A stretch of 64,000 bases of DNA from Crossaster papposus (lineage: Eukaryota; Echinodermata; Asteroidea; Velatida; Solasteridae): contig JBAIAA010000884.1 in NCBI GenBank assembly GCA_037893245.1, positions 248,001-312,000 on the forward strand. The letters run 5' to 3'. Below, piece after piece: positions 1 through 64,000 of the stretch (its first letter is position 1; every line of letters starts with the position of its first letter). A program made the position numbers and the translations under genes. The notes under the pieces were generated by a model. The model saw only the letters and a list, made by a program, of their open reading frames with translations, searched no databases and was not told the DNA's origin.

Positions 1-606
1 TGAATACCGTGGATTCTATCCAGCTTAGCTATTAGGTCAGGCCGGTAGGATTGGGTCGATGGGGTTATGAAAACCATGGATTCTATCAAGCTTAGCTATT
101 AGGTCAGGCCGATAGGATTGGGTCGATTGGGATTTTCCATGGATTCTATCCAGCTTAGCTATTAGGTCAGGCCGGTAGGATTGGGTCGATGGGAATATAA
201 ATACCTTGGATTCTATCCAACTTAGCTAAGGTCAGGCCGATAGGACTGGGTCGATGGGAATATAATACCTTGGATTCTATCAAGCTTAGCTAACAGATCA
301 AGCCGATAGGATTGGGTTGGGTGGCTTGTGTGTAAAGCCTTTGCCTCCAAGTAAGGTTCATAATGTACATATTGAAAGTTTCGTTCACTGTTTGTGTAGA
401 TTTGCTAAACTATACATTTTGGGAAACGTTAGGAAATACTCAACATAAAAACCAATGTTTACATTTGTTTTTAGGTTCTTTTGAAAAAATGGTTCCTTAA
501 TGTGACGTGACACATGAAAAGTCATTGGGTGTCACTTGCATCCTTCGCAATTCAGCACACCAGCTGCGAGTAAGGATGATTAGCCTCCCCAATTATTATT
601 ATTATA
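1..606. repeat. Representative 606-bp satellite unit with five subrepeats and a spacer
   Basis: Subrepeat starts, marked by the CC before GTGG, ATGG or TTGG, fall at about 7, 74, 137, 204 and 268, giving spacings of 67, 63, 67 and 64 bp. The fifth subrepeat runs into the spacer at GGGTTGGGTGGCTTG. The spacer (about 325-606) is single-copy within the unit. It carries a CRE-like TGACGTGA and a short stem: GTGACAC at 507-513 pairs with GTGTCAC at 529-535. The same stem is present in nearly all units. The spacer ends in an (ATT)n run of slightly variable length, which accounts for the 609-bp units. Confidence 0.9.
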
Positions 607-3600
607 TGAATACCGTGGATTCTATCCAGCTTAGCTATTAGGTCAGGCCGGTAGGATTGGGTCGATGGGGTTATGAAAACCATGGATTCTATCAAGCTTA
701 GCTACCTATTAGGTCAGGCCGATAGGATTGGGTCGATTGGGATTTTCCATGGATTCTATCCAGCTTAGCTATTAGGTCAGGCCGGTAGGATTGGGTCGAT
801 GGGAATATAAATACCTTGGATTCTATCCAACTTAGCTAAGGTCAGGCCGATAGGACTGGGTCGATGGGAATATAATACCTTGGATTCTATCAAGCTTAGC
901 TAACAGATCAAGCCGATAGGATTGGGTTGGGTGGCTTGTGTGTAAAGCCTTTGCCTCCAAGTAAGGTTCATAATGTACATATTGAAAGTTTCGTTCACTG
1001 TTTGTGTAGATTTGCTAAACTATACATTTTTGGAAACGTTAGGAAATACTCAACATAAAAACCAATGTTTACATTTGTTTTTAGGTTCTTTTGAAAAAAT
1101 GGTTCTTTAATGTGACGTGACACATGAAAAGTCATTGGGTGTCACTTGCATCCTTCGCAATTCAGCACACCAGCTGCGAGTAAGGATGATTAGCCTCCCC
1201 AATTATTATTATTATATGAATACCGTGGATTCTATCCAGCTTAGCTATTAGGTCAGGCCGGTAGGATTGGGTCGATGGGGTTATGAAAACCATGGATTCT
1301 ATCAAGCTTAGCTATTAGGTCAGGCCGATAGGATTGGGTCGATTGGGATTTTCCATGGATTCTATCCAGCTTAGCTATTAGGTCAGGCCGGTAGGATTGG
1401 GTCGATGGGAATATAAATACCTTGGATTCTATCCAACTTAGCTAAGGTCAGGCCGATAGGACTGGGTCGATGGGAATATAATACCTTGGATTCTATCAAG
1501 CTTAGCTAACAGATCAAGCCGATAGGATTGGGTTGGGTGGCTTGTGTGTAAAGCCTTTGCCTCCAAGTAAGGTTCATAATGTACATATTGAAAGTTTCGT
1601 TCACTGTTTGTGTAGATTTGCTAAACTATACATTTTTGGAAACGTTAGGAAATACTCAACATAAAAACCAATGTTTACATTTGTTTTTAGGTTCTTTTGA
1701 AAAAATGGTTCTTTAATGTGACGTGACACATGAAAAGTCATTGGGTGTCACTTGCATCCTTCGCAATTCAGCACACCAGCTGCGAGTAAGGATGATTAGC
1801 CTCCCCAATTATTATTATTATATGAATACCGTGGATTCTATCCAGCTTAGCTATTAGGTCAGGCCGGTAGGATTGGGTCGATGGGGTTATGAAAACCATG
1901 GATTCTATCAAGCTTAGCTATTAGGTCAGGCCGATAGGATTGGGTCGATTGGGATTTTCCATGGATTCTATCCAGCTTAGCTATTAGGTCAGGCCGGTAG
2001 GATTGGGTCGATGGGAATATAAATACCTTGGATTCTATCCAACTTAGCTAAGGTCAGGCCGATAGGACTGGGTCGATGGGAATATAATACCTTGGATTCT
2101 ATCAAGCTTAGCTAACAGATCAAGCCGATAGGATTGGGTTGGGTGGCTTGTGTGTAAAGCCTTTGCCTCCAAGTAAGGTTCATAATGTACATATTGAAAG
2201 TTTCGTTCACTGTTTGTGTAGATTTGCTAAACTATACATTTTTGGAAACGTTAGGAAATACTCAACATAAAAACCAATGTTTACATTTGTTTTTAGGTTC
2301 TTTTGAAAAAATGGTTCTTTAATGTGACGTGACACATGAAAAGTCATTGGGTGTCACTTGCATCCTTCGCAATTCAGCACACCAGCTGCGAGTAAGGATG
2401 ATTAGCCTCCCCAATTATTATTATTATATGAATACCGTGGATTCTATCCAGCTTAGCTATTAGGTCAGGCCGGTAGGATTGGGTCGATGGGGTTATGAAA
2501 ACCATGGATTCTATCAAGCTTAGCTATTAGGTCAGGCCGATAGGATTGGGTCGATTGGGATTTTCCATGGATTCTATCCAGCTTAGCTATTAGGTCAGGC
2601 CGGTAGGATTGGGTCGATGGGAATATAAATACCTTGGATTCTATCCAACTTAGCTAAGGTCAGGCCGATAGGACTGGGTCGATGGGAATATAATACCTTG
2701 GATTCTATCAAGCTTAGCTAACAGATCAAGCCGATAGGATTGGGTTGGGTGGCTTGTGTGTAAAGCCTTTGCCTCCAAGTAAGGTTCATAATGTACATAT
2801 TGAAAGTTTCGTTCACTGTTTGTGTAGATTTGCTAAACTATACATTTTTGGAAACGTTAGGAAATACTCAACATAAAAACCAATGTTTACATTTGTTTTT
2901 AGGTTCTTTTGAAAAAATGGTTCTTTAATGTGACGTGACACATGAAAAGTCATTGGGTGTCACTTGCATCCTTCGCAATTCAGCACACCAGCTGCGAGTA
3001 AGGATGATTAGCCTCCCCAATTATTATTATTATATGAATACCGTGGATTCTATCCAGCTTAGCTATTAGGTCAGGCCGGTAGGATTGGGTCGATGGGGTT
3101 ATGAAAACCATGGATTCTATCAAGCTTAGCTATTAGGTCAGGCCGATAGGATTGGGTCGATTGGGATTTTCCATGGATTCTATCCAGCTTAGCTATTAGG
3201 TCAGGCCGGTAGGATTGGGTCGATGGGAATATAAATACCTTGGATTCTATCCAACTTAGCTAAGGTCAGGCCGATAGGACTGGGTCGATGGGAATATAAT
3301 ACCTTGGATTCTATCAAGCTTAGCTAACAGATCAAGCCGATAGGATTGGGTTGGGTGGCTTGTGTGTAAAGCCTTTGCCTCCAAGTAAGGTTCATAATGT
3401 ACATATTGAAAGTTTCGTTCACTGTTTGTGTAGATTTGCTAAACTATACATTTTTGGAAACGTTAGGAAATACTCAACATAAAAACCAATGTTTACATTT
3501 GTTTTTAGGTTCTTTTGAAAAAATGGTTCTTTAATGTGACGTGACACATGAAAAGTCATTGGGTGTCACTTGCATCCTTCGCAATTCAGCACACCAGCTG

Positions 3601-6600
3601 CGAGTAAGGATGATTAGCCTCCCCAATTATTATTATTATATGAATACCGTGGATTCTATCCAGCTTAGCTCTTAGGTCAGGCCGGTAGGATTGGGTCGAT
3701 GGGGTTATGAAAACCATGGATTCTATCAAGCTTAGCTATTAGGTCAGGCCGATAGGATTGGGTCGATTGGGATTTTCCATGGATTCTATCCAGCTTAGCT
3801 ATTAGGTCAGGCCGGTAGGATTGGGTCGATGGGAATATAAATACCTTGGATTCTATCCAACTTAGCTAAGGTCAGGCCGATAGGACTGGGTCGATGGGAA
3901 TATAATACCTTGGATTCTATCAAGCTTAGCTAACAGATCAAGCCGATAGGATTGGGTTGGGTGGCTTGTGTGTAAAGCCTTTGCCTCCAAGTAAGGTTCA
4001 TAATGTACATATTGAAAGTTTCGTTCACTGTTTGTGTAGATTTGCTAAACTATACATTTTTGGAAACGTTAGGAAATACTCAACATAAAAACCAATGTTT
4101 ACATTTGTTTTTAGGTTCTTTTGAAAAAATGGTTCTTTAATGTGACGTGACACATGAAAAGTCATTGGGTGTCACTTGCATCCTTCGCAATTCAGCACAC
4201 CAGCTGCGAGTAAGGATGATTAGCCTCCCCAATTATTATTATTATATGAATACCGTGGATTCTATCCAGCTTAGCTATTAGGTCAGGCCGGTAGGATTGG
4301 GTCGATGGGGTTATGAAAACCATGGATTCTATCAAGCTTAGCTATTAGGTCAGGCCGATAGGATTGGGTCGATTGGGATTTTCCATGGATTCTATCCAGC
4401 TTAGCTATTAGGTCAGGCCGGTAGGATTGGGTCGATGGGAATATAAATACCTTGGATTCTATCCAACTTAGCTAAGGTCAGGCCGATAGGACTGGGTCGA
4501 TGGGAATATAATACCTTGGATTCTATCAAGCTTAGCTAACAGATCAAGCCGATAGGATTGGGTTGGGTGGCTTGTGTGTAAAGCCTTTGCCTCCAAGTAA
4601 GGTTCATAATGTACATATTGAAAGTTTCGTTCACTGTTTGTGTAGATTTGCTAAACTATACATTTTTGGAAACGTTAGGAAATACTAAACATAAAAACCA
4701 ATGTTTACATTTGTTTTTAGGTTCTTTTGAAAAAATGGTTCTTTAATGTGACGTGACACATGAAAAGTCATTGGGTGTCACTTGCATCCTTCGCAATTCA
4801 GCACACCAGCTGCGAGTAAGGATGATTAGCCTCCCCAATTATTATTATTATATGAATACCGTGGATTCTATCCAGCTTAGCTATTAGGTCAGGCCGGTAG
4901 GATTGGGTCGATGGGGTTATGAAAACCATGGATTCTATCAAGCTTAGCTATTAGGTCAGGCCGATAGGATTGGGTCGATTGGGATTTTCCATGGATTCTA
5001 TCCAGCTTAGCTATTAGGTCAGGCCGGTAGGATTGGGTCGATGGGAATATAAATACCTTGGATTCTATCCAACTTAGCTAAGGTCAGGCCGATAGGACTG
5101 GGTCGATGGGAATATAATACCTTGGATTCTATCAAGCTTAGCTAACAGATCAAGCCGATAGGATTGGGTTGGGTGGCTTGTGTGTAAAGCCTTTGCCTCC
5201 AAGTAAGGTTCATAATGTACATATTGAAAGTTTCGTTCACTGTTTGTGTAGATTTGCTAAACTATACATTTTTGGAAACGTTAGGAAATACTCAACATAA
5301 AAACCAATGTTTACATTTGTTTTTAGGTTCTTTTGAAAAAATGGTTCTTTAATGTGACGTGACACATGAAAAGTCATTGGGTGTCACTTGCATCCTTCGC
5401 AATTCAGCACACCAGCTGCGAGTAAGGATGATTAGCCTCCCCAATTATTATTATTATTATATGAATACCGTGGATTCTATCCAGCTTAGCTATTAGGTCA
5501 GGCCGGTAGGATTGGGTCGATGGGGTTATGAAAACCATGGATTCTATCAAGCTTAGCTATTAGGTCAGGCCGATAGGATTGGGTCGATTGGGATTTTCCA
5601 TGGATTCTATCCAGCTTAGCTATTAGGTCAGGCCGGTAGGATTGGGTCGATGGGAATATAAATACCTTGGATTCTATCCAACTTAGCTAAGGTCAGGCCG
5701 ATAGGACTGGGTCGATGGGAATATAATACCTTGGATTCTATCAAGCTTAGCTAACAGATCAAGCCGATAGGATTGGGTTGGGTGGCTTGTGTGTAAAGCC
5801 TTTGCCTCCAAGTAAGGTTCATAATGTACATATTGAAAGTTTTGTTCACTGTTTGTGTAGATTTGCTAAACTATACATTTTTGGAAACGTTAGGAAATAC
5901 TCAACATAAAAACCAATGTTTACATTTGTTTTTAGGTTCTTTTGAAAAAATGGTTCTTTAATGTGACGTGACACATGAAAAGTCATTGGGTGTCACTTGC
6001 ATCCTTCGCAATTCAGCACACCAGCTGCGAGTAAGGATGATTAGCCTCCCCAATTATTATTATTATATGAATACCGTGGATTCTATCCAGCTTAGCTATT
6101 AGGTCAGGCCGGTAGGATTGGGTCGATGGGGTTATGAAAACCATGGATTCTATCAAGCTTAGCTATTAGGTCAGGCCGATAGGATTGGGTCGATTGGGAT
6201 TTTCCATGGATTCTATCCAGCTTAGCTATTAGGTCAGGCCGGTAGGATTGGGTCGATGGGAATATAAATACCTTGGATTCTATCCAACTTAGCTAAGGTC
6301 AGGCCGATAGGACTGGGTCGATGGGAATATAATACCTTGGATTCTATCAAGCTTAGCTAACAGATCAAGCCGATAGGATTGGGTTGGGTGGCTTGTGTGT
6401 AAAGCCTTTGCCTCCAAGTAAGGTTCATAATGTACATATTGAAAGTTTCGTTCACTGTTTGTGTAGATTTGCTAAACTATACATTTTTGGAAACGTTAGG
6501 AAATACTCAACATAAAAACCAATGTTTACATTTGTTTTTAGGTTCTTTTGAAAAAATGGTTCTTTAATGTGACGTGACACATGAAAAGTCATTGGGTGTC

Positions 6601-9600
6601 ACTTGCATCCTTCGCAATTCAGCACACCAGCTGCGAGTAAGGATGATTAGCCTCCCCAATTATTATTATTATATGAATACCGTGGATTCTATCCAGCTTA
6701 GCTATTAGGTCAGGCCGGTAGGATTGGGTCGATGGGGTTATGAAAACCATGGATTCTATCAAGCTTAGCTATTAGGTCAGGCCGATAGGATTGGGTCGAT
6801 TGGGATTTTCCATGGATTCTATCCAGCTTAGCTATTAGGTCAGGCCGGTAGGATTGGGTCGATGGGAATATAAATACCTTGGATTCTATCCAACTTAGCT
6901 AAGGTCAGGCCGATAGGACTGGGTCGATGGGAATATAATACCTTGGATTCTATCAAGCTTAGCTAACAGATCAAGCCGATAGGATTGGGTTGGGTGGCTT
7001 GTGTGTAAAGCCTTTGCCTCCAAGTAAGGTTCATAATGTACATATTGAAAGTTTCGTTCACTGTTTGTGTAGATTTGCTAAACTATACATTTTTGGAAAC
7101 GTTAGGAAATACTCAACATAAAAACCAATGTTTACATTTGTTTTTAGGTTCTTTTGAAAAAATGGTTCTTTAATGTGACGTGACACATGAAAAGTCATTG
7201 GGTGTCACTTGCATCCTTCGCAATTCAGCACACCAGCTGCGAGTAAGGATGATTAGCCTCCCCAATTATTATTATTATTATATGAATACCGTGGATTCTA
7301 TCCAGCTTAGCTATTAGGTCAGGCCGGTAGGATTGGGTCGATGGGGTTATGAAAACCATGGATTCTATCAAGCTTAGCTATTAGGTCAGGCCGATAGGAT
7401 TGGGTCGATTGGGATTTTCCATGGATTCTATCCAGCTTAGCTATTAGGTCAGGCCGGTAGGATTGGGTCGATGGGAATATAAATACCTTGGATTCTATCC
7501 AACTTAGCTAAGGTCAGGCCGATAGGACTGGGTCGATGGGAATATAATACCTTGGATTCTATCAAGCTTAGCTAACAGATCAAGCCGATAGGATTGGGTT
7601 GGGTGGCTTGTGTGTAAAGCCTTTGCCTCCAAGTAAGGTTCATAATGTACATATTGAAAGTTTTGTTCACTGTTTGTGTAGATTTGCTAAACTATACATT
7701 TTTGGAAACGTTAGGAAATACTCAACATAAAAACCAATGTTTACATTTGTTTTTAGGTTCTTTTGAAAAAATGGTTCTTTAATGTGACGTGACACATGAA
7801 AAGTCATTGGGTGTCACTTGCATCCTTCGCAATTCAGCACACCAGCTGCGAGTAAGGATGATTAGCCTCCCCAATTATTATTATTATATGAATACCGTGG
7901 ATTCTATCCAGCTTAGCTATTAGGTCAGGCCGGTAGGATTGGGTCGATGGGGTTATGAAAACCATGGATTCTATCAAGCTTAGCTATTAGGTCAGGCCGA
8001 TAGGATTGGGTCGATTGGGATTTTCCATGGATTCTATCCAGCTTAGCTATTAGGTCAGGCCGGTAGGATTGGGTCGATGGGAATATAAATACCTTGGATT
8101 CTATCCAACTTAGCTAAGGTCAGGCCGATAGGACTGGGTCGATGGGAATATAATACCTTGGATTCTATCAAGCTTAGCTAACAGATCAAGCCGATAGGAT
8201 TGGGTTGGGTGGCTTGTGTGTAAAGCCTTTGCCTCCAAGTAAGGTTCATAATGTACATATTGAAAGTTTCGTTCACTGTTTGTGTAGATTTGCTAAACTA
8301 TACATTTTTGGAAACGTTAGGAAATACTCAACATAAAAACCAATGTTTACATTTGTTTTTAGGTTCTTTTGAAAAAATGGTTCTTTAATGTGACGTGACA
8401 CATGAAAAGTCATTGGGTGTCACTTGCATCCTTCGCAATTCAGCACACCAGCTGCGAGTAAGGATGATTAGCCTCCCCAATTATTATTATTATATGAATA
8501 CCGTGGATTCTATCCAGCTTAGCTATTAGGTCAGGCCGGTAGGATTGGGTCGATGGGGTTATAAAAACCATGGATTCTATCAAGCTTAGCTATTAGGTCA
8601 GGCCGATAGGATTGGGTCGATTGGGATTTTCCATGGATTCTATCCAGCTTAGCTATTAGGTCAGGCCGGTAGGATTGGGTCGATGGAAATATAAATACCT
8701 TGGATTCTATCCAACTTAGCTAAGGTCAGGCCGATAGGACTGGGTCGATGGGAATATAATACCTTGGATTCTATCAAGCTTAGCTAACAGATCAAGCCGA
8801 TAGGATTGGGTTGGGTGGCTTGTGTGTAAAGCCTTTGCCTCCAAGTAAGGTTCATAATGTACATATTGAAAGTTTCGTTCACTGTTTGTGTAGATTTGCT
8901 AAACTATACATTTTTGGAAACGTTAGGAAATACTCAACATAAAAACCAATGTTTACATTTGTTTTTAGGTTCTTTTGAAAAAATGGTTCTTTAATGTGAC
9001 GTGACACATGAAAAGTCATTGGGTGTCACTTGCATCCTTCGCAATTCAGCACACCAGCTGCGAGTAAGGATGATTAGCCTCCCCAATTATTATTATTATA
9101 TGAATACCGTGGATTCTATCCAGCTTAGCTATTAGGTCAGGCCGGTAGGATTGGGTCGATGGGGTTATGAAAACCATGGATTCTATCAAGCTTAGCTATT
9201 AGGTCAGGCCGATAGGATTGGGTCGATTGGGATTTTCCATGGATTCTATCCAGCTTAGCTATTAGGTCAGGCCGGTAGGATTGGGTCGATGGGAATATAA
9301 ATACCTTGGATTCTATCCAACTTAGCTAAGGTCAGGCCGATAGGACTGGGTCGATGGGAATATAATACCTTGGATTCTATCAAGCTTAGCTAACAGATCA
9401 AGCCGATAGGATTGGGTTGGGTGGCTTGTGTGTAAAGCCTTTGCCTCCAAGTAAGGTTCATAATGTACATATTGAAAGTTTCGTTCACTGTTTGTGTAGA
9501 TTTGCTAAACTATACATTTTTGGAAACGTTAGGAAATACTCAACATAAAAACCAATGTTTACATTTGTTTTTAGGTTCTTTTGAAAAAATGGTTCTTTAA

Positions 9601-12130
9601 TGTGACGTGACACATGAAAAGTCATTGGGTGTCACTTGCATCCTTCGCAATTCAGCACACCAGCTGCGAGTAAGGATGATTAGCCTCCCCAATTATTATT
9701 ATTATATGAATACCGTGGATTCTATCCAGCTTAGCTATTAGGTCAGGCCGGTAGGATTGGGTCGATGGGGTTATGAAAACCATGGATTCTATCAAGCTTA
9801 GCTATTAGGTCAGGCCGATAGGATTGGGTCGATTGGGATTTTCCATGGATTCTATCCAGCTTAGCTATTAGGTCAGGCCGGTAGGATTGGGTCGATGGGA
9901 ATATAAATACCTTGGATTCTATCCAACTTAGCTAAGGTCAGGCCGATAGGACTGGGTCGATGGGAATATAATACCTTGGATTCTATCAAGCTTAGCTAAC
10001 AGATCAAGCCGATAGGATTGGGTTGGGTGGCTTGTGTGTAAAGCCTTTGCCTCCAAGTAAGGTTCATAATGTACATATTGAAAGTTTCGTTCACTGTTTG
10101 TGTAGATTTGCTAAACTATACATTTTTGGAAACGTTAGGAAATACTCAACATAAAAACCAATGTTTACATTTGTTTTTAGGTTCTTTTGAAAAAATGGTT
10201 CTTTAATGTGACGTGACACATGAAGTCATTGGGTGTCACTTGCATCCTTCGCAATTCAGCACACCAGCTGCGAGTAAGGATGATTAGCCTCCCCAATTAT
10301 TATTATTATATGAATACCGTGGATTCTATCCAGCTAAGCTATTAGGTCAGGCCGGTAGGATTGGGTCGATGGGGTTATGAAAACCATGGATTCTATCAAG
10401 CTTAGCTATTAGGTCAGGCCGATAGGATTGGGTCGATTGGGATTTTCCATGGATTCTATCCAGCTTAGCCATTAGGTCAGGCCGGTAGGATTGGGTCGAT
10501 GGGAATATAAATACCTTGGATTCTATCCAACTTAGCTAAGGTCAGGCCGATAGGACTGGGTCGATGGGAATATAATACCTTGGATTCTATCAAGCTTAGC
10601 TAACAGATCAAGCCGATAGGATTGGGTTGGGTGGCTTGTGTGTAAAGCCTTTGCCTCCAAGTAAGGTTCATAATGTACATATTGAAAGTTTCGTTCACTG
10701 TTTGTGTAGATTTGCTAAACTATACATTTTTGGAAACGTTAGGAAATACTCAACATAAAAACCAATGTTTACATTTGTTTTTAGGTTCTTTTGAAAAAAT
10801 GGTTCTTTAATGTGACGTGACACATGAAAAGTCATTGGGTGTCACTTGCATCCTTCGCAATTCAGCACACCAGCTGCGAGTAAGGATGATTAGCCTCCCC
10901 AATTATTATTATTATATGAATACCGTGGATTCTATCCAGCTTAGCTATTAGGTCAGGCCGGTAGGATTGGGTCGATGGGGTTATGAAAACCATGGATTCT
11001 ATCAAGCTTAGCTATTAGGTCAGGCCGATAGGATTGGGTCGATTGGGATTTTCCATGGATTCTATCCAGCTTAGCTATTAGGTCAGGCCGGTAGGATTGG
11101 GTCGATGGGAATATAAATACCTTGGATTCTATCCAACTTAGCTAAGGTCAGGCCGATAGGACTGGGTCGATGGGAATATAATACCTTGGATTCTATCAAG
11201 CTTAGCTAACAGATCAAGCCGATAGGATTGGGTTGGGTGGCTTGTGTGTAAAGCCTTTGCCTCCAAGTAAGGTTCATAATGTACATATTGAAAGTTTCGT
11301 TCACTGTTTGTGTAGATTTGCTAAACTATACATTTTTGGAAACGTTAGGAAATACTCAACATAAAAACCAATGTTTACATTTGTTTTTAGGTTCTTTTGA
11401 AAAAATGGTTCTTTAATGTGACGTGACACATGAAAAGTCATTGGGTGTCACTTGCATCCTTCGCAATTCAGCACACCAGCTGCGAGTAAGGATGATTAGC
11501 CTCCCCAATTATTATTATTATATGAATACCGTGGATTCTATCCAGCTTAGCTATTAGGTCAGGCCGGTAGGATTGGGTCGATGGGGTTATGAAAACCATG
11601 GATTCTATCAAGCTTAGCTATTAGGTCAGGCCGATAGGATTGGGTCGATTGGGATTTTCCATGGATTCTATCCAGCTTAGCTATTAGGTCAGGCCGGTAG
11701 GATTGGGTCGATGGGAATATAAATACCTTGGATTCTATCCAACTTAGCTAAGGTCAGGCCGATAGGACTGGGTCGATGGGAATATAATACCTTGGATTCT
11801 ATCAAGCTTAGCTAACAGATCAAGCCGATAGGATTGGGTTGGGTGGCTTGTGTGTAAAGCCTTTGCCTCCAAGTAAGGTTCATAATGTACATATTGAAAG
11901 TTTCGTTCACTGTTTGTGTAGATTTGCTATAAACTATACATTTTTGGAAACGTTAGGAAATACTCAACATAAAAACCAATGTTTACATTTGTTTTTAGGT
12001 TCTTTTGAAAAAATGGTTCTTTAATGTGACGTGACACATGAAAAGTCATTGGGTGTCACTTGCATCCTTCGCAATTCAGCACACCAGCTGCGAGTAAGGA
12101 TGATTAGCCTCCCCAATTATTATTATTATA

Positions 12131-12931
12131 TGAATACCGTGGATTCTATCCAGCTTAGCTATTAGGTCAGGCCGGTAGGATTGGGTCGATGGGGTTATGA
12201 AAACCATGGATTCTATCAAGCTTAGCTATTAGGTCAGGCCGATAGGATTGGGTCGATTGGGATTTTCCATGGATTCTATCCAGCTTAGCTATTAGGTCAG
12301 GCCGGTAGGATTGGGTCGATGGGAATATAAATACCTTGGATTCTATCCAACTTAGCTAAGGTCAGGCCGATAGGACTGGGTCGATGGGGTTATGAAAACC
12401 ATGGATTCTATCAAGCTTAGCTATTAGGTCAGGCCGATAGGATTGGGTCGATTGGGATTTTCCATGGATTCTATCCAGCTTAGCTATTAGGTCAGGCCGG
12501 TAGGATTGGGTCGATGGGAATATAAATACCTTGGATTCTATCCAACTTAGCTAAGGTCAGGCCGATAGGACTGGGTCGATGGGAATATAATACCTTGGAT
12601 TCTATCAAGCTTAGCTAACAGATCAAGCCGATAGGATTGGGTTGGGTGGCTTGTGTGTAAAGCCTTTGCCTCCAAGTAAGGTTCATAATGTACATATTGA
12701 AAGTTTCGTTCACTGTTTGTGTAGATTTGCTAAACTATACATTTTTGGAAACGTTAGGAAATACTCAACATAAAAACCAATGTTTACATTTGTTTTTAGG
12801 TTCTTTTGAAAAAATGGTTCTTTAATGTGACGTGACACATGAAAAGTCATTGGGTGTCACTTGCATCCTTCGCAATTCAGCACACCAGCTGCGAGTAAGG
12901 ATGATTAGCCTCCCCAATTATTATTATTATA
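12131..12931. repeat. Expanded 801-bp satellite unit with extra subrepeats
   Basis: This unit is 195 bp longer than its neighbours. After the fourth subrepeat it returns to GATGGGGTTATGAAAACC, the start of the second subrepeat type, and repeats subrepeats two to four before going on to the spacer. This is the product expected from unequal exchange between subrepeats inside one higher-order unit. The flanking units are normal, so the event is private to one unit and later than array formation. Confidence 0.9.
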
Positions 12932-14748
12932 TGAATACCGTGGATTCTATCCAGCTTAGCTATTAGGTCAGGCCGGTAGGATTGGGTCGATGGGGTTATG
13001 AAAACCATGGATTCTATCAAGCTTAGCTATTAGGTCAGGTCGATAGGATTGGGTCGATTGGGATTTTCCATGGATTCTATCCAGCTTAGCTATTAGGTCA
13101 GGCCGGTAGGATTGGGTCGATGGGAATATAAATACCTTGGATTCTATCCAACTTAGCTAAGGTCAGGCCGATAGGACTGGGTCGATGGGAATATAATACC
13201 TTGGATTCTATCAAGCTTAGCTAACAGATCAAGCCGATAGGATTGGGTTGGGTGGCTTGTGTGTAAAGCCTTTGCCTCCAAGTAAGGTTCATAATGTACA
13301 TATTGAAAGTTTCGTTCACTGTTTGTGTAGATTTGCTAAACTATACATTTTTGGAAACGTTAGGAAATACTCAACATAAAAACCAATGTTTACATTTGTT
13401 TTTAGGTTCTTTTGAAAAAATGGTTCTTTAATGTGACGTGACACATGAAAAGTCATTGGGTGTCACTTGCATCCTTCGCAATTCAGCACACCAGCTGCGA
13501 GTAAGGATGATTAGCCTCCCCAATTATTATTATTATATGAATACCGTGGATTCTATCCAGCTTAGCTATTAGGTCAGGCCGGTAGGATTGGGTCGATGGG
13601 GTTATGAAAACCATGGATTCTATCAAGCTTAGCTATTAGGTCAGGCCGATAGGATTGGGTCGATTGGGATTTTCCATGGATTCTATCCAGCTTAGCTATT
13701 AGGTCAGGCCGGTAGGATTGGGTCGATGGGAATATAAATACCTTGGATTCTATCCAACTTAGCTAAGGTCAGGCCGATAGGACTGGGTCGATGGGAATAT
13801 AATACCTTGGATTCTATCAAGCTTAGCTAACAGATCAAGCCGATAGGATTGGGTTGGGTGGCTTGTGTGTAAAGCCTTTGCCTCCAAGTAAGGTTCATAA
13901 TGTACATATTGAAAGTTTCGTTCACTGTTTGTGTAGATTTGCTAAACTATACATTTTTGGAAACGTTAGGAAATACTCAACATAAAAACCAATGTTTACA
14001 TTTGTTTTTAGGTTCTTTTGAAAAAATGGTTCTTTAATGTGACGTGACACATGAAAAGTCATTGGGTGTCACTTGCATCCTTCGCAATTCAGCACACCAG
14101 CTGCGAGTAAGGATGATTAGCCTCCCCAATTATTATTATTATATGAATACCGTGGATTCTATCCAGCTTAGCTATTAGGTCAGGCCGGTAGGATTGGGTC
14201 GATGGGGTTATGAAAACCATGGATTCTATCAAGCTTAGCTATTAGGTCAGGCCGATAGGATTGGGTCGATTGGGATTTTCCATGGATTCTATCCAGCTTA
14301 GCTATTAGGTCAGGCCGGTAGGATTGGGTCGATGGGAATATAAATACCTTGGATTCTATCCAACTTAGCTAAGGTCAGGCCGATAGGACTGGGTCGATGG
14401 AAAATAATACCTTGGATTCTATCAAGCTTAGCTAACAGATCAAGCCGATAGGATTGGGTTGGGTGGCTTGTGTGTAAAGCCTTTGCCTCCAAGTAAGGTT
14501 CATAATGTACATATTGAAAGTTTCGTTCACTGTTTGTGTAGATTTGCTAAACTATACATTTTTGGAAACGTTAGGAAATACTCAACATAAAAACCAATGT
14601 TTACATTTGTTTTTAGGTTCTTTTGAAAAAATGGTTCTTTAATGTGACGTGACACATGAAAAGTCATTGGGTGTCACTTGCATCCTTCGCAATTCAGCAC
14701 ACCAGCTGCGAGTAAGGATGATTAGCCTCCCCAATTATTATTATTATA

Positions 14749-16307
14749 TGAATACCGTGGATTATATCCAGCTAAGCTACATGTATTAGGTCAGGCCGGT
14801 AGGATTGGGTCGATGGGGTTATGAAAACCATGGATTCTATCAAGCTTAGCTATTAGGTCAGGCCGATAGGATTGGGTCGATTGGGATTTTCCATGGATTC
14901 TATCCAGCTTAGCTATTAGGTCAGGCCAATAGGATTGGGTCAATGGGGTTATGAATACCGTTGATTCTATTCAGCTTAGCCATTAGCTCAGGCCGATAGG
15001 ATTGGGTCGATTGGGATATACCTTGGATTCTATCCAGCTTAGCTATTAGGTCAGGCCGGTAGGATTGGGTCGATGGGAATATGAATACCTTGGATTCTAT
15101 CCAGCTTAGCTAAGGTCAGGCCGATAGGACTGGGTCGATGGGAATATAATACCTTGGATTCTATCAAGCTTAGCTAACAGATCAAGCCGATAGGATTGGT
15201 TGGGTGGCTTGTGTGTAAAGCGCTTGCCTCCAAGTCAGGTTCATAATGTACATATTGAAAGTTTCGTTCACTGTTTGTGTAGATTTGCTAAACTATACAT
15301 TTTTAGAAACGTTAGGAAATACTCAACATAAAAACCAATGTTTACATTTGTTTTTAGGTACTTTTGAAATAAATGGTTATTTAATGCGACGTGACACATG
15401 AAAAGTCATTGGGTGTCACTTGCATCCTTCGCAATTCAGCACACCAGCTGCGAGTAAGGATGATTAGCCTCCCCAATTACTATTATTATTATATGAATAC
15501 CGTTGATTCTATCCAGCTTAGCTATTAGGTCAGGCCGGTAGGATTGGGTCGATGGGGTTATGAATACATTGGATTCTATCAAGCTTAGCTATTAGGTCAG
15601 GCCGATAGGATTGGGTCAATGGGGTTATGAATACCGTTGATTCTAGTCAGCTTAGCTATTAGCTCAGGCCGATAGGATTGGGTCGATTGGGATATACCTT
15701 GGATTCTATCAAGCTTAGCTATTAGGTCAGGCCGGTAGGATTGGGTCGATGGGAATATGAATACCTTGGATTCTATCCAGCTTAGCTAAGGTCAGGCCGA
15801 TAGGACTGGGTCGATGGGAATATAATACCTTGGATTCTATCAAGCTTAGCTAACAGATCAAGCCGATAGGATTGGTTGGGTGGCTTGTGTGTAAAGCCCT
15901 TGCCTCCAAGTCAGGTTCATAATGTACATATTGAAAGTTTCGTTCACTGTTTGTGTAGATTTGCTAAACTATACATTTTTAGAAACGTTAGGAAATACTC
16001 AACATAAAAACCAATGTTTACATTTGTTTTTAGGTTCTTTTGAAAAAAATGGTTATTTAATGCGACGTGACACATGAAAAGTCATTTGGTGTCACTTGCA
16101 TCCTTCGCAATTCAGCACACCAGCTGCGAGTAAGGATGATTAGCCTCCCCAATTATTATTATTATATGAATACCGTGGATTCTATCCAGCTTAGCTATTA
16201 GGTCAGGCCGGTAGGATTGGGTCAATGGGGTTATGAATACCGTTGATTCTATTCAGCTGAGCTATTAGGTCAGGCCGATAGGATTGGGTCGATGGGGTTA
16301 TGAATAC
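14749..16307. repeat. Diverged right-hand edge of the satellite next to the TRMO exon
   Basis: The last units are longer (745 and 673 bp) and clearly more diverged than the interior. They carry rearranged subrepeats, substitutions such as TACCGTTGATTCTA, and altered spacers. The final partial unit holds only a few subrepeats and merges without a break into the exon copy at 16308-16364. Array edges escape homogenisation, so these copies probably preserve older versions of the repeat and mark the side from which the array grew. The direction of growth is inference. Confidence 0.85.
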
Positions 16308-16467
16308 CTTGGATTCTATCCAGCTTGGCTAAGGTCAGGCCGATAGGATTGGGTCGATGGGGACTGCGGATGGCGAAAACCCCAACCTTGACTCCGTCTA
16401 AACGAAGCGGCTTCACTTTGGCCTTGGTGAACCGCCCATCACCATTCTTGTGGAGATGAATAGTATC
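16308..16467 (-). CDS. TRMO: TRMO exon (TrmO/UPF0066 domain, central part), with an apparent 1-base deletion
   Basis: TRMO is the SAM-dependent enzyme that N6-methylates t6A at position 37 of certain threonine tRNAs, giving m6t6A. The minus strand encodes HKNGDGRFTKAKVKPL, then GVKVGVFAIRSPHRPNPIG and LTLAKLDRIQG, which matches the core family signature (GVFxTRSPxRPNPIG). The exon is bounded by acceptor TTTGCAG|GATAC and donor ATCCAAG|GTATT. Joined to the upstream exon (phase 2, TG|G) the frame begins W-I-L-F-I, as in the family, and then slips by one base just before HKNG, where ATCTTCCAC is expected and ATCTCCAC is present. The gene is either a pseudogene copy, or the base was lost in assembly. 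Downstream exons would lie left of the satellite, outside the window. Confidence 0.9.
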
Positions 16468-17730
16468 CTGCAAATTACACATACAATTTGGGGCGCAATT
16501 ATTGAAGTCCCAGACTTATTTTACCTAAAACTCAATGGTTCTTGATTCTGAATTGCTGAGTGGTAACTCATCGCAACCAGTGAAAACTGGTCTGTTAGGC
16601 CAAATAAAAAAATGTTTCTCGTCCTAACTATTTTTAAAAGCGGAAGATGGGGACATTTTTGGGGAGCTTGACGTTGGCTTGATGTGTTTGTATAGAGAAA
16701 CTTACACAGGGTGGCCCCCAAAAAAACCAACAAGCATAATATCTCAACGAACAAGCATACTTCCACTTCCATGAGGCCAAAACTACCTATACCAATGGAT
16801 GGAGAATCTTTCTACAAGAAAACTGATACCAAGATATATTGATTTGGGCTAGTAATTTTAGCTCCAGACCCTATTTTGTAAAGTAAATAGCTAGTTATTT
16901 TTCGGTGCGACAAAACACGGTGTGGTGTAGACCGAGTTACTGGCTTCTAGTTATCACTTTTTTAACATTTGGGCATTATCTTGCGCTACTACAGGTAGTA
17001 CTAGAGGCCGAGCCAGAAGAATATTGACGAATGATTATGTCTTGAATGTGGTTCAAAATGTCGCCAAAATCCACACAAATCGTCTAAATAACCTTCCATA
17101 TGTATCCAAGCTGAGTTAACGAACTTCTAAGGTATTCACGATCAATTCTTGACCTGCAAATCAAGGAAAATCGACACCAGTTTTCCAGCGCGTTATTTAC
17201 TTGTGTTAGTTTTACAAACCTGTCCCATAAATCATGCGGGAATTTGCACGCCTGCGCACTTGCACTCATTTGATGCCCAAAATTATCAGTGACTTTTGTG
17301 ACGTAAGATTGTCCCGCCAATTTGCTGGTCATTCCCCTCCAGTCATTCTATATTTAACGATGCGCCGCCGCTCAATTTCCATAAAAATGCATCGATGTAA
17401 CTTGATGCGTTCACACGCCGCGTGTAGTTTATCATGTGATCCTTTGAGAATTATTGGCAAATTTTGGGAGTTTCATCTTAAAATGGCCATGCAATATTGC
17501 TCGCGACCATCGCGCTATCAATCCGATTACCCACGTGTGTAACACCATTCGACAGCTAAACAAATGAACTAAATCGCTTGATTTCCAAAGAAATTTGGTG
17601 AGAAAGAATAACATTATTACAAACTAGGCGGTCACCCGGGGTTTGTCGGTTCTCGGGTTTGTAGCTACTTCCCTGGATGGATGGGGATTGTGGATACATG
17701 TTGACCGAGTTTAAGCACGATCCGACCAAC
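16468..17730. other. TRMO intron sequence with no recognised feature
   Basis: These are about 1.26 kb between the TRMO exon acceptor and the minisatellite. The short open frames here (for example on the minus strand around 17084-17332) match no family I recognise and have no convincing splice context. A polypyrimidine stretch precedes the acceptor as expected. I see no repeat or RNA gene. Confidence 0.5.
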
Positions 17731-18745
17731 TTCAAAAAGGTGACCCCTAGATGACCTTTGACCTCGTACGCTCTAGCGAATGCAAACTGGTTCTTGCGGG
17801 GACCGAGCCGGACCCACCCACCGAGTTTGAACGCCGCACGACCCCGGGAAGGGGACGAAAAAGCGCGCACAGATTCAAAAAGGTGACCCCTAGATGACCT
17901 TTGACCTCGTACGCTCTAGCGAATGCAAACTGGTTCTTGCGGGGACCGAGCCGGACCCACCCACCGAGTTTGAACACCTTACGACCCCGGGAAGGGGACG
18001 AAAAAGCGCGCACAGATTCAAAAAGGTGACCCCTAGATGACCTTTGACCTCGTACGCTCTAGCGAATGCAAACTGGTTCCTGGTTCTTGCGGGGACCGAG
18101 CCGGACCCACCCACCGAGTTTGAACGCCTTACGACCCCGGGAAGGGGACGAAAAAGCGCGCACAGATTCAAAAAGGTGACCCCTAGATGACCTTTGACCT
18201 CGCACGCTCTAGCGAATGCAAACTGGTTCTTGCGGGGACCGAGCCGGACCCACCCACCGAGTTTGAACGCCGCACGACCCCGGGAAGGGGACGAAAAAGC
18301 GCGCACAGATTCAAAAAGGTGACCCCTAGATGACCTTTGACCTCGTACGCTCTAGCGAATGCAAACTGGTTCTTGCGGGGACCGAGCCGGACCCACCCAC
18401 CGAGTTTGAACACCTTACGACCCCGGGAAGGGGACGAAAAAGCGCGCACAGATTCAAAAAGGTGACCCCTAGATGACCTTTGACCTCGTACGCTCTAGCG
18501 AATGCAAACTGGTTCCTGGTTCTTGCGGGGACCGAGCCGGACCCACCCACCGAGTTTGAACGCCTTACGACCCCGGGAAGGGGACGAAAAAGCGCGCACA
18601 GATTCAAAAAGGTGACCCCTAGATGACCTTTGACCTCGCACGCCCTAGCGAATGCAAACTGGTTCTTGCGGGGACCGAGCCGGACCCACCCACCGAGTTT
18701 GAACGCCGCACGACCCCGGGAAGGGGACGAAAAAGCGCGCACAGA
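17731..18745. repeat. Minisatellite of 143/150-bp units with a 436-bp higher-order period
   Basis: Seven units begin with TTCAAAAAGGTGACCCC at 17731, 17874, 18017, 18167, 18310, 18453 and 18603. Spacings are 143, 143, 150, 143, 143 and 150. The 150-bp units carry a 7-bp duplication (GGTTCCTGGTTC). Variants at the GCCGCACG/ACCTTACG/GCCTTACG position cycle in threes, so a 436-bp trimer has itself been duplicated. The array ends in CAGACAGACAG repeats and ATTATATAGATATGG, which resembles the end of a dispersed mobile element. The array may be an internally expanded part of one, in minus orientation. Identical 138-codon open frames on the minus strand are a by-product of the repetition. Confidence 0.93.
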
Positions 18746-19128
18746 CAGACAGACACACAGACAGACAGAGAGTAGCGTATTATTATATAGATATGGACTC
18801 TCTGAACTTTGAGTTCAAAAAAAGGAAGACGCAAAAAGTTTTTAAACTGTCATAACTCACCCAAACTCCACCGATTCGGAAGCTTTTTTCAGCACTAGAC
18901 AGCGGCCATCTTAGCTTTTTCTCATACCATCACTACGCATGTGCAGTACCCGATGCATAATGATTCATTCATTAAACTGAAACGAGTCCGTACCTACCCG
19001 GAAGTGGCCGAAGGCGATGACGCGCGTAAAGCGAGAACGTACGATGACCTCATAATGAGCGGCGCTGTTCACCTAATTTGCATATGGGAATTTCCGCGAT
19101 AAGTTTGTACGTGCAGCGAGGAGTCAAC
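18746..19128. other. Unassigned sequence after the minisatellite
   Basis: A CAGA-rich microsatellite (18745-18770) is followed by about 350 bp with no recognised gene or repeat. It has several CpG-rich stretches around 18980-19040. Nothing further can be supported. Confidence 0.4.
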
Positions 19129-19453
19129 CACTGACCTCTACACCTGGACGGATCATTGTCCATATTCTGCTGTGCTAACACTTGAAGTCGGCGCGAACTG
19201 GAAGTGCAACATGGCGGACCCGAGACGTCACTGCTGTGAGCCAATGAAATGTCCAGTGTAGAGCCTAGGTTAGTGGATTTACTCTGTACGTTTTGTATTT
19301 ACATGTATAAACATTACGTAATACGTATCGTACCAACACCTAGACATTTCATTGGCTCACAGAGTGACATCGTGGGTCCGCCATGTTGCACTTCTCCGCA
19401 TGCCGACTTCAAAATAGAACAATGATGATCTGTCCATGTATAGAGGTCAGTGC
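19129..19453. repeat. Foldback (inverted) repeat with ~125-130-bp arms
   Basis: The left arm, from CACTGACCTCTACACCTGGA to CCAATGAAATGTCCAGTGTA (19129-19259), is matched by the reverse complement of 19329-19453. Shared blocks include GAAGTGCAACATGGCGGACC, GTGAGCCAATGAAATGT and CACTGACCTCTA. The arms differ by substitutions and small indels, and the ~70-bp loop (19260-19328) is AT-rich. This looks like a foldback element or an old inverted duplication. No transposase is present. Confidence 0.8.
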
Positions 19454-19860
19454 GTTCAACGCATTCGCGACTCTCTCGGCACCCGTTCGCGTTGTACACG
19501 AACACCCGACGTCTTTAAACAAGGGACCAGTCTAAAATAAAAACATTGACCAACAGAGGGCGCTCTCTGTTGTTTGAACGCCCTCTTCTGGTGGAATTGT
19601 TGCACCGCATGACTAGAAAACCTTTTTTAGTGAATGAATCCCTTCACCGTCCAAAACTTTTCGGATTAAACTACAAGAATTTAATAGAGTAACAATGTTC
19701 AACGGATCAATAGTTATTATCTTGGAAACTTGTTCAATAAAGAGGCCTGTTTTAGTGTTTAAGTAATGAATCAACAAAGTAGTTCGCCGTTGGTTGTAGT
19801 TTGTTTTATAACTTTCATAACTAAATGGCCTTCGTACCCTGTTATCGTCACCGCTATGTA
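19454..19860. other. Unassigned TRMO-intron sequence left of the DIRS element
   Basis: No coding or repeat signature is recognised. There is a short direct echo (GAGGGCGCTCTCTGTTG, then GAACGCCCTCTTCTGG) around 19555-19590. Confidence 0.35.
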
Positions 19861-19879
19861 TTATATTTCGCCAATTCCG

Positions 19880-20032
19880 TCGAGACTCACCGAGTATAGT
19901 TTTGTTGTATTGCAATCTAGACCACCCTTAAAAGCTAATGGAACGTCCCTCATTAGCATAAGAAAAGGTTTCTTACCAAAGGTAGTGGCGTGATGATGCT
20001 GCGTTCTCCTAAGGAATCTGTGTCTTTGTTTT
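19880..20032 (+). repeat. Left inverted terminal repeat of the DIRS element
   Basis: From GAGACTCACCGAGTATAG to CTAAGGAATCTGTGTCTTT it is matched by the reverse complement of 24661-24813 with only a few differences (for example AATGGAACG against AAAAAAACG). The outer 20 bp (TATTTCGCCAATTCCGTC) are specific to this end and recur complemented in the internal complementary region. Confidence 0.9.
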
Positions 20033-20059
20033 TTGTGTCGCGGTCTGACCACCACAATT

Positions 20060-21550
20060 TATTTTGCTCGCGTTCTTCACTTCTACCCGGGATTTTAGCG
20101 TTACTTTATCCATATCACTCAGCATTCCGAAGTCTCGACAAAGTTTTTCGTCAGCCCCATGCACGGTTTCTCGAGCCCCTGATGAGAAACCCTCCTCGCC
20201 TCCAGCGGATATTTTAGCCATGGCGGCTAAGGAGATAGCCCCGTCTGGGGTAAATTTGATGGACCAAGCCCAAGCTCCTCCGTGGGCTGACGGCTTTATG
20301 GGCAGTGGGCTTTCATGCCCCAAGCCCCTCTCTACTGATCTGCCTAGGCAGCCTTCACCGGCTCCAGCTCCGTCTGGTACCGGTGCGCCACGCCCATCGG
20401 CTCACCATCAGCCGCAATTTGCACCCAGTATGCAACCGTGTCCTGCTCAGCCAGGGTACTACTGGTATCCTCAACCACCGACAGCTCCCTGGGGTGCTCC
20501 CTCGGGTGGTCCAGGGGCATCTACATATGCATTTAATCAGTGAGGCATTCCTATGCAGTATTTTCCCCAGCAATTTTTGCAAGGCGATTTTTCGGACCAG
20601 CCTCCGACTCCCTTCCAGGAATGTTCGTCAACGACACGCCCCGCCCATCCCTCCGGCCCCAGTACTTGCACAGCACCCTCCATCTGATGACGGCAGCCAT
20701 CTTGATATTGTCGCCGTTAGTGACGACGAATTCTCCACTTCAACCGTTCAAACGGCTGGAACTGGAAGAGAGCCTTTTCGTCTTCCCCACAAGAAAGAGA
20801 CAGGTAACCCGATCTCCGAGAAGGTGACCCAGTGATGGGAAGAACTGAGAACTCACAAGTTGTTCTCTGAGGATTACAAAGAGGAGATTTCACCGTATAA
20901 CGTGCCTGTGGACCAGGAGAAATTATTCTCGGCCCCGGAACTTCCTCCCGGTTTGAAGAAGGTTTTCAAACAGGTAAATTCGTCAACCATTATTTGTGAC
21001 GAGAAGTTAAAAGCCTCTCATAATTACATTCTTGATGCTGTCAAACCATTGCTTCGCCTTTTTGACGCAGTTACTGATGCCGAATGCCCCAATGAAGTTC
21101 CTAAAGATCTTGTTCAGGATCATCTTTCCTCGGCCATTATTTTACTAGGCTCTGGCAGTCAGGGTTTGGCCTCAGCTAGACAACATGCGTTTGACGACAT
21201 TGTTGACCGCAAGTTTGACGTGCTGAAGAAGAATCCTCCTTCTTTAGGTGAACTCTTCGGATCATCCTTGATGAAGGACATTGAGGAAACGGAGAAAGTC
21301 AGCAAGCTGGCCTCCAAAGTCACTGGTGGGAAGTCTCTGCAGTCTAACCCATCCAAGGATAGGCGTTTCTCGCCATACCAATTTGCCTCCCGGTCCTTCA
21401 GATCACGTCGACCATCACGGGGATCCTTTAATCGTTACCAAGGTAGGGGTTACCATGGTTCAGGTTACCAACAGCCCAAGGATTTCCAGAGATCCAGAAA
21501 TTTTAGGACGGCCAACAGCACTTTAGAGAAGTCTGGCTTAAAAAACTAGA
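20060..21550 (+). pseudogene. gag-like region of the DIRS element
   Basis: The first part is rich in proline and glutamine. The second part has an open stretch with a charged, helical middle and a basic, Arg/Gly/Tyr-rich tail, as in the putative nucleic-acid-binding gag-like proteins of DIRS elements. It precedes the RT region directly. The assignment rests on position and composition, not on a conserved motif. Confidence 0.65.
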
Positions 21551-21569
21551 TGCTCAGTCTTGTTTGCCT

Positions 21570-22470
21570 AACGTACGTACCAATCCAGCATTTTCTGTAC
21601 CCTTAGCAGGTCGTTTGAGATTTTTTTCAAATTTTTGGTTAAAATTAACTCACGATCCCTGGATCATTCAGACCTTAAATGGTTACTGTTTAAGCTTCAA
21701 TTATACTCCGTTTCAGTCTTTCGTTCCTGTAACCCACGCTCCATCTAAAAAACACGCTTCGATGTTTAACCTAGAGATACAGAAAATGCTTGATAAAGGT
21801 GCCGTTACCATTGAACAGCCTGTATACAAGGACAGTTTATTTCTACTCTGTTCATGGTCCCAAAATCGTTCGGGGATCTTCGTCCAGTAGTTAATTTGCG
21901 TCCACTAAATAAATTTATTGTGCACCAACACTTCAAGATGGAGAACATTTCTTCAGTGAGAGATCTTTTAGCACACGGAGATTGGATGTGTAAAATAGAC
22001 CTGAAGGATGCTTATTTTTCAGTTCCTATTGATTTTGGTCACAGAAGATTTCTTCGTTTTATCTGGAATGAGGTCATTTATCAATTTACTTGTCTTCCTT
22101 TCGGTTTGTCAAGTGCCCCCCGCACTTTTACTAAGATTCTTAAACCAGTAGCTTTCCACCTCAGAGAGTGTGGTATTCGCTGTATATTTTACCTGAATGA
22201 CATTCTGGTCCTTGGATCATCCTTCCATGGATGTATGACAAACACTCAGGTGACGACCAATCTTCTTCGTAATTTGGGTTTCATCATCAACGATGAAAAA
22301 TCTTGTATCGTCCCTAGTCAAGATATTACATACCTCGGCTTTGTTATCAACTCCTTAGATATGACCCTCTCTTTAAACCAAGAAAAGATCCAGCAGGTCA
22401 TCAGTCACTGCCAGAAGATTTTGGAAACAGAACAAGTCACTGTTCGACAACTTTCCAGCCTATAAGGCAG
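21570..22470 (+). pseudogene. Reverse transcriptase region of the DIRS element
   Basis: Recognisable RT blocks in order are DLRPVVNLRPLNKFI, CKIDLKDAYFSVPI, QFTCLPFGLSSAPRTFTK and the palm region around YLNDILVLG. The class (with DIRS and Gypsy) is clear from the DLKDAYF and LPFGLSSAP motifs. It is part of a non-intact element. Confidence 0.9.
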
Positions 22471-22669
22471 GCTATCTTAAACAATCCTTGCAGTACTTCA
22501 GGCTCGGGTTTTTTACCGCAGTCTTCAGGAAGACAAAATCTCCGCTCTCCGCAGGGAGAACAGTTACGAGTCCACAGTTACTCTTTCGCAGAATTCTCGA
22601 GAGGAGCTGAGAACATGGATTCGTTGCCTTCATGCCTGGAACGGTCGGCTATTTCTTCATCTGACACCA

Positions 22670-23450
22670 GATGTGACCCTTCAAACAGATGCGTCAATGT
22701 TGGGATGGGGCGCTTGTCTTCAATCCAAGATAGGAGGCCGTTGGACGTCGCAAGAACAACTCCATCATATCAATTACCTCGAGCTGCTTGCAGTTTGGTA
22801 CGCCATCCAATCTTTCTTCAAAGAACGGCGGGACCTTCATGTTCTCCTTCAGATGGACAACTCCACGGCCATTGCTTATATCAATCACCAGGGGGGAACT
22901 CATTCGGTTCCACTGTCGAAACTCGCTGTCAATATCTGGGTTTGGTGTCTCGAGAGAAACATCACTCTAGTAGCACAACACATACCAGGGTCTCAAAATA
23001 TCACGGCAGACATGATGTCACGGGTTTTCGACGATCGCACAGAATGGCAGCTTCTCCCAGAAATATTCAACAAGATTTCCAGTGCTCTGGATTTCATCCC
23101 ATCAGTAGACCTCTTCGCGTCTCGTTTGAACACGCAGCTGGAGACCTTTGTGTCATGGCAACCAGACCCCATGGCCTGGAGAGTCGACGCTCTTCTTCTC
23201 AGCTGGAAGAACATAAACGGTTATGTTTTCCCTCCGTTTTCGCTTCTTCTGAAGATTCTTCGAAAGATCAGCGAGGAGGAAGCTACAGTGATTCTTGTCG
23301 CTCCGGTGTGGAAGTCCCAGGCCTGGTACCCCAGACTGTTGGAGCTTGCAGTAGAAATGCCTCTACTCCTTCCCAGGAGAAGGGATCTCCTTCAGCTTCC
23401 CCACGATCGGTCTCAAGTACATCCTCTGATAGGCAGCCTCCAACTGGCCG
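22670..23450 (+). pseudogene. RNase H and methyltransferase-like domains of the DIRS element
   Basis: RNase H is marked by LQTDASMLGWGACL, INYLELLAVWYAI, LLQMDNSTAIAYINHQGG and HIPGSQNITADMMSR. It is followed by the DIRS-specific DAM-like domain with IPSVDLFASRLNTQ, SWQPDPMAWRVDAL and YVFPPFSLLLKIL. This order (RT, RH, MT) is typical of DIRS1-like elements. Confidence 0.88.
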
Positions 23451-24450
23451 CATGGAAGTTATCAGGGCGAATCTCTCTTCAGAGGGGTTTTCACACAAGG
23501 TGTCAACCACTGTCCTTGCTTCATGGAGACCACAGTCTAATAAGCAATATAATTCATCCTGGAAAAGATGGGCAAGCTGGTGTTTACAAAGGAAATTTGA
23601 TCCCGTTCAAACTTCTATAGCAAATTGTTTAGATTTTCTTCAGCAGCTGTTTGATGAGGGCCTATGCTACAGGACGATAAATGTTTATCGTTCTGCAATT
23701 TCATCGGCTCACTCTTTTATTGATGGTTTTCCTATTGGTCAGCATCATTTAGTGAGAAGATTCCTTAAAGGTATTTTCGGGCTTCGCCCACCGAGACCAA
23801 AGTACAACTTGACATGGGATGTCGCAAAGGTCCTCAACTTTGTTAAGTCTCTTCCTGACAATCGTCGTTTGTCATTAAGGCAGTTAACTCTCAAGTTAGC
23901 TATGCTTCTTGCACTTGTAACCGCCAGTCGCCGATCTTCCCTAACGGCTATTGACATCGATCACATGACTCGATCCACTGATGGGAAATACAGTTTCCTG
24001 CTTGTTAAGCCCTCAAAATGTGCTTCAGTCAGTAAACCCTTCCATCGGATTGAGATTTCTAGGTTCCAGCCTCACAGAAATCTCTGCCCAGTCCGTTCTT
24101 TAGAAGAGTATCTTCAGAGAACCCAATGTCACAGAGGTACTGGTCCTTCCAGAATGACCCAGCTTTTCCTTTCACATTCAAAGCCCTTCCATCCAGTGGT
24201 TCCCTCTACAATTTCTAGATGGTTGAAGGACTTTATGTTGCAATCAGGGATTGACACATCACATTTTAAAGCGCATTCCACAAGGAGTGCAAGTACTTCA
24301 GCCGCAGCTCGAGCTGGGGTTTCATCGAATGAAATTATGAAAACAGCAGACTGGACATCAGCCTCTACTTTTGCAAGATTTTACCACAGACAACTTCCTT
24401 CGTCAAACTTTGGAGGTGCTGTGTTGTCATCGGCAACTCAACAGCTTTAA
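23450..24450 (+). pseudogene. Tyrosine recombinase region of the DIRS element
   Basis: The C-terminal open stretch carries an N-terminal SAM-like core (YRTINVYRSAISSAHSFI) and the catalytic block. In that block the Arg of TASRRSSL, the box FKAHSTRSASTSAAA (H-x-x-R like) and the final tyrosine in ASTFARFYHRQL are visible. It ends immediately before the internal complementary region. The frame overlaps that of the preceding domains, as is usual in the family. Confidence 0.9.
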
Positions 24451-24454
24451 AGTC

Positions 24455-24546
24455 TACTCGGTGAGTCTCGACGGAATTGGCGAAATATAATTCCCCAATT
24501 ACATAAAGGTACTTACCTGCAATATAATTGGAATTATATAAGACAA
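24455..24546. repeat. Internal complementary region of the DIRS element
   Basis: The first ~35 bases complement the left terminus (CGACGGAATTGGCGAAATAT) and the next ~65 complement the right terminus (ATTCCCCAATTACATAAAGG onward). Both element ends are thus joined in one internal template. In DIRS elements this region is thought to template circle formation before recombinase-mediated insertion. Confidence 0.88.
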
Positions 24547-24660
24547 TGGAGGAGAGACTCAACCTCCCTCCCTAATTGTTCTCTTCAGTTTCTTTCTGCA
24601 GATAACCCGCCCGAGTTATTCTAGTTGGTTGCCAATGATGTTTTACTTACCGCTAGCTTC

Positions 24661-24873
24661 AAAAAGACACAGATTCCTTAGGAGAACGCAGCATCATCAC
24701 GCCACTACCTTTGGTAAGAAACCTTTTCTTATGCTAATGAGGGACGTTTTTTTAGCTTTTAAGGGTGGTCTAGATCGCAATACAACAAAACTATACTCGG
24801 TGAGTCTCTCCTCCATTGTCTTATATAATTCCAATTATATTGCAGGTAAGTACCTTTATGTAATTGGGGAATT
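24661..24873 (-). repeat. Right inverted terminal repeat of the DIRS element with end extension
   Basis: 24661-24813 is the reverse complement of the left repeat. 24814-24873 is a right-specific extension whose complement is found in the internal complementary region. Beyond it the sequence is unique. Confidence 0.88.
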
Positions 24874-26243
24874 TTTCCATCTGTTAAATGATTGTTCTCT
24901 TATTTGCATAAGCCGTAGGTCTGAGCATGTTTGGTATGTAATTACGTAATTTCTGGTTGCCCCACTTAACCACCGAGGCACGCGGGGGGATTGAGTCAGT
25001 TGCGTTCACGCTCCCAACCAACTCACACATTCTTTCTGTAGTCAACCATTTGTAAGTATTTTTACCTTTGATTTATATCATGTTTATTTCCGAAGATGTA
25101 ATTTACATGGAAGCATTTATCTTAAGGTTTATATTGCTGTTAAATTGTTTGCCTTCTAGTTTATAAGCCTTTTAATGTACACTAGAAATATCCGAACATT
25201 CCTCAGAGCCAACGCCCTTTATAGTTCATGGTGCGTCGGGGAAACAAATATGAATTCTTAGTTTGGGTTAGTAATTGCAAATTACTAGAATGATAGTGGT
25301 ATTTGTTGAATTATATACGTGTATTTATTATTTGTGCAGCACCCCAGAATGCCGCCGTAAATTCCTGTTTATCTCGCTGTGTGTGCGGACGATCCCTTAC
25401 CCCGGGAACGATTGTAAGTTTATATACGGGTTTCTTTATTTTCATAACTGATTGATTGTTGCTCCTCTGTAACTGATTTTGCCGACAAGGTGCTGCCCAA
25501 TTTTCTCCAAACCTAATGTAATTATTTTATTGCACATTTGTATTTCTTTAAATTATAATGCTTAATAATAACTATTTTGTGTATTTTGCTTTAGTTTTCA
25601 CCTGCCTGCATCAGCGGTGTGCGAAATAAATAGGGGTAATGGGTCCACGGACTTCGTCTGGTTATTTTAGTGGTACATGTATATACAGCGACATACCCTT
25701 TTTATTTTCAAATTTTGGCCTTGGCGCCCTTCCTACTGGCCTTGGTGCCCTCCCAAATTTTGAATACTCCAAGGCCAAAGTGGCCTTTCCCTAAACAAAT
25801 TGTAATTGTAATTCCAGGCCTGCCACACTGTATGATGTCGCGTCATATGATAATAATAAGGCTTCACTCTTCTAAAAAAAATGCAAACGAGAACAATTAA
25901 GATCGGGAGAAAAGTGACGATGCGAAACAAATACAAATATAAACAAATTGTTTTGATGCAGCAGCAAAAAAGGATGTGCGCGAGGATGAGAAACTAATTT
26001 ATTTGTTTGTTTTGGCCTGATATATGGTTTCACTAGCTGACTTGATCCCACCCATACCTGTCAGTTGTTAGTGTGATAACATTCAAAATTAGCTAGAATA
26101 TACAATGTGCCATTGGGAAGAAACAGTTATTGTGAAAATGCAAATCTGGCTGATGGCCGAATCTAAAAACATCTTCAGAACTACAGTATCCTACACTTCC
26201 TTGGTACCATCTACATCTACATAGTGACTGTCTTGAGACTCAC
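24874..26243. other. TRMO intron sequence, AT-rich, one small repeat
   Basis: There is no gene here. A short element near 25690-25790 has two near-copies of TGGCCTTGG(C/T)GCCCT with the complementary CCAAGGCCAAAGTGGCC, so it can fold back. A dispersed repeat is likely. The rest is unrecognised. Confidence 0.4.
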
Positions 26244-26498
26244 CAAATGTGGGAAAATTGGCTTAAACCCTGGACGGAATGCTCCTGATTGGGGAAGACC
26301 TCTTTTAGTACCGTCAGCTTGGCTCTTGAAAAGGCACAGATGGACGGCTGACGAGGAGTGCCGTTCTTGCTCTTGAAACACGACTTGATAAATCCAATCG
26401 GCGATAGGCCAAGATGTTTCTGGGTCACTTGTCGAGTCTGACCCCACTGGTGGAGAGTGACATCGTGTGGATGATGCTGGACTTTCTTGATCTTCCAT
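26244..26498 (-). CDS. TRMO: TRMO 5' coding exon (N-terminal part of the TrmO domain)
   Basis: The minus strand encodes LSPIGFIKSCFKSKNGTPRQ, then PSICAFSRAKL and HSVQGLSQFSHIW. This is the conserved start of the animal TRMO domain (P-x-G-x-I/L-x-S-C-F..KNGTPRQPSI...G...FSH.W). The exon ends at donor CATTTG|GTGAGT in phase 2 and joins exactly in phase to the exon at 16308-16467, 9.8 kb away. An ATG at 26496-26498 opens an acidic Ser/Pro-rich N-terminus (MEDQESPASSTRCHSPP), but in a frame one base off from the domain. The domain frame runs back to a stop just upstream. Either a second single-base shift lies near 26400, or the domain is entered by splicing at one of several AGs around 26430-26455 from an unseen first exon. 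Confidence 0.9.
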
Positions 26499-28371
26499 TA
26501 TTTTAGAACAATTAAGGCACCACGTTGCTCTGATAAAAGATCTTGGTGGATGAGCTGCTTAGTAATCTTTTTACCCTAAAAGAGTTAAAATGATATATGT
26601 GACCTGATGTTGTTACCACGAAATGGGCATAAAGTAGCAAAAAATGAAAATCAAGATGATGATACAGATTGCTAGCTTATCTGTAATTAGTGTTGTGGTA
26701 TCTAATTCCCAGCCCCAGAAGGAACCTGTTACTAAAATCTACACTGAAACGTTTTTGCCATTCGGCCTACTCCCCTCGTCAGGCACGCGGGAACAGGGGG
26801 TGCAGGGGGTGCTGCCGCCCCCCTAGGACGGATTTTGGGGTGGGGGTGCTGCAATACTAAAGCACCCCTATATTTGAGAGTATATATACGCACATCTTAT
26901 CATAAGTACTTGAATACTTACGTGATCAAAAATAAAGATCTATAAAAATGGAAAACTATAATTATAAAATAGGCCTACAAACAATATAAAACTTATATAA
27001 AAATGTTCCGCCCCTGTGACGACGTTCTCGAAAGCGCCATTCAAATCCACCCCCATGCATCGCGCACTGTGGCCCAAATGCATGAACAACGTACGTCGTC
27101 CACGTGCAGTACATGTACATTGTACATGTACAATTAATACACCTTGGCTAACCCATATATGGCCATGGCCATAATACGTGTACTTCTATGTACCATGATA
27201 CCAGCGATTATGCACGCTCGTGTGTTGGCCATGCGTGTACTGCACGAGCCGGGTACCCGGGAACAGCGTCTTGTGCACATGTACATGTACGTCGTGCATC
27301 TGCTGCACGAGCTAGATAACGTTGGATGGAGTGAGACTATCGGAGTTTCAGAGATACCAGAACTTGAACGAGTTAAATTTCTCCTTGCAGTTTCACCACG
27401 TTTATGAACTGTTTTGGCATTTTCTTCCAGTGGTGGATTTTGGGAGAGGTGGGGCGTTAATTAATTATTCCATGTCTCTCGAGTCAACTCGTAGTACAGT
27501 CGTTTTCCTACTGCCAGATATTTCCTAGTTCCGGATAGCTTAAGATAAAAACCTACCTCTGGTCTCCGTTTTCTAACGAGGTGCGTTTTGAAAAGTAAAA
27601 TGTAAGCTTCTTGGTGTGCAAATATCGTTCAGAAATTGTTTTTTTTAAGAAAACAATTTTTAGCCAGATTTCCGACTCGCAATGCGACTGTCCTTTTAGG
27701 ACGGCTTGTAAAAAAAATCACGGGAGCAGCGAATTTACAACGTGTGATTTCAAATATTGTTCCCATACTCTACAGTTATAGGCCGAGTTCGGGCGGTCTA
27801 TTCTTGACACGCGTAACTAGTTCTTGTAAAACCCTGGTGGATATAGTAGTCCAGGCAAACTAACTTTTGAAATGGAAAAAAATGCAACAGAATTTATTTG
27901 GGCACAGAGGTCATCTATAAGGTGTCCTGAATAACATATTAAAAGTCCTAAGAAATTACTGTTGCGGAAATGTGTTAAATGTGCAAAAATCCAAGATGGC
28001 CGCCATTAATATGTAATGCATCATATATTCGCTGTCAGAAGAGATATTTGAATTATTTGAAATTCTATTATATGTTTTTTAGGCAAAATAAATCATTAGG
28101 AATAGGTTACGACGTGATTGGAGGTAATGGTCATGGATACAATTTAATATGGCCGCCACAAATCTAAATTTTATTATACATTTGCACCTGAATATTCACC
28201 GATCACCAATTTTATTACTTTAGGTAGGCCTATTTAATATACTAAAAATGTGAATCACCCCAACATCTGGTGCTATGCATTTGCTTAAATATATATTGAA
28301 TGTCTTATTTCGGTTCCAGGCTGACAGAAGAAACGTGATGGCAATAGTAACGAGACAGACGTGTTGCATAT
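26499..28371. other. Region upstream of TRMO, no gene recognised; palindrome-rich
   Basis: This lies 5' of the TRMO exon on the minus strand, so it should hold the promoter or first exon, but no clear core promoter is visible. Around 26790-26880 there is G/C-rich low-complexity sequence. 27095-27320 is unusually palindrome-rich: ACATGTACATTGTACATGT, ATGGCCATGGCCAT and GGGTACCCGGG. At 27990-28160 two stretches contain ATGGCCGCCA. No open frame here is convincing. Confidence 0.45.
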
Positions 28372-29197
28372 GTGAAGACAAAAAATTGGCGTGGCCTAAC
28401 CCTATTTAAATACAAACAAGAAAACATTATCCCTCACAATCCCTCAATTGTGAGCTACATGGGATATAGAGACGATGTTCTTATAATCGTTAACGGAAAT
28501 GAAAAGCAGGCTGCTGACCTAGTGCAATCACTTAATAAAATTCATCCAACGCTGAAGTTCACGTCTGAGATCTCACACCGCCAAGTCACTTTTCTCGACC
28601 TTTTTATCTACAAAGGCGAACGATTCATACATGAAGGGATATTGGGCACTCGAGTAGCTATCCAAAAAACTGATACATTTCAGTACCTAGCTCGAGATTC
28701 AGCACACCCTAAGTCGGTATTTAGCGGATTAATCAAGGGCGAAGTGACCAGATACAAACGTATTATGTACCCATTTAAAAGACTTTGAGGAGAGGGTTGA
28801 ATTCTTCGAAGACAAACTTCAAAAGCGCGGATACACAAACGAAGACCTAGCCCTCCCTTCTCAAAGAGGCAAGACTCCCGCGGACCCTAAGCGTGAAAAA
28901 AACAAAAACAATACCCCACTGGTGTTCGTCCTACCACACTCCCCACATGTCGCGCACACAGCCCTCAAACGGGCTATCCTCAAACACTGGCACTTGATTA
29001 GTGAAAACGAATACCTAAATAGGCTATTTGATACCCAACCCATCCTGGCATACAAACGGCACAAAAACATAAAATATGAACTTGTTCGATCTAGGAGTCC
29101 ACAATCCAACCAAGAGGAACAAAATTTTGATGAGGAGAATCTGCAAATCCTATTGGAAGAACAAAACAATGATCAAGGAAATGAATCTCAAGACTAA
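28372..29197 (+). mobile_element. 3' part of a Penelope-like element (RT C-terminal half), broken
   Basis: The palm motif YMGYRDDVLIIVNG is followed by LNKIHPTLKFTSEIS, QVTFLDLFIYKGERF, KTDTFQYLARDSAHP and FSGLIKGEVTRYKR. The FQYL...SAHP...GLIKGE succession is characteristic of Penelope-like RTs. The downstream connection domain (HTALKRAILKHWHLI, PILAYKRHKNIKYELVRS) continues in another frame, so at least one frameshift is present at about 28787. The 5' half is missing, and no GIY-YIG endonuclease or Cys-rich motif follows before the stop at 29197. This fits either an endonuclease-lacking lineage or a truncated copy. Confidence 0.85.
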
Positions 29198-29409
29198 AAC
29201 AAAATAAATAAGTCAAGACACGGCCCCCCCCCCCCCCCCCAAAAAAAAAAGCCGGTATTTGTCCTTGCCACTTGTCATATAAACCGATACACAAATCAAA
29301 ACAAGGAAAGGAAAGTGAACTAAAAGAATGGTGACTGAAGAAGTGCATAGCACGCAGAAAATATGCCCTGCTCCCCTTCCAAAAGAGAAAAAAAAGGGGA
29401 CGGCATATT

Positions 29410-29670
29410 ATCACCGGTAATAATCAATCACTGATTGAACTAAAAAGTCATCGCGTCGCCAAAACCAGAGACAGGGTTTGAAACTCCCGCTTTTAGGGAA
29501 TGTCTAACCCAATTGGCCTGCAGACGTTTGATGTATTTGCCCGTCCACGAACTCCAACCCTGGACTGTCATCTAGCAGAGATAATGTGGCTAGAACTGAT
29601 CCCCCAGATGCGTGTTTTACACCAAAAAAAGAAAAAAAGAGTTAAGAATTACGCTCTGGAGAGGCCAGGA
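29410..29670 (+). repeat. Dispersed repeat, copy 1, ending in a poly-G tract
   Basis: From TTATCACCGGTAATAATC to ACGCTCTGGAGAGGCC this stretch matches the reverse complement of about 46995-47290. Shared blocks include GTCTAACCCAATTGGCCTGC, AGACGTTTGATGTATTTGCC and AGTTAAGAATTACGCTCTGG. Both copies lie near long G runs, so the G tract may belong to the element. Confidence 0.85.
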
Positions 29671-29671
29671 G

Positions 29672-29766
29672 AGGGTGGGGGGTGGGGGGGGGGGGGGGGG
29701 GGGGGGGGGGGGTGGGGGTGGGGTTGGGGGGTAGGGGGGTGGGGTTGGGGGGGGGGGGGGGGGGGA
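29672..29766 (+). repeat. ~90-base G-rich tract
   Basis: Almost uninterrupted G, with scattered T and A (GGGGTTGGGG, GGGGTAGGGG). It has strong G-quadruplex potential on the plus strand. A complementary poly-C run (29221-29240) lies 450 bp upstream, so the two could also pair. Exact length may be unreliable in assembly. Confidence 0.85.
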
Positions 29767-30295
29767 ATCTCAGGGTCTTCCCCAAATCCAGGGTAAACTC
29801 AACAAAATTGTGAGATCACTACAGAGTACATTTCAGCTGAAGAGTGCTTTATTGAGACCTTGCATAATTTATGACAAAATAGCTCTGGGGTCTTATGATG
29901 GGAATAACACTCGTTTGTTTGTACACACCATAAAGGGCACCATAAAATACATAAAATACTCATTACTTAACAGTTGGGTTGAGTCGTGGATTACAGGTAT
30001 TCAGCGATATTTTGGAATCCGTCATCTTTTTAAGAAGTTTCAGCATACAAAATTATTACAAAATTGTTCAAAAGTGTCCCCAAAAAACGAAATTTTGAAA
30101 TATCTTTTACACTTTACAAATGCAGTAAAAGTGTCAATTAAACGCTCAGATTGCACCACAGAGCATCTATAAACTCAAAGCTCCCGGACCCCACGCCGTA
30201 ATGGCTTCGCGCTTGCCGACAATTTTATCAAATAAAGTACCCACCCCCGGGAAAAAATGTGTTCCAGCGGGCCTGCCAGCTCTGGTACCACATAA
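29767..30295. other. Unassigned sequence
   Basis: An open frame at 29810-30172 (plus) has no recognised similarity and a composition no different from its surroundings. Nothing else can be supported. Confidence 0.35.
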
Positions 30296-30869
30296 CGACC
30301 GAGGGGCGAGACACAAAGGAGAACAAAGGAAACAAAATCCCCTCGGTCGGCGGTATAAATGGAAAAATTCGGTCCTCGATCGACGGTGCAAGCGCAAAGC
30401 AATGGGGATTGGGTATAACATAGGAATAAAGGAAAACACAATATCGAGCCTCAATCGTTATGTGGTTCACGACTTGGTGTGCCGTGTGCGTTTGTATTGA
30501 CTGGCAATCGTGGTCGTCGGACAAAAGAATATGGATTCAAACAATGGGTCCACGATTGACACAACGTCCACGATCTTTTCCCATGTACAAATCCTATGGC
30601 GATCATCAAAAAACGTTAGAGTATAAACAAAAGAGGGAAGACGGTCGGACAATACCCCGTCCACGATTGCCGGTCAAAACAGAGCTGTGTGTGTGCGTTT
30701 GTTTTTGATTGAAATAGGGGACGTAGGACAAAGGGAACAATGGGGTCCCCTATTCCGCAAAGGTCCCCGATTCAGACTCGTGTGCAAACCCTATGGCGAT
30801 CATCCGAAAACGTTAGAGTACAAACAAAAGAGGAAAGACAGTCGGACAATGCCCCGTCCCCTATTGACG
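30296..30869. repeat. Three ~208-bp tandem units with unit-specific inverted motifs
   Basis: Homologous units start at about 30296, 30505 and 30713 (periods 209 and 208). Units two and three share long blocks (CCTATGGCGATCATC, AAACGTTAGAGTA, AACAAAAGAGG, GTCGGACAAT). Each unit has one forward motif and three downstream reverse-complement copies. Unit 1 has CGACCGAGG at 30296, with CCTCGGTCG at 30341 and diverged copies at 30374 and 30449. Unit 2 has CAATCGTGG at 30505, with CCACGATTG at 30550 and 30661 and CCACGATC at 30568. Unit 3 has AATAGGGGAC at 30713, with GTCCCCTATT at 30745 and 30856 and a one-mismatch copy at 30763. The motif changes between units while pairing within a unit is kept. 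Confidence 0.85.
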
Positions 30870-30939
30870 GCATTTACCCACTTGCGTGTGTGTGTGTGTA
30901 CACTCTAAAAATTAGTTTGTCATTTTGACTAAAAAAAAA

Positions 30940-31240
30940 TTGTCCAGAGCAATGTCTCGTACGACTTACCTAAATTAGTCACCTACTGTTGATGACTAAC
31001 TAAATCAGTCAAGACTCTGACTTATAAAAGTAGTCCTATGACAAGGATATGACCATGTCTGATACGACTTATCTCTTAGTCAAGTGACTTTCGCGATTCG
31101 TCATTGAACTTCTGACTAACCGAATTAGTCATATGACAAGGATAGGATCATGTCTGATACGACTAATCTGTTAGTCAAGCGACTTGTAATTGAACTTCTG
31201 ACTAATCACACTGTAGTCCAGTGACTAATGAGCTTTGATG
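30940..31240. repeat. GACT/AGTC-rich tandem repeat, ~95-bp period
   Basis: Two clear units start at TATGACAAGGATA (31035 and 31131), and weaker ones lie on both sides. The sequence is dense in TGACTAA/TTAGTCA and GACTTA/TAAGTC, giving many short self-complementary pairs such as ATTAGTC...GACTAAT. No coding signal is present. Confidence 0.75.
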
Positions 31241-32189
31241 ATTTAACATTTGTCATTCCAGAAATCTGACATACTGAAATTTGTAGCAGTGGCAGATCCA
31301 AGTATAGCACGGTGTTAGGACATGTTTAGCTTACTGGATGGATTGGGTCACAGTGCCAATGTTAAGCTCCTTGGATCTACCACTGCAGAATTATGATGAC
31401 ACCTCCAAGAGAAACACAAAGATTTCTGTTTTTGTTTGTTAATACTGTTTATTTTTTCAACATCTCTCAAAAAGATACAGCTGCTGTAACACGCAGTATA
31501 TTTGAACAATGGGTAAATCCCAATAAATAATTTTCCAATTAAAACATTTGGGGATAAAATGAGAGCGCTTGTAAAAAGACCCATTGTCTTCTTTAACACA
31601 TAGTTGCATGATTATTGTTTGTCGAATGCCACACTTTGGTCAAAAGCCACTTCTACGCATGTTTTTGAGATCATCCATGACAAATATTTTGGTTCAAAGT
31701 TTGTGACATTTTACATTTGTAAATGATGTACAAGAGTGTAACAAAACTGTTAGAAGTTTACAACATTCGTATGTTATTTTGGCTAATCAGCTTTTATTTT
31801 ATCAAACATTTGAAGTACCAAATATTTTGAGTCTCAATGATTAATATCAAACCTCAATATAAACATCCATAACATTAATTCTAAGCCATATTATTATGAT
31901 TACCCAGATCTTTGAGTGGCCATCTAATTACATTGTACATTTTTCCCCATTATGACCTCTTTTGACACTACATTCTCAACATGTTTTTTTCAAGCAAGAA
32001 TGCATAGAAATTTCCTGAAAAGGACAACAAATTTTTACCATATCATCGTCTCAATTTGTAATCTTAAATAAATCAAAAAGACGTTTAAGAACAATTAATT
32101 GGTAATACCAATGGTTTAAAACCTTCTAATCGTTATCAGCTGGTTAATAAAAGTATTTAACATGTGCCATGCTTAGGATTTAAACCAGT
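31241..32189. other. AT-rich unassigned sequence
   Basis: No gene or repeat recognised in about 950 bp. A short inverted echo (GGCAGATCCA...TGGATCTACC) spans 31290-31380. Confidence 0.35.
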
Positions 32190-32390
32190 TCGTACCAGGA
32201 ATCTGGGATTGTTTTTCACACCCTCGATTTCGTGTCAGTATCTGTGGGTAGCACACCCTGATATTTCCGGCCTTTGTCGCTGACATATATTTACGGCCTT
32301 ACATGTAAAGGTTTATCCATCATCGGTTTAAAATTCTGGGAAAAACTTTGCGCGTATACACAGATTTCTACATGAACTGGTTTAGAAACA
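32190..32390 (+). repeat. Dispersed repeat family (ATCTGTGGGTAGCA), copy 1
   Basis: It shares GGGATTGTTTTTCAC, ATCTGTGGGTAGCACACC, CTGATATTTCCGGCC and CTTTGCGCGTATACACA with stretches near 54290-54480 and 61490-61640. It is probably a short interspersed element of unknown class. Confidence 0.75.
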
Positions 32391-32887
32391 AATATGTTGC
32401 ACTGCTATTAAATAATGGTCAATTTCAAACAACTTTGCGAAGATGTGTAACATTTTACATAACTTTAACATCTTGGACAAGGAAACTTGTTTTCTTCAAT
32501 TGTTTCGGTTCTGTCATAAAACAGGCTTTGAATCCCCTTTGCCTACCATTTTGAATTTCATTTTTTTTCTTCAAATTACACAGCAACACAGGTTAATAAA
32601 CAACAATGCCACGAATGTTTTGTTAAGGTGATAATAAAATGGTTCATTCAAAGTTTCTGTGCCGTAACTTATGTCAATTAATGTAATTGTATAAGTTACA
32701 CCATTATTTGTTTCATAAGTCACAAACTTACTATGTACATTTTCTTAAATATTGCGCAAAGTTAAATGTTGCACAAGTGGAGTTAGCATTGCTTAATGTT
32801 TTGTGAAACATGTGGAAACATGAACCAAACTATGCACATACAACTTTAAAACATTTGAACATCAATCTTAAGAAATATCTTGATTTC

Positions 32888-33163
32888 TTAGTTATTTAGT
32901 GTAAGCTTCTCCAGTAAGGATACAACATCTCGTTCAGGCTTCTGATTATCTTGGATGTTCAGGATCACCTTCTGGAAGAAAGTACATGTCTTTTTAAGAC
33001 ACGAGGGATAAGCCAAGTTGATGACATAGAATCCTGCCAAGTACACAGAGAGGGCCATAAGTAGGTTAGTGGAGCTGCTAACAACTATGCCATCAATCAC
33101 CACATCAAAAGTAGTACATGAGGTGAAATTACTTTCATCTCCCCGAATTATTGGAAAATCCTT
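32888..33163 (-). CDS. Last exon of the SAMD3-like gene
   Basis: Acceptor TTGTCAACAG|AAGGATTTTCC opens an in-frame stretch of about 91 residues ending at a stop. It includes PIIRGDESNFTSCTTFDVVI, MALSVYLAGFYVINLAYP and TFFQKVILNIQD. The pattern (hydrophobic strand, LxxLFxxFYVxNLxYP, then FLQ..IL.I) is the usual C-terminus of the family. The block itself is undamaged. Confidence 0.7.
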   Translation of the reverse strand, partial: KDFPIIRGDESNFTSCTTFDVVIDGIVVSSSTNLLMALSVYLAGFYVINLAYPSCLKKTCTFFQKVILNIQDNQKPERDVVSLLEKLTLNN

Positions 33164-34378
33164 CTGTTGACAAAATAAAAGAAAAGAAGAAAACAATTGA
33201 GTATTAAGCATGATATACGTAAAGCTATATCTGAAAAATATGAGAATATTTTTAAAAAGAATACTGTGTTGCCAAAATCTTAAAACCTTGCAAAATTTAC
33301 ATGTGTGAATTGTACCAAACAAAATTAATTCAGGAATCAAATTGGTGTCATCAAGTGACACATGATTGTTTTGTTACTCACTCAAAAACCAAAGGAAGGG
33401 ATTTTCCCTAGCAATGTGGAAAAGTAAAAAAGTTGATGGGGTACAAAGCATATTTCAAGGATTGTTAAAAAAAATCATCACCGAGACCCGGCTCCACCTA
33501 TACCCACAGTACTGCTCTAATGCTACTCATAACACGAGTCGAACTTGCGGCCGCAGCCGAGCGGGGCACTAACATAATGGTTCAAGGTCATGCATTAATT
33601 TTTATACCACAATCTCTATAATTTTCCAATGATAAAGACACATCTAAAGCCTAAATATGTAATAAAATAACATGCATTGCATTGTACATCAAAAATATGA
33701 CACGATCAAGAAGCCACGGATCACAGGCCATAATTACCGCAAATACTGCTTGGATGATTTTGAACAATTATACTAAGCATTGTGGGGCCAATATATGTGC
33801 CTGTTCTGTTTCTGTTGAAAACAATTGCCATTGTTTGAAATCACCTAAGCCAGTAACTATCCGTTCAAGATTTTATGCAATGTGGCTTATGTTTTTCATT
33901 AAATTCTTGTTTCTTTATGGAATTGACCTTTCACCATTCAGGACCATTATCCAATCGTAGTGTCTGTTGAAAAAAATCTAAATATACAGGCATTTATTTG
34001 GCTACATACACATTATATGCCCGGTTCGTTGAAACGCAATATATGCAAATGCATTTCAAATTTAATGCAAATGCTTATCGGCCCGTTTGTTCTGTTCATA
34101 TTTCTTAAGTTTTTCCTATTCTCGAATGTTAAAATATGTGAGTGGGGTCTGGGAAGTCTGCATTATTCAGATACACATTAACAAGTGACTTTTTGCAATT
34201 AGTTGTCTCAGGAAAGTCTGCATGTACACGTGGGCAAAGTTTTCTCAGAAATTTAAGACAACTCCTGTATCCGGTCAGATAGCTTTTATGCAATTATTCC
34301 ACATAATTGCAACTGCGCGTTTCAAGCTAACTCTCAACGGCGATAGGTCAATTCTGTAAACCTCCCAATAAAACTTAC
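33164..34378. other. Intron of the SAMD3-like gene
   Basis: AT-rich and without recognised repeats. Open frames on the plus strand (33682-33960, 33960-34181) look like chance. Confidence 0.4.
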
Positions 34379-36268
34379 CAAATCCGAATCCTCTCCAAGA
34401 ACCATCAGATTGTCAACGTCCTCCTTCAACAGAGATGGAACAGCCAGAGCTGCAGTAATGTAAGTAGCCTCTATTAAAAAATATATTAAGCAAAAGACCA
34501 TTTGAGAAAGACAATTTGAGAGCCACACAGAGATTTGCCACGATGTGCTCTCACAAACAACTTATCTTATTAACTTTTCATCATGCAAACCTTCAAATCT
34601 CATTAGGGAGGGGCTATTATATACAAATTAAAAGATAGCACACACAGTTTAATTTCCTTCAAGTTATACATGAAGTGGATATTTTGGACACATGCCACTT
34701 TCTCCAAAGCTGTTTTGCTGTACACACTTGAACATGCCGTTGTGCACACAAAATTAAATTAAATTTGTGCGCACAACTGTAACGGTCTAGGTGGCATTGT
34801 CCTTTTAGAGTGCCATATGCTTAAGGTTTAATGCTAAAACAAGTTTTGTAAGGCTACGCTGTTATATCGAATACTTGACCAACAAAATATCTGAATAGCA
34901 TTTTTTCTATTAAAAAATGTGAGGTGTCTAGGAAATTACAAAAAAAATAAAAAATTAAGTTGTGTGGTTATATTGTCAATTTGTGACAAGTGCAGGCCAT
35001 TGGGCTAGTTTAGGCTTTTGTACCTTTTCGACTTTTCTCCTCGCGCTGTAATCCAACTTCTTCCAGTGCCTGCACAAGAAGGGGTTTCATCTTCTTCGAA
35101 CCCCTGTAAATCTTGAGAATCGGAGTTGCATACTTCTGTAGACCTGCCTGCAAAAGATCGTGAGGTCCCTCTTGTTCTTCTCTAAGGCGTCGAACTCAGT
35201 CTGCATCTATTAAAACAGGGATTTTACGGTACATGTATCACACATTGTAATAAAGTCTGATGTAGGGAATGTCTGTGTCACCTCTTGACCGAGCACTTTC
35301 GAATATGTGATAATAAATTGTATATTCAAAACATATTTTAAATACTTGAATATAGCCCTATTTGAAACAGGGCGTCACAATTACAGCACCGTGCATTACT
35401 GTCAATTATTGATTATCACCAAGTGCAAAGTGCCTGTGATACAAGATTATGGTTGACCTTTATGTTTTTTAATGTGATGTCGTTAAAGTTTTATTTAGGT
35501 TTCTAGCACTATGTTATCCATGTGTATGGGCAAATAGCCTTGCAAATCATTAGGAATTACCCATACACTGTCGTGTTCAAAGGTTGTTTAGATTCATGTT
35601 TTAAAACATGTTAACAGCAGTTTAGATTATATCAGTTTAGATTATATGTGTACATGTGCGCTTTCCTACGAGCGAGTCTGTCCCTACATCGTCTGGTGTT
35701 CCGACTTTACTTCCATAGGAAAGTGCATATGTAAACAAAGCCATGACGTTATTAAACATTTGTATATTTAATGACAAAGAGTTCTGATTATCAACATACA
35801 TGTATTTATAATTTATAATTTATAATTTGCACAAAAGAAACGGACCTCGTCTTCATCGAAGAGCCAAGGATACGTCTGTTGTATCTTCTTCAGTGATGCT
35901 CCTTCCTTTGTGATGAGCTGACGCCGGTCAGAGAGGGTCATGGACATTGCTAACTGGATTCGCTAATAGTTAGGTTTCCTCTTCGATGTTTCTTGCTGCA
36001 TCCAGTGAATGTGTGCTTGAATGGAAGCATCGTCCTCAGAAGAAGGTCTGGATGGTTGATATAGTTGCAATGCCCCATTGTGGTGGTTGTCTTTTGGCAC
36101 TAGGTGATCCAAATAGTGGGTTGTTCCCCGGCTTTCTCTTATGTTTGATGACCACTTGGATCTTGTTGTCATCACGTCTACGTGAATTCGCAAATTTATA
36201 CAGAAGTCTGTATTTCCAGAGAGTCTGTTAATTGAAAGAAACAATGACATACTGCACTACAGCTTGTG

Positions 36269-36404
36269 CATAAGGAAGTCATTTTAATTTTGGAGGAGGG
36301 GGGTGCATAAGAAAGTCAATTAAATTATGGAGGAGGGGGTGCATAAGAAAGTCATTTTAATTTTGGAGGAGGAGGGGGAGGGGGAGGGGGAGGGGGAGGG
36401 GGAG
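36269..36404. repeat. Three 40-45-bp repeats ending in an (AGGGGG)n tract
   Basis: TGCATAAG(G/A)AAGTCATTTTAATTTTGG is repeated three times with GGAGGAGGGG spacers, then runs into about 40 bases of AGGGGG repeats (36366-36404). The tract can form G-quadruplexes on the plus strand. It lies in an intron of the SAMD3-like gene. Confidence 0.85.
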
Positions 36405-36654
36405 GTGTTAGAGGTAAAAGTAGAATCCTATTAAAAGTTGTGACCCATTTCAGTAGTAATCTATATTGATCCAAATCGATTACATTATAACACCTCACCC
36501 ACAAATTATATGCACGGCCAAATAGCATCCATGGAAAAGGTGGTTTGGGATTAGTGAGCAAATACATTTTTCACAAAAGTTGTATTGAAATAGAAGTTCA
36601 TTTTAACTGTATTTAGATTTAAAGTATATTACATTTTTGAAACCAAGCAAAATA

Positions 36655-36805
36655 TGTAGGCGAGGTGTTATAAAACAAATATTTACTGCTTTATTTCGTG
36701 TTGTAGTAAAACTCCCTCTGTACTTCATAGCTTTGCCTATTAAGGAAAACAATGCTCCATGAATCACCTCAGGAGGCAAGTTTTACTACACCACTCGGTA
36801 CATAT
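36655..36805 (-). mobile_element. Diverged copy of the hairpin MITE
   Basis: GAGGTGTTATAAAACAAATA, TACTGCTTTATTTCGTG, GTAGTAAAACT, AATGCTCCATGAATCACCTC and AGTTTTACTACACCAC match the element at 38181-38360 in reverse. It is more diverged than that copy, hence older. Confidence 0.75.
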
Positions 36806-37089
36806 TTGTTTATAGTTCAAACTTACCGATGCAGTGTCCAATGACATATTTGGCTGCTTGGCCAACTTGGGGAACCGTTCGAAGAGAACACCAATGAGGT
36901 GGTTGTATTGAGCTGATGTTGGGTAGCTGCAGTATAAAACATATAAATATAGTATATATATAGCCTAAGTATAGACATATAAATATAGAATTGTATCAAA
37001 GTTTCAATATTCTTTCTTAACAACAAGAAGTTGATCTGATTGACAGAAGCGAATCTGATTATAATTATTTCTGGTAATAAATCCAAGGA

Positions 37090-37420
37090 TTCTTTAAAAG
37101 TGCCCTAGAAATAGGCACCCTATAGCTCACATGCATGAAGAAACATTATAGACTGAGAAGACAATAAGAAGAAATTACAGTTTGAGAGATTGGAGGAAAA
37201 CCCCCCAAAAATATTCTGGGGAAAACACACAGAATCAGGTAAGGACTGAAAACTAAAATGCACGTGTGGTCCAGCAGGAATCGCACCTCGGCCACAGCAG
37301 TGGAAACCGAAGGAGAGTATATTATAACATGCACCGTGCCAATCTGACTCACCCGACCTGAACATTTCCTTATTTCTGGTTTTGTTTGCCTTTTCCTAAT
37401 AATGTGAATTTTGTCAGTGA
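37090..37420 (-). repeat. SINE-like repeat copy
   Basis: AAGAACATTATAGACTG, GATTGGAGGAAAACC and the tRNA-like block TGTGGTCCAGCAGGAATCGC resemble 53770-53960 (GGTGGGAGGAAATC, TGTGGACCAGGGCAGGAATC). The shared block resembles a tRNA T-arm (B-box) in reverse. Confidence 0.55.
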
Positions 37421-37950
37421 ATAGCAAATTCAAATTAAAGAAAGTATAGTCTGAATACTAAAACAGTAACAGATTAGCTATTGGTAATTTTAGAATGTGC
37501 AGACTACAGCTGCTGACTATTATTAGTACTGTACTCATAAATTCAATCCAATCCAAAAATATAATATTTAAATTAGAAAAGGTTGTTATATGTAATGTGT
37601 TAAAATCTAAAACAATGCTTACTATGTATTTTTTTTCACACCGCTGTAGATTGCCTCCAGGACTGCTGACCTCGCATGGAAAATCGGGTAGTTTGTACCT
37701 TCCCGTCCAGTTGATAGAAGATGACTCTGCCTGATGTCCTCTGAAGTTAAAATATACAAATAAATCAAAGTTATTGTACAATGTATGTAGTTCCTGACAT
37801 AAAACTAGAACATTGTTACACCTCTGTCTTGGATACTTGTTTTAATAGTCTGGAACAATCTCGAGCGTACCTAAATGAAGAAGGTGGAAGTGTTGCTGGA
37901 ACATCAGGAGTTGGATCTTCGGCCGTGACTTAGTGTTCAGCAACATCTAC

Positions 37951-38161
37951 CAGTATTTTGCTATTGTTTTGCACTTCTTCCTGGTCATTGTCTGCATCGA
38001 CCCAGTCCTCGAATGTCCTATCCCATAGCTTAACCTGGGCCTTCTGGAGGGTGAACAACTGGCAAGCCTGCTTCTTTATGTCCCCAACATGTACCTTGCT
38101 CCCCTCATCCTCTAATGACATGTCAACTTGTTTTTGTTGATTGCCGTAGATAAACAGGAAT
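37951..38161 (-). CDS. 5'-most recognised exon of the SAMD3-like gene
   Basis: Acceptor CATTTTTAG|ATTCCTG and donor AATACTG|GTAGATG bound an open exon encoding FLFIYGNQQKQVDMSLEDEG and VHVGDIKKQACQLF, then TFEDWVDADNDQE. The mix of short hydrophobic strands and a helix suggests a ubiquitin-like or PB1-like fold at the N-terminus, but this is a guess from pattern. Any first exon lies above 38200, beyond the MITE. Confidence 0.55.
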
Positions 38162-38180
38162 CTAAAAATGTCAACAGTAT

Positions 38181-38344
38181 ACAAATATTGACTGCTTTGA
38201 GTGGTATAGTAAAACTATCCTCCCGGGGTGATCCAGGGAGCATTCTATTTTCCCGAGGCGAAGCCGAGGGAAAATAGAATGCTCCATGGATCACCGAGGG
38301 AGGCTAGTTTTACTATACCGCGAAATAAAGCAGTCAATATTTGT
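38181..38344. mobile_element. 164-bp near-perfect hairpin MITE
   Basis: ACAAATATTGACTGCTTT at the left pairs with the complement at the right (GCAGTCAATATTTGT). The arms continue through GTGGTATAGTAAAACTA, GGTGATCC and GAGCATTCTATTTTCCC to a centre at GAGGCGAAGCCGAG. An older copy at 36655-36805 shows it is dispersed. No coding capacity. Confidence 0.9.
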
Positions 38345-38693
38345 TTTATAACACCTCACTCACAGTTTCTGCACAATTTAAGCTTCCTGAAAGTATAGTA
38401 ATGACAAAAAAATCTCCTAATTATACGTCTCTCGATCATACGTGTACTTTGTTGCCTTGATGAACGGGTGCGAAGGTGACAGAGCAATGTTTACGCAATG
38501 CACCGAAACACACGTCTGGGTTTTAGTCACGCTTTTGTTGCTATGCGCATATTTCGTGTGTTGCTATGCGCATAGTCCTTTTTGCGTGGTATAGTCTTTT
38601 TGGATAGCACAAGTAAAAAATAGTAAAAAGAGCAAGTGACACGTGCCGCACTCTCGGCCAATCAAGACACAGAATCTGTGAGTGAGGTGTTAT
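38345..38693. mobile_element. TIR-flanked stretch adjoining the hairpin MITE
   Basis: ATAACACCTCACTCACA at the left end is the exact reverse complement of TGTGAGTGAGGTGTTAT at the right end, giving 17-bp TIRs around ~315 bp of non-coding sequence. In the older copy the ATAACACCTC end also adjoins the hairpin, so the hairpin and this segment may be one composite element. Confidence 0.75.
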
Positions 38694-39421
38694 AATTCAG
38701 ATTATTAAATAGTAATTCAGACTCACTTTATGACTTATACTTAGTACTGTTTGACCAAGTAACGTAATCACATATATCAGTTCTTGTCAACAGATTGCGG
38801 TTGTACACATTGGATCACATGCCTGGAAGTATATATGCATTTGCAATATGTTCTCCAGTAACCTGGATTTTTTTGCTGTCTGAATGTACATGTCTGAAGT
38901 TGTTGAACTATCAGATGAAAGACAGAAGATAAACATGATGAAGGCAATTAGGGGTGTACAATCCGAGAAAGACAGTATAAGGATCTGACCAGAATTCAGC
39001 GTAGAACAATAATAAGTCCTTCCTTAAAAAGAAATGCAGGGAGGTGGAGTTACATTCCTGTAGCACGTATGCAAGCAAGAGCTTTTTATAATTATGTTAT
39101 TATAGTGAGAGGACGCTTATGAAGCAATTACATGCAACGTAAGATATGGCCCTCCAGAATTAAAAGGCAGGTTTTGTGAAAAGAAGGGCCGGGCACAAGA
39201 GACCAGATAGCAAACATCAGAATCATAATAGAGAAATCTATAGAAATTAATTTCCCAGTCTACATGTCCTTTATTGACTACTCTCAAGCTTTGGATGCAG
39301 CACAAACAACTTTGGACTATCTAGTATCATGCAATGAGCTTTGCAAGACATATGTGATACAACTGCGCAGCTAGGTTACTATCTATGACCACCAGGAATC
39401 AACAGTGATACCTGCATACCT
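38694..39421. other. Unassigned sequence
   Basis: No gene or repeat recognised. It lies just 3' of the transposase ORF and may belong to that element. Confidence 0.35.
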
Positions 39422-41597
39422 TCAAAACTCAGGAATATTTATATGATGACGTGGCACAACTATTTTACCGTTGTCACTATTGTAGACACCGAGTGCATAG
39501 TGGTCAAGCAGATCTGAAACCTTCACTACAAAATCATTAGCAGAAAGTGTCAACTCAAAAGCATGGATGTGGGATACAAATCGAGTATTTGTAGCTGGCT
39601 TGCAAACAAGATATACGCTGCCGCCTATTAGACAACAAAGCTCAATCACACCAAACTGAACAAAACCTCTTGGTGTCGTTCCTACAGCAACTACCAAACC
39701 TTGACTGTACCATGTGTTGTTACACTGCACTTTCTTTGCAACATAAACGAATTTATTGTCCCCAAGCAGTGGCTGAAGTGTTTCCTGTATTGGTCGTAAC
39801 AGCAGCCGTACCAGCAACAAATTCCCACCAGTGTGCTCAACAGCATCAACAAAACCTGTATGAGTAGCTCTCATCCATGCCTGATAGTATTCATGTCTGG
39901 TTGCAAGTGTCTTTGAAAGATTTCGTCTGTTTTTGGTGTGGTGGGACAGTTCTTTGAAATACAAGTGTTTTCCTTCAAACCTTAGTGTCCAACAATGGAC
40001 AAGTGGGCCAAATGTTAGCATCAATTTGGGATAGTGGATAATATAATGAAACTTGGGTTTCATACAATCTTCAGGAAATAGAGTGAAGTATTTCTCCAGA
40101 AACATTTCAATCAGCAAGGAAATCACAAAGAGCTGGATCCACTGTATGTGCAGTACACAATTGCACTACTTCTTCAAGTAAGAAAAGAACTGCCCACATT
40201 TCATCACCAACCGGTACTTTGCTTCCGACCATCAAAGGCAAGAGACGAAGAAAACACCAAGACTGTACAGCTTTCTGCTTTACACTGAATGAGGCAACCT
40301 GTGTTGCCATTTTAGAAGGCTTGTTTGTCTTGTCTGTTCCCGAATACGGAAAATTCTTGATTTCTTCGTTTAAGAACTGCAGTGTGAAATATTCTTCCTC
40401 GACACAATGAAGAATTACCTTTTTCATGACTTCTGGAATTACACCTTCAAACAAGTCATGAGCCACATCTGAAGGAAGTTCATCTACAACATGATAATGA
40501 TCCAACGCATTAAATGGACTGTCCTTTTTCACCCCATATATGCAAGCAACTTCTGGCATTTGCCGAACTATTTCAACTTGTTCATTGTAAGAATCTCTAC
40601 TTCTTGAAACAAGGTCAACATCCCGAAAATAGTTTTTAACATTTGTCTTTGTGACTTTGCATAACCTACAGAAGCGTCGAGTATTGAAACTTTCCTGAAA
40701 GCCCCCAATGCCGTGTGCAGCCAAGTTGTCTGCGACGAACATAGAGAGGGTTCCTCTAAAAGTATGCACGACACCGTCCTTTTCAACATCCACACCAACA
40801 GTCTCAAGGGTTTTCAAATCTTCAATTAGAGGACTTATTACGGGAGACATTCCATACTGTGAAATTATCTCCGACTGGCACAAAAGAGCAAGCTGAATAG
40901 AGGACAGCTTAGACCGATTTTGTGGCAGCATATTCCCCACAAAAAAATTAAAACCAGAAAACTTAAGCTGCTTAACTCGGTTTCCTATGGGATTAGCCAC
41001 TGTAAAGTCATCATTGTAAAGAATAACCTGGATAGTTGGACTTGGCAGTGAAAACAGTGAGTGACTTTGGTAGTTCAAACCATCACAATGGTCTCTAACT
41101 ACATGTAATTGGTCACTTTGATGTCTCTGGATTACCTCAGCAAAAATATTATCATCCTTTAAAAGGGCCTGCAGTGTCTGTAGAATACTGACATACTGAA
41201 CGCTCTGCACTTTGCCGTTTGGTTTCCTTCCCATCACATGCTCCACTGGTTCAACAAGATCAAAATTTTATTTAATGTAGGAGTTCAGATTGGCCATGTT
41301 TCGGATAAAACTGAATGACTGTTCCAATTCCGAAGAACTAAAAATACCATCTAGTTTAGCTTCCTGTACTTCAGGCAACAGATTTCTTGCTTTCTTCTGT
41401 AAATTTTCTCTTGCTAATCGGAGTACATTCTGTGTTTCCTCAGCAACATAACTGCATGCCTCATGATTGAGTTTATACTTTCCCCTCAATCCTAAGATGA
41501 ATGTTGTTGACAAAGAATCAGTGTCCACAATGACATCTGCAGGCTCATTTTCAATTGGGTCATGTGGCAAGTCTTCATCATCTTCTGATTCACTCAT
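39422..41597 (-). CDS. CACTA/EnSpm-like transposase, interrupted
   Basis: Three successive open stretches (41597-41268, 41246-40107, 40126-39422) belong to one ~720-residue protein type. Motifs in order are YNDDFTVANPIGNRVKQL (first acidic cluster), FVADNLAAHGIGGFQESF with FCRLCK, LPSDVAHDLFEGVIPE, and KPKFHYIIHYPKLMLTFGPL with WTLRFEGKHLYFK. The last resembles the C-terminal region common in animal CACTA-like transposase ORFs. The first two stretches are in the same frame, separated by one TAA (41268-41270). The third is one base out of frame near 40115. The N-terminus is acidic (MSESEDDEDLPHDPIENEP). A domesticated copy is possible, but the two breaks argue for a dead transposon. No flanking CACTA ends were identified. 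Confidence 0.7.
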
Positions 41598-42375
41598 ATC
41601 TTCTTGTTTCGTCTAATAACTCAAAGTGGATTTTGTTGGAAATGGGTCAAATCGTACCCAGGTTAACTCATACCCCAAAATTGATAGTCAAGTCGTATTT
41701 GAGTCAACTCGTACCCTCGTGCACGTAAAGATGCACCATTATGGTTTTGTGTACAGGATTGTTGTCTTCATAATTATTTGATTTACTTTAAATTGCAATT
41801 AGCGGTACATGTACTTCTTAAGATAACTGTGGGATAAGACAAACGCATTATATTTATTAAAATGATATAGCTTGACCTACATAAAATTGATGCAAACAAA
41901 ATAACTTTGTATATACTTTTCTTGTATAAATATTCTCGGAGTACGAGTTGACTCGGGGTTCGGCAGCCATTTGGTTTGTATAAAGGGATAACATCAAAAA
42001 AGCTGCCACCGCTGGAATACCTCTATACTTGCATTTGCAATGTATTCCCTTCATAATCGTTTGGTTCTTCAATCCCATGCACATTTTTAGACCCGACTCC
42101 AGACACAGGCGGCAGACATCAACTGTTGTCAGAAATCAAGGACCGATTCTCTTGACTTTTTTGAGATTGAACTTGTCATAATTGATCTAACACCTATACG
42201 TCTGGTACCCTTGGCGCTTCTGGTTGCGCCCAGTGAGAATAAAGGTGACATATACACGCCGCTCATTTACGGCCACTCTCCCGTAACGTCCCTGGTGTCA
42301 ACGCCCTCCCTTTTATAACCTAGCGGTCAGGGTGATTAAGAATCGGAAGTAAAGAAGTTGAAGGTGAAATGAGAA
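41598..42375. other. Upstream flank of the transposase, unassigned
   Basis: GTCAAATCGTACCCAGGTTA and GTATTTGAGTCAACTCGTAC (41645-41715) and CGGAGTACGAGTTGACTCGG (41938-41958) form scattered direct and inverted echoes of GAGTCAACTCGTAC. They may be transposon-end or binding repeats. Nothing firm. Confidence 0.35.
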
Positions 42376-42475
42376 TAACTCCTCTCCACCTCTCCACTCC
42401 TCTCCACCTCACCTCTCCACTCCTCCCCACCTCCACTCCCCACCTCCACTCCTCTCCACCCCCCCCCCCACCCAC
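42376..42475. repeat. CTCC/CCTC-rich simple repeat
   Basis: About 100 bases of CTCCTCTCCACCTC variants ending in poly-C/CCCA. It is a polypyrimidine mirror-like tract on the plus strand with triplex or quadruplex potential. Confidence 0.9.
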
Positions 42476-42829
42476 CCCCCTTTTTGTGAGAGGGTGTATC
42501 AAATGAAGATCAATAAATACTGGAAAGTTTTCACTTTTTTACAGAAATTGGTCGAGATTTGACCGGTTTTTGGTGGGCAGCAGCTGGGCGAGTTGATAAA
42601 GTACTCTTACACATTTTTGGTTGGGGTAGACCGTGCGGCAGTATGGAGTTATTGCACGAAATTTGTGCACGGTTTCTATTGTTTAACGGCGGTTAACCTG
42701 TAAAAACCCTCTCCATCTATGGGTCTCTGCCCTACGGGTGTCCGGAGACCCAGAGTTCTAGGGGTACAGAGCAAAGTGGTCCAGGCAGGCCTATAGTGAT
42801 TCTCGGCCCTCTGCAGCAATCATTTTGAG

Positions 42830-42965
42830 CGGTTGTGCTTCGACCTAGAGCGCTTAGTGTCTTCAGTGTCTGAATAAGAAATACTGTGATTCGAATCAGA
42901 CGAATCAGTACTATTTTCGTCGGATTCACTAAAATAACCGAGGAAGAACTTTCACTATCGTCCAT
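42830..42965 (-). CDS. Possible start of a small acidic, serine-rich protein
   Basis: From ATG at 42963-42965 the reading begins MDDSESSSSV. After one apparent base shift it would read SESDENSTDSSDSNHSISYS, then DTEDTKRSRSKHNRS. The Ser/Asp/Glu-rich pattern in two adjacent frames suggests a former coding start, for example of a transposon gene or nuclear protein. No family is recognised and it could be chance. Confidence 0.25.
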
Positions 42966-43151
42966 GTTAAATTCGATTACGTTGTACAGCGTGCGTGTGC
43001 CGACTGTGTGTATCTACGTGTGTGTGCACAAAGCGTACGCGAATCATATCCACGCAAACCCGTCTCGTACCTAGACGTGGGGTACCGACTATCGCAAATT
43101 TGTCTGGGTTCTGCTTCGGTTTACGTCACTCATTTTGAGTGGCCGCGAAAC

Positions 43152-43190
43152 TTTAAAAAAAAAAAAAAAAAGGGGGGGGGGGGGAGGGCT
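43152..43190. repeat. Poly-A followed by poly-G
   Basis: A run of about 17 A is followed by about 15 G. A simple low-complexity tract. Confidence 0.9.
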
Positions 43191-43644
43191 CATTTTTTTG
43201 GGCGGCAAATTACCACACTAAACGTACACTAGAACTAGCTTTGCTTCTTATTCACATTTAATACACATAAATCTATTAATTTAAAACAAAAAATTGCGTA
43301 ATGAAGATGTTCGACTGCATGTCTTCTTTAAAGTTATTACCAACTTGTTGGCCCTACAAGCCTTGTTTTAAACTGACCTTCCAATTTAGATAATTAAGAG
43401 CCCGAGACAATCCGCACGCATGCAGTTAACAATATGTGCTGCAATGTAGAACTGAGCCGCTCCATCCCCACTGAAGTATCCCATTTCATTCTGCGTCTCA
43501 CCATTAGCCTCTCCTGGCTAAATCCTCGTGTCTGGCTTCTCGTGCCAGTCCTGTTTCTACTGAATAGCAGAGGGTGTCAGCAAGTTCCTGCGCTATATCC
43601 AGGCTGCTTCGGGTATATAGGTGAACTCGTAAGGTTGGTTGCCA

Positions 43645-43830
43645 TTCCATCTAGAAGGACAACTCTGATCACAAACCCGGGTAGGTGGAGCTCGTTAGCA
43701 TAGGTCGGTAATATGCCTAGGAGGACAACTCAGGCTAACGAGCTCTAACCGAGTTTGTGATCAAAGTCCTCAATATGACTAAGAGAAGGACAACTCTGAT
43801 CACAAACCCGGGTACGTAAAACTCGTTAGC
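43645..43830. repeat. Short foldback and direct repeat cluster
   Basis: GGACAACTCTGATCACAAAC occurs at about 43650 and 43786 in the same orientation. GTTTGTGATCAAAGTCCT (43755) is its complement. GAGCTCGTTAGC and GCTAACGAGCTC flank the centre. The group can fold as a hairpin of about 40-bp arms. Probably a small foldback element. Confidence 0.7.
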
Positions 43831-45163
43831 CAAAAATAGCAGTCTATACTCTCCAGCGCGTAACAACCTTGACCCAGCTATGGGTTAAATAGTATGAACT
43901 AAGCATAATGCCTTTAGGACGTATGAGGGCATATCTGCCCCAACTGTCAATGTGCTTCTAGAATAGATGAAATTCCTTAGTCATGTATTACCCTTCCATC
44001 TAAGTGAAAAACACTCCAAAATCCAACCTGGGATCGTGCAGGGTGCCACACTTGTGGCAGTGTCTGCACCAGTGTGGCGCACATTCGCCTGCACGATGCA
44101 GACAGTGGGAAGAGACTATACGCACAACGTTTCCATCAAAATCCTTTCATTTGTGTATTAAAGTTATTTATCAATGATGAGTTACTTAATTTCTGAGTTT
44201 TGTGTGTGGAAGCCAAGTATCGATGAGGAAATGGTAACGGGAACAGGCAGAGGATGCTGCTGAAATGTTTTAGCCACAACGATCGACAAGTTGGGCAGAT
44301 GTCGCCTTCGTGTTCTCAGGATGACAGAAAAGACCTATTTAGGAGTAGCGCTGCTCTTTCAATAAGAGGAAGAGGTTAGAAAAATACTAGTTTTGGCCGG
44401 GTAGCCGCACCTGGTTAGACATCCACTAATCAGCGGTCGAAATAAGAAGAGATATACACTCTAAATATTGGTGCATGGAATGTCAGGACACTATCGTGGA
44501 CTGCTCTAATTGCCCAAACTCTCAAGCGCTACGACAATGACATTGCTGTTCTCAGCAAAACCAGATTATCGGAGTCACACCTGAAAGAAATATGAACTGG
44601 TTACACATTTTACTGAATTGCTCGCAACCTGAATACTTTACCAAGAGGCATGACAGACACATGACACATGCGCGTTAGAACTTAAAATGATAGCTTTGCA
44701 ACAATCATCAGTGCTTATGCCCCAACAATGTCCCAGACAGATGACGTAAAACAAGCATTCTATGAATAACTCGGTACGGTACGTCCTCCATGCAGTTCCA
44801 CATAGTGACAAGCTCATTCTACTAGGCGACTTCGATACGAAAGTGGGATGTGACAGTGGTACATGGAATACAATAATAGGTATTTATGAAATGTATCTCA
44901 AATAAGCTTCTGCTTCTTTCAAAGTGTGCAGAACATCAGCTTGTCATCACCAATACAGTCTTCCAACAGACCAACAAGTATAAAACCCTCGTTCTTGTAC
45001 TTGAATGCACCCTCGCTCAAAACTGTGACATCTATAATTGACTATGTTATTGCCCGACAAGCATATTGTAAAGATGTCATTAACACACGATCAATGAGGT
45101 GCATACTGCTTGTCAGACTATAGACTCGTGAGAAGCCAGGTGTCGTTACAGCTTAAACACAAA

Positions 45164-45612
45164 TCTTTATTATTATTATTATTATTTATTCGGCCTTCAA
45201 CAAGAGGTACAAACATAAATGAACAACATACAATTCCAAATTACACTAACATTAAAACAAAACAAAAACAACCTTATCCAAGTTGGCCAGGACCGACAAA
45301 AGTATAATAAAACACTTTCACTTGAAAGCCTACCGATCCTAACTTGAAAACTGTGACACACAGAATAACATTAAATGTATTTAACAATAAATGTATAAAT
45401 AACTATGATGAATTTAGCTAAACAGTGAAAAAATACTTATATTTACATATTCATATTAACAGAAATAATATTACGGAGCAATTAAAAAAAAAGACATTAA
45501 ACAAGGGATACTGTCCCACAATCCCATTACCAAGCACTCCACCCTTTCTGCAATCCTCTTACCTCATCAAGTCACTCCCTCAACATCCCACCCAACTTGA
45601 AGGAACCAACTG
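45164..45612 (-). mobile_element. Inserted 3' tail of another non-LTR element
   Basis: The insertion separates LVRSQVSLQLKHK from KTRDKLQQKTAEAF of the host LINE. Its left end is a (TTA)n run followed by TTCGGCCTT. On the minus strand this reads AAGGCCGAATAAATAATAAT, the AATAAT-repeat 3' end typical of several LINE and SINE families. The rest is AT-rich without a reading frame. Confidence 0.6.
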
Positions 45613-46218
45613 AAAAAGCTGAGTGTTGCAGGTTTTAAATACACAAAAACAAGAGACAAACTGCAGCAGAAAACTGCAGAGGCATTTACAGCTGATGCTG
45701 GTCGTGATGATTCAGATTCTAGTAACGCAGAGGAATCTTTGAAATACTTACGGTATATGACATAATACAGCCCCAGAAATTCTGGGTTTTGTAAAGAGGA
45801 AACACCAGTACTGCTTTGATGCAAATGACGAGGACATAGGCGAACTTCTTGACAGTATACACACTGCCCACTCTGTTTTCATTTGTGAAAATACGTTAGG
45901 TGTTAAGAAAGGTACCTGGAGACAAAGCGTACAGTGCCAACCAAGCTTGGGCAAATGGTAGGAAGATAAAGCCAAGGAGTAACAGGAAGCAGTCGACAGG
46001 CATGACAAAAGCGTTTCTTTGAGGGTTTGAATGCTGTTTATGGTCCTTTGGTCAGGTGGGTCTACACCAGCAGTCTGCATGCAGTCGACGATAATAAACT
46101 GTAAACTGTGCACTGACATAAACATAAATAGTAGACCGCTTGGCTGAGCATTTCAATTCTCTTTTAAACCTGGAATCCTCTATGTACAACGATGCAATCA
46201 ATTCCACCAAACAGCGCC

Positions 46219-46619
46219 CAATAAGCCATTTGCGCGTGACCCCGAGTTAAATTTGAATAACATCTGGTACACTGACTTGCTCACACAGCTTGGCACAGTT
46301 TAACTTTAAAGTCTCCAGACCAAAGACGCTTTTGCTATATCACGTGATTCGGGGCCGGCAAGCCTTACGCGTCATACGCTAGCAACCCCCAGCTCTGGAA
46401 TGGTCTAGTCTTTTTGTCATTCTCACCCATTGTAAACAATGTATTGGTGCTGAGCGTCTCTTACGTAACTATGCAAAAGCTTGCCCCGAATCACGTGATA
46501 TAGCAACATTGTCTTTGGTCTGGAGAATTTAAAGTTAAACTGTGCCAAGCTGTGTGAACAAGTCAGTGTACCAGATATTATTTAAATTTAACTCGAGGTC
46601 ACGCGCAAATGGCTTATTG
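46219..46619. mobile_element. 401-bp MITE with ~140-bp inverted repeats, inserted in the LINE
   Basis: CAATAAGCCATTTGCGCG at the left matches the complement of CGCGCAAATGGCTTATTG at the right. The arms go on through GAGTTAAATTT, TGGTACACTGACTTG, GCTTGGCACAGTTTAACTTT, CTCCAGACCAAAGAC and TATCACGTGATTCGGGGC. It sits between AEHFNSLLNLESSMYNDAIN and the RT start of the LINE, so it is younger than the LINE. No protein. Confidence 0.9.
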
Positions 46620-46866
46620 TACAAGTACTTGGTAAACTGCCATCGCTGCACGAGGTGAACAAAGCCATAAATCTTTTGGTAAAGCTCCTGGAGCAGACAG
46701 CATTCCAGCATAAATCTACAAGCATGGTGGTCATCTCATGTCAATAAAACTACCCAAACTATTTCAAACAATCTAGAATGAACATATGAAGCAGAGAAAC
46801 CCCCACCCCCTCTTTTGTGTTGACCATTGTGTTCCCGGAATCTCAGGAATTCCTTTTAGTTTTTAA

Positions 46867-47290
46867 GGGGGGGGGGGGGGGGGGGGGGGGGGTAGGTAGG
46901 TTACAATAGTGTTGAGTGCCTATAAAGTCTCGGGATAAGAGGGGGGTGTTTTTGTGACTGGTCTGCAGAGATAAATCTGTAATTGTACGTTATCTAGTGG
47001 GTATGCCAGAGAGTAGTTGTTTGACTGGCCTCTCCAGAGCGTAATTCTTAACTCTTTTTCTCCCTTTTTGTGTAAGACACGCATCTGGGGGGTCAGTTAT
47101 ATTCACATTATATCTGCTAGATGACAGTCAGTGGTTGGAGTTCGTGGACAGGCAAATACATCAAACGTCTGCAGGCCAATTGGGTTAGACATTTTCTGGT
47201 TTTGGCGACGCGATGACTGGTTTGTGTCTTGCAACAGTGGTCTTTTTGTTTTTAGTTCACTCACTGATTGATTATTACCGGTGATAATAA
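46867..47290 (-). repeat. Dispersed repeat, copy 2, with poly-G tract
   Basis: 46867-46892 is a G run. From about 46995 to 47290 the sequence is the reverse complement of 29410-29670 (CCAATTGGGTTAGACATT, GGCGACGCGATGACT, ACCGGTGATAATAA). The two copies share similar neighbours, which supports one dispersed element including the G tract. Confidence 0.85.
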
Positions 47291-47309
47291 TGACATTTTA
47301 GTAAAAAAA

Positions 47310-47520
47310 AAGTTTTTTGACCTTTGACCTCATTTTCGGAGGTCAGGATTTGGTCCCAAGAGTCAATAATTATTTTATGTCATCTTCTTTTGTAATTCTG
47401 TGCATTTTGACACCAAGATCATCTATATACCATATTTTGTTGCTGAAATATAATTTTTAGTGATTTAGGCAGGGGTCAATAACCTTTGACCTCTAATAAA
47501 AAAATACCCCAACCCCTCCG
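47310..47520 (+). repeat. TTTGACC-rich repeat unit, left of the Gypsy element
   Basis: TTTTTTGACCTTTGACCTCA, TTTCGGAGGTCAGGATTTG, TTTTGACACCAAGATCATC and CAATAACCTTTGACCTCTAA recur almost unchanged at 52675-52868, on the other side of the LTR element. TGACCTTTGACCT resembles a direct-repeat nuclear-receptor half-site array, though that is only resemblance. Confidence 0.88.
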
Positions 47521-47731
47521 GCAATTCCTCCTTCCTCCTTTTTTTTGAGTATATATATAGTTGTCCATACCCATATGCAAGGTGCACCAAACTCCTCTCC
47601 TTAATAATAGGAAACTTTTGGAACATCTCACTTCACTGGGGTAACTAGTCAAGGTACATTTAGGCTAACTAGGTTTTATGAGTAATCACTCCTGAAACAA
47701 AGACCTCATTCATGTTGTTTTATGTTATATG

Positions 47732-48010
47732 TGTGGTGACCACCCCAGGTGGCATTTGACATGTAAACAATGTCACGTGATTTTGTATTACCAATCAGCG
47801 TCCGACTTTCATGGATCGCTGGTAGACGGTTTTCTGTTGTTCCACCGTAGACTTTTTAGCTGGTTCCAAAAGCCATGCCGTTCGCCATCTTGTTTCTCTC
47901 GAGTTCTTCGCGTTTTGTCCGGTGATTCATTGTAGGAGTTTAGTCGAATAAAACATCGTAGTTTTTCTACAAGATTGGGGACTTTTTGTATGAATACTTG
48001 CAATCCCCAA
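47732..48010 (+). repeat. 5' LTR of the Gypsy element
   Basis: Begins TGTGGTGACCACCCC and ends AATCCCCAA. It contains AATAAA-like sequence (CGAATAAAACATCG) near its 3' part. Same length and, by eye, same sequence as the 3' LTR. Confidence 0.95.
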
Positions 48011-48069
48011 AGTGGTGACCCAGACGTGATATGACTTCCACATCCGCCGCCAAGTCGGAGCTTTTGAAC

Positions 48070-48853
48070 CCGGACTCTGCAGCGCCACTTAAGTGCAGTG
48101 GCTTTGAAACTTCCACCGTACTGGCCCAATGACCCGGTGATATGGTTCGCACAAGTCGAGGCGCAGTTTCTCACTAGGGGAATTAAATCGGAAATTACCC
48201 AATACTCGTACGTCATCTCCTCCTTGCAACCGTCTATCGCTCAAGAAGTCAGAGACTTGTTGATCAATCCACCGGCCCACCACCCATACACCAAGCTAAA
48301 GGAAGAGCTCATCAAACGTACCAGTGAGTCGGAGCAAAAACGCCTCCAGAAACTTTTGATAACCGAAGAGCTGGAACAACTTCTCGGAGATCGCACCCTG
48401 GAGCCTTCAATCCTGAAGCAGTTATTCCTGCAGCGACTCCCCACTAATGTCCAGCTTATTTTGGCATCGACAAGCGACACCGACATTCAACAACTTGCCA
48501 AGCTTGCAGACAAGATTGTCGAAGTTGCGCCGCCCGTTGCTCAAGCCTGTGCCGCAGTTCCAGCACCGGCTCCATTTGTGGCTGCAGTCAAGCCACCCGC
48601 TACATCAGACATGCAACTACTCCAGGCCCAAGTAGAAAAGCTGACCACTCAAATGGAAATGTTGGTTCGCCAAGATCAATACCAGCGCAGTCGACGTGAC
48701 CGTAGTGCTTCTGCATCAGGGGAGAATACTACAGGTGCATGCTGGTACCATTGGAAGTATGGGGACAAAGCTCGTAACTGCAAGGACCCATGCAATTACA
48801 CACACGATCGCAATCCCACTACGGCTCAGGGAAACCACCAAGCCAGCGGATAG
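48070..48853 (+). pseudogene. gag region of the Gypsy element
   Basis: Starts with a capsid-like stretch (PPYWPNDPVIWFAQVEAQF, YSYVISSLQPSIAQEVRDLL, ILKQLFLQRLPTNVQLIL) and ends with a Cys/His cluster (CWYHWKYGDKARNCKDPC). This type is shared by Gypsy elements whose gag lacks the canonical CCHC spacing. Part of the LTR element and described as a fossil. Confidence 0.88.
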
Positions 48854-48904
48854 CTAGGGGCGACTTCCCCCACTGGCACACCAAATCAATGTCGCCTTTT
48901 CTAT

Positions 48905-51720
48905 GTGTACGACAAATTCACAGCAGCCAGATTCCTGGTGGACACCGGTGCTGAGGTCAGCATTGTACCTCCAACGCCACGCGATAGACAATATCGTCAA
49001 AGCGATTTTGTGCTCGAAGCAGTCAACAAGACACAAATTCACACATACGGTGAGCGTTCTGTGACAATTGATTTGGGTCTTAGGCGTGCATGCAGATGGA
49101 TTTTCACAATTGCCGATGTACCAGTTGCAATTTTGGGAGCAGATTTCTTACGCCATTTCGGGTTGCTGGTGGACATGAAAGACAGGAAACTCATAGATTC
49201 CACGACTAGTCTGAGTGTCCGAGGCATTGCAACGAGCACCAATGTTCTCAGCCCGGTTTTTGTTGGCCCATCACCGAACACTCGATACACGGCCATTTTG
49301 GGTCAGTTTCCTGCCATCACCCGACCATGCTTCAGGGACGCAAATCCCAAACACGATATCACCCATCACATCCCAACAAAAGGCCCACCAGTGTCCGCCA
49401 GGCCACGACGCCTCGCACCGGATAAATTGAAAATCGCCAAGGCTGAATTCGACCACATGCTACAAATGAACATTATCCGTCCCTCTAATAGCAGTTGGTC
49501 TTCGCCTCTCCATATGGTGCCGAAAGGAACGCAAGGTGATTGGAGACCATGCGGTGATTACCGCGCTCTCAACAATGCATCTGTCCCTGACCGCTATCCG
49601 ATCCCACACGTACACGACATCACTTCGTCACTGCACGGCCGGACTGTATTCTCGAAGGTGGATTTGATTAGAGCATACCATCAAATCCCCATGGAGCCGA
49701 GTGACATTCCGAAAACGGCCATCACCACGCCGTTTGGCATGTTCGAATTCGTGCGAATGCCCTTCGGGTTGAGGAACGCCGCCCAGACGTTCCAGCGTTT
49801 CATCGACCAGGTGTTGCGCGGATTGGATTTTGTGTATGACTACATCAACGATTTACTAATCGCCAGCCATAGCGACGAGGAGCACGAGTCACATCTTCGT
49901 ACGCTTTTCGAGCGCCTTGATCAGTACGGTATCGTGGTAAACCCCGCTAAATGCGAATTTGGCGTTTCGTCACTACACTTCCTAGGCCACGTGATCGACC
50001 AGGATGGAATTCGGCCACCAGATACGAAGGTCGAAGCGATCCAGCGGTTTCCTGTCCCAGGTTCGACAAAGAAGTTGCGAGAGTTTCTTGGGTTGGTCAA
50101 CTTCTATCGCCGTTTTGTACCCCACTGTGCTGCTTTGACACAACCTCTCACCGACATGCTTGCTGGAAAACCCAAGAAAACAATCGAATTGGACGACACA
50201 GCGCTCGCTGCTTTCGAGGCCGTCAAGTTGGCTTTGGTCAATGCAACTCGTTTGTCCCATCCGCGACACGATGCAGAGTTGTGCTTAATGGTCGATGCCT
50301 CCGATTTCGCAGTGGGTGGAGTCCTTCAGCAAAAGGTGCATGGTGACTGGCACCCTATCGCGTTCTTCTTGCGAAAGCTGCAACCTGCAGAGACCAAATA
50401 TAGCACATTCGGCCGGGAACTGTTAGCAATCTATCTCGCCATTTCCGTCATGTCGTCGAGGGTCGCGCTTTTTCTGTCTTGACTGATCATAAACCGCTGA
50501 CCCATGCACTTGCTGCGAGTTCGGATCGATATCCCCCCCGCGAGATCAGACAGCTTGACTACGTGTCACAGTACACAACCGACATCCGACATGTTCAGGG
50601 TAAACACAACGAGGTCGCTGACGCGTTGTCACGCATTAGCCTGAACACATTCTCTACCACGTCATCATCTCCAATCGATTTCCAGGTCATGGCCGAGCAG
50701 CAGCGCAAGGATGAGGACTATCTCCGTCACAAACAGCATTCGGTTCTTCAGTTGCAAGACATTCCGCTAGTCGCTAGTGAGGGCACCCTAACATGTGACA
50801 TGGCCACTGGAACGCCTCGACCTTTCGTCCCCAGGGTCATGCGACGAGCAGTTTTCGACTCTCTGCATTCCCTGTCGCATCCTGGAATCAGAGCCACACT
50901 CAAGCTGGTCAGTGCACGTTTTGTTTGGCCCAACATGAATCACGATGTTCGTTCATGGGCTAAAACCTGCATCAAGTGCCAGAAATCTAAGGTGCACAGA
51001 CATACCATCACGCCTCTGGGAACCTTCATCACCCCAGACGCCCGGTTCGACCACGTCCATATTGACATTTTTGGCCCACTTCCATTGTCCAACGGCAAGT
51101 CCTACTTGCTGACGTGTATCGACCGTTTTACACGGTGGCCAGAGGCCATTCCAATCCCGGATATGACTGCAGAAACCGTCGCCAGGGCGTTTGTCTGCAG
51201 TTGGGTTGCAAGGTTTGGTACACCATCGACAATCACGACTGACCGCGGCAGGCAATTCGAATCGGCACTGTTCAACGCCTTGATGACATTACTCGGCACT
51301 AAGCGCATTCGCACAACGGCTTACCATCCCATCGCCAATGGTCTGGTTGAGCGTTTCCACAGACAGTTGAAAGCTTCCCTCAAAGCGCAGGACGGAAACG
51401 CTTCCTCTTGTTCTACTGGGCATACGGACAGTCGTCAAGCGGGACATTGGGTGTTCGACAGCGGAGCTCGTGTTTGGAACTACCCTGCGCCTACCAGGGC
51501 AGTTTGTTGCACCCGTCAATGATGCCGGTTTAGACCCTGGAAACTATGTACATCGCCTCAAACGCGTGATGCGTCAAGTAGCACCACCACCAACACGACC
51601 ACACACCCGCACCACACAGTTTCACAAGGACTTGTTGTCTTGTACGCACGTTTTCGTCCGGTGTGATCATGTGATGCGGCCACTCGAGCCTCCGTACAAG
51701 GGCCCCTATCGTATATATTG
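48905..51720 (+). pseudogene. pol region of the Gypsy element (PR, RT, RNase H, integrase)
   Basis: Protease: [59 protein letters not shown] and the palm block around [12 protein letters not shown]. RNase [16 protein letters not shown] and the TDHKPL block. Integrase: zinc-binding HPGIRATLKLVS with CIKCQKSK, and core DHVHIDIFGPLP and TTDRGRQFES. Domain ranges are roughly 48.93-49.2, 49.45-50.1, 50.2-50.65 and 50.8-51.6 kb. The frame is broken in a few places. Confidence 0.93.
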
Positions 51721-52066
51721 ACGTGAGCGGACAAATACTACACGTTGGACATCAAAGGCAAGAGCGACACTGCGAGTGTAGATAGATTGAAAGTCGCCTA
51801 TCTTGAAACGGATCCCGCAACCGCCCGTGTCGCAACCGCCCGTGTCGCAACTGCCCGTGTCGCAACCTCGACGCACTGTGCCGGATACACCTGCATTAAC
51901 TGCACCAGCTGACCAGGACACCGAAGTGAGCGGATAACTCGTTCAGGACGTCACGTTCACTGGCCGTTACACCTTACTCAATTTGACTGTGATTGAACAT
52001 TGTACATTGTATATATTTCATTGTTTCGTTCACTTCCTTATGCAGAAGCTCTCTGGGGAGGGCTAA

Positions 52067-52345
52067 TGTGGTGACCACCCCAGGTGGCATTTGACATGTA
52101 AACAATGTCACGTGATTTTGTATTACCAATCAGCGTCCGACTTTCATGGATCGCTGGTAGACGGTTTTCTGTTGTTCCACCGTAGACTTTTTAGCTGGTT
52201 CCAAAAGCCATGCCGTTCGCCATCTTGTTTCTCTCGAGTTCTTCGCGTTTTGTCCGGTGATTCATTGTAGGAGTTTAGTCGAATAAAACATCGTAGTTTT
52301 TCTACAAGATTGGGGACTTTTTGTATGAATACTTGCAATCCCCAA
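52067..52345 (+). repeat. 3' LTR of the Gypsy element
   Basis: Same start and end as the 5' LTR and no difference seen by eye over ~279 bp. The purine tract CTCTGGGGAGGGCTAA lies immediately upstream. Confidence 0.95.
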
Positions 52346-52384
52346 ATATGTATATCTCTGGGGTGGTTGTTTGTATATTCAATA

Positions 52385-52870
52385 TGGGGCTCCGAATAAT
52401 GACCTTTGAGGTCATATGTGGCGGTCAATTTGTTATCCTTCATCACAAGAATTTACATTTTTTCTACTTCCAGTGTAATTATGAGCATTTTGACACCAAG
52501 ATCATACATGTACCATATGTAGTTCCCGAGATACAATTCATAGTGTTTTATTTCAGGGTCAATGACATTTGACCCAAACAAAGAAATAAAGAAATTTCCC
52601 CTCCCCCTTTGTTTGGGCCTCTTTTTATATATGGTAATTTTCCTGTTACAAATATGACATTTTAGTAATACAATAGTTTTTTTGACCTTTGACCTCATTT
52701 TCGGAGGTCAGGATTTGATCTTAAGGGTCAATAATTATTTTATGTCATCTTCTTTTGTAATTCTGTACATTTTGACACCAAGATCATCTATATACCATAT
52801 TTTGTTGCTGAAATATAATTTGTAGTGATTAGCTGGCAGGGGTCAATAACCTTTGACCTCTAATAAAAAA
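52385..52870 (+). repeat. TTTGACC-rich repeat, two further units
   Basis: A diverged unit (52390-52580: ATGACCTTTGAGGTCATATG, ATTTTGACACCAAGATCATA, CAATGACATTTGACCC) is followed by a well-conserved one (52675-52868) nearly identical to 47310-47520. The unit spacing is about 280 bp. The Gypsy element landed in this small tandem array. Confidence 0.85.
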
Positions 52871-53209
52871 ACATTCCCCAACCTTCCTTCCTTTTTTTGG
52901 TAGTTGTCCATACCCATACCCACCAAAATCAGTTAAAATTAGCTTCTTTTAATTTTTTTTTACAGATTGGCTCCATATATGGCTAATTTGGGGTTACTAT
53001 AGAATCTGTAATGTTGATTTGAACCGGCAATGAATTTACAATCATATGTACTGGCTAACATTGAAGTCTAATTATGCAATGTGAGAAGCGTTTCGTAACT
53101 CTAGTGATAGATCAAGTCACACACTTGGCAACTGATGCACCCAGTACTGCACGGGCATTTGAAGTGAAGTAAATCATTTGGTAAATTGGTCAATAAATGC
53201 TACCTCGCG
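52871..53209. other. Unassigned sequence
   Basis: AT-rich sequence without recognised features between the repeat array and the THAP-like exon. Confidence 0.35.
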
Positions 53210-53313
53210 ATGGTCAACTGTTTTGCTGTGGACTGTAATCATAAAAGTCACAATTGGATTTGTGTCCACTTTCCTAACGAAACAACACAAAAAAGCAACT
53301 GTAGTGAGTGGTG
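53210..53313 (+). CDS. THAP-like zinc finger start, short exon or fragment
   Basis: ATG opens MVNCFAVDCNHKS, then WICVHFPNETTQKSN and a stop after about 34 residues. M-x-x-C-x(4)-C followed by a basic/aromatic strand and HFPN matches the beginning of a THAP DNA-binding domain (C2CH; the later C..H pair would be in the next exon). A donor-like TGTAGTGAGT lies near the end. THAP domains are common in transposons (P-element kin) and host transcription factors. No downstream exon was found, so it may be an isolated fragment. Confidence 0.45.
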
Positions 53314-53428
53314 GCCATGTTTGCGTTGATGTGATCCTGTTTCTGTGCTAATTACCGGTACCAGTTTCTTCAGATCTTACGTAATTGCTTCTTTAGCCAG
53401 CTGCTTTCACTTGTGGACTAGTACTTAC

Positions 53429-53578
53429 ACTTTCTAGCTTGTCCATGTGGTTATCTGAGCTGTATTTTATGGCCATGTCCAGTTTGAGATTGTCGGGCAT
53501 CTGTAATGAGTTCCAGATTGCTTCTAGTCTGTCTTGGGAACTCAGGGGCTCGGGAATGGCAGAGGTCTGGAGAGATTT
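53429..53578 (-). CDS. CCDC87: CCDC87 exon (RLEAIW...MPD...LDMAIKYSS block)
   Basis: Acceptor GGAAGCAG|AAATCTC and donor GAAAGT|GTAAGT bound a 150-bp, 50-codon exon containing DRLEAIWNSLQMPDNLKLDM and AIKYSSDNHMDKLES. This aligns with the LxxLWxxLxxPDxxxxDMxIKYSS block near residue 700 of vertebrate CCDC87, a sperm/ciliary coiled-coil protein. The family continues with a W-x-x-A helix and an NPNRFF motif, but I found no such exon in the ~11 kb below this one. Confidence 0.85.
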
Positions 53579-53639
53579 CTGCTTCCAACAAAAAAAACAC
53601 AAAGGAAAAATCGAATATTGACAAATTTAAGGAAACGGT

Positions 53640-54010
53640 AACACAGGGCTGTTAGCTCATTTGGCAGAGCACTAGAACGGTAATCCCTAGGTTAAAGGGC
53701 CAAACCCAGTCAATTTAATTGTTTAAATCTTTGATGAAACCATGGATCTCTCACAAAATTCCTAAGGCACTATATAGCGCACAAGTCTATAGAAAACTGT
53801 GAGAGAAGATTCAATGAAGAAGCGTTCAGTTTCAGAGGTGGGAGGAAATCTTAGACAAACAATAAAGCAGGAACTGAAAACCCAATCCACATGTGGACCA
53901 GGGCAGGAATCTAACCCATGCCATATACAAAAAGGAAAGAGAAGAACCACTGCGCCAACCTGACTGACACAATGATTTTTAATGCTGTTGAACTTTTTAG
54001 GTAGGAACAT
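53640..54010 (+). repeat. tRNA-derived SINE-like element
   Basis: GTTAGCTCATTTGGCAGAGC is a good A-box region of a tRNA-like head, but the B-box (GGTTAAAGGGCC) is degenerate. The body (GGTGGGAGGAAATC, CACATGTGGACCAGGGCAGG) resembles the repeat at 37090-37420. Not a functional tRNA: no acceptor stem or proper T-arm. Confidence 0.6.
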
Positions 54011-54254
54011 TTATTATTTATTATTAAAAAGAAAACTGTATTTTCCTCTGCTTCTAGACATTATTTTTGCAATGTCGGTCTCAAATATATAAGAACATAA
54101 GAACATAAGGACAGATTTATAAACACTCATCACAAAAAATAAAAAGGTTCAACGCCTATAGCACTAAATTCGGCAAGAGTCATTTTCCGAGGCAACACCA
54201 GGCTCGTGTCAGTCATGCCCAGTTTGACGCACCTAATCCAGGATTCTTCGACAA

Positions 54255-54485
54255 GTTTGCTCCTGCATTATTTTGACATTGACCGGGCCCAGAAGCAGGA
54301 TTGCTTTTTACAAACCTTGATCCGAGACGTGTTCAGGCTGGCATCTGTGGGTAGCATACCCTGATGTTGCACTGCGAGCCAGTTGCTGACAGATATTTCT
54401 GGCCTTGCTTGTGACGTGTTTAACTGTCATCCGTTTTTAATTCCGGAAAACTTTGCGTGTATACACATCCTCCCATGCAAACTGG
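54255..54485 (+). repeat. Dispersed repeat family (ATCTGTGGGTAGCA), copy 2
   Basis: TTATTTTGACATTGACCGGG, AACCTTGATCCGAGACGTG, GCATCTGTGGGTAGCATACC and GACAGATATTTCTGGCCTT match 61478-61630 closely and 32200-32330 more loosely. It sits in a CCDC87 intron. Confidence 0.8.
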
Positions 54486-55019
54486 TAACGTGTGCAACAT
54501 GCATGCGAACATTTGCCCGATTTGCTACTAACGTTAGTCGCCATCTTTGACTGCGCTCTAGCTTTGCGAGCAGGCTTAACAAACAAAACTACCGGACAAA
54601 TGCAACTATACTTCCGAAGGCAGTTGCAGTTGATGCCAATTACAGGATGTAAAAATGAGCAATCTAATAGAAATATTTTGAACTTAAGTGAAAGAAAAAT
54701 GCAGATATTTAAATGAAATTGTCAGCAGAGGAAAACTACACGAGGAAGGAATCGAAGCTACAACATTGAAAAAGGACGCGATCGAAATCCATGTTTGCGC
54801 ATGTGCAATGCAAGCTATAACGTATACATATAGAACACAAAGTTCAGGTTCCCTCACAATGCATGGCGCAACACTGTTCCTTTTGTAACACGAAGTACAC
54901 GACATGTGTGCCAGTCACAAAAGGAACTAGCGCCATGTACGTATGCTGTATGGAGTTCATGGTATAAACAACATTTGGCGCGGTTTATATTTTTTCGCTC
55001 TAAATGCCCAGCTGGTCGG

Positions 55020-55240
55020 AAGTTACCAGGTCAAATTGGTGGATCATGATCCACCTTTCCGTTCCCACTTGATCCTGATCCACCAATTCCTGCAATTGGG
55101 GGATCTCTATCCTGCTCGAAAGTAGGATCAAGATCCCCCTTTTGGATCTTGATCGCCCTTTTTGCGGTTAGCGTTCCCACTCATCACCAAATTGCCGGAT
55201 CGGATCCCCCAATTGGAGGATCAAGTGGGAACGGGGTCTG
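55020..55240. repeat. GATC-rich nested palindrome cluster
   Basis: GTTCCCACTTGATCCTGATC (55064 onward) is matched in reverse by GGAGGATCAAGTGGGAAC (ending 55233). Between them lie TGGTGGATCATGATCCACC-type palindromes, CCAATT/AATTGG pairs and AGGATCAAGATCCCCC. About 12 GATC tetramers fall within 200 bp. No gene reads through it. It is probably a foldback element, about 30 bp from the next CCDC87 exon's donor. Confidence 0.8.
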
Positions 55241-55260
55241 TGACATGCACCCATTCTCAC

Positions 55261-55372
55261 CTTTGTTTGGCCATTTTGGAAGAGCTAGGACATCTTTATC
55301 TGATTTATTTGCATCACCTTTGTCGAGGTCACTCTCCGACATGTGAAAAACTGCTCCCAGAAAATCAGTTTC
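55261..55372 (-). CDS. CCDC87: CCDC87 exon (ETDFLGAVFHM block)
   Basis: Acceptor AATATTACAG|GAAACTG and donor AACAAAG|GTGAGA bound 112 bp encoding ETDFLGAVFHMSESDLDKGD and LALPKWPNK. Vertebrate CCDC87 has HETDFLHVIFQM at the corresponding place. The exon ends in phase 1 while the exon at 53578 starts in phase 0, so one exon between them is missing from my reading. Confidence 0.85.
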
Positions 55373-55409
55373 CTGTAATATTCACCAGAATGTTAACGAG
55401 GTCATGAAA

Positions 55410-56040
55410 AAGCTTGCGGATCCATTTGTTAACCCTAACCTTGCCAAATCCATCAAAATCCTTCCCCTATTTTGGCAGATTTTTTGGGGGGACTTAGTCC
55501 TGCAGGCCCAATGTGAATACATTTTAATGGATTATGTTGGACTTGGGCCAGGAAGCTTAGCACTGCTGGGGAAATCTGATTGATTGTCCACCAGGGAGTA
55601 CTCTGCTGTTGTCAGATAAGCCATGAATAGTACAGGGTCGTAAAAGAAAGAAGGAAACACTTTTGACAGAGTTTGAGTGCGTATCTGAAGTTGATCAATT
55701 AATGCACATCATTATTTTAATTCTAGGAAATATTTCTAAAGAACATGGAAAGGAAAAAAATAGTCATAATATACTTAAACTTTGATGATATTAAAGAAAC
55801 ACTTGAAAAATAAATTGAAGTATAAAACTCCTTAGTTGAAGTGTATTATTATTTTTTTTTTAAATCAAGCTCTTATAAGCAGGTTTGGCACATGCAATCT
55901 TTAACCATATGTACCATATCTCAGAGACGAAATATCCATTTACAATTATTTGTTGTTATCTTTAAAGATCAATAGTTACATTTCTTATAAGAACAAGGAA
56001 AGAAAAGGTATATTTTACTTGTGTGGATAAATATTTGGTG
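55410..56040. other. CCDC87 intron sequence, one possible weak exon
   Basis: Mostly AT-rich. The minus strand around 55550-55640 reads MAYLTTAEYSLVDNQSDFPS, which loosely resembles the WxxxL...DYxxYL..(E/Q)(T/S)DF stretch preceding the ETDFLG exon in the family. Its splice borders are unclear, so I do not call it as an exon. Confidence 0.3.
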
Positions 56041-57013
56041 TACCGTAATTTCCTGCGGTAAAGACGCGGCTTATCTGACTTTCTAGACCACAAAAACATC
56101 GCCGCGCCTTATCTTTCAGTGCGCCGTATATATGATGTCGCTTGAGTTCAAAGTGATGGTCTTTGTGTGAAGAATTCTTTGAACGCCGCAATCTTACTCA
56201 ATAATGCGGTCAACCAATTAGCCCAACTCTCCGGACATTGTGACCGTGTTTCCATTAACAATGCCGCGATGTGTTGATCCCCCTACGACCGTACATGTAT
56301 GTGATTTAGCACTCGGCAGCGTGCGTAGTCTTGTTTGCAAGACGTTTTTCGCAATGCGGGGCGCCCTCTAACGTACGCCGTAGACCACGCGCGAATTACC
56401 GCATCGGCGGCCTACGCGCGCTGCATATACCGCGATTAAGATCGTCTTGCAAACAAGACTACAGCGTGCGCTGCATGACGCATACAACAGCGATAAAAAG
56501 CTGGCCCGTACTATGTGGCCTTTTTCTAAACGTTTTTTCGTCTACGTTCCGGCTTCATGCAATTCACCATCCGAACTACACAGCGCGGAGCATTCACAAC
56601 GACTGGAAAAAAGACTAGGGGGTGTCGCAATTAGGGATACCATGCCTGCGATCGCTGCATGTGATGTACATGTGCATGCAGTTTATACTGCAGTGATACA
56701 TGATATGTATCGGCAAACCTCGTGCGATATTGTGACTACCGGTTTGAAGTTTTCATACATTGTTTGCGTGCCAGATAAACTCAAGTACTCAGCAAATTCT
56801 TGCTTGGAATAGTGGGATCCTTCTAAGGCAACAAAATGACCCCTTTGTGGCGATGTACCTACACCAGGTGGCGCCTGGTGTTCTTCTGGGTGCGTTCAAG
56901 CATGCGCCTTATTCGGCAGTGCGCTTTATCTGTTGACGTTTGAAATTTGTTTGGGTGATTTTAGGGACCTGCGCCTTAACCGCCGTGCGGCTTTACCGCA
57001 GGAAATTACGGTA
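56041..57013. mobile_element. ~970-bp TIR element next to a CCDC87 donor site
   Basis: TACCGTAATTTCCTGCGG at the left end and CCGCAGGAAATTACGGTA at the right end are exact complements, and the terminal TA may be the target duplication. Subterminal motifs GCGCCTTATC/GCGCCTTAAC recur. Internally AGTCTTGTTTGCAAGACG (56328) and CGTCTTGCAAACAAGACT (56443) form a second inverted pair. No transposase is recognised. The right end is 17 bases from the 5' splice site of the CCDC87 exon at 57031. Confidence 0.9.
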
Positions 57014-57030
57014 ATCATGTAGCATAGGAC

Positions 57031-57270
57031 CTGGTATTCCGATCGGCCATCAAACCTTGAGAGACCGGTTTACCCATACCGGTTCTATCCAGATCCAACC
57101 TGCCTGGACCAGTGCCAGCTAGTAACCCGCCACTAGGCCCAGCTTGGTCCTGCCCCGGGGTGCCACCCCCGAGGTTGAGGTTGGGCGTCAAGGTTTCCAA
57201 GAAGGTGCTTGTTGCAAGTGTGTAGCCTTGTTGGGTGGGTTTCTTGGCAAATGTGGCATTGAAGATGGGA
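57031..57270 (-). CDS. CCDC87: CCDC87 exon (variable linker)
   Basis: Acceptor TTTATATCCAG|TCCCATC and donor AATACCAG|GTCCTA bound 240 bp. It encodes SPIFNATFAKKPTQQGYTLA, then a Gly/Pro-rich linker including LGGGTPGQDQAGPSGG and MGKPVSQGLMADRN. Its first base completes the Ser codon begun by the previous exon (AG|T), so the join is in phase. The linker is not conserved, so assignment rests on phase and position. Confidence 0.7.
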
Positions 57271-57936
57271 CTGGATATAAAAGGCAACAGAAATACAATG
57301 ATTGTAAATAAGGGTGCATTCAAGTAGCTCATTCAGAGCGACTTGGTTTACACTCGGCACAAAAGCAAACACAAATGCAATTTTTGTTAATCACAGGAAA
57401 TTTTCAGGGTGCGAATTCTCAAAAGTTGAACACATTTCAACTCCGACAAATGTTTTCAGCGAATGCTCTGTGACGTCAAATTCGTATCGCTTCCGCATAA
57501 AGTATGAACTGGCTTTAGCCACAAGATTTTCGATTTTAAAGGTAGTATACGCTATTTGCTTCTGTTGTAATAAAAAAAAAGGGGGAAATGGGAATAGCAA
57601 ATATTGTTACACTCACATTAAAAGTTTGTGTTCATAAATGCTGGAACAAAAAGAAAAACAAATTTGTTCTTGTAGTCTGGTTTCCCACCCCCCCAAAAAA
57701 GAGAGAAATTTACAGACATCCGGGAATTATCAGGTTAAGGAACTAGACTAGTTGGGTTGCACCCATTCGAGGATGTGTAACTAATTGCAAACAAAATGTT
57801 GACTATAACTACATTTGATAAAAGTCAAAGTAGTATTGGACAATAATTGTCGTTTTTACATAGGTTGCATATTGGTTACGGCAGAGTCTACTTTCTATAT
57901 ACACATCATGCGCTACCGGTAGCCATAGACAGTAAC
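57271..57936. other. CCDC87 intron sequence
   Basis: No repeat or gene recognised. Includes a poly-A/G run near 57570-57592. Confidence 0.35.
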
Positions 57937-59050
57937 CTATAACGTCCGTCGATATCGCCGATGTCACTTTTTTAATAATATCAAAATATCGACATTTCGA
58001 TATATCGACAATTTTGATGTATCTACATTTCGATATATCGACAATTTTGATGTATCTAAATTTTGATGTTCCTAAATGATATCGAAAACACTGAAAGAGT
58101 GTCAGATTATCCAGAAAATCTCAGGGCTTTAGTATATTAGAAAAGCTGCCGTCTTTATTTGTAGCTTAGAACATTTGAGTAGGCCTATTAAATAAAATAC
58201 GTTCGACGACCAACTGCGGTTGTGAAGTTGTTCTTTGTGTTTCACCCGCCCCGCCGCTATAGTTCACAATCACTTGCGCAGTGAAATCTCAAAAGAAACC
58301 GGCCATGCCGCCCCAACCATGCGCCTATCGGTTGTTTGGGACGTAACCCTCCCTTGTTCTGATAACATTTTGGGGTGGCCAATCACGAGTTGGGAATTGC
58401 GAGGAGCGTTCTCTGCACCCTGCTATTGGCCTAGCAAGCCAGTCTGGATTCCAAGACCGAGCTGTTCGTTCATTTGTTCCGGGGCGCGCTGTCTGTTATC
58501 TGGGCTTATTGAGGGCGCCCTTATAATTGAAGGTATAGTGTAGTATACACCATTTGCAGATATCGAAAATATTTATTACCGAATTATTAGGAAAAATCTT
58601 ACTCAATTGAAAGTAAATAATGATTCTAGGCATCCAGCAAAATGATGGCGCTAGATATCCTGTAATTATTCCGAAAAATATAATTTTCTTTTAAAAAAAT
58701 CACGATCGCCGTCCGGCTAAAAACCGGTTAAAAACAAATGCTGTTTTTCTCAATTTTCTCGGCATCCATGATTGTAAAACTTCGGACAGGTCAGTTAAAT
58801 GATATTTACTACCTTTAAGGGCGCCCTCAATAAACCATAAACACGCGGGCTGGCGCAATTTGATATTGTTCGGACCATGCGCGGAGGATCAAGCCGAAAA
58901 CTATTAAACTGTCGGTCTTTAGTATATTTAGCGCTGTTTTTAGGCTTCATCTTGTACACGGGAAATAATTGATATATCGAGGTATACTCGATATTGAATT
59001 TCCGATATATCGATTATTATTAAAAAAATGACATCGACGGACGATAATAG
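57937..59050. mobile_element. ~1.1-kb TIR element (CGTCCGTCGAT ends)
   Basis: Left end CTATAACGTCCGTCGATATC...GATGTCACTTTTTTAATAAT and right end (reverse) CTATTATCGTCCGTCGATG...TCATTTTTTTAATAATAATC form ~40-bp imperfect TIRs. Subterminal CGATATATCG repeats occur on both sides (57990-58040 and 58970-59020). A 102-codon open frame (58235-58543, plus) has no recognised similarity. A smaller TIR element is nested inside. The right end is 26 bases from the donor of the CCDC87 exon at 59077. Confidence 0.85.
58500..58835. mobile_element. Nested small TIR element (TTATTGAGGGCGCCC ends)
   Basis: TTATTGAGGGCGCCCTTA (58506) and TAAGGGCGCCCTCAATAA (58816) are exact complements about 310 bp apart. The interior is AT-rich and non-coding. 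It lies wholly within the larger TIR element, so it is either a later insertion or part of its structure. Confidence 0.75.
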
Positions 59051-59076
59051 ACAGGTGATTCAGGACACAGCCATAC

Positions 59077-59240
59077 CTATTAGACCATTCTTCTCTGTCA
59101 TCTCTCCAGGGTGGGTTCTCTGTCTTAGTTAGGAGCGGGTTCAGCACTCTATCTAGACCACGTTTCTGTATCATTGAGGAGGCTAAGATGGTGTGGTTGG
59201 CTAAGGCGTGGTAGCTGGCGGAATGCTCCATAAACTCATC
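59077..59240 (-). CDS. CCDC87: CCDC87 exon (ASYHALANHTIL...LNPLL block)
   Basis: Acceptor CAAATGTAG|GATGAG and donor TCTAATAG|GTATGG bound 164 bp encoding EFMEHSASYHALANHTILAS, QKRGLDRVLNPLLTKTENPP and WRDDREEW. It ends in phase 2 and joins in frame to the exon at 57270. The position matches the segment after the SSDHLHFDQ block in vertebrate CCDC87 (WSTFLSSAFL...INPEL). Confidence 0.8.
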
Positions 59241-59454
59241 CTACATTTGCACGAAGGAAATTACAAGAGAATGCTGTAAATCTAAGCACACATACTTCTT
59301 TTCATTTTTGAAAAGGTTTAGAGCTGTGCATTTAAAGTTTTTCCAACTCAGTTTATAAACCTGCACATTTTGTTTTATTCCAAATTGTATACATCTATTA
59401 TCTAGTAATGGTCAAGAAGGTTACAGACTCACAGTTTTTGGATCAAAGACATTT

Positions 59455-59545
59455 GAACAAAGAAATTGACTGGAGCGGGGCTTGAACCAACATCCCGATT
59501 GCCATTACGGTGCCCTACCAACTGAGCTATCCGGCGCTATGTTGT
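59455..59545 (-). repeat. tRNA-derived SINE head
   Basis: On the minus strand GGATAGCTCAGTTGGTAGGG (A-box) and GTTGGTTCAAGCCCCGC (B-box) are well preserved at tRNA spacing. The 7-bp acceptor ends do not pair and no CCA-adjacent discriminator context or terminator is seen. It is a SINE head rather than a tRNA gene. Confidence 0.7.
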
Positions 59546-59698
59546 TGGTTACCCAAATATGTCAATATTTTTGTTCAGGGGTGCTAGTCTGAAGCCATCA
59601 AATCGAAATTTCCACGCCAAAGGCACGATACTAGCAACAATTTTGAAACAATGTTAAAACAACAGGTTAAAAATGGGGAAAAGCAAGATGGTAAAGTA

Positions 59699-60429
59699 GC
59701 TGTCCTATGGCGCCGGCTAAGCCTACCGTGTGCCACCGTGTGGTACATTTTGTGCGGACGGTGGAACACGGTAAGGGCACATGGCGGGGCGTTGCGCGAT
59801 CGGTGAACACGGTGGGGGCCCGTTAGTGGCCGGCAAGACACGGCAAAAGTTTTGGGCATGCCCAAAACTTTCGCCGTGTGCCACCGCTTGTACCACACGG
59901 CGAGAACCCGGTAAAAGGATAGTGGGCCTGTACGAGGCCGTTATGGACCCAATTTTTGGGGCGGTGAAAACGGTGACGACGTGTCATATTTTGTCCAACG
60001 GGTTGTCACCGTGTTCATACCGGGTTCTCGCAGGGCTCTCGCCGTTTGCTCAACGTTGACCCACCACCTCATACCGGCTACATACTGACCCCTCACCGGT
60101 CTATTAACTTTCAACCGCTCTCTTACCGACCTACTTCGTCCTCTTACCGTTCTACTGTCCTCATAAAGTCTCCATACCGACCTGTTGCCGTGTGGTTTAC
60201 ATCGCACCCGTTCAGAAACCGTTCCAGACACAGTGACACTAGTGACACTAGCTGGTACGAGGACGTTGTATGTGGTAAGAACCCGGTAAGGAGACGGAAT
60301 GGAAACGTTGAGGACACGGTGGACAAATTTAACAAAAATATAATCTTTGCGGCCGGAGAGATTTACACCGCTTGTCATTTAAATCAAACGGTAAGGGCCC
60401 GTTGGGCTTAGCCGGCGCCATGGGACAGC
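59699..60429. mobile_element. 731-bp TIR element packed with CGGT/ACCG motifs
   Basis: GCTGTCCTATGGCGCCGG at the left and CCGGCGCCATGGGACAGC at the right form ~25-bp TIRs with one mismatch. The interior repeats CGGTAAG, ACCGTGT, ACGGTGG and ACCGG more than twenty times, in forward orientation in one half and largely reversed in the other. A 36-base perfect hairpin (GGCAAAAGTTTTGGG...CCCAAAACTTTCGCC-like, 59838-59873) lies near the left third. Open frames here are antisense or sense by-products. The non-autonomous DNA transposon class is unknown. Confidence 0.88.
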
Positions 60430-60594
60430 ACCATTAGGCTTTTTGTTTATACATTTCAAATAAGCCACTAAGAAAAATTGACTAAGAAATTTTATATAGA
60501 ATTGAACACATAAATTGACTGGAGCTCGACTGGTTGATGGCTGTTGACCAGCATCCCCTGATGAACAAATATATTGATAAATATAGGGAGCCAC

Positions 60595-60660
60595 CGACAC
60601 AAGGCTATATAACTCAGTTGGTAGAGCACCGAAATGGTAATCCGGACTACATTATCATAC
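60595..60660 (+). repeat. tRNA-derived SINE head, partial
   Basis: CTATATAACTCAGTTGGTAG AGC... gives a clear A-box region, then ACCGAAATGGTAATCCGG and a break with no B-box. A truncated SINE head similar to that at 59455-59545. Confidence 0.6.
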
Positions 60661-60668
60661 ACTATTAG

Positions 60669-60745
60669 TGATCAGTTGGAAACGTCTTCATAATCTCTCT
60701 GTATACTTCATTAATCTTTTGATTAAAGTTACTTTCTATTTTCTG
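60669..60745 (-). pseudogene. CCDC87: Partial copy of a CCDC87 exon (5' two-thirds)
   Basis: The minus strand reads INEVYREIMKTFPTDH, matching INKVYREIMKTLPTDH of the true exon at 61203-61319. Upstream it still aligns with the exon start region. It ends before the donor and continues into unrelated sequence. A duplicated exon fragment without a usable 5' splice site. Confidence 0.8.
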
Positions 60746-60796
60746 GTTGTAGAGGCGGGGAATAGTTTAGGAGGGAGCGGTCAGTGAGATAACTAC

Positions 60797-60850
60797 CTGG
60801 TCATAGGCCAAGTGGTCAGTTGGTAATGTCTTCATAATCTCTCTAAGTAA
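60797..60850 (-). pseudogene. CCDC87: Partial copy of a CCDC87 exon (3' half with donor)
   Basis: REIMKTLPTDHLAYDQ is followed by donor CCAG|GTAGTTATCTCACTGAC, the same as at the true exon. Intron homology continues for about 30 bases (60765-60796 against 61171-61202). The 5' part of the exon is absent, replaced by GAGCCACATTGGCTC-containing sequence. Confidence 0.8.
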
Positions 60851-60899
60851 AGCCTGTCACGAGCCAATGTGGCTCATCAGGCTGGTGTTTAACTCGTTT

Positions 60900-61115
60900 C
60901 TCTAGCATAAAATAACTGAGAATATTCCCCCCTCCCAGGATGGGATGCTGGTCCATCGCAGGTTACTCCCCAGCGAATGTCTGTACCCATGGGTGGAAAG
61001 AGGCAAGTGGGGTGAAGTGGCGTGCCCAAGGACACAACATAAGGCCAGCAGCTGGATTCGAACCCCGACCCTCTGATCGTGAATCACAAACATAAACCAC
61101 TGGGCCCCAAAGGTT
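60900..61115 (-). repeat. tRNA-derived SINE with conserved 3' body
   Basis: On the minus strand GGGGCCCAGTGGTTTATG...GATCAGAGGGTCGGGGTTCG AATCC has an excellent B-box (GGTTCGAATCC). It is followed by GTTGTGTCCTTGGGCACGCC, a module shared by many marine SINEs. It separates two of the CCDC87 exon copies. Confidence 0.65.
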
Positions 61116-61202
61116 AAATGTCCAGTTCATGGGTGTGGTGGTTTGGGTGGGGTAGTGCATGGCGAGGCAAAGTTTAGAAGGCAGGGTCAGTGAGATAACT
61201 AC

Positions 61203-61319
61203 CTGATCATAAGCTAAGTGGTCAGTAGGCAATGTCTTCATTATCTCTCTGTATACTTTGTTAATCTCTTGACCACGGAACAAGTTACTGTCCAGTTTCT
61301 TGATAGTGTTGCCACTGAT
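61203..61319 (-). CDS. CCDC87: CCDC87 exon (VYREIM...TDHLAYDQ block)
   Basis: Acceptor GCTTTTAG|ATCAGTG and donor GATCAG|GTAGTT bound 117 bp, 39 codons, encoding ISGNTIKKLDSNLFRGQEIN and KVYREIMKTLPTDHLAYDQ. Vertebrate CCDC87 has MDIDNFVGSTTREVYKELM and SSDHLHFDQ here. This is the intact member of three related copies in 60.6-61.3 kb. Confidence 0.87.
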
Positions 61320-61477
61320 CTAAAAGCAAACAAATTCAAATGGTCGATTCTAAGTTGGTTTATCTACAATGAGCCTTTATACTAAGAAGTCTTTTGCATA
61401 ACACTAGAAATATAATGTTGCAAATACATACATGTACGTCTGTAACAAGTACAATATCTTAACCAGTTCACGCAAGG

Positions 61478-61690
61478 ATTATTTTGACATTGATTAGGCC
61501 CAAGCGCGGGATTGTTTTTCACGAACCTTGATCCGAGTCAGGTTTAGGCCGGCATCTGTGGGTAGCACACCCTGATATTTCTGGCCTTGCTCGCTGCGAG
61601 CCGGTCGCTGACAGATATTTATGGCCTTGCTCTGCTTGAATTCAGGAACAAATTTGGATGTAGACACGTTTTTATATAATACGAACTGGT
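61478..61690 (+). repeat. Dispersed repeat family (ATCTGTGGGTAGCA), copy 3
   Basis: TTATTTTGACATTGATTAGG, GGGATTGTTTTTCACGAACC, GCATCTGTGGGTAGCACACC and GACAGATATTTATGGCCTT align with the copies at 54255-54485 and 32190-32390. Confidence 0.8.
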
Positions 61691-62177
61691 TAAGAGAAAT
61701 GTTTACAAATTGTTTAGGAGCAAGTGACATTTGTTTAATTTCTGTCCATTCTCTTTTGTACCACTTTGTGGTGGTATTTATAGCAAAAATTATGTTTACA
61801 CATCCGATAGAAATTTGATTTTCAAGAACAGAACTGATTCTCCATTGGTTAGTCCATAAATAAGGGGGTCTAAAAGGGGGTCTAAAATTGTGATATTTGT
61901 TGATGTCCCGGTCACACATGACCAAGTAATTTACCATGCAAGTGTCGCTGAAATTGACTTCAAAGTTTTTGCTATAGGTACTTTGTTTTATGTAATTACC
62001 CTGATATAAAAGGCGCCAAGGAATGTGTGCTGAATTAAAAAAACAAATTCCTATGTCTGATGTAACATGGACATGGAAAATTGAACCCCTAATTTTGTCA
62101 CCGTCCCCACGAAGTAACACAAATGTCACGTGATACAACCCACTTCTGGCATTTTCACAAAGTAATACAAAGCCCAT
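61494..62177 (-). CDS. Unrecognised 227-codon open frame, doubtful
   Basis: The longest open frame of this region begins MGFVLLCENARSG and contains LYHVTFVLLRGDGDK, IPWRLLYQGNYIK and FVNISLNQFVLYKN. Its last third overlaps the dispersed repeat at 61478-61690, and its first ~25 codons lie in an inverted-repeat arm that recurs at 63200-63285. It lies in a CCDC87 intron. I recognise no domain. It may be part of a mobile element or chance. Confidence 0.2.
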   Translation of the reverse strand: MGFVLLCENARSGLYHVTFVLLRGDGDKIRGSIFHVHVTSDIGICFFNSAHIPWRLLYQGNYIKQSTYSKNFEVNFSDTCMVNYLVMCDRDINKYHNFRPPFRPPYLWTNQWRISSVLENQISIGCVNIIFAINTTTKWYKREWTEIKQMSLAPKQFVNISLNQFVLYKNVSTSKFVPEFKQSKAINICQRPARSEQGQKYQGVLPTDAGLNLTRIKVREKQSRAWA

Positions 62178-63285
62178 AGCTAATACACACGGATAGCGTC
62201 ACTTTGTGAAAACTCTATTCGTGTGTATTGTGGCGGGAACTCCCCGGGCCAACCTAAGGCTGTTAGGATAAGTCGGACACCTATTAAAGCCACGACAATC
62301 TTCCCAACCTAAGGCTCTTCCCTAGACGAGAGATCACTCAGAGCGACCTAAAAGGCTAAGGGTGCAGGTCCGTTTTGGAGGAAATATACCGCCGATTATG
62401 ATGATTGCGATTACTCTCTGTTAATTACACTATAACCTGTAACAAAGACTCCTTGACAACTGGATTGACGGTACAATGAACAATAAAGATGATTTATTCA
62501 TAACAATCAAGAAATGCACAGTAATTGGAAATTAAGTGGGCTGTTTAAATACTAGGGTCCTCAGCAGCAATGCACAATAACTGCAGTGTTCAGAACGCAA
62601 AAGCCATCATGAACATTACACAAGCGAAGTCAGCATCAAGCGCCTAGTCAGCATTACGTGCCTATAGTCAGCATTACATGCCTAGTCAGCATTACATGCC
62701 TAGTCAGCATTACATGCCTAGTCAGCATTACATGCCCCAGTAAGCTGTGTACAACCAGTACAGCTTTGCACCTGCTACGTATTAACCATGCCAGTTTGCG
62801 TCAGCTATGTACAGCTAGCTGTCTCAGCTTTGTACCACCAACACATTAACCATGCAGGCTTGCGTAAACAATGTACAGGTATATCGCTTTGTACCGATTC
62901 GCATAAGCATTTCACAAAACGCAGCACCAGTTACCTACGTCTTATCTGTCGTGCAGCTCTCGAACAACTATAACAATGAATATTACGTGTCTACCACCCA
63001 GGTAAACACGCACGTACACCATGTAAAACACATACATGTACTTAAGCATATGGGCTTTGTTACCCAATCGCGTGCATTCACGCAGCGAGTCACTGAGCGG
63101 TAAGCTCCGCCCAGCCAGCGCGCGCAACTACAGGTCTTGTCCGCCCGTGGTTACAGTTCGTGGTTACTGGCACTAAGTCCTTGCACTTTCTGTCACAGTA
63201 TTAACTATGGGCTTTGAGTTACATTGTGAAAATGCCAGAAGTGGGTCGCGCGTATCACGTGACATTTGTGTTTACTTCGTAGACA
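62095..63285. mobile_element. Possible ~1.2-kb element between ~90-bp inverted repeats
   Basis: The left arm (about 62105-62190: CAAATGTCACGTGATAC, CCCACTTCTGGCATTTTCAC, AAAGCCCATAG) is the reverse complement of the right arm (about 63205-63285: CTATGGGCTTTGAG, GTGAAAATGCCAGAAGTGGG, TATCACGTGACATTTGTG). The interior includes a minisatellite, a degenerate ~65-bp repeat (CAGCTTTG..CC...ATTAACCATGC) and no recognised ORF. It is either a non-autonomous TIR element or two inverted copies of a short repeat. Confidence 0.6.
62640..62740. repeat. 18-19-bp minisatellite (CCTAGTCAGCATTACATG)
   Basis: About six copies, the first two with small variants (GCGCCTAGTCAGCATTACG; CTATAGTCAGCATTACATG). Very homogeneous in the last four. 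Confidence 0.93.
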
Positions 63286-63308
63286 GAGCCTATTCTCTGA
63301 AAAACAAC

Positions 63309-63484
63309 TCATGTCATCGTTGAGTTCATTGAAGACGGTGGTGTTGAGTTTCAGTGTGATAGATGACAAGCTGACACGCTCCGACACACGCACATCAGAG
63401 GTACATGTACGTACAACTGGTCTGTTAGGCATTCTAGTGGTGACGGTGGCAGGCTGAGGGTGGGTGGGCTCACAAATCTCAATA
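63309..63484 (-). CDS. CCDC87: CCDC87 exon (HPQP...VRVSERVSLSS block)
   Basis: Acceptor AACCCACAG|TATTGAG opens EICEPTHPQPATVTTRMPNR, VVRTCTSDVRVSERVSLSSI and LNTTVFNELNDDM. Vertebrate CCDC87 has PLHPQPVTITLKLRNEVVVQ and AAAVRVSDRNFLDSF in this place, upstream of the VYKELM block. The donor near 63307 (ATGA|GTTGTT) is weak and its phase does not chain with the next exon, so the exact 3' end is uncertain. Exons for the N-terminal half should lie beyond the right edge of the window. Confidence 0.75.
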
Positions 63485-63499
63485 CTGTGGGTTTTTTTT

Positions 63500-64000
63500 A
63501 GGTGGGACAAATCAGAGACTTCAAAATCCAGTTACCCTAAATGTTTTTAAGCTCATAATCATGCCAAGTTTTCCAACAAAAAGTGATGATGAGGTGCAGC
63601 ATGAAATGTCCTCCCATTACGCAATATTCACGGGTCGGCCATCTTAAATTAAAAGTGAAGTAAAATCTTCCTTTTTGGAGCTTAAAAATAATGAAATAAA
63701 GTTAATTACAAATTAATACCAGTCAGCTCTAATGAATAATTAGTCTGGTACCATCTAATTCAACAGTTTACATAGCCTTCATTTTGTCGCAATGTTAAAT
63801 GTTGCAATGTTGAAATAGTATGCAATGGTTGAGCGACTTTTGAAACGATTAGCGCGATAAGGCGCACGACTTTGTCGGAGCAACAATTTAAATGAAATAC
63901 ACCACCGCTGTCAGTGCAAAACTGAATCATTATCCCCGCGTGCAGTTGTTGAAAGCATAACGGAGCATGAATGAAAAAACACTGCTAAAGAGCAATGGTA
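63500..64000. other. CCDC87 intron sequence at the window edge
   Basis: AT-rich with no recognised exon or repeat. Confidence 0.35.

Follow-up and report, generated by a model that had tools for sequence, protein, structure and literature searches.

A satellite array with the exon 2/intron 2 border of TRMO as its subrepeat in Crossaster papposus, and its probable origin in stages

Minisatellites located at intron borders have been discussed as sources of new introns. The closest described systems are the ‘mirage’ minisatellites of the amphioxus Adh3 and globin genes, which, in the portions of PMC3087553 consulted, arise by tandem duplication across the boundary between an exon and an intron in a working gene and remain few in number inside that gene, with copy number varying between haplotypes (BflGb6 carries six and three units in its two haplotypes). 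Satellite DNA monomers likewise can be pre-existing sequence, and the sources named in the consulted part of the review PMC5615363 are rDNA spacers and mobile elements; in that review the word ‘intron’ occurs 0 times and ‘exon’ once. Satellite DNA is also found within the giant introns of the Drosophila Y genes kl-3 and kl-5, where, according to the part of PMC6508621 consulted, simple satellites are transcribed in the intron. Among the matches listed from the open-licence literature, no title or abstract opening names an exon-derived satellite.

The window (the whole stretch of 64,000 nucleotides analysed here) begins with an array that we judge, with high confidence, to be a satellite with a 65-bp subrepeat that corresponds to the exon 2/intron 2 border of TRMO (the gene for tRNA t6A37 N6-methyltransferase), and to have originated by the stages described below. 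Unlike satellites drawn from rDNA spacers or transposable elements, its source is a protein-coding exon plus a 5′ splice site. In contrast to the kl-3 and kl-5 introns, what repeats here is the border of the exon, and the large arrays follow copies of the gene that are truncated. Mirages themselves are known from amphioxus; what is new is a mirage as the traced source of a multi-megabase satellite, since this repeat, unlike its amphioxus counterparts, appears to have left the gene and gained a spacer.

The array and the exon at its edge

The features of the window on which the argument depends are as follows.

1..16297, minus strand: satellite array occupying former TRMO intron 2, with 138 subrepeats of about 59-67 bp and 26 spacers
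947..1552, minus strand: example of the homogenised 606-bp higher-order unit, five subrepeats plus spacer
14479..16297, minus strand: exon-side edge of the array, with irregular units of 7, 6 and 2 subrepeats, then the exon’s own
15881..16168, minus strand: spacer copy closest to the exon, about 280 bp
16298..16360, minus strand: equivalent of one subrepeat, 63 bp by direct reading, comprising 53 bp of exon 2 and the first 10 bp of intron 2
16308..16467, minus strand: TRMO exon 2 copy of a truncated pseudogene (W class), acceptor TTTGCAG/G, donor CAAG/GTATTC
26243..26401, minus strand: TRMO exon 1 copy (PIGFIKSCF...FSHIW), ending TG/GTGAGT

The array has the attributes of satellite DNA, namely long head-to-tail arrays, copies in the thousands and homogenised units. 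It reaches position 1, where the left edge of the window cuts its first unit, and its subrepeats total 139 when the exon’s own unit is included. The interval from spacer to spacer is exactly 606 bp in 17 of 25 cases. The example unit is 99.7-100% identical to most interior units, whereas the two complete units of the exon-side edge share 93-97% identity with other units, which parallels the escape of boundary copies from homogenisation in amphioxus, as the consulted part of PMC3087553 has it.

A preliminary description of this DNA had recognised the exon at 16308-16467 as TrmO, and the profile search agrees (TrmO_N, PF01980, E 2.1e-12; 47.7 bits against a curated cut-off of 26.8). It had also derived the subrepeat from the end of this exon, its 5′ splice site and about 20 intron bases. 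The exon end and the splice site stand, but the intron part is only 10 bp (16298-16307). Direct reading likewise bears out that the array adjoins the exon without a gap, the last subrepeat being the exon’s own unit. The strings reported as shared between exon and satellite recur as reverse complements, GGTCAGGCCGATAGGATTGG in 28 places and CCTTGGATTCTATCCAGCTT in 4, the exon included. The exon unit aligns with the nearest satellite copies (at 15084 and 15760) over 59 bp with two mismatches and no gap, and comparison of the 15084 copy with the exon gives a score of 108, where 2000 mononucleotide shuffles reach at most 26. The 12 bp of exon around the 5′ border of 16298..16360 occur 0 times in the array.

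The unit therefore spans a splice site, with 53 bp of exon and 10 bp of intron that include the GT, and a GT is kept at the donor position in 112 of the 138 window copies; splice signals are similarly retained in many amphioxus units (PMC3087553, in the part consulted). The proposal that satellite copies still encode the TrmO peptide holds for only 27 of the 138 copies, which read ...PIGLTLAKLDRIQG in frame (one copy was left untranslated in this count), and fails for most others, in which TAA and TAG occur.

The gene at the window locus is broken. Close to its 5′ end, exon 2 lacks one base that the intact genes have and, because it is out of frame, the reading DTIHLH... is a shifted one. The exon 1 copy is parted by a frame break from the MEDQESP start, with which it is in frame in intact genes. 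With both exons frame-broken, the locus holds no complete open TRMO gene, and no other TRMO exon appears in the window among the matches listed; the array here does not lie at the boundary of an otherwise intact gene. Sequencing error was rejected as the source of the exon 2 frameshift because 17 of the 35 truncated loci that were read lack the identical base.

Intact genes and truncated copies

Exon 2 motifs number 44 genome-wide and comprise two genes, C162 and C217, and 42 other copies, the window’s among them. Each gene has four open exons with GT/AG borders. Exons 3 and 4 were detected at these two loci only, among the best 100 of 3,997 protein-search candidates, a search that by itself leaves room for a further distant TRMO copy. 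In both genes an array of diverged tandem copies (10 in C162 and 20 in C217, in addition to the exon’s own) runs from exon 2 up to the unique remainder of intron 2. Thus, the same boundary is duplicated inside an otherwise intact gene, and copy number varies between the two genes as it does between amphioxus haplotypes (PMC3087553, in the part consulted). With up to three mismatches allowed, the junction of array and unique intron is present at exactly two places in the genome, C162 and C217, and never at the 42 extra copies. The ~280-bp spacer is absent from both genes as fetched.

The 42 extra copies lack exons 3 and 4 within the searches made, and exon 2 is disabled by a stop or frameshift in all 35 of those that were read. 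Spacer-bearing arrays stand behind 16 of the 17 exon 2 loci read over 10 kb; the exception (L026) has no whole spacer, but 18 bp of it follow two subrepeats. In the exon 2 tree, C162 and C217 stand apart from each other and from the truncated copies, which form two classes; two of 17 forks are starred as well supported, the bootstrap is unsettled and the root is the midpoint. Genome totals amount to 7,411 spacers and 23,139 subrepeat cores over about 3.6 Mb, and a reversed-pattern control gave 0. Viral and prokaryote contigs gave 0 exact matches to the satellite, as expected of an animal repeat.

Origin and spread of the satellite

The unit codes for a conserved stretch of protein, which allows the direction of its origin to be polarised. 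Among 316 aligned homologues, the H, R, P and the G of HRPNPIG match in 312-315 and the N in 278, and Patiria P0238 has an identical SPHRPNPIGLTLAKLDRIQG. The preliminary description had made its direction of origin depend on the exon end being ancestral, and this is upheld by the animal-like ORFs P0013, P0015, P0016 and P0020, in which the resemblance to TRMO ends at the same residue. Because spacer-free arrays lie in intact genes and the spacer-bearing copies are disabled, we conclude that the satellite very probably began as a mirage minisatellite in TRMO. The order suggested earlier, in which a tandem duplication at the border was followed by the joining of a ~280-bp spacer and amplification of the compound unit, is borne out by the genome, in which the two intact genes have spacer-free arrays and alone possess the far-end junction with unique intron.

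We envisage that a seed array formed in an intact TRMO gene by replication slippage or unequal exchange, and that a copy resembling C217 was then truncated within its array. A single insertion into this truncated copy would have added the spacer, after which compound units of 280 + n × 66 bp may have been amplified and homogenised via unequal exchange and gene conversion. Recombination between arrays could then have multiplied macro-blocks of upstream sequence, exons 1 and 2 and array. Exon 2 at each array edge would be a fossil that marks where the satellite began. Most likely the process was selfish or neutral, with gene function retained by the two intact copies.

The mode of spread might have been not segmental duplication with unequal exchange but transposition, with a transposon (Helitron-like, for example) capturing the TRMO exon and array. 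The extra copies are spread over 15 contigs in addition to those of the two genes, and the head of the spacer has a SINE-like look. However, copies on the same contig all lie on one strand, 85-273 kb apart, as macro-blocks, and the genome has 38 recurrences of sequence 7 kb upstream of the window’s exon 1, 36 being on contigs that bear exon 2 copies, so that we regard transposition as very unlikely. This recurrence points to a block upstream of exon 1 having been amplified together with exon 2 and the array.

Similarity by itself has no direction, and satellites do invade introns; a pre-existing satellite could in principle have invaded or converted TRMO intron 2 and overwritten the exon end. 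Median subrepeat identity to the exon unit (in the genes 91.4% and 93.7%, in ten other arrays, the window’s included, 91.9-93.3%) reveals no greater divergence in the two genes than in the large arrays, and divergence from the exon unit therefore gives no order of stages. Such an invasion is nonetheless highly improbable. The 53 bp encode a TrmO core found both in animal homologues and in microbial TrmO-family proteins of solved structure, the gene arrays begin exactly at exon 2, end in the gene’s own intron and have none of the spacer seen in the amplified form, and the frame-breaking changes of the repeats are not present in exon 2 of C162 or C217.

The preliminary description had placed the seed at the window’s own exon, and the gap-free contact of exon and array here speaks for this. 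We reject this local origin, to which we assign scarcely any probability, because stages exist genome-wide. The window’s exon is one of the 42 copies outside the genes, late and broken, and belongs to the derived, frameshifted W class that is identical across 353 bp in four loci; the same adjacency is repeated at many loci (best 40 of 846 candidates), and spacer-free stages are present in the intact genes. It is equally far-fetched that an assembler produced the copies by collapsing or expanding repeats. In favour of this, the assembly has 1,841 contigs in 1.02 Gb, and some loci are 99.9% identical across 3 kb, so that haplotype duplication may inflate counts; against it, the exon 2 classes are distinct, each with stops and deletions of its own, unit lengths form a ladder, and there are private indels.

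It is difficult to observe how a satellite is born, since homogenisation wipes out its beginning. The reading of this repeat as an escaped mirage would mean that one genome preserves the seed and, beside it, the intermediate that was truncated, the form with spacer and the megabase product of homogenisation; it also joins the study of intron-border minisatellites to that of satellite DNA. How commonly mirages escape genes, and how a gene is spliced with 10-20 near copies of its 5′ splice site downstream, are now testable questions. More speculatively, and with considerable doubt, we suggest that in this sea star structural chromosomal DNA may have been made out of a housekeeping gene’s splice junction, as (peri)centromeric or other heterochromatin, and that mirages are a general nursery of animal satellites.

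The spacer

Because it directly follows the donor, the spacer might be ancestral TRMO intron, but this reading was rejected, as the spacer is missing from both intact introns, which continue with other sequence. Its interpretation as a tRNA-derived SINE gained no support either, with no match to the Rfam tRNA model at E <= 10 in window positions 15000-16310 and no tRNA called by ARAGORN in the whole window. No source of the spacer was found in the introns of the intact genes, in stretches near the genes or among the best 40 of 648 genome candidates, these 40 all lying on contigs that bear exon 2 copies; two of the near-gene stretches resemble it weakly, over 42 and 53 columns (8 shuffles each). 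A single spacer type of about 280 bp is present, its junctions are identical across the ten arrays that were inspected, and the distances between spacers mostly form a ladder of 280 + n × 66 bp.

An array of exon-border units and the exon beside it

Three features of the window concern TRMO, the gene for the tRNA t6A37 N6-methyltransferase:

1-16297: tandem array of 26 spacers and 138 subrepeats (139 with the exon's own unit)
16308-16467, minus strand: TRMO exon 2 copy, matching TrmO_N
near 26243-26401: TRMO exon 1 copy

The exon 2 copy (16308-16467, minus strand) also matches four solved TrmO-family proteins. One subrepeat corresponds to its last 53 bp followed by 10 bp of intron, so that the preliminary description was right to derive the unit from the exon end, and its figure of about 20 intron bases was too high. 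The alignment score of a satellite copy to the exon is 108, whereas 2000 shuffles reach at most 26, and the window array nowhere contains the 12 bp of exon that span the unit's 5' border. Interior units are 99.3-100% identical, with the exception of one 803-bp unit (~98%), and the two complete edge units beside the exon are 93-97% identical to other units. The TrmO peptide, said earlier to be readable still in the copies, has its frame intact in only 27 of 138 and is lost from most others (one copy is untranslated); the exon itself retains the frame over its own unit. Of the 138 copies, 112 have GT at the donor position and 55 match the CAAG|GTAT context exactly, counts that are not independent because the copies are homogenised, and hence we draw no inference on selection.

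Intact TRMO genes and the truncated copies

The 33-base exon-2 motif occurs 44 times in the assembly (1.023 Gb, 1,841 contigs; the window is C884:248001-312000), a number that haplotype duplication may inflate, and its reversed-pattern control gives 0. Two sites lie in complete genes, on contigs C162 and C217, and the other 42 are spread over 15 other contigs.

C162 gene: exons at 1158606, 1160019, 1163876 and 1169366; all open, GT/AG borders by inspection
C217 gene: exons at 1857232, 1858640, 1860667 and 1863033; all open, GT/AG borders by inspection

These two genes are ~91% identical from exon 1 through intron 1 to exon 2 and 82% identical in the 3' flank, and are either paralogues or deeply diverged haplotypes. 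Exons 3 and 4 were placed only there (best 100 of 3,997 candidates), and the window holds exons 1 and 2, with no later exon among the matches listed.

The window copy is a pseudogene. Its 109-aa reading shares 85% identity with TRMO of Patiria miniata (Acanthaster 82%, Asterias 77%, Amphiura 72%), values by which the animal is probably a valvatid sea star. Residues 56-58 are matched in none of 316 aligned homologues, because one base present near the 5' end of this exon in the intact genes is missing here. The reading also has L where 298 of the 316 have P (L in 1), and I where 311 have T or S (I in 4). Sequencing error was rejected as the cause of the missing base, since among the 35 truncated loci read it is absent from 17. 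Those 17, the window included, form the W class, 16 others with a stop in exon 2 form the N class, and two carry other frameshifts. For the seven remaining copies, protein-search matches reveal a stop in four exon-2 matches and three that start only at residue 119, as in the W class.

The window exon, previously pictured as the seed, must give up that role to the intact genes, where spacer-free arrays run from exon 2 to unique intron. The proposed seeding by tandem duplication of the exon-intron border is upheld there. Intron 2 of C162 carries four extra copies directly after exon 2 and six more ~2.5 kb further, and that of C217 carries 20. Both arrays terminate in AAGGTATTCATATGCTAATTAGCTGAGTAAAAAAAAG, at which point the donor of the final copy passes into unique intron; this junction is present at exactly two genome sites, C162 and C217. 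This far-end junction and exon 2 fix both ends of the original array, whose structure is as expected from local duplication of the border. Mean pairwise identity of copies is 85.6% in C162, 90.0% in C217 and 90.4% among the window's 138; identity to the exon unit is alike everywhere (medians 91.4-93.7%), and therefore divergence alone cannot date the stages. In C162, the spacer-free array is split by ~2.5 kb of other sequence (L019:2920-5440, in the fetched locus of that gene).

That the exon end is ancestral, named beforehand as open to refutation, is supported by four animal-like ORFs (P0013, P0015, P0016 and P0020), in which TRMO resemblance stops at one common residue, in P0020 with no second copy within the following 59 residues. 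The break point is consistent with a phase-1 donor predicted after the first base of the glycine codon. Three further ORFs listed with them (P0027, P0028 and P0034) continue in TRMO sequence past it, and thus the intron is not universal.

Spacer acquisition and spread

No spacer was found in the introns of the intact genes, with no match in L019 or in the fetched locus L020 and a single one (30 bp, 83%) beyond exon 4 in L021. Truncated loci were fetched over 10 kb in 17 cases, and spacers are present in 16 of them; in the remaining one (L026), other sequence begins after just two subrepeats and 18 bp of spacer. The first spacer is flanked by the same two subrepeat fragments in each of the ten arrays inspected, window included, and a single insertion is therefore most likely. 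The earlier proposal that the subrepeat joined a spacer later thus agrees with both observations.

In a midpoint-rooted tree of the 353-bp region around exon 2, C162 stands apart, followed by C217 and then by two groups, the N class (16 rows) and the W class together with two relatives (19 rows). This grouping has modest support: stars mark 2 of 17 inner branches, and the bootstrap had not settled. By eye, the first subrepeats after exon 2 in most of ten truncated loci printed are like C217's first copies.

The 606-bp amplified unit described previously holds for 17 of 25 spacer intervals in the window, which are exactly that length, and elsewhere lengths vary as 280 + n x 66. Spacer-to-spacer distances in fetched loci are most often close to 409, 475, 541, 606, 673, 805 or 871 bp, and others (e.g. 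688, 816 and 1015-1019) fall off this ladder. Genome-wide we counted 7,411 spacer 30-mers and 23,139 subrepeat cores (controls 0 for both; haplotype duplication may inflate either). At 280 and 66 bp these amount to ~3.6 Mb (0.35% of the assembly). The true total is probably larger, since the subrepeat type on the spacer side should escape the core pattern. One spacer end, GTGGCTTGTGTGTAAAGCGCTTGCCTCC in edge copies (window 15200-15240, plus-strand reading), is what we take to be like the head of a tRNA-derived SINE, a likeness that Rfam and ARAGORN did not confirm; the other is an (ATT)n run.

Exon-2 copies on a contig always share one strand, with neighbours 85 to 273 kb apart. The stretch at window 33600-34000, which lies 7 kb upstream of the exon 1 copy there, is found 38 times (own copy counted) with 96-100% identity; 36 of these sites are on contigs carrying exon-2 copies (both counts among the best 40 of 83 candidates). 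Blocks comprising upstream sequence, exons 1-2 and array have therefore multiplied as wholes, for which recombination between arrays would be a natural mechanism. Blocks with the 5' part of TRMO lie repeated along C351, C432, C589, C884, C49, C377 and C603, a pattern that may indicate a heterochromatic or ampliconic domain.

Relation to known systems and other elements in the window

Passages of the amphioxus report (PMC3087553) describe 'mirages' of Adh3 and globin genes, in which exon-intron boundaries are tandemly duplicated in the manner of a minisatellite, with splicing reportedly undisturbed, copy number unstable, and homogenisation in the interior and not at the edges. In their sequence, the C162 and C217 arrays fit this description. 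Location apart, the amplified array has the properties that define satellite DNA. Satellite sources named in the relevant part of a large review (PMC5615363) are rDNA spacers and mobile elements, and the titles and abstract starts listed from open-licence papers include none that derives a satellite from an exon-intron border. We therefore class this as a new form of mirage: mirages are already known, and what is new is one that left its gene and turned satellite.

The window holds further elements:

17731-18745: second, unrelated tandem array in TRMO intron 1 (143-bp unit, 7 copies, 95% matches)
19860-24873: DIRS-like element in TRMO intron 1, with a reverse transcriptase ORF, a tyrosine-recombinase (Phage_integrase) ORF match and inverted terminal stretches
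39422-41267, minus strand: two long overlapping ORFs of 247 and 386 codons
47732-52346: Gypsy-type LTR retrotransposon with two identical 280-bp repeats

Homologous loci (L002-L008) diverge from the window at 17623. The ORFs at 39422-41267 (minus strand) have no Pfam match at E <= 0.001 and possibly encode a transposon protein. The Gypsy-type element (47732-52346) has protease, RT and RNase H matches in one ORF and integrase in a second, overlapping ORF.
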